NCBI RefSeq assembly: GCF_900142125.1
Contig: NZ_FQZT01000001.1
Coordinates: forward strand, 434,001-498,000
Direction of reading: 5' to 3'
From: Malonomonas rubra DSM 5091
GTDB lineage: Bacteria; Desulfobacterota; Desulfuromonadia; Desulfuromonadales; Geopsychrobacteraceae
Length of the DNA: 64,000 bases
Below are positions 1-64,000 of this stretch, in pieces. Both the position numbers and the translations under genes were made by a program. Below the pieces are notes generated by a model. The model did not search any database. It was not told the origin of the DNA and worked only from the letters and a program-made list of their open reading frames with translations. Positions within the stretch are counted from its first letter, which is position 1, and each line of letters opens with the position of its first letter.

Positions 1-207
1 AATGCGGCGAATCGGCGATGCAATATCGGCCGGCGAAAGGACAGCGGTAGCAACCTGGTAAAGCAAAGGTTGAAAAAGATGATGATTCTGCCGGTCGGCC
101 AGAGTGATGTCGACATCTGCCTTGGCTAATTCCTTGGCACAATGCAGGCCGGCAAAACCGCCGCCAACGATCAGCACGTGTGGTTTTCCGGATGGTTCTG
201 CTGCCAT
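1..207 (-). CDS. Type II NADH dehydrogenase (NDH-2)-like FAD oxidoreductase, N-terminal part
   Basis: Only the first 69 codons are present; the gene runs off the left edge. The N-terminus has a dinucleotide-binding beta-alpha-beta motif ([10 protein letters not shown]) followed by the segment [13 protein letters not shown], which is typical of NDH-2 and related membrane-peripheral FAD dehydrogenases that pass electrons from NADH to quinone without pumping protons. The ATG at 205-207 is preceded by a strong AGGAGG about 5 bases upstream, which fixes the start. Substrate and quinone specificity cannot be judged from this fragment; sulfide:quinone reductase-like relatives remain possible, but the [10 protein letters not shown] signature favours NDH-2. 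Confidence 0.8.
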
Positions 208-271
208 TCACGCCTCCTGAAAATTGATTTCAGGCAGCATACATCAAATCAAAACAATTTTGGTTATATTT

Positions 272-769
272 TTACTTCCGGTAAATAGCCAGTTCCCGCT
301 GCACGCGTTGCTCATCCGCATCATCGACAGCAGCAACAGATTTTATGGCAGAAACGTATTCGTCAGGCAGAGCATTTTCCAAGGCCCCGCGCAGCACATG
401 TTCTTTATACCAATGGAAAGGCTTCAGAAGTGGATTGGGGTTGGTACCATAATAGATAAGCGCTTTAATAACGTCCCCATTCGGCGCTTCAACAGCAACG
501 AAAGCATCCCGATACTCCACGCCGACACCCTCGTAGCCATCCAGCACCGGTTTCTCAAGCGGATCAAAACGATACAGGACGGCAAACACTTTGTCAGCGG
601 GGTCATCTGTTAGTAAGGCATCGCACTTGCCTGAACCATCTTTTGTACTGGCGTTATCGAAAGTCAAACGATGCCCGGTTAATGTCACCACCCCCAAGGG
701 GCGAGCCGAAGGAATCCGCTGCTGTAACCGCGCAGCAGCCATGTTAGAGCCGTAAGCCAGGTAGTACAT
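272..769 (-). CDS. Gamma-glutamylcyclotransferase-like (AIG2/GGCT family) protein
   Basis: A 165-residue protein that begins with MYYLAYGSNM, the YGSN nucleotide/substrate loop of the GGCT fold, and contains LDGYEGVGVEYRD, where the Glu after Tyr matches the catalytic acid of the family. Members release 5-oxoproline from gamma-glutamyl amines or peptides, for example in glutathione turnover. The longer reading frame starts 8 codons upstream, but a GAGGTGA ribosome-binding site lies just before the ATG at 769, so I use that start. The gene stands alone and diverges from the EAL-HDOD gene. The exact substrate is unknown. Confidence 0.75.
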   Translation of the reverse strand: MYYLAYGSNMAAARLQQRIPSARPLGVVTLTGHRLTFDNASTKDGSGKCDALLTDDPADKVFAVLYRFDPLEKPVLDGYEGVGVEYRDAFVAVEAPNGDVIKALIYYGTNPNPLLKPFHWYKEHVLRGALENALPDEYVSAIKSVAAVDDADEQRVQRELAIYRK

Positions 770-872
770 TTCACTCACCTCAAAAGCAATCAATTAGCCA
801 CTATAGAATTGACAAGATATGTGATAACTGCAATATTCTTAAAGTCCTCTAACGCCAACTTCTCGAGGAAAC

Positions 873-2084
873 ATGGAACGATTTATCGCCCGACAGCCAA
901 TCTTCGATTGGGAAAAAAATATTTTCGGCTACCAGCTGCTGTTCCGCAACAGCTTGGATAATTATTTTTCCGGCTGCAATCTGGATGAAGCCTCATCCGA
1001 AGTCATCGCCAACAGTTTTTTGCTTTTCAGCATCGAGGAGATGACCGACGATTCCCGGGCCTTTTTGAAAGCTACTCATCACACCATCAAAAGTGGCTAT
1101 ATCAGTGCCCTGCCACCGCAGGCTGTTGTTATAGAAATCATGCAGCCGCTTGTCCCCGACCCTGAACTTGTCATCGCCTGCGGACACTTAAAGGCAGCTG
1201 GCTATACCCTGGCATTGGACGATTTTATCTTCGATGACAATATCGAGTCGTTGCTGAACTACATTGACATCGTCAAATTCGATACGACAAGCACCAGTTT
1301 AGAGGATTGCCAGGATATTTCTGATGAACTACATCCGCGGGGGATCAAACTTCTCGCCACCAAGGTGGAAAGCTACGAAGCATTTCATCAGCTCCAGAAC
1401 AGTGGCGTCGACTATTTCCAAGGCTACTTTTTCAGCAAACCTACGGTGTTAAGCCGCAAAGACATTCCCGCAAATACAATGAAATACGTGCAGATTCTCC
1501 AACAGGTCAACGCCCCGGAGATCGATTACGAAAAACTGGCGGACACAATTCAGGGCGAGATGTCTGTTGCGTACAAGCTGTTGAAACTGATCAATTCTGC
1601 CGCTTTCGGTCTGCCGAAACCGGTCCATTCGATCAAGCAGGCGCTGGCATTGCTCGGAGGTAAAGAGCTGCGCAAATGGGTCTCGCTGATTTCGATGACC
1701 GGGATGGCATCAGACAAACCGAACCAGTTGGTGATCAACTCACTGGCGCGCGGGAAATCCTGCGAGTTGCTGGCACCGCACGTCGGTATGGTCAGCCGGG
1801 CTCCCGACCTGTTTCTGATGGGGCTTTTTTCGATGCTCGACGGCATCATCGACCGTTCACTCAACGATGTCCTGAACGACATCCCCTTCGAGGAGGATTT
1901 AAAGGACGCCCTCCTCGGCAAACCGGGCCATCCACGAAAAGTGCTCGATCTGGTTCTAGCCCAGGAAATGGGCCTGTGGCGGGTGCTCGGCTACATTGCG
2001 GACAGTTTGCGGCTGAAAGAAAACACCCTGCAGGAAATCTACATTGAAGCGCTGAAGTGGGCAGAGGAAACGTTTAAGGCATAA
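873..2084 (+). CDS. EAL-like plus HDOD domain signalling protein
   Basis: A 403-residue cytoplasmic protein of the YuxH-like class. Residues ~1-200 form an EAL-like domain that begins RFIARQPIFD. The usual catalytic EAL/ELL motif reads QLL (in GYQLLFRN), so the metal-binding Glu is replaced and phosphodiesterase activity is unlikely. Residues ~210-390 form an HDOD domain (VAYKLLKLINSAAFG and ALALLGGKELRKWV), a non-catalytic relative of HD phosphohydrolases. Such proteins are thought to act as c-di-GMP-linked regulators of motility, competence or cell cycle, but no single role is established. GAGGAA precedes the ATG. It converges on the lipoprotein/GGDEF pair with only 13 bases between the stop codons. 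Confidence 0.85.
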   Translation: MERFIARQPIFDWEKNIFGYQLLFRNSLDNYFSGCNLDEASSEVIANSFLLFSIEEMTDDSRAFLKATHHTIKSGYISALPPQAVVIEIMQPLVPDPELVIACGHLKAAGYTLALDDFIFDDNIESLLNYIDIVKFDTTSTSLEDCQDISDELHPRGIKLLATKVESYEAFHQLQNSGVDYFQGYFFSKPTVLSRKDIPANTMKYVQILQQVNAPEIDYEKLADTIQGEMSVAYKLLKLINSAAFGLPKPVHSIKQALALLGGKELRKWVSLISMTGMASDKPNQLVINSLARGKSCELLAPHVGMVSRAPDLFLMGLFSMLDGIIDRSLNDVLNDIPFEEDLKDALLGKPGHPRKVLDLVLAQEMGLWRVLGYIADSLRLKENTLQEIYIEALKWAEETFKA

Positions 2085-2097
2085 AGCTCTGCAGTTT

Positions 2098-2487
2098 TTA
2101 TCGTGGCCGCTGTTCCAGCTCGATCAAGAGTTTCTTCAGCTGCTCGATCTTCTGGTTAAGCAGTTCATTTTCCTGCTGCAAAGCCTCCTGCTCGGCGACC
2201 AATTGACCACAGTCAACCTCACCCTTGGCAGACCGGTCTTTGAGCAGCTCCAGCTCAGCCGACAACCTCAATAAAGCATCGGCGTAACGCCCCCAATAAC
2301 TGTCGACCTCCTGCTCAGCAAGCTGCTGCAGAAGTTCAGTTTCCCCGCTCAATCGATATTGATCGATCGCCGCCTGCACAAGCTGTTTTTCTCCGTGTGT
2401 CGATTCCTGCGGCGTCATTTTTTTAGCAATTGGTAGATGGCTGCAAGCGCCAAGCACGAGCAACCCAAGCAATAAAAACCATCTCAT
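2098..2487 (-). CDS. Small coiled-coil lipoprotein
   Basis: A 129-residue protein with a lipoprotein signal peptide: hydrophobic LLLGLLVLG and lipobox LGAC, with lipidated Cys at about residue 15. The mature part is rich in Gln, Glu and Leu with heptad-like spacing, especially the last ~40 residues (QEALQQENELLNQKIEQL), so a coiled coil is expected. It starts 3 bases after the stop of the GGDEF protein gene, so the two are co-transcribed and the lipoprotein may be a periplasmic partner of the sensor part of that cyclase. No named family is recognised. Confidence 0.7.
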   Translation of the reverse strand: MRWFLLLGLLVLGACSHLPIAKKMTPQESTHGEKQLVQAAIDQYRLSGETELLQQLAEQEVDSYWGRYADALLRLSAELELLKDRSAKGEVDCGQLVAEQEALQQENELLNQKIEQLKKLLIELEQRPR

Positions 2488-2490
2488 CTG

Positions 2491-3813
2491 TTATTTCCGT
2501 CGATCCAGCATATAGTTGCTACCCTGCTGCTCCTTTAAATATTCCTTCAACCTTGCACAGTCCTGGCTGATCGCCAAGCGTGACGGATAATCGTAATGAT
2601 CCGATCGAATCAAAGCAATGGAAACCGTCATCAGCGGGAAAGTACGTTCAATCCCGAAACGATCTTTGCCGACAAAGGAGCCACTTGCGCGATCCTCTTC
2701 AGTATAGAAGGAAGGCACCATTTCGTTGAACTCCTCGATCAGCTGCTGCGACAGCGGTTCACCCAGTTCCGGCGTGGTCACGACAACATAATCATCGCCG
2801 CCAATGTGCCCTATCAGGTCCTCCGGATCACCATCCCGTCGCACAACCCGTTCAATCATCTCGCCAACACGCGCCAGAACGTCACTCCCAGCATTGTAGC
2901 CATAACGATCGCTGTAGGCTTTGAAATTATCCAGATCAATATACAGGTGCGAAAAAGGTTCACGGGCACCGATTCGACGATCAAGCTCACGGTCGATAGC
3001 CAGATTTCCGGGCAGACGGGTTAAAGGATTGGCGTCGAGACGCAGTTGCTCAAGTTCACGCAGTTTTCGCCCCATGCGGCCGAAATCACTGGCCAACTGA
3101 ACGAATTCGTCATTGCCGCTCAGATCGGGCTGATGATCGAAACTACCGCCTGAAATCTCAACCGTCGCCTGTTTCAACGCATTCACAGAGCGACGGATAC
3201 TGGCAATAACGACAATCGAAACCGGCGCCGAGAGAAATATCCCCACCAAAGCAATGGAAAGAGTCAGACGGTATGCTTCATCACTTTTTTCCGACAGGTC
3301 GGCCAGCCCCTCGTTGATTCGCAGCTGCTGCTGTTGTCGCGTTTCCGCCAGCAGTTTCAGCAAATGGCTGCGGATCGGGACCGTCGATTCCTTCGACACC
3401 GCCAGTGCACTTTCCCAGTCCTGCCAGAGCAAAGCATCCGACAATTTATCGTCAAACTCTCGATATTCCTGCAAACGCCCGTTCAGATGGGGATACAGAG
3501 AAGCAAAGGGTGGCTGGCTGAGGGCATGGGAGAAACCTGACAACGCTTCATTCCGGTTGATGCGCAGCTCACTCAAAGCCGGGTCGCGCAAAATCAACAG
3601 TTGCTTTTCAATATTATCCTGGGCCAGAAGGTTCTGCTGCAGATCGCGCACCAGTTCGAAAGCACGAAAGTCGACACTGACCAGGCTCTGTGCCTGGGCC
3701 GTCTGCTGATCCAGGCGAAACAGGGCAAAACCGATGGCCAAAAGGCTGAAAAAAACGATCACCAGGTAACCGATGGCCACTTTTTTCGTCACTGTCGAAT
3801 AAAGCCTACGCAT
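2491..3813 (-). CDS. Membrane HAMP-GGDEF protein (putative diguanylate cyclase)
   Basis: 440 residues. A transmembrane helix at ~13-32 and a second at ~182-205 flank a mainly helical periplasmic sensor region, followed by a HAMP linker (~206-258) and a GGDEF domain (~260-435). The domain keeps NPLTRLPGN and the metal-binding YIDLDNFK, but the signature reads GGDDY rather than GG(D/E)EF. The metal/base Asp is kept, so activity is possible but reduced or altered activity cannot be excluded. An AGGAG lies 10 bases before the ATG. The lipoprotein gene follows immediately, suggesting a two-gene sensing unit. Predicted role: inner-membrane synthesis of c-di-GMP in response to a periplasmic signal. 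Confidence 0.85.
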   Translation of the reverse strand: MRRLYSTVTKKVAIGYLVIVFFSLLAIGFALFRLDQQTAQAQSLVSVDFRAFELVRDLQQNLLAQDNIEKQLLILRDPALSELRINRNEALSGFSHALSQPPFASLYPHLNGRLQEYREFDDKLSDALLWQDWESALAVSKESTVPIRSHLLKLLAETRQQQQLRINEGLADLSEKSDEAYRLTLSIALVGIFLSAPVSIVVIASIRRSVNALKQATVEISGGSFDHQPDLSGNDEFVQLASDFGRMGRKLRELEQLRLDANPLTRLPGNLAIDRELDRRIGAREPFSHLYIDLDNFKAYSDRYGYNAGSDVLARVGEMIERVVRRDGDPEDLIGHIGGDDYVVVTTPELGEPLSQQLIEEFNEMVPSFYTEEDRASGSFVGKDRFGIERTFPLMTVSIALIRSDHYDYPSRLAISQDCARLKEYLKEQQGSNYMLDRRK

Positions 3814-3899
3814 GCAGATACAGCTCCTGAGAAAATTAAATGCAAATCATAACATGAGTGTCGAGCGCAGACCAGCAGCTATTTCAAGGTGTTAGCAAG

Positions 3900-3927
3900 A
3901 AAAAAGGCGCCCGCTGATGGGCGCCTT
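3900..3927 (-). terminator. Rho-independent terminator of the liv operon
   Basis: Perfect 9-bp stem (AAGGCGCCC 3904-3912, GGGCGCCTT 3919-3927) with a 6-base loop. On the minus strand it is followed by TTTTTTCT. It lies 24 bases after the livF stop. Confidence 0.9.
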
Positions 3928-3950
3928 GAAGAATAGAAACAAGGGCGAAG

Positions 3951-4658
3951 CTACATGCCAAGATAGGCTTTGCGCACGTCGTCGTTCTCCAGCAGTCGGT
4001 CAGCATCATCGACCAGCGTAATGCGCCCATTCTCCATAACATAGCCACGATCAGCAAGTTTAAGCGCCTGGTTCGCATTCTGCTCAACCAGGAAGATCGT
4101 GGTATTGTTCTCTTTGTTGATCTGCTTGAGAATGTCGAAAATCTGTTTGATGATCAAAGGCGCAAGCCCGAGAGACGGCTCATCTAGCAGCAGCACTCGG
4201 GGGCGCGCCATCAAAGCGCGGGAGATGGCCAGCATCTGCTGCTCACCACCGGAGAGGGTCCCACCGAGCTGGTTCTTCCGTTTCTCGAGGATCGGGAACA
4301 GGGTCATAACGTAGTTCAGGTCCTGCTGCACCAGCTGCTTGTTCTTACGCAGGAAAGCACCCATTTCGAGGTTTTCCAAGACCGTCATATCGGGGAAAAT
4401 CCGCCTCCCTTCCGGCACCTGGACGATTCCCTGCTGCACGATCTTCTCGGCGCTCATACCGGTGATCAGGTCACCGTCGAGGGTGATCTCGCCTGAGCGT
4501 GGTGGTGTGATGCCGCAGATCGACATGAGGGTGGTCGTTTTACCGGCGCCGTTGGCGCCGATCAGGGTGACGATCTCTCCCTCTTTGACTTCAAGGGAAA
4601 CGTCTTTAAGTGCCTGGATATTGCCATAATAGGTTTGAATATTTTTGATCTTAAGCAT
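3951..4658 (-). CDS. livF: Branched-chain amino acid ABC transporter ATPase LivF
   Basis: 235 residues, the normal length of LivF. Walker A is GANGAGKTTTL, the signature LSGGEQQMLAISRAL, Walker B VLLLDEPSLGLAP, and the switch His lies in IFLVEQNANQA. LivF pairs with LivG to power uptake of Leu/Ile/Val or related hydrophobic amino acids through LivH-LivM. The ATG overlaps the end of livG by 8 bases, indicating translational coupling. It is the last gene of the operon and is followed by a clear terminator. Exact substrate of the system cannot be read from the ATPase. Confidence 0.95.
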   Translation of the reverse strand: MLKIKNIQTYYGNIQALKDVSLEVKEGEIVTLIGANGAGKTTTLMSICGITPPRSGEITLDGDLITGMSAEKIVQQGIVQVPEGRRIFPDMTVLENLEMGAFLRKNKQLVQQDLNYVMTLFPILEKRKNQLGGTLSGGEQQMLAISRALMARPRVLLLDEPSLGLAPLIIKQIFDILKQINKENNTTIFLVEQNANQALKLADRGYVMENGRITLVDDADRLLENDDVRKAYLGM

Positions 4659-5454
4659 CTTCTTCCGTCTCCTCCCCGAGGTACGCCTCGATAACCTTCG
4701 GGTTGTCCTTGATCTCTTGAGGACTTCCTTCGGCGATCTTTTTCCCGTACTCCATCACGTAAATCGGATTGGAGATATTCATCACCAGCTTCATGTCGTG
4801 CTCGATCAGAAGAATCGCAATCCGCTCTTCTTCACTGATGCGGCAGATCAGTTGATCCAGCTCTGCTGTTTCCTGCGGGTTCATCCCTGCAGCCGGTTCG
4901 TCAAGCAGCAACAGAAAAGGCTCGGTGGCCATCGCACGCGCGATCTCCAGTCGGCGCTGGGCGCCGTAGGGCAGATTCTTGGCAAACTCGTTGGCAAACT
5001 CAGCCAAGCCGACTTTTTTCAGTAACTGGTAGCTCGACTCAACAATTTCCTGCTCTTCCCGACGTACACTTTTGTCGCGGATGATCGAGCGGAAAATTCC
5101 GGCACTGGTCCGACAATGGCGGCCAATCATGACGTTTTCCAGCACCGTCATGTCGGAGAACAGGCGGATATTCTGAAAAGTCCGCGCCAGCCCCATCTCC
5201 GTCACCTTATTCGGCTTCAAACCGTTCAGGCGCCGGGTCGGCAAGCCTTTCGGGTGCAGCAGGATATCTCCCTTGGTCGGATTATAGATACCGGTGACAC
5301 AGTTGAAAAAGGTGGTTTTGCCGGCCCCGTTCGGCCCGATCAACGCCGCGATTTCACCTTCGTGAACTTCCAGGGAAACACTGTCGACGGCACGCAGACC
5401 ACCGAAATCCATGGTCAGCCCTTTAACTTCGAGGAGTTTATGTTTTTCAGCCAT
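4651..5454 (-). CDS. livG: Branched-chain amino acid ABC transporter ATPase LivG
   Basis: 267 residues. Walker A GPNGAGKTTFFN; the ABC signature has the LivG-type form LPYGAQRRLEIARAMA; Walker B LLLLDEPAAGMNP; switch His in ILLIEHDMKLV. It is slightly longer than LivF, as is usual, because of an insert after Walker A and the tail used by this subfamily. It overlaps the end of livM by 8 bases and the start of livF by 8 bases, so the three are translated as a coupled set. Confidence 0.95.
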   Translation of the reverse strand: MAEKHKLLEVKGLTMDFGGLRAVDSVSLEVHEGEIAALIGPNGAGKTTFFNCVTGIYNPTKGDILLHPKGLPTRRLNGLKPNKVTEMGLARTFQNIRLFSDMTVLENVMIGRHCRTSAGIFRSIIRDKSVRREEQEIVESSYQLLKKVGLAEFANEFAKNLPYGAQRRLEIARAMATEPFLLLLDEPAAGMNPQETAELDQLICRISEEERIAILLIEHDMKLVMNISNPIYVMEYGKKIAEGSPQEIKDNPKVIEAYLGEETEEDA

Positions 5455-6661
5455 TGTCAGTCTCTTCCTTCAGTTCTTTATATTCATACTTGGTCCGGAT
5501 ACCGCTGATAATCCCCTGCGGGCGGAAAATCATCATCAGCACCATCGCCGCACCAAACGCCAGCATCCGGTATTCGGAGAAGGCCCGCAGGTATTCCGGC
5601 AGCAGAATCAGGATAAATGCGCCGAGGATAACCCCGAGAATCGAACCCATACCGCCGAGAACGACAATCGAGAGGATGATCGCAGATTCCATGAAGGTAA
5701 AGCTGGCAGGGTTGATAAAAGTGGTCTTCGCAGCGAAAAGAACTCCGACCATGCCGGCCCAGAAAGCACCCAGAGCGTATGCCGACAGCTTGGTGCGCGC
5801 CATGTCTATGCCCATCGCCACACAGGCAATCTCATCTTCGCGCAGGGCGATCCAGGCACGACCGATACGGCTATTCTTCAAGCGGTTGGTAATCAGTATG
5901 GTGAACACCACCAGCGCGATCATGATGTAGTAGATATAGATCGTCGAGCTGTCGATATTCATATCCATGCCGAACAGACCTGGTTTATCGATGTTGGCGA
6001 TACCACTCGGCCCGAAGGAGAAAGAACTCCAATTTTCCAGCACAACCTTGATGATCATACCGAAACCGAGGGTGACGATCGCCAAGTAGTCACCACGCAA
6101 ACGCAGAATCGGGAATCCGAGCACGACACCGAACAGGCAACCGAGGATGCCGCCAACCGGCAGAATGGTCCAGAACCCGAGATCGAAATGGTAATTTAGC
6201 AGTGCGTAGGAGTAAGCACCTACGGCAAAGAACGCAACGTAGCCGAGGTCAAGCAACCCGGCCAGGCCGACCGAGATATTCAGGCCGAGGCCGAGAACAA
6301 CATAGATCAGCGCCGAAATCATGATGGTGTTCTGGTAGGTATCAAATACCAGTGGGAAAACCAAGGCCAATACCAGCAGTACGCCCATCGCCTTATAACG
6401 GAAGTTCATGTCTTCCATCAGCAGTTGCAACTTGCTGTGCTTACCCCCTTCTTCGTCATCTTTCTTTTTCAGCTGCTTTTTCGCCAGAAAGTAACGCCAG
6501 GCATACGACAAAACAAAAGAACCGATGGCTACCCAGAGAATGGTCATCCAGCGCCACTCGACCATCTGCTCGGTGGTGTTGACGCGCACTGCCATCAACG
6601 GAAAGGTCAGGAAGACGAACCAGATGGAAATCAGAATCGACTGTTTGAAATCTTTCAACAT
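5447..6661 (-). CDS. livM: Branched-chain amino acid ABC transporter permease LivM
   Basis: 404-residue inner-membrane protein. Two N-terminal hydrophobic helices flank a short charged loop (~residues 60-80, KKKDDEEGG). The permease core follows, with the conserved LNISVGLAGLLDLGYVAFFAVGA region and the ATPase-contacting EAA-like segment near GRAWIALREDEIACVAMGID. The N-terminal extension resembles that of enterobacterial LivM. It begins 9 bases after livH and overlaps livG by 8 bases. Confidence 0.93.
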   Translation of the reverse strand: MLKDFKQSILISIWFVFLTFPLMAVRVNTTEQMVEWRWMTILWVAIGSFVLSYAWRYFLAKKQLKKKDDEEGGKHSKLQLLMEDMNFRYKAMGVLLVLALVFPLVFDTYQNTIMISALIYVVLGLGLNISVGLAGLLDLGYVAFFAVGAYSYALLNYHFDLGFWTILPVGGILGCLFGVVLGFPILRLRGDYLAIVTLGFGMIIKVVLENWSSFSFGPSGIANIDKPGLFGMDMNIDSSTIYIYYIMIALVVFTILITNRLKNSRIGRAWIALREDEIACVAMGIDMARTKLSAYALGAFWAGMVGVLFAAKTTFINPASFTFMESAIILSIVVLGGMGSILGVILGAFILILLPEYLRAFSEYRMLAFGAAMVLMMIFRPQGIISGIRTKYEYKELKEETDNG

Positions 6662-6670
6662 ATCCGCCTC

Positions 6671-7573
6671 CTAAACCTTCTGTTTGCGGGCCTTGCCGAG
6701 AATACCGGCCGGACGCAAAATCAGAATCAGAACCAACAGACCGAAGGCGAACACATCTTCGTAATCACTCGAAACATATCCCGCAGCGAAGCTCTCGGTC
6801 CAGCCGAGGACCAATCCACCGAGCACCGCACCCGGGATCGAGCCGATCCCGCCAAGGACAGCCGCGGTAAAGGCCTTAACCCCGGCAAGGAAACCGATGT
6901 AAAAGTTTACCTGGCCGATATAGGAAGCGACCAAGACACCACCAATTGCAGCCAGTGCCGAACCGATAATAAAGGTCAGCGAGATGATACGGTCGACGTT
7001 GATACCGACCAGCCGAGCCATGCTCATATCCTGCTGGGTAGCGCGCATCGCTTTACCAACCTTGGTTTTCTTGATCAGCAAAGTCAGCAGTATCATGGTG
7101 ACGAAGGTGGTGATCAGAATAACCAGTTCCGGCGAACCGATGATATGAGCGACCGGCTCCATGAACTCGAAATCGGGAATCAGGTTGGGGAACGGCAGGA
7201 AGTCGGAAGTCTGGGCCAGCAGGACATAGTTCTGCAGGAAAATCGACATACCGATCGCGCTAATCAGCGGCGACAGTCGCGGCGCCCCACGCAATGGCCG
7301 ATAAGCAATTTTTTCCAGCGTATAGCCGTAAGCACAAGCCCAGATAATCGCCGCGATTGCCGCAAGAACCAGTACTGAAATCCCGGCAAAACCGTAAATC
7401 GTCAGGATGCCGGCGACAATCAGGGCAACAAAGGCACCGATCATGTAGATTTCGCCGTGGGCGAAGTTGATCAGCTGAATAATGCCATAAACCATGGTGT
7501 AGCCCAGAGCGATCAGGGCATAAATACTGCCCCGGGTCAGGCCACCGAGGAAGAGCTCGAGAAAATAATCCAT
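6671..7573 (-). CDS. livH: Branched-chain amino acid ABC transporter permease LivH
   Basis: 300-residue membrane protein with about eight helices. The start (DYFLELFLGGLTRGSIYALIAL) and the motifs YGIIQLINFAHGE and GKAMRATQQDMSMARLVGI (EAA-like ATPase contact) are typical of LivH. It forms the transmembrane pore with LivM. It is separated from livK by 185 bases that contain a strong hairpin, so it is probably expressed at a lower level than the binding protein. Confidence 0.95.
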   Translation of the reverse strand: MDYFLELFLGGLTRGSIYALIALGYTMVYGIIQLINFAHGEIYMIGAFVALIVAGILTIYGFAGISVLVLAAIAAIIWACAYGYTLEKIAYRPLRGAPRLSPLISAIGMSIFLQNYVLLAQTSDFLPFPNLIPDFEFMEPVAHIIGSPELVILITTFVTMILLTLLIKKTKVGKAMRATQQDMSMARLVGINVDRIISLTFIIGSALAAIGGVLVASYIGQVNFYIGFLAGVKAFTAAVLGGIGSIPGAVLGGLVLGWTESFAAGYVSSDYEDVFAFGLLVLILILRPAGILGKARKQKV

Positions 7574-7670
7574 AGAAAAACCGTGTCGCTTGAGTTGGCC
7601 GTACCAAACCAGTGTTCAGTTCGGCAAAAAGTCACAAATTTTTAGTGCAATCAGTATAGCGTAAACAAAG

Positions 7671-7705
7671 CTTCAGGGGGCTGGTGCAGCACCAGCCCCC
7701 TGAAG
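7671..7705 (-). terminator. Strong intra-operon hairpin between livK and livH (attenuator/stabiliser)
   Basis: A perfect 16-bp inverted repeat (7671-7686 and 7690-7705) with a 3-base loop lies 54 bases after the livK stop and 98 bases before livH. Only a weak T-rich stretch (CTTTGTTTAC) follows on the minus strand. It therefore looks more like a partial terminator or a 3'-end stabiliser of livK mRNA than a full stop. Such an element lets the binding protein be made in excess of the permease. Confidence 0.8.
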
Positions 7706-7758
7706 GGGATCAAAACACAGCGCCTGATAATCAGGGTTGTCGCCGTATCTGCTTATTA

Positions 7759-8874
7759 TTATTTGAGCTCTTTAAAAGCACCGTTTTCAACAGTGTAAAC
7801 CGAGAAGCCGACGCCTTCTGCATCACCTCTTGCGTCGAACTTGATCTTACCGACCGGAGTTTCGACATATTCAGTGCGCAGTGCCGCGACAACCTTGTCG
7901 TAATCGGTGGTGCCGGCTTTTTCAATCGCATTCAGCAGAGCCAGGGCTGCCGAGTATCCTTCCTGGAAGAATGCGCCCGGATCAGCACCGTATTCAGCCT
8001 TAAACTCATCATTAGCAGCTTTGTTCAGAGCATTGCCAGACAGATCGCGGGGACCGGTCATGTAAGCGCCTTCAGCAGACTTGCCGGCAACCTTGAGGAA
8101 GCTGTCGTCTTTGACACCGTCATCGGAAACAAAAGCTGCCTTCATCCGCTTACGCTTCATCTGGGCAACGATCTTGGACGCTTCCGGGTGGTAACCACCC
8201 CAGATCAGGGCTTCTGCTTTTTCACGACGAACCTTCTGGATGATGGAAGAGTAGTCCATGGCACCCGGGGTTACACCTTCGAACAGAACCACTTCAGCCT
8301 TGCCGGACTCTTCGAGGAACTTCTTGGCAAACTCAGCAAAACCTTTACCGTAGTCACCTTTGTCATGCAGCACGGCAACTTTCTTCATGCCGAGATCGTT
8401 GATGGTGAAATCAACTGCCATCCGTGCCTGCATGTCGTCGGAAGCAATAGTACGGAAGAAGTTCGGGTAGTCGCCACTCTGGGTCAGCGCCGGGTTGGTC
8501 GCGGAAGGAGACATAACTGGAACTTTGGCATCATTGTAAATGCCGAGAGCAGCCTTGGTCGCACCGGAACAAATATGGCCAAGAACAACATGAGCACCAT
8601 CGGTCACCAGCTTGGTTGCTGCGTTGGTTGCCATTTCAGGCTTGCACTGGTCATCCTGGATCAGCAGTTCAACCTGCTTGCCGAGAACACCGCCAGCGGC
8701 GTTGATCTTTTTCACAACAAGTTGTGCAGCCTTCATCGAAGGGATACCGTAGGGAGCAAGGTCTCCACTATGAGGACCGGCAACACCCAGTTTAATCGTA
8801 TCGGCAGCAAAGCCAGCCGTTGCAAGGCTCAATAACAGAGCAGCTGTCGAGAGCAGTACAGTGAATTTCTTCAT
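7759..8874 (-). CDS. livK: Branched-chain amino acid-binding periplasmic protein LivK
   Basis: 371 residues with a clear Sec signal peptide (positively charged MKK, hydrophobic core, cleavage near GFAADT). The mature protein is a type I periplasmic binding protein of the Leu/Ile/Val family: IKLGVAGPHSGDLAPYG at the start, then QLVVKKINAAGGVLGKQVELLIQ-like strands and VLGHICSGATKAALGIYNDA. It delivers ligand to LivHM. GAGGAGG-like sequence precedes the ATG and a promoter lies 60-90 bases upstream. The binding specificity within the family (Leu, Val, amides, aromatic acids) is uncertain. Confidence 0.93.
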   Translation of the reverse strand: MKKFTVLLSTAALLLSLATAGFAADTIKLGVAGPHSGDLAPYGIPSMKAAQLVVKKINAAGGVLGKQVELLIQDDQCKPEMATNAATKLVTDGAHVVLGHICSGATKAALGIYNDAKVPVMSPSATNPALTQSGDYPNFFRTIASDDMQARMAVDFTINDLGMKKVAVLHDKGDYGKGFAEFAKKFLEESGKAEVVLFEGVTPGAMDYSSIIQKVRREKAEALIWGGYHPEASKIVAQMKRKRMKAAFVSDDGVKDDSFLKVAGKSAEGAYMTGPRDLSGNALNKAANDEFKAEYGADPGAFFQEGYSAALALLNAIEKAGTTDYDKVVAALRTEYVETPVGKIKFDARGDAEGVGFSVYTVENGAFKELK

Positions 8875-8931
8875 GCAGAAACCTCCTCTAAATGTAAGTT
8901 TTAAAAAAACAATGTTTGGTTAGCCCGACTA

Positions 8932-8961
8932 GGTATAGGGCAAACCATTTGCGGTGGTCAA
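8932..8961 (-). promoter_or_regulatory. Predicted sigma-70 promoter of livK
   Basis: Minus strand TTGACC (8956-8961), an 18-base spacer, then TATACC (8932-8937). It reads into livK with a leader of about 50 bases. The -35 box is near consensus; the -10 box is weaker. Confidence 0.55.
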
Positions 8962-9048
8962 TAAAAAAGCTATCGGAAATGAAGAGTATAACAGGGCGTG
9001 GCGACTTTTAGCCTCAAACGACCAAAAAGCGCCAGCAATATTACCTTA

Positions 9049-9984
9049 TCAGTTAAAATCACGCTTCATTTCGTCGATCATCAAAGCAATTTTCTCCGGC
9101 TTTGCGACCAACTGAGCCAAACGCTCCATAGAAACAAAATAAGCATTCACCTCGCTCTTGCGCAACTCACTACTGATATTGGCAAATGCCTTTTCAACCT
9201 GGGCCACACCAAACTTGCCAACATACTTGCCGGCAATGGTCTTCATCTTCGTCAAAAGCTGCTGACGCCTGTCTTCCAGCTCTTCTTCTTTTGTCCGGAT
9301 CGCCGCCTCTTCTCGCTGGCTACGCTCCTGCAACAGTGACTTGCGGAGGCGTTGCCAGATCGGCCCCAGATCCGCCGAGGCCATCAGGTCCGCCAGTACC
9401 ATGCCAGCATTGCCCGTCGACAGCAAGTCAACCTTGGCACCAGGCAAACGCGCAACAGACGAAGAAAGGTCCGCCGTGGTCTGCAATTCAGCACTGCCAT
9501 CGTGGAAAAATCCGAGGGCGTGGCCTTCGTCATAAAAAATCAACGCCGACCGCTCGTCGGTATAAACGCGCAAACAACCGGTTAAATTTTCTGCACTGAT
9601 TTTATTGAGCAGAGCCCGAACATCGATCAGCTTCAGATCCTGTTCTTTATAGATGTACTTGCCGTGCAGCAGTGAATGAATTTCAAGAGCCAACTGCGGC
9701 GTCAATTTATAGATATTCAACGACGCATCACCGAGGATAGAAATTTCAAAGATTTTTGAGATGGCATCGTAAGCGATCAATCGCTGCTTCCCATCACTAT
9801 CAACGAAAAAAGCACTAACCAGTTTGCCGGTCTCAAAAATGATGACGCCGCAGCCTTGTGGTGCATCGAAACGCAAGTAACCGGTAAAGGTCCCGACCCG
9901 CAATTTTTCCATCGCTTCCGGAATATTGATCCGGGCAGGGTTAACTTTTTGCCTGACAGAAACGCCACGCGGCAGGAAAATCAT
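9049..9984 (-). CDS. DUF4388 domain protein
   Basis: 311 residues, soluble. The N-terminal ~210 residues show two similar units (LRVGTFTGYLRFD at ~residue 27 and ISAENLTGCLRVYTDERSALIFYDEG at ~130). This is the pattern of DUF4388/PATAN-type domains, which occur in gliding, development and small-GTPase-linked proteins of delta-proteobacteria and cyanobacteria. The C-terminal ~100 residues are charged and helical (LLQERSQREEAAIRTKEEELEDRRQ), probably coiled coil. GAGG lies 10 bases before the ATG. It is the last gene of a three-gene unit after an ABC-F protein and a P-loop ATPase. No enzyme motif is seen; it is probably a scaffold or regulatory adaptor. Confidence 0.65.
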   Translation of the reverse strand: MIFLPRGVSVRQKVNPARINIPEAMEKLRVGTFTGYLRFDAPQGCGVIIFETGKLVSAFFVDSDGKQRLIAYDAISKIFEISILGDASLNIYKLTPQLALEIHSLLHGKYIYKEQDLKLIDVRALLNKISAENLTGCLRVYTDERSALIFYDEGHALGFFHDGSAELQTTADLSSSVARLPGAKVDLLSTGNAGMVLADLMASADLGPIWQRLRKSLLQERSQREEAAIRTKEEELEDRRQQLLTKMKTIAGKYVGKFGVAQVEKAFANISSELRKSEVNAYFVSMERLAQLVAKPEKIALMIDEMKRDFN

Positions 9985-10065
9985 TACGCGAACACCTCAA
10001 TGGGGGATAGAACTATCAGATAATTTAAGGACATCCATGTAAGACTGTCAATATAACATGATAAA

Positions 10066-11310
10066 TCAGACAATTTTTTCCTCATCCCAGGCTTGGCGCA
10101 AATCCCGCCGCAACCGGCAGAAAGATCGATACCAGTCTGCAGAAAGCAGTTCTTCTACCGGCCTTGCAGGGCTGATCAGGAGAAAATCCTGGTAGAGCTC
10201 GGGCAGGTAACGCCCGGTCACAGCATGAAAAAACTCCCCAAGCTGTGGACAGTTTTCACTGCCGACCTCTTCCCCCTCCAGCAGACCCAACTCACGATCA
10301 AGCAGTAACAATTTCGCTTGATCAGCCTTCCCGCCCAAGTAGCTGGCTGGGAACAGTAACGCCAGGCCGAACGAAGAGAGGAAATCCTTGCCGGAAATAT
10401 TTTTCAGCGCACCGAGCATGCAATCGGCATGCAGCAAAAAACGTTTCCGCGTCGGAATCGACTCCAGGTAATGAGCATCTTGCAAAGCGACCGCTCTGCC
10501 GCATAGCGGGCAGTTCAGAGACACCAGGGCAGCCCGCTTGGGCAGGCGTTTTTGCTTTGCCAATCCTGCGAGCCGGCGTTGCAGCTGCTGTTCGCTCCCC
10601 AGTTGCTGCAAAACAAACTCGGCCAGCTGCTGCAACTGGTAGTGCACCGGGCTTTGCGGCAAACGCGTTAGCACCGATCTCGTTCCACCGCAGGCCTGCT
10701 GCGCGACGCGCTGATCGTTCTGGTAGGTCAATTCCAATACCTGCAAGTCACGCTCATCCGCTGCGAAGCGGAGAAAGTCAAGAGACTGTGCCGCAGCCTG
10801 ATAATCACCACCGCCACCCAACTCGCTCGGCAGCAGCCACAACGGATCGCTATTGCCTGTGGTCACAGCCAACTGTTTGCGTAATCTGACGACCTTCCCC
10901 AGATCAGCAGGATTTTTTACCGGCATCAGCAATAAATCGGCAACGCTCAACAACTCGGTGACCGCTGGGTGATCTATGGCCAGATCGACCAGAACCACTC
11001 CGGGATACTTTGTTTCGGTAAAAAAGGCGGAGAAGTCCTGAGAGACCCTTTCGAGGAAGGCATACTCGATTCCATACTCGCCCAAGCTCAGCTGATCGGC
11101 AAAATGCTCGGAGGACAGCAAGGACACAACCCTCTGCCCGGGCAGAGCGAACATCTCCTTAACGCCGGCACGTTCATCGGTCAAATAGGCGACCGGCAAA
11201 TCTTCCTTCAGCCCCTTGAGGTATACCGGCAGGTTTTTCCCCAGCGTACTTTTGCCGACACCGGGTGAGGGTGAAATCAACAAGACAATGAACGGAGCCT
11301 GATCGATCAT
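10066..11310 (-). CDS. P-loop (ParA/MinD-like) ATPase with a C-terminal Cys-rich motif
   Basis: 414 residues from the ATG at 11310, which overlaps the stop of the upstream ABC-F gene as ATGA and has AGGAG before it. The N-terminus has a Walker A loop, ISPSPGVGKST, and a later strand VVLVDLAID that could be Walker B, as in SIMIBI ATPases. The deviant-Walker A first Lys of ParA/MinD is absent. Around residue 270 there is NCPLCGRAV followed ~30 residues later by HADC, which could bind zinc. I do not recognise a named family. Position beside the DUF4388 gene suggests a shared, perhaps spatial or regulatory, role. Confidence 0.5.
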   Translation of the reverse strand: MIDQAPFIVLLISPSPGVGKSTLGKNLPVYLKGLKEDLPVAYLTDERAGVKEMFALPGQRVVSLLSSEHFADQLSLGEYGIEYAFLERVSQDFSAFFTETKYPGVVLVDLAIDHPAVTELLSVADLLLMPVKNPADLGKVVRLRKQLAVTTGNSDPLWLLPSELGGGGDYQAAAQSLDFLRFAADERDLQVLELTYQNDQRVAQQACGGTRSVLTRLPQSPVHYQLQQLAEFVLQQLGSEQQLQRRLAGLAKQKRLPKRAALVSLNCPLCGRAVALQDAHYLESIPTRKRFLLHADCMLGALKNISGKDFLSSFGLALLFPASYLGGKADQAKLLLLDRELGLLEGEEVGSENCPQLGEFFHAVTGRYLPELYQDFLLISPARPVEELLSADWYRSFCRLRRDLRQAWDEEKIV

Positions 11311-13229
11311 ACTGACTCCTGCAACGTTTCCCATTCCTGATAAGCGCTCTCCAATCGCTCTTTCAGCTCGATATGTTCACCGCTGACCTGACGCCATCGT
11401 TCCTGATCCTGGTAGAGGTCGGGGTCAGCCATGACCTGTTCCAATTCAGCGACCTGCTCTTCCAATTGTTCGATCAGTTGTTCAACTTCAGTTAGCTGTT
11501 TTTGCAGCTTCTTTTCTCGGCGCTGCTGCTCTTTGCGTGCAGCATGAGCCTGTCGGCGAGCCTCTTTATCGAGAGGCTGTTCGTCATCACTCTTTTCAAC
11601 CTGTTGTTCAACCCGTACGCTGCTATGGCTGGAATCACCCAGCCGTTCTTTGGCGCAAAGGAAATCTTCGTAATTGCCAAGATAAGACTCTACCTTGCCG
11701 CCACCAACTTCCAGCACCCGGGTTGCCAGCTGGTCGACAAAATAACGATCGTGAGAAACAAAAACGATGGTGCCCTGATAGCCCTTCAGGGCATCAAGCA
11801 GCACCTGCTTCGACTGCAGATCGAGATGGTTGGTCGGCTCATCCAGCAGCAGCAGGTTGGCCGGGCGCAGCAACAACTTGGCCAGCGCCAGCCGGTTGCG
11901 TTCACCACCGGAAAGCACCTTGACTTTCTTTTCGATGTCATCACCGGAAAAGAGAAAGGCACCAAGGATGTTGCGCAGCTTCGGCACCATGGCCACTGGC
12001 GAATCTGCGGAGAGTTCTTCATAAACATCACGCGTCGCTGTCAACTCTGCTGCCTGATCCTGGGCGAAATATGCCAAGTGCAGATTGTGCCCCTCTTTGC
12101 GCTCGCCGCCGATCGGTGCTTCCACTCCCGCCAGCAGACGCATCAGGGTTGACTTGCCGGCACCATTCGGGCCGACCAGAGCCACCCGCTCACCCTGTTC
12201 CACCTGCACGTCGACTTTTTGCAGCACCTTCAGCTCACCGTAATGTTGCGAAGCCCCCAGCAGTTCCATCGCCATGCGCCCCCCTTTGGGCGGTGCGGGA
12301 AAACTGAAAGCGATCTTTTTTCGCTCCGGTGGCAATGAAATCCGTTCGATTTTTTCCAGTTGTTTGACCCGGCTCTGCACCTGCGAAGCCTTGTTCGCCT
12401 GATAACGGAAGCGATTGATGAACGACTCCGTACGGACGATTTCTTCATCCTGTTGCTGTTTGGCCGCTTTGAGCGCTGCAACCCGCTCATCACGGGCGAC
12501 GATATATTTCGAATAGTTACCGGGGTACTCTGTCAGGTCGCCGTTCCAGATTTCTACAATCCGGGTGACGACCTTATCGAGAAAAAAGCGGTCGTGGGAG
12601 ACCAGCACAACAGCATACGGATATGCCAGCAAGTAGTCTTCCAGCCAGTCGCGTGCCGGCAGGTCAAGGTGGTTGGTCGGCTCATCCAGCAGCAGCAGAT
12701 TGGGACGCTGCAGCAACAATTTGGCTAGAGCAATGCGCATTTGCCAGCCACCGGAAAAATGCTCGCAGGGTTTGCTGAAATCATCGGTGGAAAAACCAAG
12801 ACCGGTCAGCACCCGGCCGACCTCAGATTCCATCCGATAGCCACCCCGCTCCTCAAACAGCTGCTGCAGCTCGGCGTAGTGCTCCATTTCTGCATCCGTA
12901 TGATCGCCGGAAAGGTTCTCCTCCAGCAGACGCATTTCGACTTCCATCTTCCGCAGTTCTTCCAAGGCACTGTGAACTTCATCGAACAACGAACGCCCGC
13001 TGTGCTCCAGACCGTCCTGCGGCAGGTAACCGAAAGTGGTTCCTTTAGCGATCTGCAAGGTGCCGCCGTCGGAATCGACCAGGCCTGCGAGCATTTTCAG
13101 CAGGGTCGATTTCCCCGCGCCGTTCTCGCCGCACAGACCAATCCGGTCGGATGGGCGGATATGCCAATCGATACCGGAGAAGATTGCACGATCAGCGAAA
13201 TATTTTGTAATTTCTCTTAATTGCAGCAT
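11307..13229 (-). CDS. ABC-F family ATPase (ribosome-associated type)
   Basis: 640 residues with two ABC cassettes and no membrane domain. Walker A motifs are GENGAGKSTL (~residue 36) and GPNGAGKSTL (~residue 350). Signatures are FSGGWQMRIALAKLLL and LSGGERNRLALAKLLL, and each has LLLLDEPTNHLDL. Between the cassettes is the charged P-site tRNA-interaction linker; the C-terminal ~90 residues (RREKKLQKQLTEVEQLIEQ) form a coiled coil as in Uup/YheS. Length and layout are closest to YheS-type proteins. ABC-F proteins act on ribosomes in translation or quality control. It heads the operon with the P-loop ATPase and DUF4388 genes. Confidence 0.9.
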   Translation of the reverse strand: MLQLREITKYFADRAIFSGIDWHIRPSDRIGLCGENGAGKSTLLKMLAGLVDSDGGTLQIAKGTTFGYLPQDGLEHSGRSLFDEVHSALEELRKMEVEMRLLEENLSGDHTDAEMEHYAELQQLFEERGGYRMESEVGRVLTGLGFSTDDFSKPCEHFSGGWQMRIALAKLLLQRPNLLLLDEPTNHLDLPARDWLEDYLLAYPYAVVLVSHDRFFLDKVVTRIVEIWNGDLTEYPGNYSKYIVARDERVAALKAAKQQQDEEIVRTESFINRFRYQANKASQVQSRVKQLEKIERISLPPERKKIAFSFPAPPKGGRMAMELLGASQHYGELKVLQKVDVQVEQGERVALVGPNGAGKSTLMRLLAGVEAPIGGERKEGHNLHLAYFAQDQAAELTATRDVYEELSADSPVAMVPKLRNILGAFLFSGDDIEKKVKVLSGGERNRLALAKLLLRPANLLLLDEPTNHLDLQSKQVLLDALKGYQGTIVFVSHDRYFVDQLATRVLEVGGGKVESYLGNYEDFLCAKERLGDSSHSSVRVEQQVEKSDDEQPLDKEARRQAHAARKEQQRREKKLQKQLTEVEQLIEQLEEQVAELEQVMADPDLYQDQERWRQVSGEHIELKERLESAYQEWETLQESV

Positions 13230-13367
13230 GGCGCCGGTTATAGCACAAAGTTCTTACGGAAAGAAGCTACGCTGAAGGACAAAAGACAAACATTAAAATT
13301 TCTAATAGTATTTTGCTAATTCTTTGTTTACAATGTCCTAGTTGCCTACTCGTAAATAAAATTGCTC

Positions 13368-14480
13368 ATGCCAAATCAACCAGTCATCATCATAATCAGC
13401 CTGCTTCTCGGCTTATGCAGCGGTGTTATTATGCACCGCTCCGATTTCTGCATCGCCGGGATGTTTCGCGACCTGTTTCTGTTCCGCAGCAGCCCACTGC
13501 TGCGTTCACTGCTGCTGCTGATCACCATCAGCATGCTGCTGTTCGAAGCAGCCCGACTGATCGGCCTGCTCAACTACCAGCTTCCTTCCTCCCTTTATGG
13601 TCTTCCCTCACTCGCCAACCTGTTCGGAGGGGTACTGTTCGGTGTCGGCATGGTGCTGGCGGGTGGTTGTGCAGTCGGCACCCTGTACAAGCTGGGCTCC
13701 GGCAACGGTTCGGCCTTTTTCGCTTTGTCCGGCCTGATCGCCGGCAGTACCATTTTTGCCGAGTTCCATCCAGCGTGGAAGCAGTTCTCTGCCTCAACCC
13801 GCCTGGCCGATGTCGCGACCCTGCCACAATTGCTGTCTCTGCCGAAACCATTGACCATTCTACCGCTTGTCACGATCTTCAGCATCCTGCTGATCTTCTG
13901 GCAACGCCAGGGAATGATGAAGCGCCCGAGCATCGTTAAAGGCTATCTGCAACCACGGACTGCAGCGGTGATGCTCGCGGGCATCGTTTTTTTCTCCTTC
14001 GCACTGATTGGCATGCCCCTCGGTCTCACCACGAGCTATGCCAAAATTGGTGCGTTTCTCGAAAACCTCGCCGCGCCGGAACACTTTGCCACACTCGAAT
14101 ATTTTCACGCCCAGGGGTTTCGCTACTACTCTCCGCTGGCGCATCACACCCTGTCTGCCGGGGCTGGCCCAGCCTGGGATGGGCTCTCGCTGGCTCAGTT
14201 TCCATTGATTATTGGCATTGTTGGCGGCTCGGCGGCCTCTGCAATTCTGATGGGGAAATTCCACATCAGCTTAAAACTGCCGAAAGCCCAGATCATCTCT
14301 GCGCTGCTCGGCGGTCTTCTGATGGGTGCAGCAGCGCGGATGGCACCATCCTGTAATGTCTGGCACCTGCTCGGCGGTCTGCCGCTGCTTTCCCTGCAGA
14401 GTATTCTGTTTACCCTCGGGTTGTTGCCGGGAGCATGGTGTGGCAGTAAATTATTGACCCGTTTCGTTCTAAAAGCCTGA
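13368..14480 (+). CDS. YeeE/YedE-family membrane transporter (thiosulfate/sulfur uptake type)
   Basis: 370 residues with around nine or ten transmembrane segments. The family Cys motifs are visible: HRSDFCIAGMFRD near the N-terminus, GGCAVGTLYKLGSGN at ~residue 102 and MAPSCNVWHLLGG near the C-terminus. E. coli/Spirochaeta YeeE uses such Cys residues to pass thiosulfate across the membrane; related YedE proteins are linked to selenium. The next gene is TusA-like, the usual partner. ATG at 13368 is used because the frame upstream has only TTG; no good ribosome-binding site is visible. Diverges from the ABC-F operon. Confidence 0.85.
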   Translation: MPNQPVIIIISLLLGLCSGVIMHRSDFCIAGMFRDLFLFRSSPLLRSLLLLITISMLLFEAARLIGLLNYQLPSSLYGLPSLANLFGGVLFGVGMVLAGGCAVGTLYKLGSGNGSAFFALSGLIAGSTIFAEFHPAWKQFSASTRLADVATLPQLLSLPKPLTILPLVTIFSILLIFWQRQGMMKRPSIVKGYLQPRTAAVMLAGIVFFSFALIGMPLGLTTSYAKIGAFLENLAAPEHFATLEYFHAQGFRYYSPLAHHTLSAGAGPAWDGLSLAQFPLIIGIVGGSAASAILMGKFHISLKLPKAQIISALLGGLLMGAAARMAPSCNVWHLLGGLPLLSLQSILFTLGLLPGAWCGSKLLTRFVLKA

Positions 14481-14494
14481 CGCACGAGGAAAGA

Positions 14495-14764
14495 ATGACA
14501 GAAACTGAAAAAGAAATTGTTGTCATCGACGTCTGCGGGCAGATTTGCCCCTCCTCCCTGCTGACCGCTCTGCGCGAAATCAATCAACGCAAAAATGAGT
14601 TACGCGACGGAAAGCTGCAGCTCGATATCATCACCGACAACCATGACTCGATCAACCGGATCGCTGAAGCGGTCAGTAACATGGGCTACCAGGTATCCCT
14701 TGCAGATCAGGGTAAACAATTCCGGATTTCAATTTGCAAAACTGACGGGGCAATTCAAAAATGA
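14495..14764 (+). CDS. TusA/SirA/YeeD-family sulfur-carrier-like protein
   Basis: 89 residues with the beta-alpha-beta-alpha pattern of TusA. The active-site region reads CGQICPSSLLTALREI: the Cys that would carry persulfide is present, but the second Pro of the usual CPxP motif is Ser. In TusA-type proteins this Cys takes sulfur from a donor and hands it on; beside YeeE the YeeD member helps process thiosulfate. A GAGGAA site precedes the ATG. The stop overlaps the next start (ATGA), so it is coupled both to the transporter and to a c-di-GMP enzyme. Activity with the altered motif is unproven. Confidence 0.8.
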   Translation: MTETEKEIVVIDVCGQICPSSLLTALREINQRKNELRDGKLQLDIITDNHDSINRIAEAVSNMGYQVSLADQGKQFRISICKTDGAIQK

Positions 14765-17082
14765 GCGACCAGCTGCAATACCTAGAAAGCCGGATTCAGC
14801 AGCTGGAGGCAGAAAAAATCAAGATCCTCGAACAGGATCAGGAACTGCGTCTCTATATCCGGGAAAAAACCGACCAATTGCTGAACGTTATTGGCACCCT
14901 GCCGCTCAAACCGGAGGAACTTGACGACGAAACCCTGATCAGCGTCGATCCGATCGGTATCGTCTCCGAATCCTTCACCCAGGTCCTGGAACACCTGCAG
15001 GAAACAAATGTCAGCCTCGCTCTGGCACGAGATGAGCTGCAAGCAATTTTCAATTCTGCCGGTACGGCCATTCTGGTTTTCGACAAAAACAGGAAACTGA
15101 AAACCTTCAACAAGCAGAGCATGCAGCTGCTGTTTAACGGACAAGACATTTCGTTGGGCAACGACTGCTGCTCACAGATCTGCTCCCTCGACCCGTCGGA
15201 AGACGACTGCATATTCCAGCAGGTGTTCAGTAGCGGCAGCGTTGTTGAGAACCCCGATTTTCTCGCCAACGGGCGCCACTTTCACGCCATCGGTACCCCG
15301 ATCAAAAACCAGGAGGGCGAGCTGACCCACGCCATCCTGGTGTTCACCGACATCACCGAACGGGAGGTGGCAGAAGCCAAGCTACGTGCCAGCGAAGAAC
15401 GCTACCGCACCCTTTTTTCCACCATGCACGAAGGTGTTGCCCAACACCGCCTGATCTACGATGTTCGCGGCCTGCCATGTGATTACGAGTTTCTTGATGT
15501 CAACTCCTCCTGCGAACGCATCCTCGGCTTGTCACGGGACCAGCTGGTCGGTAAAAATGCAAGCGAGATCTTTCCGTTGATTAATGGAAAGCCACCAGCG
15601 ATCAAGCAATTTCAAGAGGCCTGCGAATGTGGCAAATCGGCCAGTTTTGAAATGGAGGAACCGGAATCGAAACGGACCTTCCGCATTTCGGTCGCGCCAT
15701 CAACCGGCGGCTATTTCGCCTCAATTTTTGAAGACATCACACAGCACAAACAGGATGAGGAGAAAATCGAGCGGTTGGCCTACTTCGACAGCTTGACCGG
15801 TTTACCGAACAGGGTGCTGATGTACGATCGCCTTGAACAGATGGTGGCCAGAGCCAAACGCAGCGGGAGCAAAATCTGCCTGCTATTCTTCGATCTGGAT
15901 CATTTCAAACGGGTCAACGACACCTTCGGCCATGACACCGGGGATAAAATGCTGCAGATTGTCGCCGACCGGCTGCGGGAGCTGCTGCGTCATTGTGACA
16001 GTATCTGCCGGCTGGGCGGAGATGAGTTCGTGGTTTTGATCGACGAAATCAACGACCGTGAGGATGCCGCCCTGATCGCTTGCAAAATTCTGGAAGGGCT
16101 GAGTAAACCGATCATCCTTAAAGGCAAGGAGCTTTATACCTCGACCAGTATCGGGATCAGCATGTTCCCGGAAGATGGCGACGAATCGGAAACTCTGATC
16201 AAAAACGCCGACACCGCCATGTACATGGCCAAGGAAAACGGCCGCAACACCTTTTTCTTCTACGCCGCCGAAATGAATTCTCAGTCGCTAGAGCAGTTAT
16301 TACTGGCCAACGATCTGCGCAAAGCCCTGAAACAAAACGAATTCTATCTGAAATTTCAGCCACAGATCGATTTGCGTAACGGCGGGATGGTCGGAATTGA
16401 AGCAATGCTGCGCTGGAACCACAGCGATCTAGGGGAAATCCAGCCAAACCGATTCATACCGCTGGCGGAAGAAACCGGCCTGATACTTTCCATTGGTCGC
16501 TGGGTACTGCACCAGGCGTGCAAGCAGGCCTATTTCATTCAGCAGAAATGCGGCAAAAAGTTGCGCGTTGCCGTCAATCTGTCAGCCAAACAATTTCAAG
16601 ATCCGAAGCTGGTTTCGGCGATCAGGCAAACATTGCAGGAGACCGGCCTGCCAGCGGAATCGCTGGAACTGGAGATCACTGAAAGTATCCTGATGGAAAA
16701 CGTAGAAAAAGCCCAGCACCTGCTGAACAAATTAAAGCAGATGGGGGTTCGTCTGGCGATCGATGACTTCGGCACCGGCTACAGTTCTCTCAGTTACCTG
16801 CGTGAGTTCCCCATCGACCGGATCAAGGTCGACAAATCTTTTATCCAGAAAGTCGACACCCACCCCGACGATGCCGCTATCGCTAAAGCGATTATCGTCA
16901 TGGGTCACATCATCGGAATGAAGGTTGTCGCCGAGGGAGTGGAGCAGAAAGAAGAATTGAAATTTCTACAGCAAAACGATTGTGACGAGGTGCAGGGGTT
17001 CTATTTCAGCCCACCACTGACTGCGGAAGAACTGAGTCAACGAATTCTCAACCAGCCGGAATTCTGTTTTTTCCAGCCCTAA
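14761..17082 (+). CDS. PAS-PAS-GGDEF-EAL c-di-GMP turnover protein
   Basis: 773 residues, no clear membrane segment. A coiled coil (~1-85) is followed by a PAS domain (~90-205) with a Cys cluster, CCSQICSLDPSEDDC, then a second PAS (~210-330), GGDEF (~335-505) and EAL (~515-765). The cyclase motif GGDEF (419-423) is intact. The EAL motif reads EAM (E547), with the metal Glu kept, and other EAL signatures (IDDFGTGYSSLSYL, IKVDKSFI, AEGVE) are intact, so both activities look possible. The start overlaps the TusA-like stop as ATGA. The Cys-rich PAS next to sulfur genes suggests, by inference, a redox or sulfur-linked input. Confidence 0.9.
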   Translation: MSDQLQYLESRIQQLEAEKIKILEQDQELRLYIREKTDQLLNVIGTLPLKPEELDDETLISVDPIGIVSESFTQVLEHLQETNVSLALARDELQAIFNSAGTAILVFDKNRKLKTFNKQSMQLLFNGQDISLGNDCCSQICSLDPSEDDCIFQQVFSSGSVVENPDFLANGRHFHAIGTPIKNQEGELTHAILVFTDITEREVAEAKLRASEERYRTLFSTMHEGVAQHRLIYDVRGLPCDYEFLDVNSSCERILGLSRDQLVGKNASEIFPLINGKPPAIKQFQEACECGKSASFEMEEPESKRTFRISVAPSTGGYFASIFEDITQHKQDEEKIERLAYFDSLTGLPNRVLMYDRLEQMVARAKRSGSKICLLFFDLDHFKRVNDTFGHDTGDKMLQIVADRLRELLRHCDSICRLGGDEFVVLIDEINDREDAALIACKILEGLSKPIILKGKELYTSTSIGISMFPEDGDESETLIKNADTAMYMAKENGRNTFFFYAAEMNSQSLEQLLLANDLRKALKQNEFYLKFQPQIDLRNGGMVGIEAMLRWNHSDLGEIQPNRFIPLAEETGLILSIGRWVLHQACKQAYFIQQKCGKKLRVAVNLSAKQFQDPKLVSAIRQTLQETGLPAESLELEITESILMENVEKAQHLLNKLKQMGVRLAIDDFGTGYSSLSYLREFPIDRIKVDKSFIQKVDTHPDDAAIAKAIIVMGHIIGMKVVAEGVEQKEELKFLQQNDCDEVQGFYFSPPLTAEELSQRILNQPEFCFFQP

Positions 17083-17114
17083 AAAAACGGGGCCGATCGC
17101 AGGACCGGCCCCGT
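17083..17114 (-). terminator. Convergent terminator between the GGDEF-EAL and cytidylate-kinase-like genes
   Basis: Nine-bp stem ACGGGGCCG (17087-17095) and CGGCCCCGT (17106-17114). On the minus strand the stem is followed by TTTTTTT, a strong intrinsic terminator; on the plus strand the tail TCGTTCT is weaker, so it may act in both directions. Confidence 0.85.
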
Positions 17115-17119
17115 TCGTT

Positions 17120-17812
17120 CTACAATTTAATCATATGCTCTTCGATCATTTCAGCCATTTCCACGATGCTGAACAAACCATTATTCAAAACCATGTGATA
17201 AAGAACCGGATCGTCCGGTTGCTCGTGACCCGAAAAACGCTTGATAAAATCGGCCCGTTGTTTTTGATGCAACTCAATAAAATCTTTCGCCTCTGCTTCG
17301 CTCAAGCCATGTGATTTCATAATTTTATTCACCCGGAACTCGTAAGGCGCTACCAGCCTCAGATGAATGCAGTTCGGCAAACCGGCCGCAGCAAAAACAG
17401 CACCACGGCCAACGAGAACGCAATTGCCCCGCTTGGCAAAGCTGCGAATGACATTGCGCATATGGGCAAAAACTTCTGTCTCCTCAGCCAAACTACTGTC
17501 GAGGAACATGGAAAAGATCGCCTTCAATGAATTGGGCGTATCCTGTGATTTTTCAATCTGTTCGACCGAAAAACCTGACAACCTCGCAACTTCATCCAGA
17601 ATTTCCCGCCCTATCACCACCCAGGGTTCTCCGGCAACCCGGGCATTCAGGCGTTTGACCAACTCTTCCGCCAGTGGATATGCCTGGCACCCAAAATCTC
17701 GAGCGACGGTGAAACAAGGCGCCGGCTTTTTCGCATCAGCAATCTGCTGAATCTGATGCCAGGCGAGAAGTTTTGCTTCTTGTTGTGGAGTCCAGAAGTC
17801 ACGATTTGCCAT
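17120..17812 (-). CDS. Cytidylate kinase-like protein (AAK6-like P-loop)
   Basis: 230 residues resembling the cytidylate-kinase-like family (Cmk-like proteins of unknown substrate): CFTVARDFGCQAYPLAEEL replaces the classical Gly-rich phosphate loop, and NCVLVGRGAVFAAAGLPNCIHLRLVAP matches the core beta strand region. The first ~35 residues form an extra helix. Canonical Walker A (GxxGxGK) is not kept, so catalysis on CMP is doubtful. Stand-alone minus-strand gene with a strong terminator; it is divergent from the RNase E/G gene, 420 bases away. Confidence 0.65.
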   Translation of the reverse strand: MANRDFWTPQQEAKLLAWHQIQQIADAKKPAPCFTVARDFGCQAYPLAEELVKRLNARVAGEPWVVIGREILDEVARLSGFSVEQIEKSQDTPNSLKAIFSMFLDSSLAEETEVFAHMRNVIRSFAKRGNCVLVGRGAVFAAAGLPNCIHLRLVAPYEFRVNKIMKSHGLSEAEAKDFIELHQKQRADFIKRFSGHEQPDDPVLYHMVLNNGLFSIVEMAEMIEEHMIKL

Positions 17813-17987
17813 AGACTATCCCCTTTCCGATTAGCTGGTTTGTTTAAAGTATAGCGGATATCACTCAAGTTTCCTGTCTTCGCGCAGATAACGAATGCAG
17901 AAAAAACATTCTTCCCCGGTTGATTTTTACCGGAGAAACAAAGTGGGGCGAAAAACAGCAAAAAACGAGTAAAGTACTCAAATATGA

Positions 17988-18015
17988 TTTACAGATATCT
18001 CATATCTGCTATAGT
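17988..18015 (+). promoter_or_regulatory. Predicted sigma-70 promoter of the RNase E/G gene, with a palindrome in the spacer
   Basis: TTTACA (17988-17993), 16-base spacer, TATAGT (18010-18015). Transcription would begin near 18022, giving a leader of about 210 bases. A palindrome, AGATAT-CTC-ATATCT (17993-18007), fills the spacer and could be an operator. Confidence 0.65.
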
Positions 18016-18021
18016 TCCATA

Positions 18022-18231
18022 CCAAGATTTAAGCTGAAACGGGTCTCCGCCATCAGGCGTAGAGACCGTTGAGCATAGGAAAGTATCAGTTTGATAGCGC
18101 CGGGCACGCCCTGACCCTATCCGAAAATTAAAGTGGATTTCTGGCAAACGACCCCGCAAAAGCGGAGAGGTCGGCAGGCCGAAGTCCCGTCAGACCCGCT
18201 GATGTATGCGGCCGGAAAGGTTTAAAAAATA
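18022..18231 (+). ncRNA. Structured 5' leader of the RNase E/G mRNA (unassigned RNA element)
   Basis: The stretch from the cytidylate-kinase-like start to the RNase gene has no credible ORF but dense inverted repeats. Stem 1: GGTCTC-CGCC / GGCG-GAGACC (18042-18067, tetraloop ATCA). Stem 2: ATAGG 18075-18079 with CCTAT 18116-18120, enclosing a small TATCA/TGATA hairpin (18084-18096). Stem 3: CGACC-CCGC / GCGG-GGTCG (18149-18173, loop AAAA). A last stem, CCGC/GCGG (18196-18211), sits next to the GGAAAGG ribosome-binding site at 18214. E. coli rne uses leader hairpins for autoregulation by RNase E, so a similar role is likely. I could not match it to a riboswitch class I know. Structure is by eye only. 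Confidence 0.6.
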
Positions 18232-20859
18232 ATGAGTAAGAAGATGCTGATCAACGCATCGCATCCGGAAGAAAACCGGGTTGCGATTGTTGTCGATGGG
18301 CTGTTGAGTGAACTCGATATCGAGATCGCTGGACAGGAACAAACCAAAGGAAATATCTATAAAGCGGTGGTGGTTCGGGTCGAATCCGGGCTGCAAGCCG
18401 CTTTTGTCGATTACGGAGCAGAAAAACTCGGTTTCCTGCAGATCGGCGAAATCCATCCCAACCTTTATCCCCCGAAAGATGAAAATGCCAGTGGCCGTCC
18501 TCGGATTGCAGACATCCTGCATCGTGGCCAGGAAATCCTCGTCCAGATCGTCAAGGAAGAACGGGGCAGCAAAGGTGCGGCACTGACCACCAACCTGTCG
18601 ATCCCCGGCCGTTACATGGTATTGATGCCGGACAGCACGACAAAGGGTGTCTCGCGCAAAATTCAAGACGAACCCGAACGCAAGAAGCTCAAGCGTACCA
18701 TGGCGGAACTCAATCTCCCCGAACGGATGGGCTACATCGTCCGTACCGCCGGCATCGGCAAGGAGAAGGACGAGCTGAAGCGCGACTTCGATTACCTGGT
18801 GCGCCTGTTTGAAGGAATTATTGCCCGCAAAGATCAGATCAAGGCGCCAGCCCAGCTGTATCAGGAATCGAACCTGGTGATCCGCTCTATCCGCGATTAC
18901 TTCAGCACTGAAATGGACGAAGTGCTGATTGATGACCAGAAAGTTTTTCAGGAAACAAAAGACTTCTTTTCTCTGGTCATGCCTGAACTCAGCCACCTGG
19001 TGAAACAGCACCGGGAAAAACGACCGATCTTCTCCCGCTACCAGATCGAGGAGCAGATCGAAACCCTGTCGAAAAACCAGATCCCCCTGCCCTCCGGCGG
19101 TTCCATCGTCATCGACCAGACCGAGGCGCTGGTTGCTATCGACGTCAACTCGGGCAAAATGTCGAGCGAAAGCGGCATTGAGGCAACTGCCGTAAAAACC
19201 AACCTGGAAGCGGCTGCCGAAGTCGGTCGTCAGCTTCGTCTGCGCGACCTTGGTGGACTGGTGGTGATCGATTTTATCGACATGCGCGACCGCAAACACA
19301 TCCGTGAGGTCGAGCAGGAACTACGCAAGGCATTACGAGACGACAAAGCTAAAGTCTCGGTCGGCCGGATCAGCCAGTTCGGTTTAATGGAAATGAGTCG
19401 GCAGCGTTTGAAACCGACCCTGAGCGTTGGCTCGTACCTCGAATGTCCGCACTGCCAGGGCAAAGGCCGAATCAAAAGTGCAGAAAACCAGGCCGTCGGC
19501 CTGCTGCGCCAGATTCACGCCGCTGCATCCAAAGGCCACATTGGTCACATCGAAGCCTGGGTTCCACTCGATGTTGCCAACGATCTGCTCAACCGTAAGC
19601 GGCAATCCCTCGTTGAACTGGAACAGAAACTGAATCTGCAAGTCACCATTTTTGGCCGTGCCGGGATGATGCCGGGCCAGCTCGACATGGAACTGCACAG
19701 ACGCGAAAAGAGCATCGAGAACGATCGCGAAATCGCTCCGGTCACTCATGCCAACCAGATCGAAAGCGCTCTGGCCGCTGCACAACAGGATGTCCCTGCC
19801 GAAAACGGAGAAAAGGAGACGGTTGAAAATCCGGAAAACCAAGAGGGTGATGATACGACCGAGCCAAAAGCGGAAGAAAAGAAAAGCCGCCGCCGTCGCC
19901 GTCGCCGCCGGAAAAAGACCGACCGAAAACCGGAAACGGAAGCCGAGCAGAGCAGCGATCAAAGCTCGGAGACTGAAAGCCCCGATACTCCTGCTGCCGA
20001 AACTCAGCCTCAAGAGGCAGAAGCATTTGAGCAGAAGAGCGAGCAACTGGCCACAGAAACAAGTCCTGCTAAGGCTGATGAGAAATCGGCTTCGACTTCA
20101 ACTGAAACAGGGGAAAAACCGAAGCGTAGAAGCCGCCGACCGGCCCGAAAAAAAGAACCTGCTCAAGAAACAAACGGCGAAACAGAAGTAAAGACAGAAG
20201 TCTCAGAAACTGCGGCAGAAGAAACGCCGAAACGCAGGCCACGCCGCAGCAGTAAAAAAACCGAGGAGAAGCCGGCGACAGAAGCTGCACAGGAAGCAGT
20301 TGAGCAACCGGCAACAGAAGAGGAAAAACCGAAACGTCGACCGGGCCGCCCACGCAAAAAACCGGCAGAAAAAAAGGTGGACAGCCCAGAAGAAACGACT
20401 CCGGATGCCAAACCGAAACCAGGCACTGGTCAGGCAGTCAAAAAAACAGCTGAGCCCATAGTACAAAAAACTACCGCAGCACCTGAAAAGGCAGAAACTA
20501 CAGCTGTTGAGGAAAAACCGAAACGGCGACCGGGGCGCCCGCGCAAGAAAACCGTGAAAGAACCTGCTGAAGCGACAGCAAGCGAAGCGCCTGCTGAGGA
20601 AAAGCCGAAGCCACGCACCCGGCGCACAAGCAGTAGAACCACCGCCGCTAAATCTGAAAGCGCTGATAAGCCTGCGGAAAACACAGAGACTCCCGCCACA
20701 GAGGAGAAGCCGAAACGAAGGCCGGGGCGCCCGCGGAAAAAGCCGGCAGAAAAAACGTCTGAGGAAAAGTCAGAAGCTCAGACTGAAGAAAAACCAAAGC
20801 GCAGACCGGGCCGACCAAGAAAAACCGTTGCAAAAAAAGAAATGCCTGAGGACGCTTAA
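18232..20859 (+). CDS. rne: Ribonuclease E/G with long basic AT-hook-like C-terminal tail
   Basis: 875 residues. The N-terminal catalytic half holds an S1 domain (~38-120, GNIYKAVVVRVESGLQAAF), the DNase I-like site with catalytic Asp304 (AIDVNSG) and Asp347 (VVIDFIDMRD), and the zinc link C405-P-H-C408. All three are offset by one residue from E. coli RNase E, so it should be an active endonuclease for mRNA decay and rRNA/tRNA processing. From ~510 the protein is disordered and highly charged: an Arg run near residue 550, then four near-identical KPKRRPGRPRKK units (at ~699, 762, 826, 854) plus degenerate copies, separated by acidic Glu/Ala/Thr-rich linkers. The tail probably binds nucleic acid or degradosome partners. 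A GGAAAGG lies 11 bases before the ATG. It could also be named rng, but the Zn-link and tail fit RNase E. Confidence 0.9.
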   Translation: MSKKMLINASHPEENRVAIVVDGLLSELDIEIAGQEQTKGNIYKAVVVRVESGLQAAFVDYGAEKLGFLQIGEIHPNLYPPKDENASGRPRIADILHRGQEILVQIVKEERGSKGAALTTNLSIPGRYMVLMPDSTTKGVSRKIQDEPERKKLKRTMAELNLPERMGYIVRTAGIGKEKDELKRDFDYLVRLFEGIIARKDQIKAPAQLYQESNLVIRSIRDYFSTEMDEVLIDDQKVFQETKDFFSLVMPELSHLVKQHREKRPIFSRYQIEEQIETLSKNQIPLPSGGSIVIDQTEALVAIDVNSGKMSSESGIEATAVKTNLEAAAEVGRQLRLRDLGGLVVIDFIDMRDRKHIREVEQELRKALRDDKAKVSVGRISQFGLMEMSRQRLKPTLSVGSYLECPHCQGKGRIKSAENQAVGLLRQIHAAASKGHIGHIEAWVPLDVANDLLNRKRQSLVELEQKLNLQVTIFGRAGMMPGQLDMELHRREKSIENDREIAPVTHANQIESALAAAQQDVPAENGEKETVENPENQEGDDTTEPKAEEKKSRRRRRRRRKKTDRKPETEAEQSSDQSSETESPDTPAAETQPQEAEAFEQKSEQLATETSPAKADEKSASTSTETGEKPKRRSRRPARKKEPAQETNGETEVKTEVSETAAEETPKRRPRRSSKKTEEKPATEAAQEAVEQPATEEEKPKRRPGRPRKKPAEKKVDSPEETTPDAKPKPGTGQAVKKTAEPIVQKTTAAPEKAETTAVEEKPKRRPGRPRKKTVKEPAEATASEAPAEEKPKPRTRRTSSRTTAAKSESADKPAENTETPATEEKPKRRPGRPRKKPAEKTSEEKSEAQTEEKPKRRPGRPRKTVAKKEMPEDA

Positions 20860-20860
20860 A

Positions 20861-20898
20861 AACAACCCCCGGAGTGATAACTCGCTTCGGGGGTTGTT
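20861..20898. terminator. Convergent terminator after the RNase E/G and dynamin-like genes
   Basis: Eleven-bp stem AACAACCCCCG (20861-20871) and CGGGGGTTGTT (20888-20898) with a 16-base loop. The minus strand continues as TTTTTAA, so the signal is strongest for the dynamin-like gene; the plus-strand tail is T-poor. Confidence 0.8.
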
Positions 20899-20922
20899 CG
20901 TACCTGGAATGGTAAACAAAAA

Positions 20923-22713
20923 TTACTGAGTCAAGGATTCTTTTAGCCGCAGTAACTTTTGCATTGATTGCTGCAGCAACAGTTCGCGTGCCGCGTGCGC
21001 TTGTGAGTGGGCTTCACTGCGCTGGAGTGCCAGCTCCATCGCCTTGCGGGTCGCACTGATGGTTTTTTCCAGCTGTTCTCGCAACTCCGCGCCAAAAGCA
21101 CGAAAGCTTTTCTCCAGACTTTTATGCAGCGCCGAGTGGATCTGCGCGACGTTCTGATTGACCAGCTTGCGGCTCTCTTCGCGTAAACGCTTTACCGTAC
21201 GCCGGCGACGGAATTTCTTGCTGAACAGTTTGCGCGACAACGTCTGCCCTAAAGGATCCATATCGGAGATAAACAGATCGCTGCTCCAAGCCGGAGCCTC
21301 AAGTTGCCGGTAAGACTTACTGCCAACCGGGGCATGGTAGGGAATATCGAACAACTCAGCAGCCGTGCGGCGCACCTGCTCGATCAATTTATCGCTCTGT
21401 TTCTGGTTAGCGGTCAAAACGGCAGAAGCCTCCTGCTGAACCAGTTCAGCAGTGCGCTGCATCGCCGGGGCGAAAAACTGCTCGATTTCACCAGCGACAG
21501 TCTGTTGCACACGCCGCTCCATCTCCTCAGCGTCTTCGACCGATTCGAGCAGTCCTTCTACCTGCTGCAGAATCTTCTGTTTAGCCCGTTCGCGCACCCC
21601 TTCCGTTGCAGAGGAGAGTTTCTCCACGACCCGTTTAAGGTCACCCGCCAGGATATCTTCAGCAGCCAATTGTTCCCGCTCTACATCCGGCAGCGTACTG
21701 CGGAACTGATCCAGTTTTTCCTGCAGTTCGGCAACCGGCAGTTGTAACGCAGAGAGGCAAAGCTTCAGTTGCATTTCCATATCGTTCAGCAGATCACCTG
21801 TCCGCTGCCCCAGAGCTTGCAGCAAAACCTGTTGCTTTTCTCGCGCAAAAAAGTCGATCAGGTTACGTTCAACCAGCTGCATCCCACTTTTGTTCCAGCC
21901 ATCCATATCGCCAGCCAAGCGCGCCTGCAATCCCTTGCGCGCGGAAATTGGCATCACTTGTGGAGCTGAATCATAAAACCGGCGGAGCTGGTCTGAAAGA
22001 AAGAGGAGCGAACTTTTCTGTTCCTGAGGATCGAGGAAATCAACTTTATTCAACAGGTAAAAAGTGCGCGGCAACTGCTGCTTGATTTGTTCCAGGTATT
22101 CCAATTCCATTTCAGTAATTGGCGGATCGGGCGAAACCAGGAAGAGCGCCGCATCACACTCTGGCAAAATCTGGTGAGCAACCTCAGTGTTGTGTTTCAG
22201 GGTCGAGCCGACCCCGGGGGTATCGACCAGCACCACCCCCTGCTTAAGCAATTGGGCCGGATGGCTGATCTCAACTCGCCGGACCAACAACCGATTATGC
22301 GGGTTACCTGCCTCTGTGACATATTCACTGAGAAAGGCAGCCAACGATTTTTCACCATCAGCGGAAAAACGTTCTGGCTTTTCACGATTGAGAAAGTAAA
22401 CAGCAGCACCAACCTCATCACCGGACTTGATAAAGGTCGGGATCGCCGTCACCGGCAAGATATCTGTCGGCAGCAAGTCGTCGCCGAGCAGGGCATTCAG
22501 CAAGGTGCTTTTACCCCTTTTAAACTGGCCGAGGACAGCCAGGTGGAAGCGCCCCTCGCCCAGTCGCTGACAAACCTGATCGAAATCGATGACATAGCGG
22601 GCAAAATCATCACCAAGCTCGGAAGCCAATTCCGAAGCCTGTTCCAAAATTTGATTCAAAGTTCCCGCAAATGCGGCCAAAGAAGAGTTTTCATCAGTGG
22701 AGACATTAAACAT
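20923..22713 (-). CDS. Dynamin-family large GTPase
   Basis: 596 residues. The N-terminal GTPase domain has G1 GQFKRGKST (~residue 63), a Thr-containing switch I (LPVTAIPTF), G3 VDTPGVGS and G4 LNKVDF. The rest is long helical heptad-rich sequence (for example QLAAEDILAGDLKRVVEKL and ARELLLQQSMQKLLRLKESL) as in bacterial dynamin-like proteins. No obvious transmembrane hairpin is seen, in contrast to many bacterial members, so membrane binding, if any, would be by a paddle that I cannot place. Such proteins remodel or protect membranes. It lies 132 bases downstream of cysK, perhaps on the same transcript, and ends at a strong terminator. Confidence 0.85.
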   Translation of the reverse strand: MFNVSTDENSSLAAFAGTLNQILEQASELASELGDDFARYVIDFDQVCQRLGEGRFHLAVLGQFKRGKSTLLNALLGDDLLPTDILPVTAIPTFIKSGDEVGAAVYFLNREKPERFSADGEKSLAAFLSEYVTEAGNPHNRLLVRRVEISHPAQLLKQGVVLVDTPGVGSTLKHNTEVAHQILPECDAALFLVSPDPPITEMELEYLEQIKQQLPRTFYLLNKVDFLDPQEQKSSLLFLSDQLRRFYDSAPQVMPISARKGLQARLAGDMDGWNKSGMQLVERNLIDFFAREKQQVLLQALGQRTGDLLNDMEMQLKLCLSALQLPVAELQEKLDQFRSTLPDVEREQLAAEDILAGDLKRVVEKLSSATEGVRERAKQKILQQVEGLLESVEDAEEMERRVQQTVAGEIEQFFAPAMQRTAELVQQEASAVLTANQKQSDKLIEQVRRTAAELFDIPYHAPVGSKSYRQLEAPAWSSDLFISDMDPLGQTLSRKLFSKKFRRRRTVKRLREESRKLVNQNVAQIHSALHKSLEKSFRAFGAELREQLEKTISATRKAMELALQRSEAHSQAHAARELLLQQSMQKLLRLKESLTQ

Positions 22714-22844
22714 TACATAACCTCATGGAACATGAATGTACCGCTCGATTTTTCGTGCGCCAGAGGATAACACAACTGAAGCTGTTTTTGTCGAGGTGTT
22801 GCGTAAAAGCGTCTTCACAACAACACCCCGACGACAGAATGCTG

Positions 22845-23801
22845 TCAGACAATGCCTTCGAACAGGGCACTGGAAAGGTATCGTTCTCCCGAATCGGGCA
22901 AAATGACGACGATATTTTTCCCTGCAAACTCTGGTTCTCGGCTTAAACGATCTGCCGCAGCGACAGCTCCGCCACAGGAAATACCGGAGAGCAGCCCTTC
23001 TTCTTTCGCCAAGCGCCGGGCAAAATCGATCGCCTCTTCATTGCTGACAGTCTCTACGCGATCGACCATATCAAGATCGAGGGTGTCAGGGATGAAGCCG
23101 GCACCGATACCTTGAATCTGGTGTGGCCCCGGCTGCAACATCTCTCCCGCCAGATGCTGGCTGATCACAGGACTCGCCTCGGGTTCAACCGCAACCGAAA
23201 TGATCTGTTTATTGCGGACCTTCTTGAAGTATCGTGAGATACCGGAAATTGTTCCACCAGTCCCGACACCAGCAACCAAAACATCCACCTGGCCATCGGT
23301 ATCTTCCCAGATTTCCGGACCCGTTGTTTGTACATGAATTTCCGGATTCGCCGGATTTTTGAACTGATGCAGCAACAGGTATTTTTCCGGATTCTCTTCT
23401 GCCATTTGTTCCGCTTCAGCGACCGCACCAGCCATACCCTTCACACCCGAAGTCAATAACAGGTTGGCCCCGAAAGCCTTCAGAACCTTGCGTCGTTCAA
23501 GACTCATTGTTTCCGGCATGGTCAGAGTGATCGGTATGTTGTTGGCAGCAGCGACAAAAGCCAGAGCGATGCCGGTGTTCCCACTGGTCGGCTCGACGAT
23601 CTCCATCCCCGGTTTCAGGGTCCCCTTTTTCAGTGCGTCCCAGATCATTGCAGCGCCTATGCGGCATTTGACGGAATAGGCCGGGTTGCGCCCTTCCACC
23701 TTGCCATAGACATTCCCGCCCTGCTGACTGACGACCCGGTTGAGTCGCACCAGCGGGGTACGGCCAATGGAGAGTGAGTTATTTTTGAAAATCTGTGCCA
23801 T
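22845..23801 (-). CDS. cysK: Cysteine synthase (O-acetylserine sulfhydrylase)
   Basis: 318 residues, usual for CysK/CysM. Pyridoxal phosphate is bound by Lys45 in NPAYSVKCR; the substrate loop PTSGNTG is at 71-77, and the phosphate-binding loop reads [10 protein letters not shown]. It makes L-cysteine from O-acetylserine and sulfide. CysK is preferred over CysM from the overall motif set, but the two are hard to separate by eye. AGAGGAGCG precedes the ATG and a possible promoter lies ~65-92 bases upstream. Other sulfur genes (YedE, TusA-like) lie nearby but are not in the same unit. Confidence 0.93.
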
Positions 23802-23865
23802 AGAGCGCTCCTCTAAGTTACAGGTTCGCTGGAAATCAGCTTAAACAAAGCAAAACGATTGATTA

Positions 23866-23893
23866 TTCATAATAGGTTTTTGCACCTCGTCAA
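23866..23893 (-). promoter_or_regulatory. Possible sigma-70 promoter of cysK
   Basis: Minus strand TTGACG (23888-23893), 16-base spacer, TATGAA (23866-23871). The -35 box is good and the -10 box modest. Confidence 0.4.
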
Positions 23894-23946
23894 TCAACAA
23901 TAAAAACACACATTCAACCCATTTCACTAGCTAGCTACAGAAGAAC

Positions 23947-23984
23947 AAAAAAAGGCACCCCTAACCTGCCGGCAAGGGGTGCCT
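23947..23984 (-). terminator. Rho-independent terminator of the Gly-Gly-Ser repeat gene
   Basis: Nine-bp stem AGGCACCCC (23953-23961) and GGGGTGCCT (23976-23984). On the minus strand it is followed by TTTTTTT. It lies 35 bases beyond the stop of the gene at 24019 and would isolate it from cysK. Confidence 0.9.
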
Positions 23985-24018
23985 CTTAATATCTGCAATT
24001 TCTGTTTAATAAATCAGA

Positions 24019-24492
24019 TCAAGATTCTGTCGGAGTATCAACGTTCTCGATCTGCTCATCAGTTTCTTCGCTTTCAGTAGGTTCAGTCGGTTCGACCGGA
24101 TCCTGTTTTTCATAGTTGTATCTGTAGTGATGTTGGTGCTGATGCTGATTTCTGTTCTGTGCCATATCTCCGTCGGCCCCATCACCGGTAGCATCGCCAG
24201 AGCCTAAAGCACTCCCTCCGTTCTCCGCGCCACCTCCGTCGCCGCTACCGCCGCTACCGCCGCTACCGCCGCTACCGCCGCTACCACCGCTACCGCCGCT
24301 ACCGCCGCTGCCACCGCTGCCACCGCTGCCACCGCTACCACCGCCGCCTTTAGCATCAGCGGTTTGCAGGGAAAAAATTCCTTGAGATAAATCAAGGGTT
24401 ATCGGGCTGATAACAAACAAGGCCAGCAGGGTCCAAACCAACCAGCTTTTACGCAGAGATCTTTTCATTTTTCGCTCCTTTTGTAGATTCAA
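24019..24492 (-). CDS. Secreted low-complexity protein with (Gly-Gly-Ser)11 tract
   Basis: 157 residues. A basic start (MNLQKERKMKRSLRKS) and hydrophobic segment WLVWTLLALFVISPITLDL suggest a signal peptide or membrane anchor; a shorter start at MKRSLRKS is also possible and has a GGAGCG-type site just upstream. Then come an Ala-Asp-Ala cleavage-like site, eleven Gly-Gly-Ser repeats, a Gly/Asp/Asn-rich stretch with His/Gln clusters (NQHQHQHHYRYNYE) and an acidic C-terminus (EPTEPTESEETDEQ). No family is recognised. It has its own terminator. The composition suggests an envelope or periplasmic flexible protein, possibly metal-binding through the His cluster; this is a guess. Confidence 0.6.
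   Translation of the reverse strand: MNLQKERKMKRSLRKSWLVWTLLALFVISPITLDLSQGIFSLQTADAKGGGGSGGSGGSGGSGGSGGSGGSGGSGGSGGSGGSGDGGGAENGGSALGSGDATGDGADGDMAQNRNQHQHQHHYRYNYEKQDPVEPTEPTESEETDEQIENVDTPTES
24243..24340 (-). repeat. Nine-base tandem repeat encoding Gly-Gly-Ser
   Basis: Eleven copies of a 9-base unit (plus strand ccgctaccg with c/t and a/g variants) lie in frame inside the secreted low-complexity gene. The third-position differences show that the tract is not a very recent expansion, but length variation among strains is likely. Confidence 0.9.
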
Positions 24493-24556
24493 ACAGATTC
24501 GAATTTTGTCATCTGTTGTTACAAACGGCGAAGGAAGAGATTGGTTGACAAAAAAC

Positions 24557-25255
24557 TCACTCCTGTCGTTTTTTTAAGAAAAGTACCAGTGCACCATTAC
24601 CACCATAATGTTTCGGGGCACGGCACCACTCGGCGACCCACCTTTTAGCTTCAGACTGAAGAAATTTTTCCGCCTCGTTGCGCAGTATCGGTTCGCCATC
24701 GGCCGAATGCAAACCACGCCCGGTAATCAGCAACAGGGTTTCCCAGCCTTGATGTTCTGCACGCTGGAGAAAAAAAATGATTCGTTCAGCAACCTCACCC
24801 CGTTTGCAGCCATGTAAATCGAGGGAAGCTTCTGGCTTCAGTTTCCCCTGTTTCAGCTGTCGTATCCTGCTGGCAGAAGCATTCGCAGGCGACGCTGATG
24901 CGGACTCCGGCAGGCTATCTCTGAAATCGACCTGCAAAGTTCCCATTGCCTGCAGAAACTGCTCATCTTCAGTCAATTCAGCTTCATCGGCGTTTTCCGG
25001 CGCTGTTAACAGATCGTCTGGATCAGGCGAATATTCAAACTCTTCATCATGATCCAGCCTTTTCACCCCGAGCATTTCCATCTCATCGGCGAATGAACCG
25101 TAAGTCGGTTGCTTATTTTCAGGCCGAACCTTCTTTTCACTCACCGGTTTTTCCTTTTCCGCAGAAACAGCAAACCCCTTCAGATTACTGAAGGGGTTAC
25201 TGCTAAACTCTTTATTCTGCTTTGATCCGGCGGAGCTCTTTTTCTTCTTCGCCAT
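24557..25255 (-). CDS. Smr-domain protein
   Basis: 232 residues. A Lys-rich N-terminus and long low-complexity middle lead to a C-terminal Smr domain (~140-230): SLDLHGCKRGEVAERI holds the LDLHG motif, and LLITGRGLHS the TGxGxHS motif. Stand-alone Smr proteins have nicking endonuclease or ribosome-rescue (SmrB-like) roles; these motifs are those linked with activity. Two ATGs are adjacent; the second (25255) has GAGG at 5-base distance and is preferred. Downstream of, and probably coupled to, the TPR gene. Confidence 0.85.
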   Translation of the reverse strand: MAKKKKSSAGSKQNKEFSSNPFSNLKGFAVSAEKEKPVSEKKVRPENKQPTYGSFADEMEMLGVKRLDHDEEFEYSPDPDDLLTAPENADEAELTEDEQFLQAMGTLQVDFRDSLPESASASPANASASRIRQLKQGKLKPEASLDLHGCKRGEVAERIIFFLQRAEHQGWETLLLITGRGLHSADGEPILRNEAEKFLQSEAKRWVAEWCRAPKHYGGNGALVLFLKKRQE

Positions 25256-25271
25256 CATGTCCTCATTTTTC

Positions 25272-25997
25272 TTAACGAACCACCTGCTTGCGGCGCCCGG
25301 TCATCGCTTTGGTCTGTTTTTTGATCAGCGCACCCTGTTTTTCCAGATGAAACTGGTACCAGACGTCACCGAAGCCTTTCATCTTCATTTTCTTGCCGGC
25401 TTCCAGCAGCTCGATATTTTCCTGCAGGCGCTCATCATTAGCAGTTTTTTTCAGCCCCTTCTGCAAAACCCCGATCGCCTTCTGTCGCTCGCCGATTTTT
25501 TCCAGGCAATACGCGTAGAGCGCATAAATCATCGGCTCTTTAGCAGAGCCGGAAACTGCTTTATCGAAAGTTTCGATCATTTTGGAGGTCTTGTTTTTTT
25601 TCATATAGGTAATGGCGAGCATGCCCATACTGACCCAGTTGCGCATGAAGCCTTTCTCCAGATAGGGAACGGCTTCGTTGAAATCACGCTTCATGTAAAG
25701 AATGCTGCCAATCTGCGAGTGAATCTGCTGCTTGATGTAGAACTGCCAGGCCCCGTACTTCATCCCCTCTTTCAGGGTGGCGATCGCCTTTTCAGTGCGG
25801 TTGGCCATAACATCCTGCTGTGCGCCCATCATGGTGGCCTCAACCTTTTTCATCACCACACGAACAATCAGAATAAATGGCAGGAAAAAACCAACGATAG
25901 CGACACAGACAACGATCGGCATGCTGGTGGTCAGAAACTTGAAAGTCAACGCAGCACAGAGTGCCGATATTGCCAGTGAAACAAGGGTATTTAACAT
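25272..25997 (-). CDS. Membrane-anchored TPR-like protein
   Basis: 241 residues. Two N-terminal transmembrane helices (~1-20 and ~25-47) are followed by helical repeat sequence with TPR-like spacing (MKRDFNEAVPYLEKGF, AYCLEKIGERQKAIGVLQKG). The C-terminus is basic (ALIKKQTKAMTGRRKQ). It faces the cytoplasm if the two helices form a hairpin. It ends 16 bases before the Smr gene. No specific partner can be named. Confidence 0.7.
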   Translation of the reverse strand: MLNTLVSLAISALCAALTFKFLTTSMPIVVCVAIVGFFLPFILIVRVVMKKVEATMMGAQQDVMANRTEKAIATLKEGMKYGAWQFYIKQQIHSQIGSILYMKRDFNEAVPYLEKGFMRNWVSMGMLAITYMKKNKTSKMIETFDKAVSGSAKEPMIYALYAYCLEKIGERQKAIGVLQKGLKKTANDERLQENIELLEAGKKMKMKGFGDVWYQFHLEKQGALIKKQTKAMTGRRKQVVR

Positions 25998-26131
25998 GAA
26001 ATTTTTCCTTTAGCGGCAGGGTCAATCACCCCACAGATTGATCAATAAAATCGCAGGTCATTTCGGCGCTGAACTTTAACAATCTGCGCAACAAAAGTCA
26101 AAGAGAACAGCGGCCGATCAGCAACCTGCGA

Positions 26132-27757
26132 TCAGCCCTGACCACTGGTCGGTACCATCAGCGTCAGCTTCTGGCCCGGTCGCAGAACTTGCCCGTGCGA
26201 AAGATCGTTCCACAGGCGGATCATATCGAGCTCAACATCAAACTGTCGACCGATTTTCCACAAGCTGTCACCCGGCCGGACACTGTAAACCACCTTTTTG
26301 GCCGGGCCGACTTTGCGTGATGCAACCTTGGTCCGCCCGCGCGGTTTGGATACGGCCAGTTTCTGCCCAGGTTTCAGCATATTGCTCCAGCCAAGCCGGT
26401 TCCAGACGCGCAGCTCCTTTTCGCTGACACCGAAACGCTTGGCAATCTTCCACAGGCTGTCACCGGAGCGGACAGTATAGGTTTTACGGTAGCTGCGCTG
26501 ATAATTGTCAGCCAGAGAATCGACCGGCAGGCTGGTGAAATTTTCCTGCAGCGGCAGAATCAGATTCTGACCGATTTTCAGTGCACGTGGGTTTTCAATG
26601 TTATTGAGGGTGATGATATCATCGATCTGGATACGGTATGTCCGCGCCAGTTTACCGAGGGTATCGCCAGATTTTATCTGATGGCGGTGATAACGAGCCC
26701 GCTGATCTTTCGGCAGCTCGGCATAAAGCAGGTTGAATTGTTCGGCCGTTCCGGCCGGAACCTTCAACTGATAATTTTTGCAGCCGGGGGGAGTACTCCA
26801 GCGTTTGAGCTGCGGGTTCAGAGCTTTAATCGTTGCATAGTCAACATCACAGAAGCGGGCAACAACGTCGAGGTCGGTGCTGCTGGGAATGCTGACCGTT
26901 TCGTACTCGATCGGCTCATGCACTTCCAGATCGCCAAAGCCTGCGGCATCCAGATCCTTGACAACCTTAAGAGCAGCGATCAGCTTGGGAATGTAATTCT
27001 TCGTCTCTTCTCGCAGTACCTTGCCGTCGACCAGATCCCAGTAGTCACGGCTTCCTTTTTTTCTGATCGCTTTACGCACCTTGCCGCCGCCGGCATTGTA
27101 GGCAGCAACAGCCAGATACCAATCACCATCAAAGCGCTGGTGCAAATATTTAAGATGCTGAGCGGCAGCATGGGTCGCCTTTTCGATGTCACACCGCTGA
27201 TCCTGCCACCAGTCGTTTTTCATGTCATACAGTTTTGCCGTGCTTTCTATAAACTGCCAGGGCCCCGCCGCATGTGCCCAACTGTAAGCACGGACGTTGA
27301 AACCGGACTCGATCATGGCCAGATACGCTAAATCGAGGGGCACTTCCTCTTCCTCGAAAACTTTTTGAATCATTGGGATGTAAAGCCCTGCGCGCTTCAG
27401 CCAGTTGCCAAAGGTCTTACGGGCATTGCCGGTGTAAAGCTTATACAGCTTGTCGACACGCGGGTGATCGCTTAACGGGAAGTCGCCCCAGTACGGCAGA
27501 ACCGGGATATCGATCGTCTCTTCAATAACAACAGCTGGTGGTTCAATCGGGAGAACCAAGGGCTGTTGGTTCAGAACCTCGACAGCCTCTTCGACGGCAG
27601 CATCAACCTGCGCAGGAGTAATTTCACCTGTAACGGATTCTTCGGTCTGTGCAGTTTCCGGCGCAGCACCAGGTAATATGTCCACCTGTTTCGGCGCCGG
27701 AGTAAAGCAACCACCCAGGCCGAACAACAGCAGAGTAACAAGAAAAAATCTCAACAT
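26132..27757 (-). CDS. mltD: Membrane-bound lytic murein transglycosylase D with three LysM repeats
   Basis: 541 residues from the ATG at 27757 (the frame upstream offers only TTG/GTG). A lipoprotein signal with lipobox LGGC precedes a Pro/Glu-rich spacer. The SLT (family 1) domain occupies ~100-260, with LAYLAMIESGFN containing the catalytic Glu and AAGPWQFIESTAK, YLAVAAYNAGGGKVRKA downstream. Three LysM modules follow (~360-405, 425-470 and 492-536; HQIKSGDTLGKLARTY, YTVRSGDSLWKIAKRF, YSVRPGDSLWKIGRQF). It cleaves peptidoglycan with 1,6-anhydro product formation in the periplasm. Confidence 0.92.
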   Translation of the reverse strand: MLRFFLVTLLLFGLGGCFTPAPKQVDILPGAAPETAQTEESVTGEITPAQVDAAVEEAVEVLNQQPLVLPIEPPAVVIEETIDIPVLPYWGDFPLSDHPRVDKLYKLYTGNARKTFGNWLKRAGLYIPMIQKVFEEEEVPLDLAYLAMIESGFNVRAYSWAHAAGPWQFIESTAKLYDMKNDWWQDQRCDIEKATHAAAQHLKYLHQRFDGDWYLAVAAYNAGGGKVRKAIRKKGSRDYWDLVDGKVLREETKNYIPKLIAALKVVKDLDAAGFGDLEVHEPIEYETVSIPSSTDLDVVARFCDVDYATIKALNPQLKRWSTPPGCKNYQLKVPAGTAEQFNLLYAELPKDQRARYHRHQIKSGDTLGKLARTYRIQIDDIITLNNIENPRALKIGQNLILPLQENFTSLPVDSLADNYQRSYRKTYTVRSGDSLWKIAKRFGVSEKELRVWNRLGWSNMLKPGQKLAVSKPRGRTKVASRKVGPAKKVVYSVRPGDSLWKIGRQFDVELDMIRLWNDLSHGQVLRPGQKLTLMVPTSGQG

Positions 27758-27838
27758 AAAAAACACCAATATCTCTTATTTTTCAAACAAATCCACTTTT
27801 CGTGCCGCGGGCAGACTAATGTATACCCATGCTCAAAG

Positions 27839-29485
27839 TCAAGCAGACCCCTCTTCATGAAAATCCTCTTCCGGCCAGAAACGACGCTGCATCTCCTCCA
27901 GCAGCGGCTTGAAGCTGCTGCGATCGAACGCGCTGATCGGAATCGCGTCGTAACGTCGGCACAGATGCGGCACATCAGCCGGGTCAACCTGGTCGATCTT
28001 GTTGAACACCAACAGCCTCTGCCGGGTGCCCAAATCGAGACTTTCCAAAATCTTATCGACCGACTCGATCTGTTCGTTAAATCTGGGGTTTGAAAGATCA
28101 ACCAGATGCAGCAACAGATCAGCGTCTTCCAACTCTTCCAGTGTCGCTTTGAAGGCACCCATCAAACTTTTCGGCAGATCACGGATAAAACCGACTGTGT
28201 CGGTGATAATCACCTCCCGCTCCAGTGGAAAACGCAACCGTCGGGTCGAAGTGTCGAGGGTCGCGAACAACAGGTCTTCAGTGAACACCTCGCTCTGCGT
28301 CATGGCATTAAGCAGCGTCGATTTGCCAGCGTTTGTGTAACCGACAATGGAGATGATCGGCACCCCGGCACGAACCCGTTTCTGGCGTCGCTGCAGGCGT
28401 CCACGACCGAGGCCATCAAGCTGTTTTTCGAGACGTCGTATCTTATCGCGAATACGCCGCCGATCAATTTCCAGTTTGGTTTCACCCGGACCGCGGCCAC
28501 CAATACCGCCCATCAACCGCGACATCGCCGTCCCCTTGCCGGTCAGGCGCGGCAGAATGTATTTAAGCTGCGCCAGCTCAACCTGCACCTTCCCGTCACG
28601 CGACTGGGCGCGGTTGGCGAAGATATCGAGAATCAGCTGGGTGCGGTCAATGACCTTGATTTCAGTCACCTCGGTGATCGAACGCACCTGGTTCGGCGTC
28701 AGGTCCTGGTCGAACACCAGCAGGGTCGCGCGGCGCTGAAGCGCACTGATGATAATTTCGCGTAGTTTACCCTCACCAACAAGGAAACGGGGATTGAGCT
28801 TGCGCGGTCGCTGGATCACTTTATCGATAACGGCTAGGTTGGCGGTCCGCGCCAGTTCATCCAGCTCATCCATCGAATCTTCCACTTGCTGCCGCGAGCC
28901 CCTGCCCACCGAGATCAGCAACGCCCGCTCGCGACCATCATCCAGATCGACGGTTTCTTCCGCGACCCGTTCCATCTCCTGGTCAAGGGCCTGGATAAAG
29001 GCAGAGAAATCGAGATCGAGCTGATAAAAATCATTCAAACCGATCCGTTCGATTTTGGCTGTTTCGCTATCCGGCAACAGGTGAGCGTACTCAATCTTGC
29101 CCGGCAGGCCGTCCTCACGTACACCGAGAGCAACAATCGCATCAAGGCGCAGCAGTTCGAGGTCGGTCAGGTCGTCGCGACTTAGGGGTTCCTGCTTCAG
29201 GTGGGTGTGAATACAGCGCAGCCCGCGCAAGCCACTGCGACCGAGACTGTACTTCGACAGATCGGGGATAACGATTTCACGGTCATCGCCGACGATGACG
29301 TACTCGACGACCCCGCCGCGATCGATAATAACGCCGAGCTGCCGCTGGATTTCGCGGGAGAGTTCGGTCAGGTAGCGCGCCAGTTCGCCGGTGATTAATT
29401 CTCCGGCCGGGATCTTGCGCCGGTAAATTCGCTCCAGCGCATGAATCTGACTGGCCTTGAGGCCACTGGTTTTGCCTTCGATCAT
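27839..29485 (-). CDS. hflX: GTPase HflX
   Basis: 548 residues. An extended N-terminal part of ~150 residues precedes the HflX core: the nucleotide-binding domain GRGSRQQVEDSMDELDELARTA region, the Gly-rich linker MGGIGGRGPGETKLE, coiled coil, and Ras-like G domain (G1 GYTNAGKSTL, G3 DTVGFIRDLP, G4 FNKIDQV). HflX splits stalled or hibernating ribosomes, often under heat or antibiotic stress. The N-terminal extension is longer than E. coli HflX (426 aa). It begins 5 bases after the MoaE-like gene, implying co-transcription. Confidence 0.93.
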   Translation of the reverse strand: MIEGKTSGLKASQIHALERIYRRKIPAGELITGELARYLTELSREIQRQLGVIIDRGGVVEYVIVGDDREIVIPDLSKYSLGRSGLRGLRCIHTHLKQEPLSRDDLTDLELLRLDAIVALGVREDGLPGKIEYAHLLPDSETAKIERIGLNDFYQLDLDFSAFIQALDQEMERVAEETVDLDDGRERALLISVGRGSRQQVEDSMDELDELARTANLAVIDKVIQRPRKLNPRFLVGEGKLREIIISALQRRATLLVFDQDLTPNQVRSITEVTEIKVIDRTQLILDIFANRAQSRDGKVQVELAQLKYILPRLTGKGTAMSRLMGGIGGRGPGETKLEIDRRRIRDKIRRLEKQLDGLGRGRLQRRQKRVRAGVPIISIVGYTNAGKSTLLNAMTQSEVFTEDLLFATLDTSTRRLRFPLEREVIITDTVGFIRDLPKSLMGAFKATLEELEDADLLLHLVDLSNPRFNEQIESVDKILESLDLGTRQRLLVFNKIDQVDPADVPHLCRRYDAIPISAFDRSSFKPLLEEMQRRFWPEEDFHEEGSA

Positions 29486-29490
29486 TTATT

Positions 29491-29853
29491 TTAAGCTTTG
29501 ATTTCTTTTTTCGTGATCGCTTCCGACTTGACCCGGTCAAGCAGGGTCGCCAGCGCCGGCTTGACGTTCTCGCGAATATCACCGGCAACGATCAGAAACA
29601 GCAGGTCGTCACCCGGTTCTTTGATACCGCCATGGGCTTCGATCACCACTTTATAAATGCCCTCGAGTTGCTCGGTCTCCTGCCGGATTTGCTCGATCTT
29701 TTCCAGATCGGCTGCAACCTCGATCTTTGTCACGGTTGCCCGGTCACCGCGCGACCAGCCACGTACGGTGCCGTTATGCACCAATACCATACCGACGTTC
29801 TCGGCAAATGCCGGATCTTTTTTCATCTCTGCAATCGTTGCGGATATATCCAT
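29491..29853 (-). CDS. MoaE-like molybdopterin synthase catalytic subunit
   Basis: 120 residues from the ATG at 29853; this start has GGAG at 10 bases, while the ATG three codons upstream has only one base of spacing. The pattern VGMVLVHNGTVRGWSRG, EGIYKVVIEAHGGIKEPGD and AGDIRENVKPALATLLDRVK fits the MoaE-like proteins common in Desulfuromonadales. MoaE with MoaD converts precursor Z to molybdopterin. The protein is shorter than E. coli MoaE (150 aa) and lacks its C-terminal KREE-type segment, ending in ITKKEIKA, so a related but different role is possible. No moaD is seen nearby. Confidence 0.65.
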   Translation of the reverse strand: MDISATIAEMKKDPAFAENVGMVLVHNGTVRGWSRGDRATVTKIEVAADLEKIEQIRQETEQLEGIYKVVIEAHGGIKEPGDDLLFLIVAGDIRENVKPALATLLDRVKSEAITKKEIKA

Positions 29854-30016
29854 TTCACTCATTCTCCGAAAAAAAGGAGCCATTGCAGCTCCCGCTTATT
29901 CATTACCCCAAAGTCTCCACACGACAAAAGCACGAAGATTAATAATTTATGATAATAACACAACCTACCTTTTCATTTCCAACGCTTATCGCTGGAGCGG
30001 AGCGACAAATACCGCT

Positions 30017-31216
30017 ATGCTGCCGCCCATGCCGAATCTGCAGAGCAACATCAAAAAACTGTACGCCTTCTCTTTCCTGAAGATGAGCCTGTTTCCGATG
30101 GCGATCATTACCTTGTTCTGGAAGGACCAGGTCGGTTTGAGCCTGACGCAGATCCTGCTGCTACAGGGGATTTTTTCGGTGGCCATGGTGGTGATGGAAT
30201 ACCCGTCCGGCTACCTGAGCGACCGGATCGGCTACCGCAAGGCGCTGAATTACGCCTCACTACTCGGAGTGATCGGCTGGGGGCTCTACACCATTGCAGA
30301 TTCGTTCACCGGCGTCCTGATCGCGGAAATTTTCCTCGGCACCTCGCTTTCCTTCATCAGCGGTTCCGACAGCGCGCTGCTGTTTGAAAGCGTGAAGGGC
30401 ACGGAAGAAGAAGCTCACTACGCCCGCCACCAGGGAAGGATGAGTGGCAGCGGCCAGATCGGTGAATCCTGCGGTGCGATCTTCGCCGGGCTACTCTACG
30501 CGGCCGCTCCGCTGCTCCCCTTCTTCATCCAGATCGGCGTCTGGCTGCTGGCATTCTTTCTCACCCGCAGCCTGGTCGAACCGGCCCGACAGATCGAACA
30601 TCCGACCAGCCACATCAAGGAAGCCTGGCGCTCGACCCGTTATGCGCTGATCGAAAACAAGAAGCTGCGCTACACCATTCTGCTCAGTCTACTCCTCGGT
30701 CTCACCTCTTATTACCCGGTCTGGTTGATTCAGCCCTACATGCAGGATGGTGGTGTGCCGATCGGCTGGTTCGGGCCAATCTGGGCAGGTGCCAATTTAA
30801 GTGTCGCGCTGTTCGCGCTGGTCAGCCACCGTTTCCACTTGAAACTGGGCGACACAAAGATGGTGCTCCTTTTTACCGCTCTGGTCATCGGCGGCTACCT
30901 GGGCCTGGGAGCGACGGGAGGAGTGTGGGGCTTTCTCTTCTACTACCTGCTGACCTGCATGCGTGGTTTGCGCGGACCAATGTTGTTAAACCATGCCCAG
31001 CAGGAGATTCCGTCGGCCAACCGGGCCGGGATTCTTTCACTGCAATCGCTCTGCTTCAGGCTGGCTTTCGTCTGCACTGGTCCCCTGATCGGCATGCTGG
31101 CAGATCAGGTCGGCGTACAGCAGACCTTTTTCTGGCTGACGGTTGCCTTCAGCGTGACGCTGCCACCGGCCAGCTGGTTGTTCCTGCGTCAGCTGAAACA
31201 AAAAAAGGCTCTCTGA
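30017..31216 (+). CDS. MFS transporter
   Basis: About 399 residues with ~12 hydrophobic segments. The loop after helix 2-3, GYLSDRIGYRKAL, is the MFS motif A (G-x-L-x-D-R-x-G-x-R-x). Further features are GMLADQVG and the C-terminal basic tail. It is a single-unit drug or metabolite exporter of unknown substrate. The start is uncertain: ATG 30017 is chosen because a GGAG-type site lies ~13 bases before it; ATG 30029 is an alternative, and the much longer open frame upstream has no support. Divergent from moaE-hflX and convergent with fabI. Confidence 0.75.
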   Translation: MLPPMPNLQSNIKKLYAFSFLKMSLFPMAIITLFWKDQVGLSLTQILLLQGIFSVAMVVMEYPSGYLSDRIGYRKALNYASLLGVIGWGLYTIADSFTGVLIAEIFLGTSLSFISGSDSALLFESVKGTEEEAHYARHQGRMSGSGQIGESCGAIFAGLLYAAAPLLPFFIQIGVWLLAFFLTRSLVEPARQIEHPTSHIKEAWRSTRYALIENKKLRYTILLSLLLGLTSYYPVWLIQPYMQDGGVPIGWFGPIWAGANLSVALFALVSHRFHLKLGDTKMVLLFTALVIGGYLGLGATGGVWGFLFYYLLTCMRGLRGPMLLNHAQQEIPSANRAGILSLQSLCFRLAFVCTGPLIGMLADQVGVQQTFFWLTVAFSVTLPPASWLFLRQLKQKKAL

Positions 31217-31232
31217 TAGCAGGGAGCCTTTT
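31203..31232. terminator. Bidirectional terminator between the MFS gene and fabI
   Basis: AAAAGGCTC (31203-31211) and GAGCCTTTT (31224-31232) form a 9-bp stem that overlaps the MFS stop codon. The minus strand continues with a long T run; the plus strand has TTTT within the stem end. Confidence 0.8.
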
Positions 31233-31268
31233 AACATCATTTTTTATATTAATCTGATCGAATTGTAT

Positions 31269-32036
31269 TTAACCGGCTGCGGTGCTGAAACCGGCATCGA
31301 CATAGTGAATTTCACCAGTAACGCCGCTGGCAAGATCAGACAGCAGATAAAGGCTGGCTTTGCCAACTTCGTCCTGAGAGACCAGGCGCTTGAGCGGTGC
31401 GCCCTCCTCGGCGAAACGCAACTTCTCCTTGAAATTGGAGATACCTGAGGCCGCCAGAGTCTTGATCGGACCGGCGGAAACGGCGTTGACGCGGATCCCC
31501 TTTTCACCCAGCTCGGCAGCAAGGTAACGGACCGAGGATTCGAGCGCGGCTTTGGCGACACCCATGACGTTGTACTGTGGCACCGAACGGACCGAACCGA
31601 GGTAGGTCATGGTAACGATGCTGCTGCCTTCTTTTAGCACTGGCAGCGCGCAGCGGGTCATCGAAACCAGCGAATAAGCGCTGATATCGAGAGCCAGCTG
31701 GAAACCTTCACGGCTGGTCTGGCTAAACGGCTGCTTCAGATCTTCACGGTTGGCAAAAGCAACGGCGTGAACGACGAAATCGATCTCGCCCCACTTTTCC
31801 TTCAGTGCATCGAAAACACCCTGCATCTGCGCTTCGTCCTGCACGTCACACGGCAGGATAATTTCGGCATCCAGGCTCTCGGCGAGCGGACGCACTCGCT
31901 TTTCCAGCTGCTCGTTCAAATAGGTAAAAGCCAGGTCGGCACCGGCAGCACGCAGCTGCTGGGCAATCCCCCAAGCGATACTTTTATCGTTGGCCAGGCC
32001 AAAAATAATTCCCCGTTTTCCGGTCATCAGTCCCAT
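31269..32036 (-). CDS. fabI: Enoyl-[acyl-carrier-protein] reductase (NADH)
   Basis: 255 residues, as usual. The Rossmann start has the FabI form GKRGIIFGLANDKSIAWGIAQ. The active-site pair Tyr-x6-Lys is in YNVMGVAKAAL, and SAGPIKTLAASGI follows as expected. It reduces trans-2-enoyl-ACP in the last step of fatty acid elongation. AAGGAGATAAAT lies upstream at 12 bases from the ATG at 32036; the long open frame beyond it (to 32159) has no support. Classical FabI motifs suggest triclosan-type inhibitor sensitivity of the family, not verified here. Confidence 0.93.
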   Translation of the reverse strand: MGLMTGKRGIIFGLANDKSIAWGIAQQLRAAGADLAFTYLNEQLEKRVRPLAESLDAEIILPCDVQDEAQMQGVFDALKEKWGEIDFVVHAVAFANREDLKQPFSQTSREGFQLALDISAYSLVSMTRCALPVLKEGSSIVTMTYLGSVRSVPQYNVMGVAKAALESSVRYLAAELGEKGIRVNAVSAGPIKTLAASGISNFKEKLRFAEEGAPLKRLVSQDEVGKASLYLLSDLASGVTGEIHYVDAGFSTAAG

Positions 32037-32184
32037 AATTTTATTTATCTCCTTGAACTTCATGTGTAAATGAATTGTTATTTTTAACAAAACTGCCTGA
32101 CGAAGGCAAGCTGAGTTGACAGCAGACAACCAATTATCTAAGTTACCGGTTGCTGACATTTATCGAGAACGTGAATAGGTAAAA

Positions 32185-33549
32185 ATGACCGTAAAATCGA
32201 TCTCTTTCCCGCTCGCAGATTTCGATCCACTAACCGCTTATCAGCAGCTCTGCCCTCAAGGTCCGGGACTGCTCGAATCGCTGAACCCGTTACCGAAAAC
32301 CGGGCGTTATTCGATCTTGCCGTTACGCAGCCGGGAGCGTTATCAGCTCCTTGCAGGCAAGCTCTACCACTGTGAAAAGGATCAACGGACAAAACTGACC
32401 GGTGATCCGCTGACCCGACTTGCCGATATCCTGCAACAGCGATGGGTTCAACCGAGCGAAACGACACCTTTCCCCGGGGGCTTCTTCGGTTATTTCGGCT
32501 ACGATTTGGCGCAGCAGATCGAAAATCTTCCCAGCCGTGCCGAACGTGACCTGCTGGTTGCCGATATTGACATTTATTGGGTCGATACAACTGCCGTCTA
32601 CAACCATCAGCATAAACAGTTGACTCTGGCATCCCTTGATGCAGCTGTCGACCTTGAACAAATTGCAGAACAGATACGTAACATCCAAGTCGCTGCAAAC
32701 AACGGCCGGCTGAAAATTCTCGAACAGCCACAGGCGATCATCAGCCAGGCCAGGTTCGAGCAAATGGTCCAGCAAGGCAAAGACTATATCGCCGCCGGTG
32801 ATATCTACCAGGTCAATCTCTCCTGCCGTTTCGATGGACGGATCGAAGGCGACTCGACGGAGCTTTACCGGCAGCTGCGCAGGGTCAACCCATCGCCGTT
32901 CGCCTGCCTGCTGCACTTTCCCGAATTGGATATCATCTCCAGCTCGCCCGAACGATTGGTCTCTTTGCTTGGCAATCTTGCCGAAACCCGGCCGATTGCC
33001 GGCACACGGCCACGCGGTTACACCCCGCCGGAAGATCAGCTGTTGGGCGAAGAACTGCTGGGGCATCCGAAAGAGCGAGCCGAACACATTATGCTGCTTG
33101 ACCTGGAACGCAACGATTTGGGCAAAGTCTGTACCTCCGGTAGCGTAAAGGTCGATGAACTGATGGTGCTGGAGCGCTACTCGCATGTCACCCACATCGT
33201 CTCCAACGTGCGCGGCGAGTTGCGCTCCGATTGCGGCCCCATCGATTTGCTGCGTGCGACCTTCCCTGGCGGCACAATCACCGGGGTGCCGAAAAAACGC
33301 TGCATGGAAATCATCGACGAACTGGAACCGGTCGGCCGGGGCTGCTACACTGGCAGCGCCGGCTACATCAGCGCCTGCGGCAACATGGATCTGAACATCC
33401 TGATCCGCACATTTCAGCGTATCGGCAAGCAGTTGAGCTACCAGACCGGCGCAGGTATCGTCGCCGATTCGATCCCGGAAAAAGAATGGCTTGAGTGCAT
33501 GGCCAAAGGCGAAGCGCTGCGCAAAGTCCTGCAGGAGGCGATGGATTGA
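32185..33549 (+). CDS. pabB: Aminodeoxychorismate synthase component I
   Basis: 454 residues of the chorismate-binding (anthranilate synthase component I-like) fold. Conserved parts include AETRPIAGTRPRGYT, HIMLLDLERNDLGKV, PGGTITGVPKKRCMEII and YQTGAGIVADS. With a glutamine amidotransferase (PabA/TrpG, not in this window) it makes 4-amino-4-deoxychorismate for folate. PabB rather than TrpE is supported by the downstream PabC gene, one base after its stop. A perfect TTGACA (32116-32121) lies upstream, but the -10 box at the right distance is weak (TAAGTT), so I do not call a promoter. Confidence 0.9.
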   Translation: MTVKSISFPLADFDPLTAYQQLCPQGPGLLESLNPLPKTGRYSILPLRSRERYQLLAGKLYHCEKDQRTKLTGDPLTRLADILQQRWVQPSETTPFPGGFFGYFGYDLAQQIENLPSRAERDLLVADIDIYWVDTTAVYNHQHKQLTLASLDAAVDLEQIAEQIRNIQVAANNGRLKILEQPQAIISQARFEQMVQQGKDYIAAGDIYQVNLSCRFDGRIEGDSTELYRQLRRVNPSPFACLLHFPELDIISSSPERLVSLLGNLAETRPIAGTRPRGYTPPEDQLLGEELLGHPKERAEHIMLLDLERNDLGKVCTSGSVKVDELMVLERYSHVTHIVSNVRGELRSDCGPIDLLRATFPGGTITGVPKKRCMEIIDELEPVGRGCYTGSAGYISACGNMDLNILIRTFQRIGKQLSYQTGAGIVADSIPEKEWLECMAKGEALRKVLQEAMD

Positions 33550-33550
33550 C

Positions 33551-34384
33551 ATGCTGGTCTGCCTAAACGGAAAATTCATCCCGCACGAAGATGCCAATCT
33601 GTCGGTTACTGATGGAGCCTTTCTTTTTGGCGACACTCTGTTCGAAACGCTGAAAGCACGCGGCAACAAAATACTGCTGCAGCGGGAACATCTCGATCGC
33701 CTGGAGTTGTCGGCCAAACTGATCGATATGCCCTGTGACCGAGTCCGTATCGAAACCTCGCTACAACAATTAGCAAACGGATTGACAGCAAAAGCCAGTC
33801 GCATCCGACTGACCATCGGCCGCGGCAAGCATCAGGGGCTGGCCTTCCCCGATCCGCAGCACAGCTGGTTCCTGTTGACCGCTGTCCCTTTCTGCGAAAT
33901 CGATGAGGTGGAACGGGAAAAAGGCGCAACCTGCATCACCGCCCCGAACTGCCGCGTCAACCCGCTCAACCATTTACCACAGATGAAACGGGGCAACTAC
34001 ACCGACTGCCTCTACGCTGCCAACTATGCACAGAAAAAAGGCGCACGTGAGGCCCTTTTTACTGATACCGAAAACAACCTGCTGGAAGGCAGTACCAGTA
34101 ACCTGTTCGTCATCAGCGACCAGAAGCTGATAACTCCACCGCTCGGCAGCCTCGTCCTCGCAGGGACCATGCGTCGCCAAGTCATCGATGCGGCCATCGA
34201 ATTGGGCTATCTCGTCTGCGAGCAAAAAATCCCGCGCAGCGCCCTGGTTACAGCCGACGAAGCCTTCATCTGCAATGCCCTGACCGACATCCTGCCGATC
34301 AGCAGCCTGGACGGTCAACCACTCCCACGCGGAACAAAATGGAAGCAGCTGCAGAAAACTCTCCAGGCAAGGATAGAGACTTGA
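33551..34384 (+). CDS. pabC: Aminodeoxychorismate lyase (class IV PLP enzyme)
   Basis: 277 residues from the ATG at 33551, one base after the pabB stop. The class IV fold is shown by GAFLFGDTLFETLKA, the PLP Lys in LPQMKRGNYTDCLYA, EALFTDTENNLLEGSTSNLFVI and GTMRRQVIDAA. The enzyme releases pyruvate from aminodeoxychorismate to give 4-aminobenzoate. Branched-chain or D-amino acid aminotransferase are sister functions, but the pabB neighbour decides for PabC. Its stop codon overlaps the -35 box of the tRNA-Leu promoter. Confidence 0.88.
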   Translation: MLVCLNGKFIPHEDANLSVTDGAFLFGDTLFETLKARGNKILLQREHLDRLELSAKLIDMPCDRVRIETSLQQLANGLTAKASRIRLTIGRGKHQGLAFPDPQHSWFLLTAVPFCEIDEVEREKGATCITAPNCRVNPLNHLPQMKRGNYTDCLYAANYAQKKGAREALFTDTENNLLEGSTSNLFVISDQKLITPPLGSLVLAGTMRRQVIDAAIELGYLVCEQKIPRSALVTADEAFICNALTDILPISSLDGQPLPRGTKWKQLQKTLQARIET

Positions 34385-34408
34385 CAAACGGGTGGGGATG
34401 AATATAAT
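34381..34408 (+). promoter_or_regulatory. Consensus promoter of tRNA-Leu
   Basis: TTGACA (34381-34386), a 16-base spacer and TATAAT (34403-34408): both boxes match consensus. The tRNA starts 12 bases after the -10 box. Confidence 0.88.
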
Positions 34409-34420
34409 CGTCAAGCTCGT

Positions 34421-34506
34421 GCCGAAGTGGTGGAATTGGTAGACACGTCGGTCTCAAAAACCGATGCCCTCCGGGCGTGCCGGTTCGATTCCGGCCTTCG
34501 GTACCA
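34421..34506 (+). tRNA. tRNA-Leu (anticodon CAA)
   Basis: 86 bases including an encoded CCA. Acceptor arm GCCGAAG pairs with CTTCGGT (one G-U pair). The anticodon arm has stem TCGGT/ACCGA and loop CTCAAAA, so the anticodon is CAA and reads UUG. A long variable arm (GATGCCCTCCGGGCGTGC) and the TTCGATTC T-loop mark a class II tRNA. A consensus promoter and a terminator flank it. Confidence 0.96.
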
Positions 34507-34516
34507 CTCAAAAAAG

Positions 34517-34554
34517 AAAGCCCGGTCGCTGCTCAGTAATGACCGGGCTTTTCT
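34517..34554 (+). terminator. Terminator of tRNA-Leu
   Basis: Stem AAAGCCCGGTC (34517-34527) and GACCGGGCTTT (34541-34551) with 11 paired bases, followed by TCTTATTTC. Confidence 0.9.
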
Positions 34555-34600
34555 TATTTCAGCACGGGGTAAATAACGCAATATTTGCTGCTGGAACCCA

Positions 34601-35014
34601 ATGTCAGACTCAAAACCAAAAGATTCAAAACTCCCCCTCTTCTCTGAAGCTGTTGCTGCCGGCTTCCCTAGCCCCGCAACCGATTTTTGTGAAGCGCGTC
34701 TCGACTTGAACGAACTTTGCGTTAAGCACCCGGCTGCGACATATTTTGTCCGGGCACAGGGTGATTCTATGCTGGATGCTGGAATTTTCCCTGGTGATGT
34801 GCTGGTCGTTGATCGCTCACTGACAGCTAAACATGGCGATATCATCATTGCTGCCTTTAATGGAGAACTGACGGTTAAAAGGCTGGAAACTCGCCCCAGG
34901 CTGCGACTGGTTCCGATGAATGATAAATACAAGCCGATCGACATACCGGAAGAAACCGATATCGAGATATTCGGCGTGGCAACAACAGTTATCCACTCCC
35001 TCAGGAAATTATGA
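34601..35014 (+). CDS. umuD: UmuD-like translesion polymerase V subunit (self-cleaving S24 peptidase)
   Basis: 137 residues, normal for UmuD. The cleavage site is Ala20-Gly21 (AVAAG before FPSP). The catalytic dyad is Ser56 in GDSMLDAG and Lys93 in LTVKRLE. After RecA-stimulated cleavage, UmuD' joins UmuC to form Pol V. The stop overlaps the umuC start (ATGA). I looked for SOS operators upstream (E. coli CTGT-N8-ACAG; no other clear inverted repeat) and saw none, so regulation is undecided. Confidence 0.93.
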   Translation: MSDSKPKDSKLPLFSEAVAAGFPSPATDFCEARLDLNELCVKHPAATYFVRAQGDSMLDAGIFPGDVLVVDRSLTAKHGDIIIAAFNGELTVKRLETRPRLRLVPMNDKYKPIDIPEETDIEIFGVATTVIHSLRKL

Positions 35015-36279
35015 AAACAGTTTACGCCCTGGTCGACTGCAATAATTTTTACGCCAGTTGCGAACGCTTGTTTGATCCCTCGCTGAGAAACACCCCGATC
35101 ATAGTCCTTTCCAACAATGACGGCTGTGTTGTTGCCAGAAGCCAGGAGACAAAAGCCCTCGGCATCAAAATGGCGGTGCCTGCTTTTCAGATCGCCGATC
35201 TGGTCAAAAAACACGGCATCAGAGTTTTCTCTTCCAATTATGCTCTTTACGGCGACATATCATCGCGGGTCATGTCGACACTGGAAAGCCTTGCACCGGA
35301 GCTGGAGGTTTATTCTATTGATGAAGCCTTTCTCAACCTGACAGGTCTTCGGATTCCTGACTCGTGGGAAGCGTACGGACATAGAATCCGGCAGACCATC
35401 CAGCAGAACATCGGGGTTCCGGTCTGCATCGGCATAGCACCGACAAAAACACTGGCGAAGTTGGCCAACTACGCGGCGAAAAAATATCCAGCGACGAGAG
35501 GGAGCGTTGATCTGATGGCTGAACAACGACAGAAAAAACTTCTGGAGATTACACCGGTGGATGAGGTCTGGGGCGTTGGCAGAAAAAGCGCGCAGAAGCT
35601 GAAACTCCTCGGGATCAGAAGCGCATTGCAACTCGCCCAGATGGACAAAAGCACAGCACTCAAACGCTTCTCCATCGTCTTGGTGAAAATTATTGATGAG
35701 CTCAACGGCATTGTACGTTTTTCTTTTGAGGATGTCCCGGCGGCACGCCAACAATTGATGTGTTCCAGATCTTTTGCGGAGAAGATGACCGATTATGCCC
35801 CGCTACGGGAAACAATCTGTGAATTTGCCGCCAGAGTGGCTGAACGGTTACGCGGCGAAGAAAAACTTTGCCGCATCATAAACGTGTATGCCCGGACCAG
35901 CATGTACTGTCCCGGCGATCCGACCTACTCAAACTCGGCAACGGCCAAACTTTCCACGCCGACCTCGGACTCCATGGCCATCACTAAAACAGCAACGCAG
36001 CTGTTCGATTCAATCTGGAAAGACGGCTACCGCTACGCCAAAACCGGCGTCATGCTGGGAGATCTTTGCCTGAAAGAAGAGAGTCAATTTTCCTTATTCG
36101 CCAGCACTCCCGAGCAAGAACAGCAAAGGCGATTAATGTCGACAATCGATCAGATCAACCAAAAAGGCAGCAAAATTCGTTTCGGAGGGCAAAGAGAAGA
36201 AGAAAACTGGTTCATGAATCAAGCCCATTTATCGAGGGCTTACACAACCCGCTGGGAGGATTTGCCGGAGGTTCGTTAA
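35011..36279 (+). CDS. umuC: UmuC-like Y-family DNA polymerase
   Basis: 422 residues. Y-family palm motifs are DCNNFYASCERLFDP (metal Asp), SNNDGCVVARS and VYSIDEAFLNL (catalytic Asp-Glu). A helix-hairpin-helix region (VWGVGRKSAQKLKLLGI) and the C-terminal UmuC-specific part (KEESQFSLFAS... RWEDLPEVR) follow. It forms error-prone Pol V with UmuD'. It is coupled to umuD. Its TAA stop overlaps the TAA of gmhB on the other strand within a shared TTAA. Confidence 0.94.
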   Translation: MKTVYALVDCNNFYASCERLFDPSLRNTPIIVLSNNDGCVVARSQETKALGIKMAVPAFQIADLVKKHGIRVFSSNYALYGDISSRVMSTLESLAPELEVYSIDEAFLNLTGLRIPDSWEAYGHRIRQTIQQNIGVPVCIGIAPTKTLAKLANYAAKKYPATRGSVDLMAEQRQKKLLEITPVDEVWGVGRKSAQKLKLLGIRSALQLAQMDKSTALKRFSIVLVKIIDELNGIVRFSFEDVPAARQQLMCSRSFAEKMTDYAPLRETICEFAARVAERLRGEEKLCRIINVYARTSMYCPGDPTYSNSATAKLSTPTSDSMAITKTATQLFDSIWKDGYRYAKTGVMLGDLCLKEESQFSLFASTPEQEQQRRLMSTIDQINQKGSKIRFGGQREEENWFMNQAHLSRAYTTRWEDLPEVR

Positions 36280-36836
36280 GCTTGCAGAATTTTCTCTACA
36301 GCTGCAGGCAGATCGGCCACAGCCGGGACATTATTCTCATGCGCTTTCTGCACCCATTTCTCACCGTGCCCAGTTCGTACAAGAATCGATGAACAGCCGG
36401 CGGCAGATCCGGCCTGAAAATCGGCATCTTTATCACCAACCATAAAGGATTTTGGCAGATCGATATCCAGTTCACGAGCGGCCTGTAGAAGCATCCCCGG
36501 CTCTCCCTTGCGGCAGTCACACTCAATTTTATACTTGCCAACTCCGGATGTTGGATGGTGGGGGCAGATATAGACACCGGCCAGAACCACACCGTACTCT
36601 TTCAGCAAGACTTTCATGTGCGCATGCAACCGATCAACATCATCCAGCCCGAAATAACCACGCGCAACTCCGGACTGGTTGCTGACCACAACCAGCAAAA
36701 ACCCGGCCTGCTGTAATTTCTGCAACGCTTCCGGCACCCCGGGGATGAACTCGAATTCTGCAGGGTCAATCAGGTAATCTTTTTCGACATTGATCGTCCC
36801 GTCGCGATCGAGAAAGACCGCGCGCTTACTCGCCAT
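36276..36836 (-). CDS. gmhB: D-glycero-beta-D-manno-heptose-1,7-bisphosphate 7-phosphatase
   Basis: 186 residues of the HAD family: nucleophile motif FLDRDGTINVEKDYL, then VVSNQSGVARG, zinc-type motif CPHHPTSGVGKYKIECDCRKG (three Cys and a His) and VGDKDADFQAG. It removes the C7 phosphate in ADP-heptose synthesis. The ATG at 36836 is chosen because the frame upstream lies wholly inside hldE; it overlaps the end of hldE by 11 bases and has a GGTACCGGG-type site before it. Confidence 0.92.
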   Translation of the reverse strand: MASKRAVFLDRDGTINVEKDYLIDPAEFEFIPGVPEALQKLQQAGFLLVVVSNQSGVARGYFGLDDVDRLHAHMKVLLKEYGVVLAGVYICPHHPTSGVGKYKIECDCRKGEPGMLLQAARELDIDLPKSFMVGDKDADFQAGSAAGCSSILVRTGHGEKWVQKAHENNVPAVADLPAAVEKILQA

Positions 36837-38298
36837 CCCGGTACCTGCTGAGAACTTTGTCGATGATATTGGTAGTCGATTTGCCGTCGACAAACTGAAT
36901 CAACTCAACGCGGCCACCGTAGCTCTCGACCAGCTCTTTACCAACAACTTCATCCGGCAGGTAATCGCCCCCCTTGACCAGGATCTGCGGGCGCACCAGC
37001 TGCAGCAACTCCAGCGGGGTATCTTCGTCAAAAATACTCAGATAATCGATGCAGTCGAGCGCTGCCAGAATCTGCGCCCGCTCCGACTCTTCGAGTAGCG
37101 GACGCTTCTCTCCCTTGAGCCGTCGGATCGAGCTATCGGAGTTGAGCCCCAATACTAGCAGGTCTCCTAGCTGACGAGCCTGCTGCAAATATTTCACGTG
37201 CCCTGCGTGCAGCAGATCGAAGCAGCCGTTGGTGAAAACAATTTTCTTGCCGTTGCTGCGCAGTGGATCAAGCAGGGATGCCAGTTCCTTACGCGGCAGA
37301 ATTTTCCCATCGGCCAGGCTGTGCCGACGGGAGTAGCTGTTGATAATTTCCGGCGCTGTAACCGTCGAGGTCCCCAACTTACCAACCACGATTCCGGCTG
37401 CCAGGTTGGCCAACTGGGCCGCATCATTTAACTCTGCACCGACACCGAGCGCTGCACCAATCAGTGCGACAACGGTATCACCAGCACCGGAGACATCAAA
37501 CACTTCACGCGCTTCGGTCGGCAGATGCTCGACACCAGTCTCTGTAAACAGACTCATGCCTTCCTCACTCCGCGTCAAAACCAGGGCATCAAGCTGTTGC
37601 TCGTTCAACAGTTTCTCGCCTGCCTGAAGCAGGCTGGCTTGATCCCGGATGACGACTCCGGTCGCGACCTCGGCTTCTCTTCGATTTGGCGTCAACAGGG
37701 TTGCGCCACGATAACGGCTGAAGTCGGTCCCTTTCGGGTCGACGATGACCGGAATGTTCTGCTTGCGGCAAAGTTCGATGATCTGCTGCAGCAATTCCGG
37801 AGCCAGAACACCTTTCAGGTAGTCGGACAGAAGAACCGCCCCAACCTCGGGCAGTTGCTGCTTGATAAAGGCAAACAGCTGCGACTGCTCCCCAGCAGAG
37901 ATTTCCTCGGTTGATTCCCGATCGATACGCAGCATCTGCTGCTGACTGGCCAGCACCCGGCTCTTACGGCTGGTCGTCCGCTGCTTTGCCTGTAAAACAC
38001 CGGCGACATCGACTCCCTGGCGCTCAAAAAGCTCAAGCAGTTTCCGTCCATCGTCGTCATCACCGACAACCGAAGCGACAGCAACCCGGCAGCCGAGCGC
38101 CTGCAGGTTGTTGACAACGTTCCCGGCTCCACCGAGCCGCAGCTCATCACGCTCGACTTCAACCACCTGCACCGGCGCTTCGGGAGAAATACGGCTGGTT
38201 TTACCCCAGATGTAGTTATCGAGAATCAGGTCACCGACGACAAGCAGCTTACTGGCGGCAATTTCCTTTAAAATCTTTTCGATCAGTTGCGCTGTCAT
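36826..38298 (-). CDS. hldE: Bifunctional heptose-7-phosphate kinase / heptose-1-phosphate adenylyltransferase
   Basis: 490 residues. The N-terminal PfkB-type kinase (~1-330) shows VVGDLILDNYIWG, LGGAGNVVNNL and FDVSGAGDTVVA. The C-terminal nucleotidyltransferase (~355-490) has VFTNGCFDLLHAGHVKYL and LKGEKRPLLEESER. As in E. coli HldE both steps of ADP-heptose formation are on one chain. The start follows directly on the stop of the upstream gene. It forms an operon with gmhB; gmhA is 11 kb away and no hldD (epimerase) is in the window. Confidence 0.95.
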   Translation of the reverse strand: MTAQLIEKILKEIAASKLLVVGDLILDNYIWGKTSRISPEAPVQVVEVERDELRLGGAGNVVNNLQALGCRVAVASVVGDDDDGRKLLELFERQGVDVAGVLQAKQRTTSRKSRVLASQQQMLRIDRESTEEISAGEQSQLFAFIKQQLPEVGAVLLSDYLKGVLAPELLQQIIELCRKQNIPVIVDPKGTDFSRYRGATLLTPNRREAEVATGVVIRDQASLLQAGEKLLNEQQLDALVLTRSEEGMSLFTETGVEHLPTEAREVFDVSGAGDTVVALIGAALGVGAELNDAAQLANLAAGIVVGKLGTSTVTAPEIINSYSRRHSLADGKILPRKELASLLDPLRSNGKKIVFTNGCFDLLHAGHVKYLQQARQLGDLLVLGLNSDSSIRRLKGEKRPLLEESERAQILAALDCIDYLSIFDEDTPLELLQLVRPQILVKGGDYLPDEVVGKELVESYGGRVELIQFVDGKSTTNIIDKVLSRYRDGE

Positions 38299-39261
38299 TT
38301 ATTCGCTTTCTCGCAGTTCATTCAGCACGGCATGGGCAAGCAACGGGATGTTGATCTCATGATGCCCGGTAATGGTGTAGCCCCGTCCCTGCCCCGAAGT
38401 CGGCCGTTTCACCACATTTTGCAGCGGCCGATAATGCTGAATCATATCAAAGTTAGCGGTGGTGAAGTCATCGACCTTATGGCCCAGATTCTGGACAATC
38501 GATAGCGCCTTGAGGAACACTTCCGGCAGCAGCACCGCCGAACCGACGTTCAACCAAACACCACCATCACCAAGATCGGCGACGACGGAACTGAGCAGAC
38601 GAAAATCCTGCATCGACAGCTCGCCGATGGTCGCCCCGTCCGCCTGCGGGTGCTGGTGGATAATGTCGGTGCCGACAGCCACATGCACGGTGATCGGAAT
38701 CTCATTTTCGACACAACAGGCCAGCAGACTGAATTTTTTATAGGGATGATCATTTTCAATGATCGCCCGGCCGATCGACTCACCGAAGCCCCAGCCTTTT
38801 GTCCGCCCGTCCGCCAGCGCGGCGTTCATCCCCTGCCCGGTTTCACGGGAGAAACCGAAATCACCCGACTGCAGCACAGCGCCCACATCCTCTGATGTGG
38901 CACCAGCCAGAGAGACCTCGTAATCATGAATGGTCACCGAGCCGTTCGTTGCTACGGCAGTAATGATGCCGCTTTCGATCAGCTTCTTCAGCACCGGCTG
39001 GAGACCGCACTTGATAACGTGCCCGCCCATCGCCAGCACCACGGGACGATTTTTCTTCTTCGCGTTGACAATCGCCTTGACGACACCGCGCAGCGATTCC
39101 GCACCGAGCAGATCGGGCAGACTGTGCCAAAATTCGGCAAACGATGCATCCGCATTCGGCGGTGCGGCGAAATGTTCGTCCACGTTCACCTTGTTGTCGC
39201 GGGATGTCAGTGAGTATGTTGATATTTTTTCCAGACTGATCGGAAAATAGGTTTTCTTCAT
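38299..39261 (-). CDS. Deoxyhypusine synthase-like Rossmann-fold protein
   Basis: 320 residues. I see no enzyme I can name with certainty. The stretches VVLAMGGHVIKCGL, ITAVATNGSVTIHDYEVSLAG, LNVGSAVLLPEVFLKAL and ITGHHEINIPLLAHAVL recall the NAD-binding fold of deoxyhypusine synthase (for example the TNG-x3-HD pattern). A typical eIF5A partner does not exist in bacteria, so the substrate is probably something else. Its stop abuts hldE, so it is probably co-transcribed with hldE and gmhB and may act in sugar or LPS metabolism. Function is unknown. Confidence 0.45.
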   Translation of the reverse strand: MKKTYFPISLEKISTYSLTSRDNKVNVDEHFAAPPNADASFAEFWHSLPDLLGAESLRGVVKAIVNAKKKNRPVVLAMGGHVIKCGLQPVLKKLIESGIITAVATNGSVTIHDYEVSLAGATSEDVGAVLQSGDFGFSRETGQGMNAALADGRTKGWGFGESIGRAIIENDHPYKKFSLLACCVENEIPITVHVAVGTDIIHQHPQADGATIGELSMQDFRLLSSVVADLGDGGVWLNVGSAVLLPEVFLKALSIVQNLGHKVDDFTTANFDMIQHYRPLQNVVKRPTSGQGRGYTITGHHEINIPLLAHAVLNELRESE

Positions 39262-39286
39262 AAGCGTTTTCCCTAATAATGGCTTC

Positions 39287-39314
39287 TTTAAAAGACTGAA
39301 CAGAATACTATAAA
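39287..39314 (+). promoter_or_regulatory. Possible sigma-70 promoter of the InaA-like kinase gene
   Basis: TTTAAA (39287-39292), 16-base spacer, TATAAA (39309-39314), about 60 bases before the ATG at 39377. The -10 box is good, the -35 box only partly matches. Confidence 0.45.
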
Positions 39315-39376
39315 CCCAACCCGGTCAAAACACCTTTTTTTACGGCTGGCAGACCTCTACCAGGGTTACGCAGACA

Positions 39377-40162
39377 ATGAACGAACAAACATACTACCTT
39401 AATCCGGACTGGCAAACACTGCTCGGCTCGAACCAACTCAGCAGCTTTGAGGATTTCTGGGCCCTGGACATACCGACGGTCGATGAAGGCAACTACGGTC
39501 GCGGACAGGATGGCTGGAGCAAGGTCTGCATCCACAATCTCGATGCGGACAATGGTCAACCCCACCGTATAGTCATCAAGCGACAGAGCAATTACCGCAG
39601 CCGCACTTTGCGCCACCCGCTTCGTGGTATTCCGACATTTGTCAAGGAATACGATTTTATCCGTAAGTATGAAGCCCTCCAGATCCCAGCGTTGAAGGCC
39701 GTCTATTTCGCTACCCGGCAGCAGGACGGTGATCTGCAGGCGATCCTGGTCACCGAATACCTGGAAGGTTATCGCCCTCTCGAAGATATTATTGCGGAAT
39801 GGACAAAAGGTGCAGCGCTTTGCCAGCGTAAACCAGTCATCACATGCGTTGCCAAACTTGTCGCGCAGCTGCACCTGCAAGGGCTCGAACATCGCTGTCT
39901 GTTCCCTAAACACATTTTTGTTCCGCAGAACCCTGAAACGGAACCGGCCTGTCTGATAGATCTCGAAAAAACCCGCTCTCGCCCTTTAAGTTTCGGCCGC
40001 CACGTCAGAGACCTCACCGCTTTGGCGCGAAGATCGAAATCGGTCAGTCGACGGGACATGTTGCGATTCATGCACGACTACCTTGGCACAAACAAGCTGA
40101 ATGCCGATGGGAAAAAGCTCTGGAGAAAAATAAGCCAACGCATCGATAAAAAGCGCCGATAA
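39377..40162 (+). CDS. InaA-like lipopolysaccharide core kinase
   Basis: 261 residues of the protein-kinase-like fold used by LPS core kinases. An ATP-site Lys is in RIVIKRQSNY, with a Glu downstream in the expected helix. The catalytic loop reads EHRCLFPKHIFV, the InaA form of HRDxxxxN, and IDLEKTR replaces DFG. The His-Arg-Cys form is shared with InaA-type proteins. It would phosphorylate heptose or another core sugar on the inner face of the inner membrane. It starts the plus-strand group that continues with the double-kinase gene, 8 bases later. Confidence 0.75.
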   Translation: MNEQTYYLNPDWQTLLGSNQLSSFEDFWALDIPTVDEGNYGRGQDGWSKVCIHNLDADNGQPHRIVIKRQSNYRSRTLRHPLRGIPTFVKEYDFIRKYEALQIPALKAVYFATRQQDGDLQAILVTEYLEGYRPLEDIIAEWTKGAALCQRKPVITCVAKLVAQLHLQGLEHRCLFPKHIFVPQNPETEPACLIDLEKTRSRPLSFGRHVRDLTALARRSKSVSRRDMLRFMHDYLGTNKLNADGKKLWRKISQRIDKKRR

Positions 40163-40170
40163 AGCTGATC

Positions 40171-41565
40171 ATGTCTTACGAAATTAAATCATGGCCCAGG
40201 GTTCTCAAGCTCGCCAGCAATGATACCCTGACCTGCGTAGCTCCGCTAAGGGATCTCCCGGGAAAACGCATGGTCTGCAAGGGAGAATGGCAGGACCAGC
40301 CCGTTGTCGCGAAAATCTTTCTTGATCCAGGACATGGCAAACGGCACTTCAATAGAGAGAAAAAGGGCATCGACGCACTGCGGGAGACAGGCATTTCTAC
40401 GCCACCACTCCTCTTTGCAGGCACAGCTGAAAACCAGAACCCAGTCCTTATTTTTGCGGAACTGCCATCTCCACAAACAGCACTGCAGCTTTGGCAGCAA
40501 GCAGCTGACGACACCCAGAAGACAGAACTGCTGCAGACGTTGCTTTCCCTGTTGGCGCAGCACCATCAGTCTGGTTTACAGCAAAAAGATCTACACCTGG
40601 GTAATTTTTTATTCAGTGATGATACCTGGTACACGATTGATGGCGATGCGGTTGACAGCTCACAGCTGGGAACCCCGCTTGACCTAACTGCCAGCCTGAG
40701 CAACCTTGCTCTTTTTTTTGCGCAACTGCCCCCGGATTCTGACGATCTCATCGCCAATGTGCTTGATTCCTACACTTACCCCCGTGGGCTCAATTCCCAT
40801 CAGGTTATCACGCAACTGACAGAGCAGCTTTCCGTCGTTCGTACCAGACGCAGGCAGACTTACGTAAAAAAGAGTTACCGCACCTGCAGCGAGTTCATTC
40901 GACAGGATAATCCCGGACAGATTGCTATTTATCGCCGCGACTGCGACACAGAAAGAATCACTGAGCTGCTGAAAGATCCGGATTCCCTTATCGAACGAGG
41001 CGAAATCCTCAAGGACGGTAACAGCGCAACGGTTGTCCGGATTCCCCATCCTGATGGGGACTGGGTCATCAAGCGTTATAACTACAAAAGCTTCTGGCAC
41101 GGTTTGAAACGATGCCTTCGCCCGACACGGGCCTGGCGTTCATGGGGAAATTCACACCGCTTAAAAATTTCCGATATCAAAACACCAAAAGCAGTTGCCG
41201 TAATTGAGAAAAGGCTGGGTCCTTTGCGCCTAGGCGCTTATTTTGTGTGTGAGAACTTGAGCGCCCCGGACGCACAAAGCTATTTCGCCCGGGACCAACT
41301 CGATGAAAAAGACTCGGCAGCAGCAAACCTGGTCACTCTTTTCAAGCAACTGCATAAACTCGGCATTCACCACGGCGACTGCAAAGCAACCAACTTCCTG
41401 ATTCACCAGCAGCAACCCTGGGTTATCGATCTTGACGCGATGAGAGAATACCGTTCACGCGACACGTTTTTGCGCCGCTACCAAAGTGATCGTCACCGTT
41501 TTCTAGCCAACTGGCAGTGTGACCTTCGGCTCCAGAGTTGGTTCGTGCAGAACCTGCCCAGTTAA
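40171..41565 (+). CDS. Protein with two tandem WaaP/InaA-type kinase domains
   Basis: 464 residues that split into two kinase-fold halves. Half 1 (~20-225): ATP Lys48 (VVAKIF), catalytic loop KDLHLGNFL with Asp140 and Asn145, metal Asp157 (IDGD). Half 2 (~275-450): Lys301 (WVIKRY), loop HGDCKATNFL with Asp403 and Asn408, metal Asp420 (VIDLD). Both halves keep the core catalytic set, so both may be active. Members of this family add phosphate to LPS core heptose. It follows the InaA-like kinase by 8 bases. Pseudomonas core clusters have similar long kinase genes next to a carbamoyltransferase, which supports an inner-core role. Confidence 0.75.
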   Translation: MSYEIKSWPRVLKLASNDTLTCVAPLRDLPGKRMVCKGEWQDQPVVAKIFLDPGHGKRHFNREKKGIDALRETGISTPPLLFAGTAENQNPVLIFAELPSPQTALQLWQQAADDTQKTELLQTLLSLLAQHHQSGLQQKDLHLGNFLFSDDTWYTIDGDAVDSSQLGTPLDLTASLSNLALFFAQLPPDSDDLIANVLDSYTYPRGLNSHQVITQLTEQLSVVRTRRRQTYVKKSYRTCSEFIRQDNPGQIAIYRRDCDTERITELLKDPDSLIERGEILKDGNSATVVRIPHPDGDWVIKRYNYKSFWHGLKRCLRPTRAWRSWGNSHRLKISDIKTPKAVAVIEKRLGPLRLGAYFVCENLSAPDAQSYFARDQLDEKDSAAANLVTLFKQLHKLGIHHGDCKATNFLIHQQQPWVIDLDAMREYRSRDTFLRRYQSDRHRFLANWQCDLRLQSWFVQNLPS

Positions 41566-41686
41566 TACCGTGATTCCCAATGGCTGCCCTTGACAATAAC
41601 AGTCAGAACAGGGACAATCCATCCCCCTGAAAAAAATACGTTTTTCACCCCCAAAATACCGATTTCGCGCACAGAGGACCAGAACC

Positions 41687-42340
41687 ATGACGCAGGATGC
41701 AAATAACGGCTCCGAATACAGACAGCGTATCAAGCATACAACTGAAAAAGCTGATAAGTACCAGCACCGCAAGGCCAATAAGCACAAGAAAGAGATGGCC
41801 CTTATCGAGAGAGCGCTTGGCGAGATAACAGGTGTTAAAACCTTCCTCGACGCCCCCTGCGGCGTTGGCCGCGCCAGTCTACTGTTGGAACAAAAAGGTT
41901 ACACAGTGACCGGGGTCGATCTCGGCGAAGGAGCTCTTAAGGCTGCACAGGAAACGGTTGAAGCTGTCGGCAGCAAAGTGAAAATTGAAAAAGCCGACCT
42001 CGAGCAGATTCCATATGAAGATAAAAGCTTCGATGCATGCCTCTGCTTCCGCTTCATCCATCATCTGTCGACCGCTGAGCTTCGTGATCGCATCATCGGT
42101 CAGCTCTGCCGGGTATCAGATCGCTATGTGCTGATTTCCTACCTCAGCCCGATGTCTGTAACCAGCTTCAGGCGTTCGATGAAAGAAAAACTGCAGAAAA
42201 AGATTTCGTATCAGAACCGAATCGCTTTGAGTCATCTCCAGAAACACTTTTCAGATCATGGTTTTTCCCTGAAGCAGGACTATGCCCAATTGCCGCTGCT
42301 TCACAGCCTTCATCTGGCTGTTTTCGAACGCAACAGTTAG
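41687..42340 (+). CDS. Class I SAM-dependent methyltransferase
   Basis: 217 residues with a Rossmann SAM site: FLDAPCGVGRASLLLEQ (motif I) and TGVDLGEGALKAA (motif II); the later acidic motif DLEQIPYEDKSFDACLC marks the Methyltransf_11 family. AGAGGA precedes the ATG. The substrate is unknown; the place between core kinases and a carbamoyltransferase suggests modification of LPS or a linked small molecule. It is followed by a strong hairpin that separates it from the next gene. Confidence 0.8.
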   Translation: MTQDANNGSEYRQRIKHTTEKADKYQHRKANKHKKEMALIERALGEITGVKTFLDAPCGVGRASLLLEQKGYTVTGVDLGEGALKAAQETVEAVGSKVKIEKADLEQIPYEDKSFDACLCFRFIHHLSTAELRDRIIGQLCRVSDRYVLISYLSPMSVTSFRRSMKEKLQKKISYQNRIALSHLQKHFSDHGFSLKQDYAQLPLLHSLHLAVFERNS

Positions 42341-42356
42341 GCGGTCGGTAAAAGGG

Positions 42357-42390
42357 GTCTCTGGCTCACTCTGATGCGCGAGCCAGAGAC
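42357..42390 (+). terminator. Strong hairpin after the methyltransferase gene
   Basis: A perfect 11-bp stem, GTCTCTGGCTC (42357-42367) and GAGCCAGAGAC (42380-42390), loop of 12. No T run follows, so it may act as a weak terminator or mRNA stabiliser. Confidence 0.5.
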
Positions 42391-42477
42391 AAATTGCTTC
42401 AAAGCACTGCTGTTCTTTGTTAGTCTGAGTTGTTAAAAGCACTGCAACATCAATATTTCTACGGAGATTTTTCATAT

Positions 42478-44205
42478 ATGGCAAAAGTTATCCTCGGCCT
42501 GTCCGGCGCCCTGACCCATGATCCATCCGCCGCACTCTATGTAGACGACAAGCTGGTTGCTGCTGCAGAAGAAGAGCGCTTCATCCGTGACAAACACGCG
42601 AAAAACCGCATGCCGCTTGAGGCGACCAAGTTCTGCCTTGAATACGCAGGTCTCAAACCTCGCGACATCGATATCGTTGCTTTCCCTTATGCAAAAATCG
42701 GCCTGGACCGACCTGATCGCTGGCACTACGCCAAACGCTACTGGTATGCTCCAGATCGTGCTTTAACCGCTCTCTTCAACGGCAACCGTCGCTACCACCG
42801 TAATGTTGCCAATGTCCGCGGCATGCTGGAAAAACTCGGTGTCAATTGGGACCTCATCTCTTTCGTGCCTGTTGAGCACCATATGACCCACGCCAGCAGC
42901 GCATATCACCTGAGCGGTTTCAAGGGGAAAACTGCCATCCTCGGTATCGATGGCAAAGGGGAGTACGCAACCACTTTCTTCGGTTACGGCGAAAACGGCA
43001 AGATCCACAAGATCAAGGAATTCTACGACCCAGACTCTCTCGGCGGACTGTACGGTGCCATGACTGAATACCTCGGCTTCGAGATGCTGGACGGCGAATT
43101 CAAAGTTATGGGGATGGCACCATACGGCGATCCGGAGAAATATGATTTCTCGCGTCTGGCCAAGTTCGAAAACGGCGAGCTGAAGGTCAATACAGAGCTG
43201 GTCAACACTGTTGGCTGGCGGCGCTACAAGGAAAACGGTAAGGGGTATTACTTCAGCAAAAAGCTTGTCGACTGGCTCGGGCCAAAACGCCAGGGCGACA
43301 ATGCTGACGAGCCATATATTGATTACGCGGCCTGCATTCAGCGTCTGTTCGAAAAGCTTTCCCTAGAGATGATTGACTACTACCTGAAAGACATCCTCGA
43401 AGAGACCGGTCAGCTCTGTTTTGCCGGCGGCAGCGCCCTGAACGTAAAGCTGAACCAGTACATCATCGATCTGCCTTACGTGAAGGAATTGTTCGTTCAG
43501 CCTGCGGCTTCAGATGCCGGCACCGCACTTGGCGCAGCGTCCTACGCGGCTCACCTGGCCGGAATTGAGGTTGAGCCACTGCAGCACGTTTACCTCGGCC
43601 CTAAATATAGCAACGAAGAATGCATCGCAGCCTGCGAAGCCCACTCCGAGAAGCCAACGTGGGAGAAGATCGACAAGGTCCCGGAAACCGTGGCAAAAAT
43701 CCTGGCCGAAGGAAATCCTGTCGCCTGGTTCCACGGTCGCATGGAGTTCGGCCCGCGCGCCCTTGGCTGTCGTAGTATACTCGGCTGCCCAAGCGTTCCC
43801 GGCGTGGCTGATCGCATTAATGAACAGATAAAATATCGCGAGCGTTGGCGTCCATTTTGCCCCAGCGTTCTCGATACCGTTGCCGAAGACCTGCTACAGA
43901 CCAAACACCCGGCGCCGTACATGACATTCACCTTCAAGGCCAACCCGGCCTGGAACGACCGCATCCCCGAGGTTATTCATGAAGACGGCACCTCACGTGC
44001 GCAGGTGGTCAACAAAGAGACCAACCCGCGCTACTATGCTCTGATCGAAGAACTGGAAAAGCTGACCGGCAACGGCGTGGTACTTAACACCTCACTGAAT
44101 CGCCGCGGTGAGCCAATGGTCTGTTCACCAACCGATGCGCTGAATATGTTTTACGGGTCCGATCTGCCGTATCTGGTGCTGGAAGATATTCTGGTGCGGA
44201 AGTAG
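42478..44205 (+). CDS. NodU/CmcH-family carbamoyltransferase
   Basis: 575 residues. The N-terminal ASKHA/Kae1-like domain starts ILGLSGALTHDPSAALYVDD and holds the metal-binding His motif VEHHMTHASSAYHLSGF. The C-terminal domain has GRMEFGPRALGCRSIL and CPSVLDTVAEDL. The family transfers carbamoyl from carbamoyl phosphate to a hydroxyl via a carbamoyl-adenylate. In Pseudomonas aeruginosa a member carbamoylates heptose II of the LPS core, and the surrounding kinase genes here fit that role. The ATG at 42478 has CGGAGA at 9 bases; the upstream TTG start is not supported. Confidence 0.9.
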   Translation: MAKVILGLSGALTHDPSAALYVDDKLVAAAEEERFIRDKHAKNRMPLEATKFCLEYAGLKPRDIDIVAFPYAKIGLDRPDRWHYAKRYWYAPDRALTALFNGNRRYHRNVANVRGMLEKLGVNWDLISFVPVEHHMTHASSAYHLSGFKGKTAILGIDGKGEYATTFFGYGENGKIHKIKEFYDPDSLGGLYGAMTEYLGFEMLDGEFKVMGMAPYGDPEKYDFSRLAKFENGELKVNTELVNTVGWRRYKENGKGYYFSKKLVDWLGPKRQGDNADEPYIDYAACIQRLFEKLSLEMIDYYLKDILEETGQLCFAGGSALNVKLNQYIIDLPYVKELFVQPAASDAGTALGAASYAAHLAGIEVEPLQHVYLGPKYSNEECIAACEAHSEKPTWEKIDKVPETVAKILAEGNPVAWFHGRMEFGPRALGCRSILGCPSVPGVADRINEQIKYRERWRPFCPSVLDTVAEDLLQTKHPAPYMTFTFKANPAWNDRIPEVIHEDGTSRAQVVNKETNPRYYALIEELEKLTGNGVVLNTSLNRRGEPMVCSPTDALNMFYGSDLPYLVLEDILVRK

Positions 44206-44278
44206 ACTCCACTGTCAATACAGATGGTAGAATACGGTGTCACTAAAGGCGACACCCAGCTTAAGGATATGAATCGAC

Positions 44279-45295
44279 ATGCAACAAGCTATTGCGTTTA
44301 TCAATCCCAAAGTATCAACAAGCAATGTAGGTGATTATTTTATTGAGAATAGCGTAAAGCGCTTATTAGCTTACGACAAAAAGAGAAGCATTGATATTGA
44401 TCCACGTCGACCCTTGAACTCAGGTGACATTGAGAAAATAAATTCTTGCGATGCAGCCGTAATAGTTGGAACAAACCTCTGGTATAGACATATCAGCAAA
44501 CCTGGACGCTGGATGATATCTATTGACGAGTTAAAGAAAATCAATATCCCATTCATCCCGCTTGGAGTGGGGACCACTCAACACCGCGGAGAAGAAGAAA
44601 GTTTTAAATTTGATACTGAAACAATTGGGCTACTAAATGAAATACACAGTAAATGCAATGAATCCAGTGCCCGCGACCCGCGAACATATGAAACCTTAAA
44701 AAAGGCCGGAATCAGGAATGTCAAGATGACTGGCTGTCCTACACTTTATCGTAGTTTGAACCCAACCTGGACTTTAAACAAAAAAACAACCGATGAAGTT
44801 GTTATCACTGCTCGCAAAGGACATGATAGAAACATCGGTATTATAATTGACGAACTGATTGGGCACGGTAAGCGCCCTATTCTTGCAGCTCAAAAGAAAA
44901 ATGATCTTTACTGTGCAAGAAGACGTTTTCCTTTTTTCAAACAAAAGATCAAAACGTTATACGAATTCAACATCACACCTTATCAGGATCTCGTTGACAA
45001 CGCTTATGGGGCAATAGGCTGGCGCCTGCATGGGAATATGTTTCACCTTGCGCACGGCAATCCAACGATGTTTTTTGCAAATTGTTCACGCTGTCTATCG
45101 TTCAGTGAGGCCTTTGACCTGCCATGTATTTATGCTGAGGACAAAGAGGCGATCAAGAAAAATGAACTTGTTTCTGCGGTAGAGAAGTTTCTGGATGCAG
45201 GCTATTTCTCTGGTTTCGAGAAAAAATATGCACAGCACTATCAAGATATGAAATGTTTTCTGGAGGACAACAACTTAAAGCATAATTTAGGATAA
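44279..45295 (+). CDS. Polysaccharide pyruvyl transferase-family protein
   Basis: 338 residues. The start has the family pattern STSNVGDYFIENSVKRLL, the middle has IPFIPLGVGTTQHRGEEES and SARDPRTYETLKKAG, and the C-terminal part has the conserved YGAIGWRLHGNMFHLAHGNPT and SECSRCLSF-like region. Members add pyruvate ketals to surface sugars or act in related transfers. The base composition is clearly richer in A and T than the genes on the left, which suggests separate acquisition. AGGA lies 11 bases before the ATG. Confidence 0.75.
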   Translation: MQQAIAFINPKVSTSNVGDYFIENSVKRLLAYDKKRSIDIDPRRPLNSGDIEKINSCDAAVIVGTNLWYRHISKPGRWMISIDELKKINIPFIPLGVGTTQHRGEEESFKFDTETIGLLNEIHSKCNESSARDPRTYETLKKAGIRNVKMTGCPTLYRSLNPTWTLNKKTTDEVVITARKGHDRNIGIIIDELIGHGKRPILAAQKKNDLYCARRRFPFFKQKIKTLYEFNITPYQDLVDNAYGAIGWRLHGNMFHLAHGNPTMFFANCSRCLSFSEAFDLPCIYAEDKEAIKKNELVSAVEKFLDAGYFSGFEKKYAQHYQDMKCFLEDNNLKHNLG

Positions 45296-45311
45296 AAGCT
45301 ATCTTTTAGCG

Positions 45312-45339
45312 CTGCGGAGGCGATCATAAGCCTCCGCAG
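45312..45339. terminator. Hairpin between convergent genes
   Basis: A perfect 10-bp stem CTGCGGAGGC (45312-45321) and GCCTCCGCAG (45330-45339) with an 8-base loop lies between the pyruvyl-transferase-like gene and the glycosyltransferase. No T run follows on either strand. Confidence 0.5.
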
Positions 45340-45357
45340 AACTATATCCAGACTGTA

Positions 45358-46872
45358 TCACTGATTAATAGTTAGAAAAAAAACAACTTTTTCATCCCCT
45401 TGAAACTTCTTAAAAACATCAAATCCTTGAAAGTCAATTCCTTCAATCTTTTTTCTAGAAAAATATAAAATCGCAAAGTCAAACTTATTAATTGCTCTCC
45501 TAAGCGAAGTAAGATCTTCAGCTGTTTTATATTCCCTAACATATACTACTTCGCTTATTCGATTTGCATACAACGGCAACCGACGGTCATTATACAAAAT
45601 CTTCGCTTTGCGCTCTTGATCATACTGGCGCAGCCAATGGGCAGCTTTAATCAATGATTTGTCTTCTGGCTCCACTGCAACGGCAACCGACTTCGCCAGA
45701 GGGGACAACAAAATCAACACAACTGCAAATGTAGAAACTATTTTTTTCCGCCTTCGTTGCCACCACAAATTGATACCATAGCCAACCCAGGGCAAAGTCA
45801 AAACAATCGGTATCCAGAAATAGCGTTCCTGAATAAAGTTTCGCTTAAATAGAAAAAGGAGATTCAGCAAGGCAAATCCGACCCAGATCAGCATTATCAG
45901 CCAACGCTCTCGGGTCATTTTCTTCTCGTCTGAATTTCTCCAACGCAGCGCCCAAAGCGCCAAAAGAGATGTTGGGAAAATAGCCTTTAGAAGAGTTTCT
46001 AGCAAACCAAGACAATAAACCAGAGGCGCGTAGTGGCGCGTCACCTCAAGCAGGTTATTAGAATATCTGGCACCCGGAAGAGTCATTTGCAGCTCTTTCA
46101 ACGCCTGCAATAAATCCTGATAGCTTTTAAAAAACTTAAAGCTGAGTAACCCATCAAACCATATGGAAAGCTCATTGATTCGCAGGTTCTTGGTGACTCC
46201 GGCAGCACTCGCCACAAGCACAGACGCCACTACTACTGCAGCAGAGATCGCTCCCCCGACAATTTTTTTTCTTCTGCCAACGGTATTGTTTCTAAGAGAC
46301 AACAGAAGAGAAATCGGAGCAATAAAAAACAACAAACAGCCCTCGATGCGTGTCAGCGTTGCCAAAGTGGCAAAAGCTAAAAAGCCGGAGAAAAAGCGAA
46401 ACCTGTTTTCCTGCGCAAAAACAACCAACAGCCAAAGCCCGCAAAGAGTAAAAAATAAAAACAGGGGATCACGTTTAATGTCCATGGCTGATTCGTTAAA
46501 AACCGGCAGCACTGCAAATAAGCACGCGGCCCACAAAGCAGCAGAACGGCAGAAAAGGCGTTTCGTAATTCCATAAAGAGGGAAAAGACAGAGCAACAAT
46601 GAGCTGATAGACACAAACCTACCGGCTAATATCCAGTCAGGGACAACAATATGCGTTCCGGCCAAAAGTAGAGGATAGAGCGGCATCCGATAATGTCTCA
46701 GCCCTTCCTGAAACAATCCTTGACTGTGCCAATCGGCAGCAGCAACATATGTACCCGCATCAGAATTGACCACTTCGCCCTGAATGAGAAAAAGCAACTT
46801 CAGCAACAGCGACAGGAATGAAACAAAAAGCAAACAGCGATTTTCCTGTAATAAGTTGAATACCCGACTCAC
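45358..46872 (-). CDS. GT39/ArnT-like membrane glycosyltransferase
   Basis: 504 residues with about ten transmembrane helices in the first ~410 residues and a soluble C-terminus. After helix 1, VNSDAGTYVAAADWHSQGLF carries the acidic site of the dolichyl/undecaprenyl-phosphate sugar transferase (PMT_2) fold. It would add a sugar from undecaprenyl phosphate on the periplasmic side, for example to lipid A or core. The start is GTG at 46872, overlapping the waaP stop as GTGA, with a GGAAG site ~11 bases away. It is the last gene of the minus-strand LPS run. The sugar is unknown. Confidence 0.75.
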   Translation of the reverse strand: MSRVFNLLQENRCLLFVSFLSLLLKLLFLIQGEVVNSDAGTYVAAADWHSQGLFQEGLRHYRMPLYPLLLAGTHIVVPDWILAGRFVSISSLLLCLFPLYGITKRLFCRSAALWAACLFAVLPVFNESAMDIKRDPLFLFFTLCGLWLLVVFAQENRFRFFSGFLAFATLATLTRIEGCLLFFIAPISLLLSLRNNTVGRRKKIVGGAISAAVVVASVLVASAAGVTKNLRINELSIWFDGLLSFKFFKSYQDLLQALKELQMTLPGARYSNNLLEVTRHYAPLVYCLGLLETLLKAIFPTSLLALWALRWRNSDEKKMTRERWLIMLIWVGFALLNLLFLFKRNFIQERYFWIPIVLTLPWVGYGINLWWQRRRKKIVSTFAVVLILLSPLAKSVAVAVEPEDKSLIKAAHWLRQYDQERKAKILYNDRRLPLYANRISEVVYVREYKTAEDLTSLRRAINKFDFAILYFSRKKIEGIDFQGFDVFKKFQGDEKVVFFLTINQ

Positions 46873-47681
46873 GATTTATACTTCCGGTAAAAACGTTTCA
46901 ACAGCTTCCCCCCTCGATATTCGACTTTATCCCACAACCGCCGATGCTGCTTTATGGCTTGAGGAAGTGGTTGTTGAGTATAACCACGAATAAAACGGTA
47001 AAAATCTCTTTGTGTGAGACCGATCTCCATACTTGAGAAATAGAGTGCAGACAAATCTTTAAGCCTCCAATGAAAAGGCAAACTTTTTCTAAACTGCACA
47101 CGGTGAAGGTCTATTAGGTACAGATGCAACTGATCCGGGTCACAACCTTTACTGCGGAAAGAAACATCCAGCAAAAAATGGCACAAGTAGTAATCCCTAT
47201 GATTCACACCGTTATCGTGCAAAAGCCGTGATATGGTCGCCAACCGTTCAATCAGAGTTCGCTTCAACTGCGCAGCAGGTGGATTCACTAACCAATCGCG
47301 GGTAAAATCTTCAAGACTCTCAGTATTGATCAGTTCCTCGGTGATGATAAACGACTGACGTCGGGCAGGGTTCCTCCCACGATCTCCGTAACCAATCAAG
47401 GTCATGGTTTCAACCCCGAGTTCTTCTAATTTATGAATCGCCTGACATTCGTTGGCGGCAGACAAAACAGGTGGTTTCTGCAGCTTCAACAGACTTTTAA
47501 ATATACGTGGCCAACCGATTCCAGGATAGAGCTTCGCAAAATACCCTTTGCCGTCCATCTCAAACCGCAAAGTCTTGCGGCCATCCATATTTCGATACTC
47601 TTCTCCCTGCAGTCCGAGGACCTGTTCAAAAAGATCTTTGTTCTTCCATCGTTCTTTCCACTCCTCAGGAAGAAGGATCAT
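46869..47681 (-). CDS. waaP: LPS core heptose(I) kinase WaaP
   Basis: 270 residues, the size of E. coli WaaP. The catalytic loop NHRDYYLCHFLLD and the later LYLIDLHRVQ match the HRD-x-Y-x-CHFLL and DLHR motifs that are special to WaaP; the ATP Lys is in GYFAKLYPG. It phosphorylates heptose I of the inner core, which stabilises the outer membrane. The ATG overlaps the waaG stop (ATGA), giving the waaG-waaP order also seen in enterobacteria and pseudomonads. Confidence 0.9.
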   Translation of the reverse strand: MILLPEEWKERWKNKDLFEQVLGLQGEEYRNMDGRKTLRFEMDGKGYFAKLYPGIGWPRIFKSLLKLQKPPVLSAANECQAIHKLEELGVETMTLIGYGDRGRNPARRQSFIITEELINTESLEDFTRDWLVNPPAAQLKRTLIERLATISRLLHDNGVNHRDYYLCHFLLDVSFRSKGCDPDQLHLYLIDLHRVQFRKSLPFHWRLKDLSALYFSSMEIGLTQRDFYRFIRGYTQQPLPQAIKQHRRLWDKVEYRGGKLLKRFYRKYKS

Positions 47682-48790
47682 GACAGTACCCGCTCAATAA
47701 CATCCACAGCCCGCTGCGGCATACTGAAAATATCGTTAAACTTGATGTATCTGCGAGCATTTTCTTGCCATAGTTCGCGTTTGGGTTGCTCAAGCATCAG
47801 CCTTAACTTTGCATTCATTTCATCCTGAGAAAAGGGCTCTGTCAAAACTTCCCCACATTGTGCCGCCTTCACATGAAAACTATATCCACACACGTCCGAC
47901 ACAAGAAGAGGCAACGTAGCAGCAACTGCCTCTAAAAGTACGGTTCCTGTATTTTCACGGTACGCTGGATGCAGCAACAAATCTGCAGCAAACAGCAGGT
48001 CCGCGACATCGTCACGCCCCCCCATAAAAACAAACTGCTTCTCAATTCCTAAAGAATTTGCCTGCCGCTGGAATGGCTTGACATTATCCTTCCCAACCAC
48101 ATAGAGCATTACCTGCTCACGCAAACGTTCAGGCAATGACGCCACAGCTCTCAAACTACGATCTAACCCTTTTGTCTTGAATCCAGAGCCAACCATCAGC
48201 AACATTTTTTTATCTTGGAGCCCTAACTGACTCCGCTTCTGTTCTCTCAGCAGCGGATAATCTTCTCCAGCTTGCCTGTCCTTTTGGATTCCAGGAGGCA
48301 GTTGATGCATCCTGGAAGCATCTGTTCCATATATTTGGGAAAAAATGTCTTCCTCACGTGGAGAAATCAAGAGGATCTCAGTATTCGAATCGGGCCCGAA
48401 TACCTTCCGTTCACTGGAAAGAAAGCTGCGAGTGCGCCCTGCCCAGCGATAAAAAAAACTTCGCTCGGCAGCTTTTGCTGCAAAACAAGGATCAGCAGCA
48501 TAATAAATATCGAGGCCAGGCATCTTATTGAAGCCAACAAGCCCATCGTAACCACCCTCGTCTGCAATTAGCTGAAACTGATCAGCAAATGTTTCATAGC
48601 GTTTATAATTACGGCTGGCTCGTTGTGGCAAAACATGAAGGTTAATCCCTGAAGGGACATTGCCTTCGGCCTGCAGAGCAAAAATATCAACACTATGACC
48701 GCGCGATATAGCTTCCTCAGCAATTTTTACACAATCACGCTGCAACCCCCCGTAAGGGAAATATTTGAAAAGGGAAAAAGCGAGTTTCAT
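47678..48790 (-). CDS. waaG: LPS core glucosyltransferase WaaG (GT4)
   Basis: 370 residues of the GT-B fold. The N-terminus FSLFKYFPYGGLQRDCVKIA and the middle GFNKMPGLDIYYAADPCFA closely follow WaaG; the C-terminal half has LLLHPAYRENTGTVLLEA with the GT4 EX7E-type Glu pair and CGYSFHVKAAQCGEVL. It adds the first outer-core hexose (glucose in E. coli) to heptose II. It is upstream of waaP and overlaps it by 4 bases. The hexose type cannot be told from sequence. Confidence 0.92.
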   Translation of the reverse strand: MKLAFSLFKYFPYGGLQRDCVKIAEEAISRGHSVDIFALQAEGNVPSGINLHVLPQRASRNYKRYETFADQFQLIADEGGYDGLVGFNKMPGLDIYYAADPCFAAKAAERSFFYRWAGRTRSFLSSERKVFGPDSNTEILLISPREEDIFSQIYGTDASRMHQLPPGIQKDRQAGEDYPLLREQKRSQLGLQDKKMLLMVGSGFKTKGLDRSLRAVASLPERLREQVMLYVVGKDNVKPFQRQANSLGIEKQFVFMGGRDDVADLLFAADLLLHPAYRENTGTVLLEAVAATLPLLVSDVCGYSFHVKAAQCGEVLTEPFSQDEMNAKLRLMLEQPKRELWQENARRYIKFNDIFSMPQRAVDVIERVLS

Positions 48791-48848
48791 ACCATTTTAT
48801 TTTCTAAAACTCTCGAAACTTCGAAGATTATCAGAAAAAGCAAACCAC

Positions 48849-49589
48849 TCAGTCAGGGAAAAAGTTAAGAAGCCGGCAAATCATTTCCTTGTCTTTTACA
48901 GACAATCGCTTAACGTTTCTGTACTGGAGAAAAAAATACAAGCGCCTGCTGCGAGAAAGAACTTTTTTTCCGATGGTATCAAGGCATGCCAGATCCTTAA
49001 TCGCCCCACGTTGCTTTAGCCACCCAAACCATTCACGCCCTAAAGGGCAATCAAAAAAATAGACCTTAGGTGACTCGTGATCAACAGCAGAGACAAGAAC
49101 ATTTCGCCACTTTAAATCTCTATGAACAAAGCCATGCTGATGAAGACGACGTGTATAATCAGCAGTTTGCCGTATAACAGCCTCCAACCAACGCCCCTTG
49201 CTGAACAACTGTGGTCGAGCTATAGACAGGGCTCTCAGGTCCCAGGCCTGAGGCACTTCTGCAGTGACAAGAAAACCAACTTTAAGCAAACCCAAGTGAG
49301 TCTGTTGCCCGTAAGCAACAATACGAGGAATAGGGATGCCGAGCTGAGAAAAATAAAACAGATTTTCCCACTCACCTTGAAGTCGACCTCGACCCAAGTA
49401 GTGACGTACACCCTTGCCATTTCGAGTGTACTCTTTAATATAGTAGGTAGTATTCTGAATCGTCAGTTTTTTCACCAAACTGATCGGATCTTTAGATATA
49501 CACTCCCCGTCAAGTTCAGCGGTTCTCATCAATGAGCCAAAGTCGTTATATTCTGTTTCTTCACCGAGAAATGTCCAACTAGTTTTCAT
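48849..49589 (-). CDS. LPS core kinase-family protein
   Basis: 246 residues from the ATG at 49589, which has GGTGGTGGGT just before it; an upstream start (49637) would overlap gmhA by 26 bases. ATP Lys is in TTYYIKEYTRN, and the catalytic loop HGFVHRDLKWRNVLV and YFFDCPLG (Asp for DFG) are complete. This is a WaaP/KdkA-type kinase different from WaaP itself, lacking CHFLL. Such second kinases phosphorylate other heptose or Kdo positions. It sits between gmhA and waaG in the LPS run. Confidence 0.75.
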   Translation of the reverse strand: MKTSWTFLGEETEYNDFGSLMRTAELDGECISKDPISLVKKLTIQNTTYYIKEYTRNGKGVRHYLGRGRLQGEWENLFYFSQLGIPIPRIVAYGQQTHLGLLKVGFLVTAEVPQAWDLRALSIARPQLFSKGRWLEAVIRQTADYTRRLHQHGFVHRDLKWRNVLVSAVDHESPKVYFFDCPLGREWFGWLKQRGAIKDLACLDTIGKKVLSRSRRLYFFLQYRNVKRLSVKDKEMICRLLNFFPD

Positions 49590-49611
49590 ACCCACCACCC
49601 CCACAAAACCT

Positions 49612-50184
49612 TTAAGCCCTAAATAGTTCCTGCTCAACCAAATCGCACAACAAATGGATGACAGTCAGGTGGGTTTCCTGGATAAAAGGCGTTTCCTGGA
49701 CCTTTACTGTTAAGGGCAAATCGGCGAGTTCAGCGATTTCTCCGCCGTCACGGCCAAGCAGTGCAACCGTAAGGCACTTTCGCTGACGAGCCTGCTCCAG
49801 AGCAATCCGTACGTTTTCCGAATTTCCGCTGGTAGAAATGCCAATCACCACATCCCCACCTTCGGCCAGTGCCTCAACCTGACGGGAAAAAATTTGATCA
49901 AAGCCAAAATCATTGCCAACTGCCGTCAGGATAGAAGTATCAGTCGTTAGCGCGATTGCCGGCAAAGCCGCCCTGTTTTTCAGAAATCGACCAACAAGTT
50001 CTGCGGCAAAGTGCTGCGAATCAGCGGCACTTCCGCCATTGCCCATGATCAAAATTTTTTTGCCTTGCCGCAAAGCGTCACAAAGCATCTCGACACAGCG
50101 TTGAATATCGCTGCTGAGATTTTCCTTTGCCCAGTGGAGTGTTTCCAGGTGTCGATCAAAATGGTGTTGGATCTTATCCTGCAT
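49612..50184 (-). CDS. gmhA: Phosphoheptose isomerase
   Basis: 190 residues with the SIS-domain pattern: LIMGNGGSAADSQHFAAELVGRF, LTTDTSILTAVGNDFGFDQIFSRQVEALA, and GISTSGNSENVRIALEQA. GmhA makes D-glycero-D-manno-heptose 7-phosphate from sedoheptulose 7-phosphate, the first step of heptose synthesis; hldE and gmhB elsewhere in the window supply the next steps. ATG 50184 has GGAAGAG directly upstream and is preferred over 50196. The metal His/Glu residues near the C-terminus (QETHLTVIHLLCDLVE) are present. Confidence 0.93.
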   Translation of the reverse strand: MQDKIQHHFDRHLETLHWAKENLSSDIQRCVEMLCDALRQGKKILIMGNGGSAADSQHFAAELVGRFLKNRAALPAIALTTDTSILTAVGNDFGFDQIFSRQVEALAEGGDVVIGISTSGNSENVRIALEQARQRKCLTVALLGRDGGEIAELADLPLTVKVQETPFIQETHLTVIHLLCDLVEQELFRA

Positions 50185-50199
50185 AACTCTTCCCATACC

Positions 50200-51237
50200 T
50201 TATTTCTTTAATTGGCCGACAATTGCAGTATAAACGTCATCGACAGAAATAGAACAGCTACAGGCGGCATCATCATCGCAGTGTTTCCTTAAACAGGGAG
50301 AGCACTCCAGCGGTGCCTGTAAACGCTGGTGAATTTCCCCCACCGGTCCGTTACGCGTGGCATCGGTCACACGGTAGAGAGAAACCGTTGGGGTACCGAC
50401 TGCTGCTGCAATGTGAACAGGACCGGTGTCGCATCCCACGACCAACTCACTCTGCTCAAGTAGCGCTACCAGATCCTGCAACGAACCACGAGGCCAAACA
50501 ATAGAAGTCTCATCTGAAGCCTCAGCAATCGCCTCTACTGCTTCTTTTTCCTCTTCATTTCCCCAAGTTAAAACAGGCCGAATCCCCTGTTCTTGGTATA
50601 AGCGTTTTACAAGTTCTTTCCACGACTCAAGCGCCCAAAGCTTTGTCTGCCAAGTCGTACCATACACACAGACAACCAAAGGTCCACTGATATTAAACTG
50701 TTTTAGTTGCTCAGCGATTCTTTGCCGTGAGGCATCTTCGACGTGCAGAGGCCCAGCGGACGCAACTATATTTTCTGATGGCAGAGCAGCGCGCACCACA
50801 GCCAGAGCCCGTTGGGCGATATGGTGATCTTTTTCCCCCAGAGGAACATGATGCCGCGTTGCCAGCAGGTTCGGCCATTCTCGCACATTCGCTCTGTCAA
50901 ATCCGTATTTATCCTGACCTCTGGCCAGCAAGGTACAAACTCCGCTCTTACTGTTCCCCTGCAAATCGAAAACCAAGTCGTAACGTCTGCTGCGCAGTTC
51001 GCGGATAAAGTTGCTGACTTCCTTCAAAATCGAGGATATCGGCTGCTTACGCCAACGCTTGGTGCGAAGCCTGATAACGCGTTGAATCAGCGGGTGGCCT
51101 TCCAGAATCGGACTAAAGGCTTCTTCGACCAGCCAATCGATCTCGGCATCCGGATGAACGGCCCTGATATGTGCCAGCACTGGCAGGGCATGCACCACAT
51201 CACCCAGCGCGCTGACTTTAACGATCAACACTTTCAT
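50200..51237 (-). CDS. waaC: LPS heptosyltransferase I
   Basis: 345 residues, GT9 family. The start KVLIVKVSALGDVVHALPVL holds the acidic residue in the first loop expected of WaaC, and FDLQGNSKSGV, VCVYGTTWQTKLWALESW, and VGCDTGPVHIAAAVGTP follow. It transfers the first L-glycero-D-manno-heptose to Kdo. The ATG overlaps the waaF stop (ATGA). A Cys-rich tail (CSPCLRKHCDDDAACSC) is typical of delta-proteobacterial members. Confidence 0.92.
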   Translation of the reverse strand: MKVLIVKVSALGDVVHALPVLAHIRAVHPDAEIDWLVEEAFSPILEGHPLIQRVIRLRTKRWRKQPISSILKEVSNFIRELRSRRYDLVFDLQGNSKSGVCTLLARGQDKYGFDRANVREWPNLLATRHHVPLGEKDHHIAQRALAVVRAALPSENIVASAGPLHVEDASRQRIAEQLKQFNISGPLVVCVYGTTWQTKLWALESWKELVKRLYQEQGIRPVLTWGNEEEKEAVEAIAEASDETSIVWPRGSLQDLVALLEQSELVVGCDTGPVHIAAAVGTPTVSLYRVTDATRNGPVGEIHQRLQAPLECSPCLRKHCDDDAACSCSISVDDVYTAIVGQLKK

Positions 51238-52271
51238 GGTTGATCGTCCAGCAGCTGGTATGCAGCCTGTAACACATCATCAGCTTGAATCGCCGTCATG
51301 CAACGATGGTCGATCGGGCACTGCCGTAACAAGCAGGGAGCACAATCTGTCTCCTTTCGTACAATGACGACTTTTTCAGATGCCGGACAGGTCGTGGTGT
51401 GATCTGTTGAACCGAACACTGCCACAATCGGAATATCAAAAGCAGATGCCACATGCATTGGTCCGGAGTCGTTGGTCACCAGCAAACGGCTTGAAGCCAA
51501 TAGCGCCATCATTTGTCGGACTGAGGTTTTGCCAACCATATTCAATGGGTTGCAAGCCATCGTAGCAGCGATGTCATTGCCGATTTCCACTTCACCCGGC
51601 CCGCCGGTCAGTACAATGCGAGCGTCATAAGATTTTGCCAGTTCGTCTCCAACTGCAGCAAAACGCTCCGGTAGCCAGCGTTTGGCTGAACCGTAAGCGG
51701 CCCCCGGATTGATTGCGATAACGTTCTCTTCTGCAAGCACCTCTTTAGCCCAATCGAGCTCTTCACTCGTGCAGGCAAGCTTCAGTTTCCTGTCACCACC
51801 CTCGATTCCCAAGCGGGAAAGAAGCTGCAGATAGTAATCGGTGTGATGCAAGCGTTTGTCAGCATCACTTACGCTGATCGGGTGATTAAGCAGCAATCGG
51901 CGGCCATCTGTCGTGTAACCGGCTCTTCGCGGAATCAACGCCAACACTGAAAGTAACGCTGCCTCAATGGCATTCTGCAGCAACACAGCAGCATCGAAAC
52001 GTTGCTTCCGCAGCTCTGATGCCATTTGCCAGAATCCGGAAGTTCCTTGGTGCCGCCGTTTTTTGTCAAAAACCATCACCCGATCGACGCTGGGGTGAGC
52101 GGCAAAAAGCTCGGCGACCAAAGGATTGGCAACCATTACGATCTCAGCATCCGGATAATGACTGCGCAACGTTGCCAGCGCCGGTGTCGTCATGACTGCA
52201 TCGCCGATCCAGTTGACGCCACGAACCATGATCCGTTTCAACGGAAGCTGTCCTAGCCGTTTAGCTGCCAC
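51234..52271 (-). CDS. waaF: LPS heptosyltransferase II
   Basis: 345 residues, GT9 family. IMVRGVNWIGDAVMTTPAL near the N-terminus, INPGAAYGSAKRWLPERFA and VTNDSGPMHVASAFDIP are as expected; GVNWIGD with Asp identifies WaaF. It adds heptose II. The start used is GTG at 52271 with a rather distant GGAG; the ATG at 52229 within the frame is closer to the E. coli start and is an alternative. A Cys-rich C-terminal segment (CAPCLLRQCPIDHRC) may hold metal. Overlaps waaC. Confidence 0.92.
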   Translation of the reverse strand: MAAKRLGQLPLKRIMVRGVNWIGDAVMTTPALATLRSHYPDAEIVMVANPLVAELFAAHPSVDRVMVFDKKRRHQGTSGFWQMASELRKQRFDAAVLLQNAIEAALLSVLALIPRRAGYTTDGRRLLLNHPISVSDADKRLHHTDYYLQLLSRLGIEGGDRKLKLACTSEELDWAKEVLAEENVIAINPGAAYGSAKRWLPERFAAVGDELAKSYDARIVLTGGPGEVEIGNDIAATMACNPLNMVGKTSVRQMMALLASSRLLVTNDSGPMHVASAFDIPIVAVFGSTDHTTTCPASEKVVIVRKETDCAPCLLRQCPIDHRCMTAIQADDVLQAAYQLLDDQP

Positions 52272-52276
52272 GCTGC

Positions 52277-52450
52277 TTAAGGCTCCAAGGCAGCAGCTTC
52301 GTCGATCAACATCACCGGGATGTCATCACGAATCGGAAAACGCAAACGGCACGCCTCACAAGTGATCGACTGGCTATCTTGAGCCAGTTCAACCTTTTGC
52401 TTACACTTCGGACAGGCAAGGATTTCCATCAACTCTGGTCGAACACTCAT
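52277..52450 (-). CDS. Trm112-like small zinc-binding protein
   Basis: A 57-residue ORF of the Trm112 family (UPF0434-like). It starts SVRPELMEILACPKC, has two CxxC pairs (Cys13/Cys16 and Cys31/Cys34, CPKC and CEAC) and ends with PIRDDIPVMLIDEA, the family hallmark. ATG at 52450 has GGAG 8 bases upstream, which overlaps the lpxK stop codon, so it is coupled to lpxK. The position between lpxK and waaF is a common one for this family. Bacterial members may help methyltransferases or zinc-dependent enzymes; the role is not settled. Confidence 0.88.
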   Translation of the reverse strand: MSVRPELMEILACPKCKQKVELAQDSQSITCEACRLRFPIRDDIPVMLIDEAAALEP

Positions 52451-52455
52451 TGTAT

Positions 52456-53517
52456 CTACTCCATAACCTTGTTAAAGATTTCGCTTTTAAACTCTTCTTC
52501 AGCCGAAAAAGCCAGCGACAATGGCACCTGATAGCAGGGCAGTGGGAAGTCTTCGGCAGCCAGTTTCACCGCATCTTTTTCTGTGGTCAGCAGCGCATCA
52601 CAGTTTTTCGCCGCCGTATGTATCTTCGCAATCGTTTCACAATCAAAATCGCAGTGATCTCCCAAAGCCAAGGTATCAATTATCGGTATCCCCGCGTTTT
52701 CCAAACCAGCGAAAAAGCTTTCGGGGTTAGCAATACCGGCAAAGGCAAACAGTTTCTTTTGTCTCATAGTTTTCAGTGCTACCTCTTCCCCATCCAGTGA
52801 AACTGCCATTTCCGCTAAACTGTGTTGACTGTGAAAAACCTTCTTGCCGGCAAATGGCGAGATTTCATTCCCCGAACTGCGTGTCAACAGCAACAGATCC
52901 GCCCGTTTCAATACAACGGGAAATTCACGCAGAAACCCCGCTGGCAGCGGCCATTCATTACCGTACGGATTCGTAGCATCAAGTAGCACCAGATCTACAT
53001 CTCTTTGCACAGCACGATGCTGAAAACCATCATCGAGAATGATGACATCAGCTCCAGCGTTGATTGCTTCCTGCACTCCGTCAGCTCGACACCGTGAAAT
53101 AAATACATTCGCCTGCGGATTACGTCGCGCCAACAGTACCGGCTCATCTCCTGCTTCTTTGGCCGTCAATCGAATCTCTCCAGATAAAGAAACGATCCCG
53201 ACTTTACCAGCAAAGGATCCACCATAACCACGGCTGACAACCGCTGGCGACTTACCGAGGGCGATAAATTCTTTCACCAGCCAATCAACCACTGGCGTTT
53301 TTCCGGTCCCACCTGCAGCAAGGTTGCCGACAGAAATCACCGGAACCGAAGCACGGTAACTACTCAATATCCCTAAATCGTAACACAGGTTGCGCAACAA
53401 ACCGATCACGCCATAAAGCCAGGCCGCTGGCAAAAGCAAAAAAAACAAAACTCGCTCGGAGATTGATTTTGCCCCGTATGTCGCTATGCGACGGTGAAAA
53501 GCCAGTAACGTCTTCAT
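52456..53517 (-). CDS. lpxK: Tetraacyldisaccharide 4'-kinase
   Basis: 353 residues. An N-terminal membrane-associated helix and Walker A VGNLAAGGTGKTPVVDWL define LpxK; VSRGYGGSF, DVIILDDGFQHRAVQRD (metal and catalytic Asp/His) and LLTTEKDAVKL follow. It phosphorylates the lipid A 4' position on the inner membrane. It begins 3 bases after the waaA stop. Confidence 0.95.
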   Translation of the reverse strand: MKTLLAFHRRIATYGAKSISERVLFFLLLPAAWLYGVIGLLRNLCYDLGILSSYRASVPVISVGNLAAGGTGKTPVVDWLVKEFIALGKSPAVVSRGYGGSFAGKVGIVSLSGEIRLTAKEAGDEPVLLARRNPQANVFISRCRADGVQEAINAGADVIILDDGFQHRAVQRDVDLVLLDATNPYGNEWPLPAGFLREFPVVLKRADLLLLTRSSGNEISPFAGKKVFHSQHSLAEMAVSLDGEEVALKTMRQKKLFAFAGIANPESFFAGLENAGIPIIDTLALGDHCDFDCETIAKIHTAAKNCDALLTTEKDAVKLAAEDFPLPCYQVPLSLAFSAEEEFKSEIFNKVME

Positions 53518-53520
53518 AAT

Positions 53521-54810
53521 TCAATCAATGTAATATGAAATTCGTCGCAGAGTTCTCTCGGTTGCACCGGTATTTTCTGCAATCAGCGAGCGACCGGCTT
53601 GTCCCATGGCACGACAGCGGATCGGGTCATCGAAAAGTTTTCGAACTTGTTGGCCTAACTCCTGAGCGCTATTGACTTTGACTCCAGCACCGGCACGGAT
53701 CAACTTTTCCGAGATTTCGCGGAAATTCTGAACATGCCTGCCGAATAGTACTGGTTTGGACAACAGCGAGGCTTCCAGCAGGTTGTGACCACCGACCGGA
53801 ACCAGGCTGCCTCCGACAAAAACCAGATCAGCTACCGCGTAGAGATTGAGCACTTCTCCCAAGGTGTCTATCAGCAATACCTGACCGCTGGCAAACGCAG
53901 TCTGATCTTCACTCAACGCGCTACGTAAACGACTTTCTATCCTTTGCTCATCCACCAGTACCTGCACCTCGCGACAACGCTCTGGGTGCCGCGGGATAAC
54001 AACCAGAAGCAGCTCCCTGTTTTCATCGAGCAGTTCGCGATAAAGAGAAATCAAAAGTTTCTCTTCCCCAGCGTGAGTGCTGCCGGCAACAAGAATCGGT
54101 AAGTTTTCCGGCAAGCGATATTCCTGTCTCAACCTTGCCAGATCATCACCAGTTAACTCTTTCAATTCATGGTCGTACTTCAAATTCCCGGTATTTTCAA
54201 CCCTCCGAGTTTCCGCACCTAACTGGCTGATCCGTTCCGCATCAACCTGTGACTGCATGCAAAACGCAGAAAAGCACTCCAGCAGAGGCCGTAATAGAGG
54301 CCGGAAAAAACGGTAACGAGGATAAGAGCGATCGGACAAACGGCCATTAACCAGCACCAGCGGGATATTCAGCAAATTTGCTTGCCGGACAAAGTTTGGC
54401 CAGATTTCCGTTTCAACAATGGCAACCAACTCCGGCTTGACCTGCTGAAAAACCCTGCGAACAACCCAGGAAAAATCGAAGGGAAAAAACAGACAAAAAT
54501 CGACTTCACTCAAACCTTTTGCGACAGCGTGGCCAGTTTCTGTCACATTTGTCACCAGGATTTTATGTTCTGGATATTTCTGTTTCAATTGCTTCAGCAA
54601 CGGTACTGCGGCTCGGGTTTCGCCAACCGAAACGGCATGCACCCAGAAAATCCTTTTCCCCTGCAGCCATTCCAGTTGTTCAGGAGAAAAACGCCCCAAA
54701 CGCTCCCTGATACCACGCCGACTCTTGCCATAACGCAAACCTCGCAGCAGGTAATAGGGTACCAGCACCAAGCTGACCAGCACCAATAGAGCGTTATACA
54801 GCAGATACAC
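53521..54810 (-). CDS. waaA: Kdo transferase WaaA (KdtA)
   Basis: 429 residues from a GTG at 54810 with GGAGG at 6 bases; E. coli WaaA has 425. The alternative GTG nine codons upstream lacks that site. Features: N-terminal membrane anchor LLYNALLVLVSLVLVPYY, FWVHAVSVGETRAAVPLL, VETEIWPNFVRQ, AGSTHAGEEKLL and FVGGSLVPVGGHNLLEAS. It adds Kdo (one or two units cannot be predicted) to the lipid A precursor. The start lies inside the end of the preceding acyltransferase gene (17-base overlap). Confidence 0.95.
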   Translation of the reverse strand: MYLLYNALLVLVSLVLVPYYLLRGLRYGKSRRGIRERLGRFSPEQLEWLQGKRIFWVHAVSVGETRAAVPLLKQLKQKYPEHKILVTNVTETGHAVAKGLSEVDFCLFFPFDFSWVVRRVFQQVKPELVAIVETEIWPNFVRQANLLNIPLVLVNGRLSDRSYPRYRFFRPLLRPLLECFSAFCMQSQVDAERISQLGAETRRVENTGNLKYDHELKELTGDDLARLRQEYRLPENLPILVAGSTHAGEEKLLISLYRELLDENRELLLVVIPRHPERCREVQVLVDEQRIESRLRSALSEDQTAFASGQVLLIDTLGEVLNLYAVADLVFVGGSLVPVGGHNLLEASLLSKPVLFGRHVQNFREISEKLIRAGAGVKVNSAQELGQQVRKLFDDPIRCRAMGQAGRSLIAENTGATERTLRRISYYID

Positions 54811-55459
54811 CGTGAGCCTCCAAACACGCTTTAGCACGCAACTGATTCTCTTCCATTGCAGCGATCAAGCGATCACGAAAAGCATCCACGCCCTCATCAC
54901 GCTCAAAAATCACCGGCTCGCCAAAAGCATAGACGACGCGTCCAAAGGGATAAGGGAGAATAAACTTGTCCCAGGATGCAAAGCGATGACCACGGCTACA
55001 GGCAAAGGCCATCGGCACCACCGGTCGCCCTCCGAGCCTCGCGAGTTGCACAACACCGTCTTTCAGCTCGTGGCGCGGTCCCTTCGGACCATCAGGAGTG
55101 ATCACCAGATCAACATCTTCCTTGGCCAAAGCAACCATCTCTTTGAAGGCAGCTTTGGCTCCTCGCGAAGAGGACCCGCGAACCGCCTGTTGCCCGAAAA
55201 AATTCATCACACGTGCAATCAACTCACCATCTTTCGAAGAACTGATCAGTATCTTGCTCCCCGGCCCACGATACCCCATCGCCATCAGCAGCAGTTGATC
55301 GTGCCAGAAAGCGAGAATCAGGTGTTTGCCTGCATTCCAGATTGCCTTTGGATGCTCCTCACCAACAAACTCAACCCGGTTCATCTGGTACAATAAACGG
55401 ATAATCAACGATGCCAAAGGCGGAGCCAGTTTGAGCAGCAAACGATCTGAAAAACCCAT
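54794..55459 (-). CDS. DUF374/lysophospholipid acyltransferase-like protein
   Basis: 221 residues, the size of DUF374 proteins, which belong to the PlsC-type acyltransferase superfamily. ILAFWHDQLLLMAMGY, GSKILISSSKDGELIARV, FFGQQAVRGSSSRGAK and ITPDGPKGPRHELKDGVVQLA are the family blocks; the HD pair in FWHDQ is the likely acyl-transfer dyad. It overlaps the msbA stop by one base (TGATG). Its place between msbA and waaA suggests lipid A or outer-membrane lipid acylation, but the substrate is not established. Confidence 0.85.
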   Translation of the reverse strand: MGFSDRLLLKLAPPLASLIIRLLYQMNRVEFVGEEHPKAIWNAGKHLILAFWHDQLLLMAMGYRGPGSKILISSSKDGELIARVMNFFGQQAVRGSSSRGAKAAFKEMVALAKEDVDLVITPDGPKGPRHELKDGVVQLARLGGRPVVPMAFACSRGHRFASWDKFILPYPFGRVVYAFGEPVIFERDEGVDAFRDRLIAAMEENQLRAKACLEAHGVSAV

Positions 55460-57198
55460 CAGTTCTGCTCCTGGAACTGCATATTGTACAACCGCTTGTA
55501 TAAACCGTTATGCGCAAGTAATTGCTGGTGGGTACCCTGCTCCTTGAGTTGCCCAGCTTCCAACACCAGGATTCGATCGGCATTCATAACAGTCGAAAGA
55601 CGGTGAGCAATAATAAAAGTCGTTCTGTTTCGCATCAGGTTGGAAAGCGCCCGCTGAACAACAGCTTCGCTTTCGGTGTCCAGTGCACTAGTGGCCTCAT
55701 CCAGCAGCAAAATCGGCGCATCTCGCAGTATTGCCCGGGCAATACAGATTCGTTGCCGCTGGCCGCCCGACAGACGAACACCTCGGTCACCAATTACCGT
55801 CTCATAGCCTTCCGGCATTTCCTGGATGAACTCATCTGCATAGGCCATTCTGGCAGCCTCGTAGACCTCTTCTTCACTAGCACCCGGCCGGCCATAACGA
55901 ATATTATTCAGCAGACTATCGTGAAACAGGAAGGTCTCTTGATCAACCAGAGCCAGTTGCTCTTTGAGGCTGTTCTGGGTCACTGCACAGATATCCTGAC
56001 CATCGATCTGTATTTTCCCTCGTGTCGGTTCGTAAAAGCGCGCCAGCAAACCAATTAACGTTGACTTGCCCGCCCCACTTGGTCCGACCAGTGCGACCAC
56101 TTGCCCCGGCTCCACGCTAACAGAAAAGTTCTTCAATACCAGTTCATCATCGTAGCCGAAATCGACCCGGTCAAACTGAACATAGCCTTTACTAAGTGGT
56201 AATTTTTCGGCATCGACCGCATCGACGATATCAGCCTGAAGATCAAGTAAATCAAAAACACGTTCAGCCGCTCCGATGGCCTTCTGGATAACGTTGTTGG
56301 TTTTCACCAGGCGTTTGACTGGCCCGTACATCATCCCCATTGCCGCGATAAAGGATAACAATTCCCCTTGCGTGATAGCCCCCGACATAACCCGCTGGAT
56401 ACCGTACCAGAGCACACCTGCAGCACCGAAAGAGGCCAGCACTTCCATGATCGGCGCAGTCGCTACATCGTATTTGATAATCTTCTTAATTCGCCGATAA
56501 TAAGTCTTGTTCTCATCGAAGAATTTCTTTTTTTCAGCCTCTTCAGCACCAAAAGCTTTCACCACTTTGATGCCACTAAACGATTCATGCAGGATACTGG
56601 TGAGCACGCCGATATTTGCCAGACTTTTGCGGACATATTTTTTAATTTGGCGGCCGATGTGGCTTGCAGGAAAAATTGCCAGTGGCAAGACGGTAAAAGC
56701 GAGGACCGCCAAACGCCAGTCGTTGTAAAACAGCAGTCCGACCAAACCGACCAAGGTCAGAGTTTCGCGCACCACCACGACGATTTCATCGACAGCTGAC
56801 TTCTGCAACATGCCGACATCGTTGATAATACGTGAAACAAGAGTTCCAGAGGGGGTGCGAGAAAAATATCCCATGGAAAGTTCAACCGAGTGGCTGTAAA
56901 GATCATTGCGCAGATCCTGCACGACCAGCTGGCCGGCCGTTTTTATGAAGTACTCTTGAACATACCTCGAAATCCCTTTCAGCAATGCCAGGCCGACCAC
57001 AACCAAGGGGACCAGGTTGACCAGCACCATATCTTCTGCCGCCAGAACATAATCGACCAGTGGTTGCACCAACTTGGCAACAGCCACATCGGTTCCGGCC
57101 ACACCAAGTGATGCAAGCATCGCAAATACGATACGGCGAGCATAGGGTTTAGAATAAACCAGCAGGCGACGATAAACCTGCACTGATTGCTTTGCCAC
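55459..57198 (-). CDS. msbA: Lipid A export ABC transporter MsbA
   Basis: 579 residues: six-helix exporter domain (~1-310) then an ATPase domain. Walker A GPSGAGKSTL, Q-loop near LVDQETFLFHDS, signature LSGGQRQRICIARA and Walker B ILLLDEATSALD are complete. As a homodimer it flips core-lipid A across the inner membrane. It lies downstream of lpxB (5-base gap) and upstream of the acyltransferase, so flipping and biosynthesis are co-expressed. Confidence 0.93.
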   Translation of the reverse strand: MAKQSVQVYRRLLVYSKPYARRIVFAMLASLGVAGTDVAVAKLVQPLVDYVLAAEDMVLVNLVPLVVVGLALLKGISRYVQEYFIKTAGQLVVQDLRNDLYSHSVELSMGYFSRTPSGTLVSRIINDVGMLQKSAVDEIVVVVRETLTLVGLVGLLFYNDWRLAVLAFTVLPLAIFPASHIGRQIKKYVRKSLANIGVLTSILHESFSGIKVVKAFGAEEAEKKKFFDENKTYYRRIKKIIKYDVATAPIMEVLASFGAAGVLWYGIQRVMSGAITQGELLSFIAAMGMMYGPVKRLVKTNNVIQKAIGAAERVFDLLDLQADIVDAVDAEKLPLSKGYVQFDRVDFGYDDELVLKNFSVSVEPGQVVALVGPSGAGKSTLIGLLARFYEPTRGKIQIDGQDICAVTQNSLKEQLALVDQETFLFHDSLLNNIRYGRPGASEEEVYEAARMAYADEFIQEMPEGYETVIGDRGVRLSGGQRQRICIARAILRDAPILLLDEATSALDTESEAVVQRALSNLMRNRTTFIIAHRLSTVMNADRILVLEAGQLKEQGTHQQLLAHNGLYKRLYNMQFQEQN

Positions 57199-57203
57199 TT
57201 AAA

Positions 57204-58373
57204 TTATTTCCCTCTTTGCGCGACCAATTCCGCCACTATCCGAGCCACCCGTTCTGAGCAACCGGGCTCGCCCATTTTCTTTTGCACCAAGCTCAATCCG
57301 TCAAGCAGGTCCTGCCGATAAGCAGCGTCATCAAGGATGCGTATCGTTTCGCGACAAAGCCGTTCAGGTGTCGCGTCGTTTTGCAGCAACTCGCGGACAA
57401 CTGTTTTTCCTGCCACAATATTCGGCAAACCAACATGATCGACATTGATCAACCTTCTACCGATCTCGTAACTAAGTGGAGAAACCTTATAAAGAATGAC
57501 CATCGGGGTGCCTGCCAAAGCAATCTGCAGCGTGACAGTTCCCGACACAGTCAGCACAGCGTCACAAGCAGCAGCAACTTCATAAATATTTTCATTCACG
57601 ACAGTCACCGGCAAACCTGAAGCAGCAATCTCCCGATCAAAATATTCAAACGACAATGATGGAGCGACAGGCAACAAAAACTTCACCTGCGGTTTAAGTT
57701 CGGCAAGCTTTCTGGCAGTTTCGAGCAAAGTCGGAAAGATGTATTTGATCTCACTTTGCCGGCTACCTGGGAAAATCCCGACAATTTTATCTCGTGCTGA
57801 AACGTTCAGCTGCGAACGCAAAGTGCCTTCCGGCTCGTTAGCGACAAATTCGTCCAGCAGCGGATTCCCAACATAATCAGCCTGCAATCCAAAAGGCCGA
57901 TAGATTTCCGGTTCGAAGGGGAAAATCAATGCAATCCGATCGACCCGTTCGGCGATAATTTTAGCCCGCCCTTTACGCCATGCCCAGACTTTCGGGCTAA
58001 TGTAGTAAAGCACTGGAACACCAAGGTTCTTTGCCACCTTGGCAAGACGCAGGTTAAAATCGGGAAAGTCGATCAGCACCAAAAGGTCGGGACGTTGTTT
58101 CCCCTGCATAAGCTGTTTCAGCTGACGAAAACGCGCAAACAGACGTGGCAGCTGGCCGAAAACCTCAACCAGTCCCATAACCGACAAGTCATCGGACGGG
58201 AAAATAATCTCACAGCCTGTCGCCCGCATCCGTTCTCCACCGACTCCAAAAAATTTCAAATGCGGATAATCTTTAGCTGCAGATTTAAGTAAATTGCTCC
58301 CGTGCAAATCCCCAGAGGATTCACCGGCAACAATCATCACTTTCTTATCTTTCAAAGGCTGATCCACTGCCAT
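57204..58373 (-). CDS. lpxB: Lipid-A-disaccharide synthase
   Basis: 389 residues, GT19 family. VMIVAGESSGDLHGSNLL is the LpxB N-terminus; IFPFEPEIYRPFGLQADYVGNPLLD, GIFPGSRQSEIKYIFP and LTVSGTVTLQIAL are further family blocks. It couples UDP-2,3-diacylglucosamine and lipid X. ATG 58373 is chosen by family length. It is separated from lpxA by a terminator-like hairpin rather than by lpxI. Confidence 0.95.
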   Translation of the reverse strand: MAVDQPLKDKKVMIVAGESSGDLHGSNLLKSAAKDYPHLKFFGVGGERMRATGCEIIFPSDDLSVMGLVEVFGQLPRLFARFRQLKQLMQGKQRPDLLVLIDFPDFNLRLAKVAKNLGVPVLYYISPKVWAWRKGRAKIIAERVDRIALIFPFEPEIYRPFGLQADYVGNPLLDEFVANEPEGTLRSQLNVSARDKIVGIFPGSRQSEIKYIFPTLLETARKLAELKPQVKFLLPVAPSLSFEYFDREIAASGLPVTVVNENIYEVAAACDAVLTVSGTVTLQIALAGTPMVILYKVSPLSYEIGRRLINVDHVGLPNIVAGKTVVRELLQNDATPERLCRETIRILDDAAYRQDLLDGLSLVQKKMGEPGCSERVARIVAELVAQRGK

Positions 58374-58383
58374 ATTTCTTCGC

Positions 58384-58420
58384 CACAAAAAGAAAAGGCG
58401 AGACCCGAACCGGCTCTCGC
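58384..58420 (-). terminator. Terminator-like hairpin between lpxA and lpxB
   Basis: Stem GCGAGA (58398-58403) with TCTCGC (58415-58420), extended inward by CCG/CGG; on the minus strand it is followed by CTTTTCTTTTTG. It could lower lpxB-msbA expression relative to the genes upstream. Confidence 0.7.
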
Positions 58421-58450
58421 TTTTTCACTTAATAATGCAGTGCCCTGAAG

Positions 58451-59224
58451 CTAGCGCGCCAGTCCGCGTGTACTCTTTTTCAAGAAGGCGACATAAGTTG
58501 CCACTTCATCGGCATCGGTGTTCAAATCGGCTTCGATTTGGACAATCGCCTCTTCCAGTTTCAGATTTGAGCGGAACACCAGCTTGTACATCTTTTTGAT
58601 GTTGGACAGCGCCTCGGAGCTGTAACCTCGTCGTTTCAGACCGGTCAAATTGACACCGACAGTTGTCGCACGATCGCCCTGAACTATGGAGTAAGGAGCA
58701 ACATCCTGCGCAATCATCGAACCACCGCTAGCCATAACATGACAGCCGATGCGAGTAAACTGATGAACTGCTGACAAACCTCCTAAAATAGCAAACTCAT
58801 CAACCTCGACATGACCGGCCAAAGTTGCTCCATTAGCAAGGATAACGTGATCTTTGACAATGCAGTCGTGAGCAACGTGGGAATAGGCCATAAGCAGGTT
58901 GTCACTGCCAACAGTTGTTACACCGCCACCATCTTCAGTTCCCAGATGAATAGTAACAAACTCGCGAATTTTGTTGCGATCACCGATCTGCAGTGTCGAT
59001 TCTTCCCCATGAAATTTCAGGTCTTGCGGAACGGCGCCGACAGAAGCAAACTGAAAAATCTGATTCTCTTCACCGATTTCGGTCCGACCTTCGATCACGG
59101 CATGCGGCCCAACGGTCGTACCGGCGCCAATCGAAACATTTTCGCCAATAACTGCATAAGGGCCAACGCTTACGGTCGAATCGAGTTTAGCTCCGGGTGC
59201 AATAATTGCTGTCGGATGAATCAT
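58451..59224 (-). CDS. lpxA: UDP-N-acetylglucosamine acyltransferase LpxA
   Basis: 257 residues. The left-handed beta-helix is shown by hexapeptide repeats (IHPTAIIAPGAKLDSTVSVG onwards), and GLSAVHQFTRIG contains the catalytic His. The helical C-terminus (LKRRGYSSEALSNIKK) is typical. It adds a 3-hydroxyacyl chain to UDP-GlcNAc O3 in the first step of lipid A synthesis. ATG 59224 has TTGGAG at ~6 bases; the frame's first Met (59236) has no such site. Confidence 0.95.
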   Translation of the reverse strand: MIHPTAIIAPGAKLDSTVSVGPYAVIGENVSIGAGTTVGPHAVIEGRTEIGEENQIFQFASVGAVPQDLKFHGEESTLQIGDRNKIREFVTIHLGTEDGGGVTTVGSDNLLMAYSHVAHDCIVKDHVILANGATLAGHVEVDEFAILGGLSAVHQFTRIGCHVMASGGSMIAQDVAPYSIVQGDRATTVGVNLTGLKRRGYSSEALSNIKKMYKLVFRSNLKLEEAIVQIEADLNTDADEVATYVAFLKKSTRGLAR

Positions 59225-59242
59225 GGAGTACTCCAATCCTGT

Positions 59243-59680
59243 TTATTTATCCGCGAAAGTTGCTTTCAGCTCCGCTTGAGCGACGAGGGTATCGCCAACA
59301 TAAGCCTTCCCCTCGAACTGGTAGATTCCCCGGCGTTTCGACACCAGGTCAAGTTCCATACGCAGGACATCTCCCGGCAGAACCGGCTTGCGGAAACGTG
59401 CTTTTTCAATACCGACGAAGTAAGTCACCTTGTCGTCACCAACCTCATCGACAACTGAAACATAAGCACCGCCAACCTGTGCCATAGCCTCAACAATCAG
59501 CACACCCGGCATAATCGGGTGCTCCGGGAAGTGCCCCTGAAAAAACGGTTCGTTGATCGTGACGTTCTTGTAACCGAAAACCCGCTTTCCCTCTTCCATC
59601 TCCTCCAAGCTGTCTACCAGCAGAAAAGGATAGCGGTGGGGCAAAACAGACATGATTTCAGTCGTATTCATCTTCAGCAT
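59243..59680 (-). CDS. fabZ: 3-hydroxyacyl-[acyl-carrier-protein] dehydratase FabZ
   Basis: 145 residues of hot-dog fold. LPHRYPFLLVD, FFQGHFPEHPIMPGVLIVEAMAQ with the active-site His and Glu, and VDEVGDDKVTYFVGIEKARFRKPV are typical. It removes water from 3-hydroxyacyl-ACP, competing with LpxA/LpxD for substrate, and the gene sits between the two as in most Gram-negatives. GGAGG at 8 bases supports ATG 59680. Confidence 0.95.
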   Translation of the reverse strand: MLKMNTTEIMSVLPHRYPFLLVDSLEEMEEGKRVFGYKNVTINEPFFQGHFPEHPIMPGVLIVEAMAQVGGAYVSVVDEVGDDKVTYFVGIEKARFRKPVLPGDVLRMELDLVSKRRGIYQFEGKAYVGDTLVAQAELKATFADK

Positions 59681-59682
59681 TT

Positions 59683-60717
59683 TTAATCCTCCTTCACCTG
59701 GGCTTCAAGCTCAGCCAGGCGTTTCTTCAATTTTTGCAATTCTTTGCGCATTTCCGGGACTTTCGGCAAAGACATCGTCATTTTCAACCATTCCTTGTGA
59801 GGAACCGGCGGCAGGCCGCTAAGTAATTGATTAGAATCAACGTTACCGGTAACCCCAGTACGACCACCAAGAGTCACATTATCACCTACCGTCACATGGC
59901 CGGCGACTGCTGTCTGACCGCCAAAAGTACAGTGATTACCAACTTTACTGCTACCTGCGACACCACAATGGGACACTAGAAGGCAATCTTCACCGATGTC
60001 TGCATTGTGACCGATCTGCACAAGGTTATCAAACTTGGTGCCGCGACCGATGCGGGTGACACCCATGGCAGCACGATCAACACAGCTGCAAGCACCGATC
60101 TCGACATCGTCTTCCAAAACAACAATTCCGACCTGCGGAATTTTGTAATAGCTACTGCCGTCCGGGGCAAAACCGAAACCATCTGCACCGATAACCGCAG
60201 AAGGCTGCAGGATAACCCGATTGCCCAAACGACAACCTTCCCGTACGATGGCACCAGCGTGCAACAGGCAGTTTTCACCGATCACCACATCAGCATAAAC
60301 AACAACCCCCGGATGCAGCACCGTCCCTGCACCAACTTTCACATTTTCGCCAATAACAGCACCTGGATAAACTGAAACACCGTCGCCCAACTCTGCAGTT
60401 TCGGCAACATGCGCACCCTGCATGATACCCTTCGGAGCAGTGCTCTCACCCTGCAGAAAAGTCAGAATCTTTGCGAATGCCAGATAAGGGTTCTCAGTAA
60501 CTAGCAGGTTCATATCTGGCGCTTCAAGCCCAGGAGCAACAATCACCGCCGAAGCCTGACAATCTTTCAGCTTCGACAGATACTTGGGATTGGCAACAAA
60601 AGTGATATCGCCCGCTTGCGCCTGGTCGATCGGGAAAACCCGACGTATCTCCAACGTCGGGTCACCCTGCAATTCTGCACCGATCAGTTCGGCCAGTTGC
60701 TGTAAAGTCGCACTCAT
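59683..60717 (-). CDS. lpxD: UDP-3-O-(3-hydroxyacyl)glucosamine N-acyltransferase LpxD
   Basis: 344 residues. The uridine-binding N-terminal domain ([31 protein letters not shown]) precedes the beta-helix repeats; [31 protein letters not shown] holds the catalytic His. The C-terminus is a helix ([15 protein letters not shown]). It N-acylates UDP-3-O-acylglucosamine. It is 2 bases from skp and 2 bases from fabZ. Confidence 0.95.
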
Positions 60718-60719
60718 GA

Positions 60720-61226
60720 TTATTGGGCTGCGTCAAACGCTTTGATCAGCTCGTCGGTCAGGTCAACACTTTTATCGGCGTAAATAACCGCTCCCTCATT
60801 TTTCTCCAGGATCATCTGGTAGCCACCGTCTTTTCCAAGCGTCTGCAGGATTTCAAACAACCGGTTCAGAATTTTCTTAGTCGCATCGGCATCACGCTGC
60901 TGCAGTTCCTCTTTGACGTCCTTCTGGAAACGCTGCAGTTCTTTGATGTTCTGCTGGAATTCGCGTTCTTTTTGCGCCTTGGCACTGTCGGACAAAAGCA
61001 CCGCCTGCTTCTCAAGTTCGTCCTTCATCTTTTGCAGATCGTCCTGCTTGGCTTTAAATTCGTCCTCATATTTTTTTACCTGTGCAGCGATTTCATTCTT
61101 TGCAGCCACACCTGCCATTGACAAGTTCAATGCTTTCTGCAGATCAACGTAAGCTATTTTCATTTCAGCCATGGCCGGAACAGCAAATAGCATCAACGAA
61201 ACCAGAGCAACGATAATTTTCTTCAT
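60720..61226 (-). CDS. skp: OmpH/Skp-family periplasmic chaperone
   Basis: 168 residues with a signal peptide ([21 protein letters not shown]). The mature protein begins [12 protein letters not shown] and continues as a long helical hairpin ([20 protein letters not shown]..., [18 protein letters not shown]), the jellyfish arms of Skp. It carries unfolded outer-membrane proteins to BamA, which is encoded just upstream. Confidence 0.93.
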
Positions 61227-61250
61227 TCTTTTTCTCCTGTTTTAAGTCGC

Positions 61251-63488
61251 TTAAAAAGGTTTACCAATCGTAAATTCAAAAACAGACTGATCTTCATCAT
61301 CGCGGGGATCAAGGTTGTAACCCCACTCGAAACGGAGCGGCCCCAACGGGCTGTTCCAGCGGATACCGGCTCCAGCACTGTGGCGCCAGTCCGAACCATA
61401 ATCTTCATGTTTCAGCCAGGCGTTGCCAATATCGTAAAACAACAAGCCTTTCAGGCCCATGCTTTTGGAAATGGGAAAAATAAATTCAAAGTTAAAATAA
61501 GCCATGGTTTCACCGCCGATGTATGTCCCCTCATCCTGCGGGCCAACCTCGCGGGTCTCAAAACCTCGCATGTTGCGAATACCGCCGAGAAAAAACTTTT
61601 CACCCAATGGCAAGCCATCGCTTTGTGTCTCAAAAACGGATCCTGTTTCACCATGCAACGAAAACACAGTTCCCCAGAACAATGGCCAGAAATGTCGATG
61701 TTCCAGAATTGTCTTAAGGAAATTCTCCGTCCCGCCGATGCCGGCATACTGCAAAGAGATGCTGGAAATACCGCCGGTGCTGGGATCCAGATGATAATCG
61801 GTGCTGTTACGTACAATTTCGCCTGTCAACGAGGAATGGGTCGAAGTTCCCTCGGCATCCAAAACGATAGCACTGGTGACACTTTCGTCAATATTGAGAA
61901 TTTCACTCTGTTCAAAGCGATAGGTCAGATAGCCCTTGGTATATTCCGCGATGCGATGGCCGGCCTTGAGTGCTCCACCGGTTCGGTTCTCATCGTAATC
62001 ATCATACTCACGCTCAGTTTTATAAACTTCCCCGCCAACAGTCCATTCCGTATCGAGGAAATATGGATCAGTCACACCTAAAGAAAAAGTATTAGAGCTC
62101 CCACTTAAGGCGGCTGAAAGCCTCAATTTCAAGCCCAGGCCAAGAAAGTTATCCTGGGTGATGGAACCCTGAGCAATGAAGCTATCAACTGAAGAATATC
62201 CAGCACCGATCGAGAAAGTTCCGGTCGGTTTTTCTTTGACATCGACATTCAGAACCGCTTGATTTTCAGCGCTGCCGGGGGCCTTGGTCACGTTGACCTC
62301 ATCGAAATAACCGAGGTTACGGACGCGGCGGTTTGCCTCCTTGATTTTGCTGGCGCTGTAGGTCTCTCCTTCGACGATCGGCACCTCACGCCGTACCACC
62401 TTGTCCCGGGTGCGGGTGTTGCCGCGCACATTGACTCGCTCGATGTAGATCTTCTCTCCCTGCTCGATATCGAACATCAGATCGATGGTCAGAGACTGCT
62501 TGTCCTTGTTGCTCAGCGGCGCAACGTTGACGTTGGCGTACCCTTCCTCAGCGTAGATATCTGTCAAAAGCTCGATGCTGCGATGCAGTTCGGAACGATT
62601 GAAAACATCGCCATTCCCCAGGCTGATATTCTCCAACAACTCCTCTTCCGATTTCAGCAAATCCCCCTTGACGCCTAGAGTACCAACTTTGTACTGATCT
62701 CCCTCGTCGACTTCAATCTCAATCAAGAAATAGCGATCTTTATCGATCAGCGACACCTTCGGCTGACGAACCTTGATGTCCATATAGCCTTTATCTTTAT
62801 AAGCCGCCTTGATCCGCTCGACATCCAATTCCAACGCATCCGGATTGTAAGCACCACGATCGGTCAACCAGGAAAGCCACCAGCGTTCCCGGTTTTCCAT
62901 AACATCTTTAAGATCATCGGCTTCGATAACTGTGTTACCGCTGAAACGAATTTCATCAATCAGAACTTTGTCGCCCTCGACAATATTGAAAACCAGGACC
63001 GCCTCGTTCCGTTCGTCGGTTTCCAGTTCCGCCTTAATATTTGCCGCATGATAGCCATCTTCAGCATAAGCGTTTTTTAGCGCGACAATACTTTCTCGCA
63101 CCTTGGCCTGGCTGTACATTGCCGGAACAGGCTGAACCACTCGCGAACGCAGCGTTTCTTCGGTAATCTCGTCTCGACCATCGAACCGGATGGTGCGCAC
63201 CAATGGCAGCTCACTGACAACGAAAGTAAGGACCTTCGCCCCTTGCACTTCGGTTAAGCGTGCAGAGATGTCCTCAAACCGTCCGAGAGAGAAGAGGTTA
63301 GCCATTGCAGCATCGATATCTTCCATTGAAACCTGATCGCCTGGCCGAATCGGTGTTGCCGCCAGAATGGTCGACGTTTCGATCCGGAGATTTCCCTCGA
63401 TTTCAACGGCAGAGACCTTGAAATCCTCCGCTGCGGCGATTGTTGACAACAGCACCAGGCAGAAAGTTATCAGTAGTTTTTTGAACAT
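61251..63488 (-). CDS. bamA: Outer membrane protein assembly factor BamA
   Basis: 745 residues. Signal peptide (FKKLLITFCLVLLSTIAAAED), five POTRA domains (~25-400) and a 16-strand beta barrel (~410-745) that ends in GKPF with the terminal Phe. The VRGF-type lid motif is present as NMRGFETREVGP. It inserts beta-barrel proteins in the outer membrane. ATG 63488 has GAGGG at 6 bases; the neighbouring ATG at 63494 is too close to that site. A consensus-like promoter precedes it. Confidence 0.95.
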   Translation of the reverse strand: MFKKLLITFCLVLLSTIAAAEDFKVSAVEIEGNLRIETSTILAATPIRPGDQVSMEDIDAAMANLFSLGRFEDISARLTEVQGAKVLTFVVSELPLVRTIRFDGRDEITEETLRSRVVQPVPAMYSQAKVRESIVALKNAYAEDGYHAANIKAELETDERNEAVLVFNIVEGDKVLIDEIRFSGNTVIEADDLKDVMENRERWWLSWLTDRGAYNPDALELDVERIKAAYKDKGYMDIKVRQPKVSLIDKDRYFLIEIEVDEGDQYKVGTLGVKGDLLKSEEELLENISLGNGDVFNRSELHRSIELLTDIYAEEGYANVNVAPLSNKDKQSLTIDLMFDIEQGEKIYIERVNVRGNTRTRDKVVRREVPIVEGETYSASKIKEANRRVRNLGYFDEVNVTKAPGSAENQAVLNVDVKEKPTGTFSIGAGYSSVDSFIAQGSITQDNFLGLGLKLRLSAALSGSSNTFSLGVTDPYFLDTEWTVGGEVYKTEREYDDYDENRTGGALKAGHRIAEYTKGYLTYRFEQSEILNIDESVTSAIVLDAEGTSTHSSLTGEIVRNSTDYHLDPSTGGISSISLQYAGIGGTENFLKTILEHRHFWPLFWGTVFSLHGETGSVFETQSDGLPLGEKFFLGGIRNMRGFETREVGPQDEGTYIGGETMAYFNFEFIFPISKSMGLKGLLFYDIGNAWLKHEDYGSDWRHSAGAGIRWNSPLGPLRFEWGYNLDPRDDEDQSVFEFTIGKPF

Positions 63489-63522
63489 CAACATCCCTCA
63501 GTTATGAGAAAACCAAATGGCG

Positions 63523-63551
63523 ATTATAAAAAAACGTCATTATGAGTTCAA
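63523..63551 (-). promoter_or_regulatory. Predicted sigma-70 promoter of bamA and the lipid A genes
   Basis: Minus strand TTGAAC (63546-63551), 17-base spacer, TATAAT (63523-63528), 35 bases before the bamA ATG. It could drive bamA and the genes after it independently of lolD. Confidence 0.7.
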
Positions 63552-63593
63552 CCGGAATTCCCGAGTCGGCCGGTTCGTAAATCCATTGTGAAA

Positions 63594-64000
63594 TCAGTTA
63601 AGCTGATCATCGACCAAACGGCCATCTTCCATACGCAATATGCGATCGAGGCTGGCGGCAAGCTCCCGGTTGTGGGTGACAATGAGCATCGTTAACCCGC
63701 GAGTTCGATGCATGCGGTTGAGAAGTTGCAAAATTTCATCGGATGTTCCACTGTCGAGATTGCCAGTCGGCTCATCGGCCAACAAAATTTGTGGCTGTCG
63801 TACCAGGGCACGAGCGATGGCAACGCGTTGCTGTTCGCCACCGGAAAGCGCCCCCGGCTTGTGGTTCAAGCGCTGCTCAAGTCCTACTTCACCCAACAAC
63901 TCTGTCGCTTTCTCTGCGGCCTCCGTCCGACCAACACCACCAATCAGAAGGGGCATCATTACATTTTCCAGCGCAGTAAATTCCGGCAACAGCTGATGAA
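63594..64000 (-). CDS. lolD: Lipoprotein-releasing ABC transporter ATPase LolD, C-terminal part
   Basis: Only the C-terminal ~135 residues are in the window; the gene continues past the right edge. The fragment has [18 protein letters not shown], the signature [15 protein letters not shown], Walker [13 protein letters not shown] and switch His in LIVTHN. The [11 protein letters not shown] segment is typical of LolD, which extracts lipoproteins from the inner membrane with LolC/E. MacB- or FtsE-type ATPases are less likely. Position before bamA is usual. Confidence 0.85.

Follow-up and report, generated by a model that had tools for sequence, protein, structure and literature searches.

A putative Pseudomonas-type lipopolysaccharide core-decoration locus in Malonomonas rubra and the missing catalytic aspartate of its WapQ-like protein

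Does a group of kinase-like and transferase genes in Malonomonas rubra DSM 5091 serve to decorate the lipopolysaccharide (LPS) inner core in the manner of Pseudomonas, and can each of its kinase folds be read as one phosphorylation? The genes lie in a window of 64,000 nt (NZ_FQZT01000001.1), which is the whole stretch of DNA that was analyzed and whose numbering is used for all coordinates. The published Pseudomonas core oligosaccharide cluster, PA4996-PA5012, carries waaF, waaC, wapG, waaP, wapP, wapQ, PA5006, wapO ... msbA and hldE, and the functions of PA5006, WapQ and WapO are largely inferred even in Pseudomonas (PMC8005017). An earlier note on the window had likened its genes to that set and predicted from them an unusual inner core for a delta-proteobacterium. 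Our search of the literature turned up no core structure for desulfuromonads.

Layout of the locus and its Pseudomonas counterparts

All open reading frames named in the earlier note are present (Table 1), with a small correction to the start of the carbamoyltransferase gene, which is the ATG at 42478. The carbamoyl-, methyl- and pyruvyl-transferase-family genes described around waaG-waaP were all matched by Pfam. A plus-strand run encodes, in order, the WapQ-like protein, a double kinase, a methyltransferase, the carbamoyltransferase and a PF04230 protein, with intergenic gaps of 8 to ~140 bases. It is bordered on the left by gmhB-hldE-GSU2086 and, beyond the minus-strand half of the module, on the right by gmhA-waaC-waaF-lpxK-waaA-msbA-lpxB, also on the minus strand. 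Counts of promoters and terminators across the locus were at chance level, and transcription units were therefore inferred from spacing alone. GC content is 0.50-0.55 in the first four plus-strand genes, 0.40 in the PF04230 gene and 0.43-0.47 on the GT-C-waaP-waaG-WapP side; this contrast suggests that the two halves of the module may have separate histories.

Table 1. Features of the putative core-decoration locus and its flanks (window numbering)
Feature	Coordinates	Strand	Evidence
gmhB, hldE (ADP-heptose synthesis) and GSU2086-family gene	36276..39261	-	Flank of module
WapQ ortholog (InaA/WapQ/WarB family)	39377..40162	+	Pfam Kdo 3.6e-37; best match of Pseudomonas WapQ, 36-39%
PA5006 ortholog, two tandem kinase domains	40171..41565	+	Pfam Kdo/WaaP kinase, two stretches
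Class-I SAM methyltransferase, WarA-like	41687..42340	+	Pfam 6e-17
WapO ortholog, O-carbamoyltransferase (TobZ/NodU family)	42478..44205	+	Pfam Carbam_trans N and C domains
Polysaccharide pyruvyl transferase family protein	44279..45295	+	PF04230, E 7.7e-18
GT-C (PMT_2) glycosyltransferase adjoining waaP	45358..46872	-	Domain search
WaaP/RfaP heptose-I kinase	46869..47681	-	Pfam 2.1e-48; NCBIfam equivalog NF011703
WaaG/WapG-type GT4 glycosyltransferase	47678..48790	-	Domain search; 46-50% to Pseudomonas waaG-position protein
WapP ortholog, kinase	48849..49589	-	Pfam 6e-15; 41-45% to Pseudomonas WapP
gmhA-waaC-waaF, heptose isomerase and two heptosyltransferases making the acceptor	49612..52271	-	Position; 57-75% to desulfuromonad counterparts

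Dozens of named Pseudomonas genomes have counterparts of the window proteins arranged as waaF-waaC-waaG-waaP-WapP-WapQ-PA5006-WapO ... msbA-hldE, which agrees with the published cluster (PMC8005017). The P. citronellolis WaaP, WapP, WapQ and PA5006 proteins, plus PA4998 and WarB, were scored against the window kinase genes. Each of the first four selected a single window gene (247, 179, 147 and 229 bits, respectively), with any other score of these four at 47 bits or below, while PA4998 had no clear match among the window kinase genes. The pairs are 46869 with WaaP, 48849 with WapP, 39377 with WapQ and 40171 with the two-domain PA5006 (36%, E 1.5e-72, to the PA5006-position protein of P. citronellolis), to which 42478 and WapO can be added. 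The likeness to Pseudomonas is stronger than had been claimed: every kinase gene, as well as the carbamoyltransferase gene, has its own ortholog. These one-to-one relationships make the window set one of Pseudomonas type.

The window shares orthologs of WaaP, WapP, WapQ, PA5006, WapO and WapG with the Pseudomonas cluster, as well as linkage to heptose genes. It differs in lying on two strands, in having WapP next to gmhA, in its lack of a recognizable PA4998 and in its additional WarA-like methyltransferase, PF04230 protein and GT-C enzyme. The usual one-strand order waaF-waaC-waaG-waaP-wapP-wapQ-PA5006-wapO, which is not a defining feature, is absent, and the heptosyltransferases are of desulfuromonad type, with 29-35% identity to those of Pseudomonas. 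A GT-C gene with 41-54% identity occurs at the equivalent place in other genera, and the protein is probably a core glycosyltransferase.

The carbamoyltransferase aligns to TobZ across most of both domains and is 72-74% identical to Pseudomonas WapO. When a carbamoyltransferase alignment was run against 84,980 species, each represented by one genome, it recovered 80 loci at 71-84% identity, most of them in Pseudomonas, Stutzerimonas, Methylophaga, Rhodocyclaceae and other proteobacteria. The genes waaG-waaP-wapQ-PA5006-wapO also occur on a contig (L066:7737-11713) deposited as the archaeon Candidatus Nitrosopumilus salaria BD31, in what looks like an archaeal assembly contaminated with bacterial DNA.

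Three further observations concern the surroundings of such loci. The GSU2086-family gene (38299-39261 in the window) adjoins hldE in many desulfuromonad core LPS loci (L022, L024, L027-L029, L151), where it is 69-82% identical and better conserved than hldE; the family has no assigned function and is weakly deoxyhypusine-synthase/ArgZ-like. At the place occupied by WapP in the window, relatives have a weakly kinase-like open reading frame (19-30 bits) behind waaG (L147:16713-17429, L151:16451-17107 and L034:16464-17264), which may be a PA4998 counterpart. The double-kinase gene of one genome (G053; L023:8228-9631) has one in-frame TAG, possibly marking a pseudogene or a sequencing error.

Kinase folds, active sites and the WarA-like methyltransferase

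PF06293 (Kdo/WaaP kinase) matched five places in the whole genome, four of them within the module and the fifth marginal (E 3.4e-4). That four genes give five kinase-fold domains, as the earlier note had it, holds: 39377, 46869 and 48849 encode one each and 40171 encodes two. The predicted model of the 464-aa product of 40171 (pLDDT 94.7) has two complete kinase folds, one at residues 7-224 (Z 18.5 to PRPK, 6wqx) and the other at residues 250-464 (Z 16.7 to WaaP, 6dfl). The 46869 protein scores 359.8 bits with NF011703, against a cut-off of 170, and matches 6dfl at E 2.8e-76.

Residues K51, H161, D163, Y165, H168 and D188 are needed in P. aeruginosa WaaP, as mutation showed, and WaaP with D163A is unable to sustain growth (PMC6147952). 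Active sites were scored against these positions. The equivalents of all six are kept in the window WaaP and are intact in nearly all of 69 WaaP sequences. The WapP active site is intact in 47/47 sequences, the window copy retaining HRDxxxxN and the Mg-binding Asp, and both domains of the double kinase are intact across 69 sequences except for two gapped rows.

The WapQ-like protein departs from this pattern. Its catalytic loop reads HRCLFPKH, with Cys at the D163 position, and a profile alignment to the WaaP structure 6dfl also places the Cys on D163. Among 63 aligned WapQ/WarB sequences (39377 and 62 relatives, including eight WarB), this position is Cys in 57, Ser in five, Ala in one and Asp in none (0/63). 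The ATP-binding Lys, the Glu, the His of the HRD motif and the second-metal His are kept in 63/63, and the Mg-binding Asp in 62/63. The AlphaFold model (pLDDT 95.5) superposes on WaaP 6dfl over 230 residues with Z 21.7 and rmsd 3.8. The count of five kinase domains therefore stands for folds and not for active kinases: four of the five have a normal active site, and a tally of five folds does not amount to five phosphorylations. The WapQ-like protein is probably a pseudokinase or an atypical kinase, and absence of the HRD Asp is no proof of inactivity. WapQ is termed a heptose kinase in the literature (PMC8005017), and our search found no paper on a missing Asp in WapQ/InaA, which is not proof that none exists.

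In Pseudomonas, warA-warB is a methyltransferase-InaA pair beside colRS (PMC2689224, PMC8805031), and WarA has an effect on the length of the O antigen in P. aeruginosa (PMC7168646). The window methyltransferase and Pseudomonas WarA are reciprocal best matches, at a weak 24-28% identity within a large superfamily, and the window protein was the sole match at E 0.01 when WarA was searched against the window genome. Thirteen named genomes have a match to this methyltransferase, and in seven of them the top-scoring gene lies directly beside a WarB-type gene with the Cys/Ser substitution. Closer relatives occur in a congener (66%) and in G080 (60%), in the latter beside a WapQ gene off the main locus. 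WarA is reportedly similar to WbdD according to the original study, a point given no weight here. At such low identity, the WarA assignment ranks as a lead with reciprocal and positional support. As the reciprocal best match of the partner of WarB, the protein is probably not an ordinary sugar O-methylase.

Assignment of 39377 as a WarB ortholog was rejected, with 88 bits for WarB against 147 for WapQ; in the WapQ tree, WarB forms its own clade (100/100) and the 39377 protein falls within a desulfuromonad clade (100/99). The window resembles the WarA-WarB arrangement in that a methyltransferase matching WarA and a kinase-like gene with Cys for the catalytic Asp occur in the same gene run, but differs in that the kinase-like gene is a WapQ ortholog and the pair is embedded in a core locus. 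No separate WarB was found in the window genome, which makes the WapQ-like protein the natural candidate partner of the methyltransferase.

The last gene of the plus-strand run encodes a protein that covers positions 1-279 of the 280 of the PF04230 profile. A match was found in only three of 244 genomes of the class, including that of the window, and the sole close one is in G212 (63%). There waaG, waaP, a double kinase and the PF04230 gene follow in a row (L162:5715-10235), which ties the gene to the core locus. A search of PDB sequences returned nothing meaningful and thus no solved relative by sequence. Pyruvyl transfer by this protein is a guess at the family level.

Distribution and history in desulfuromonads

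Among delta-proteobacteria, the set is not confined to the window genome. Of the 88 genomes of the order with a completeness of 90% or more, 14 have a WapO ortholog, and the set is also found in Rhodocyclaceae, Methylophaga and other Gammaproteobacteria. WapO is present in all seven genomes of genus g36; within the window's own family it was found only in the window genome and a less complete congener genome. In a further congener (G003), waaG-waaP is accompanied by a different kinase gene pair and there is no carbamoyltransferase. The locus is a variant of a known module that is patchy within the order.

The earlier note had also stressed a split over two strands and extra tailoring genes. 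The methyltransferase and PF04230 genes are indeed extra relative to the Pseudomonas cluster, but the split recurs in other desulfuromonad genera: hldE on the minus strand, WapQ-PA5006-WapO on the plus strand and waaP-waaG-gmhA-waaC-waaF on the minus strand are common to the window, G076, G078 and G084, so the split is a feature of the lineage and not an oddity of the window genome. Unlike the window, the core loci of G072, G076, G078 and G084 had no visible WarA-like or PF04230 gene. In G072, G076 and G078, WapP is 25-150 kb distant, whereas in G084 it heads the operon, with a shortened open frame, in a WapP-WapQ-PA5006-WapO run. G047 has the Pseudomonas order, except for an inserted gmhA and the lack of WapP.

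In the WapO tree, the window sequence belongs to a desulfuromonad-rich clade of 11 (SH-aLRT 99). G047 and G071 belong to the same order, but their sequences fall within a group of Pseudomonas and Rhodocyclaceae (100); the WapQ tree gives the same placements. These split placements suggest that the set entered the order on two or more occasions, another family having gained it separately, or that it was replaced on one. High WapO identity alone was rejected as proof of recent transfer because the family evolves slowly (89% between the window and G076, compared with 60% for hldE). The case for transfer rests on the patchy distribution and on the nesting of G047 and G071 with Pseudomonas-type sequences in both trees.

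A proposed route of core decoration and its alternatives

We consider it likely that the locus is a Pseudomonas-type module for decoration of the LPS inner core. What was observed directly is gene content, orthology, folds, active-site residues and distribution, and we read the locus in this way because of the one-to-one kinase orthologs, the shared gene order, the WapO identity and the intact WaaP-essential residues in WaaP, WapP and both PA5006 domains, and because heptose synthesis and transfer genes adjoin and the methyltransferase has both a reciprocal match to WarA and its pairing. In the proposed route, WaaC and WaaF would build the Hep-Hep inner core, WaaP would phosphorylate heptose I, and WapP and the double kinase would add further phosphates. 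WapO would carbamoylate heptose II with carbamoyl phosphate as the donor, and extension of the core would fall to the WaaG-type and GT-C enzymes. The PF04230 protein may modify an outer residue with pyruvate or with some other group. The WapQ-like protein would most likely be a pseudokinase partner, with the WarA-like methyltransferase as its most likely partner by comparison with WarA/WarB. We infer the substrates, the positions of the groups and the protein partnership.

A different target, with the plus-strand operon (39377-45295) decorating an O antigen, capsule or exopolysaccharide and lying beside core genes by chance, appears very improbable. Its separate strand, the activity of carbamoyltransferase and PF04230 families on other polymers and the effect of WarA on O-antigen length would fit such a role, but WapP-WapQ-PA5006-WapO forms one run with waaF-waaC-waaG-waaP in Pseudomonas, as does most of it in G047 and G071, and the genes identified in the run include no O-antigen polymerase or transporter.

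Core decoration could also proceed with all five kinase domains as active sugar kinases, adding one phosphate each, if another residue supplied the base in WapQ. Conservation of its ATP- and metal-site residues exceeds what drift alone would leave, and its published name agrees; we nevertheless regard this as unlikely, given Cys, Ser or Ala at the D163 position throughout the group, the failure of D163A WaaP and the fact that wapQ can be deleted in P. aeruginosa with relatively minor fitness effects (PMC8982409). It is possible, if doubtful, that the methyltransferase and the PF04230 protein act independently of the kinases, as ordinary tailoring enzymes for O-methylation and pyruvylation of core sugars. 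Both family assignments and the position of the PF04230 gene in G212 are in keeping with this; what speaks against it is that the methyltransferase goes together with a WapQ/WarB-type protein both in G080 and in Pseudomonas (WarA-WarB). A more far-reaching possibility, somewhat less likely than not, is a conserved bacterial pseudokinase family of LPS assembly, in which WapQ/WarB (InaA-type) proteins would have kept the ATP site, lost the catalytic Asp and become allosteric or scaffolding partners of other core enzymes and of a WarA-type methyltransferase; in this lineage, the WapQ-like protein and the methyltransferase are both encoded in the core-decoration locus.

The main interest of the locus is the catalytic Asp missing across WapQ/WarB together with a WarA-like gene in the same run. 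For some desulfuromonads, a Pseudomonas-like core that is highly charged and carbamoylated is predicted, and a protein routinely annotated as an LPS heptose kinase (WapQ, WarB) is without a residue that is essential in WaaP.
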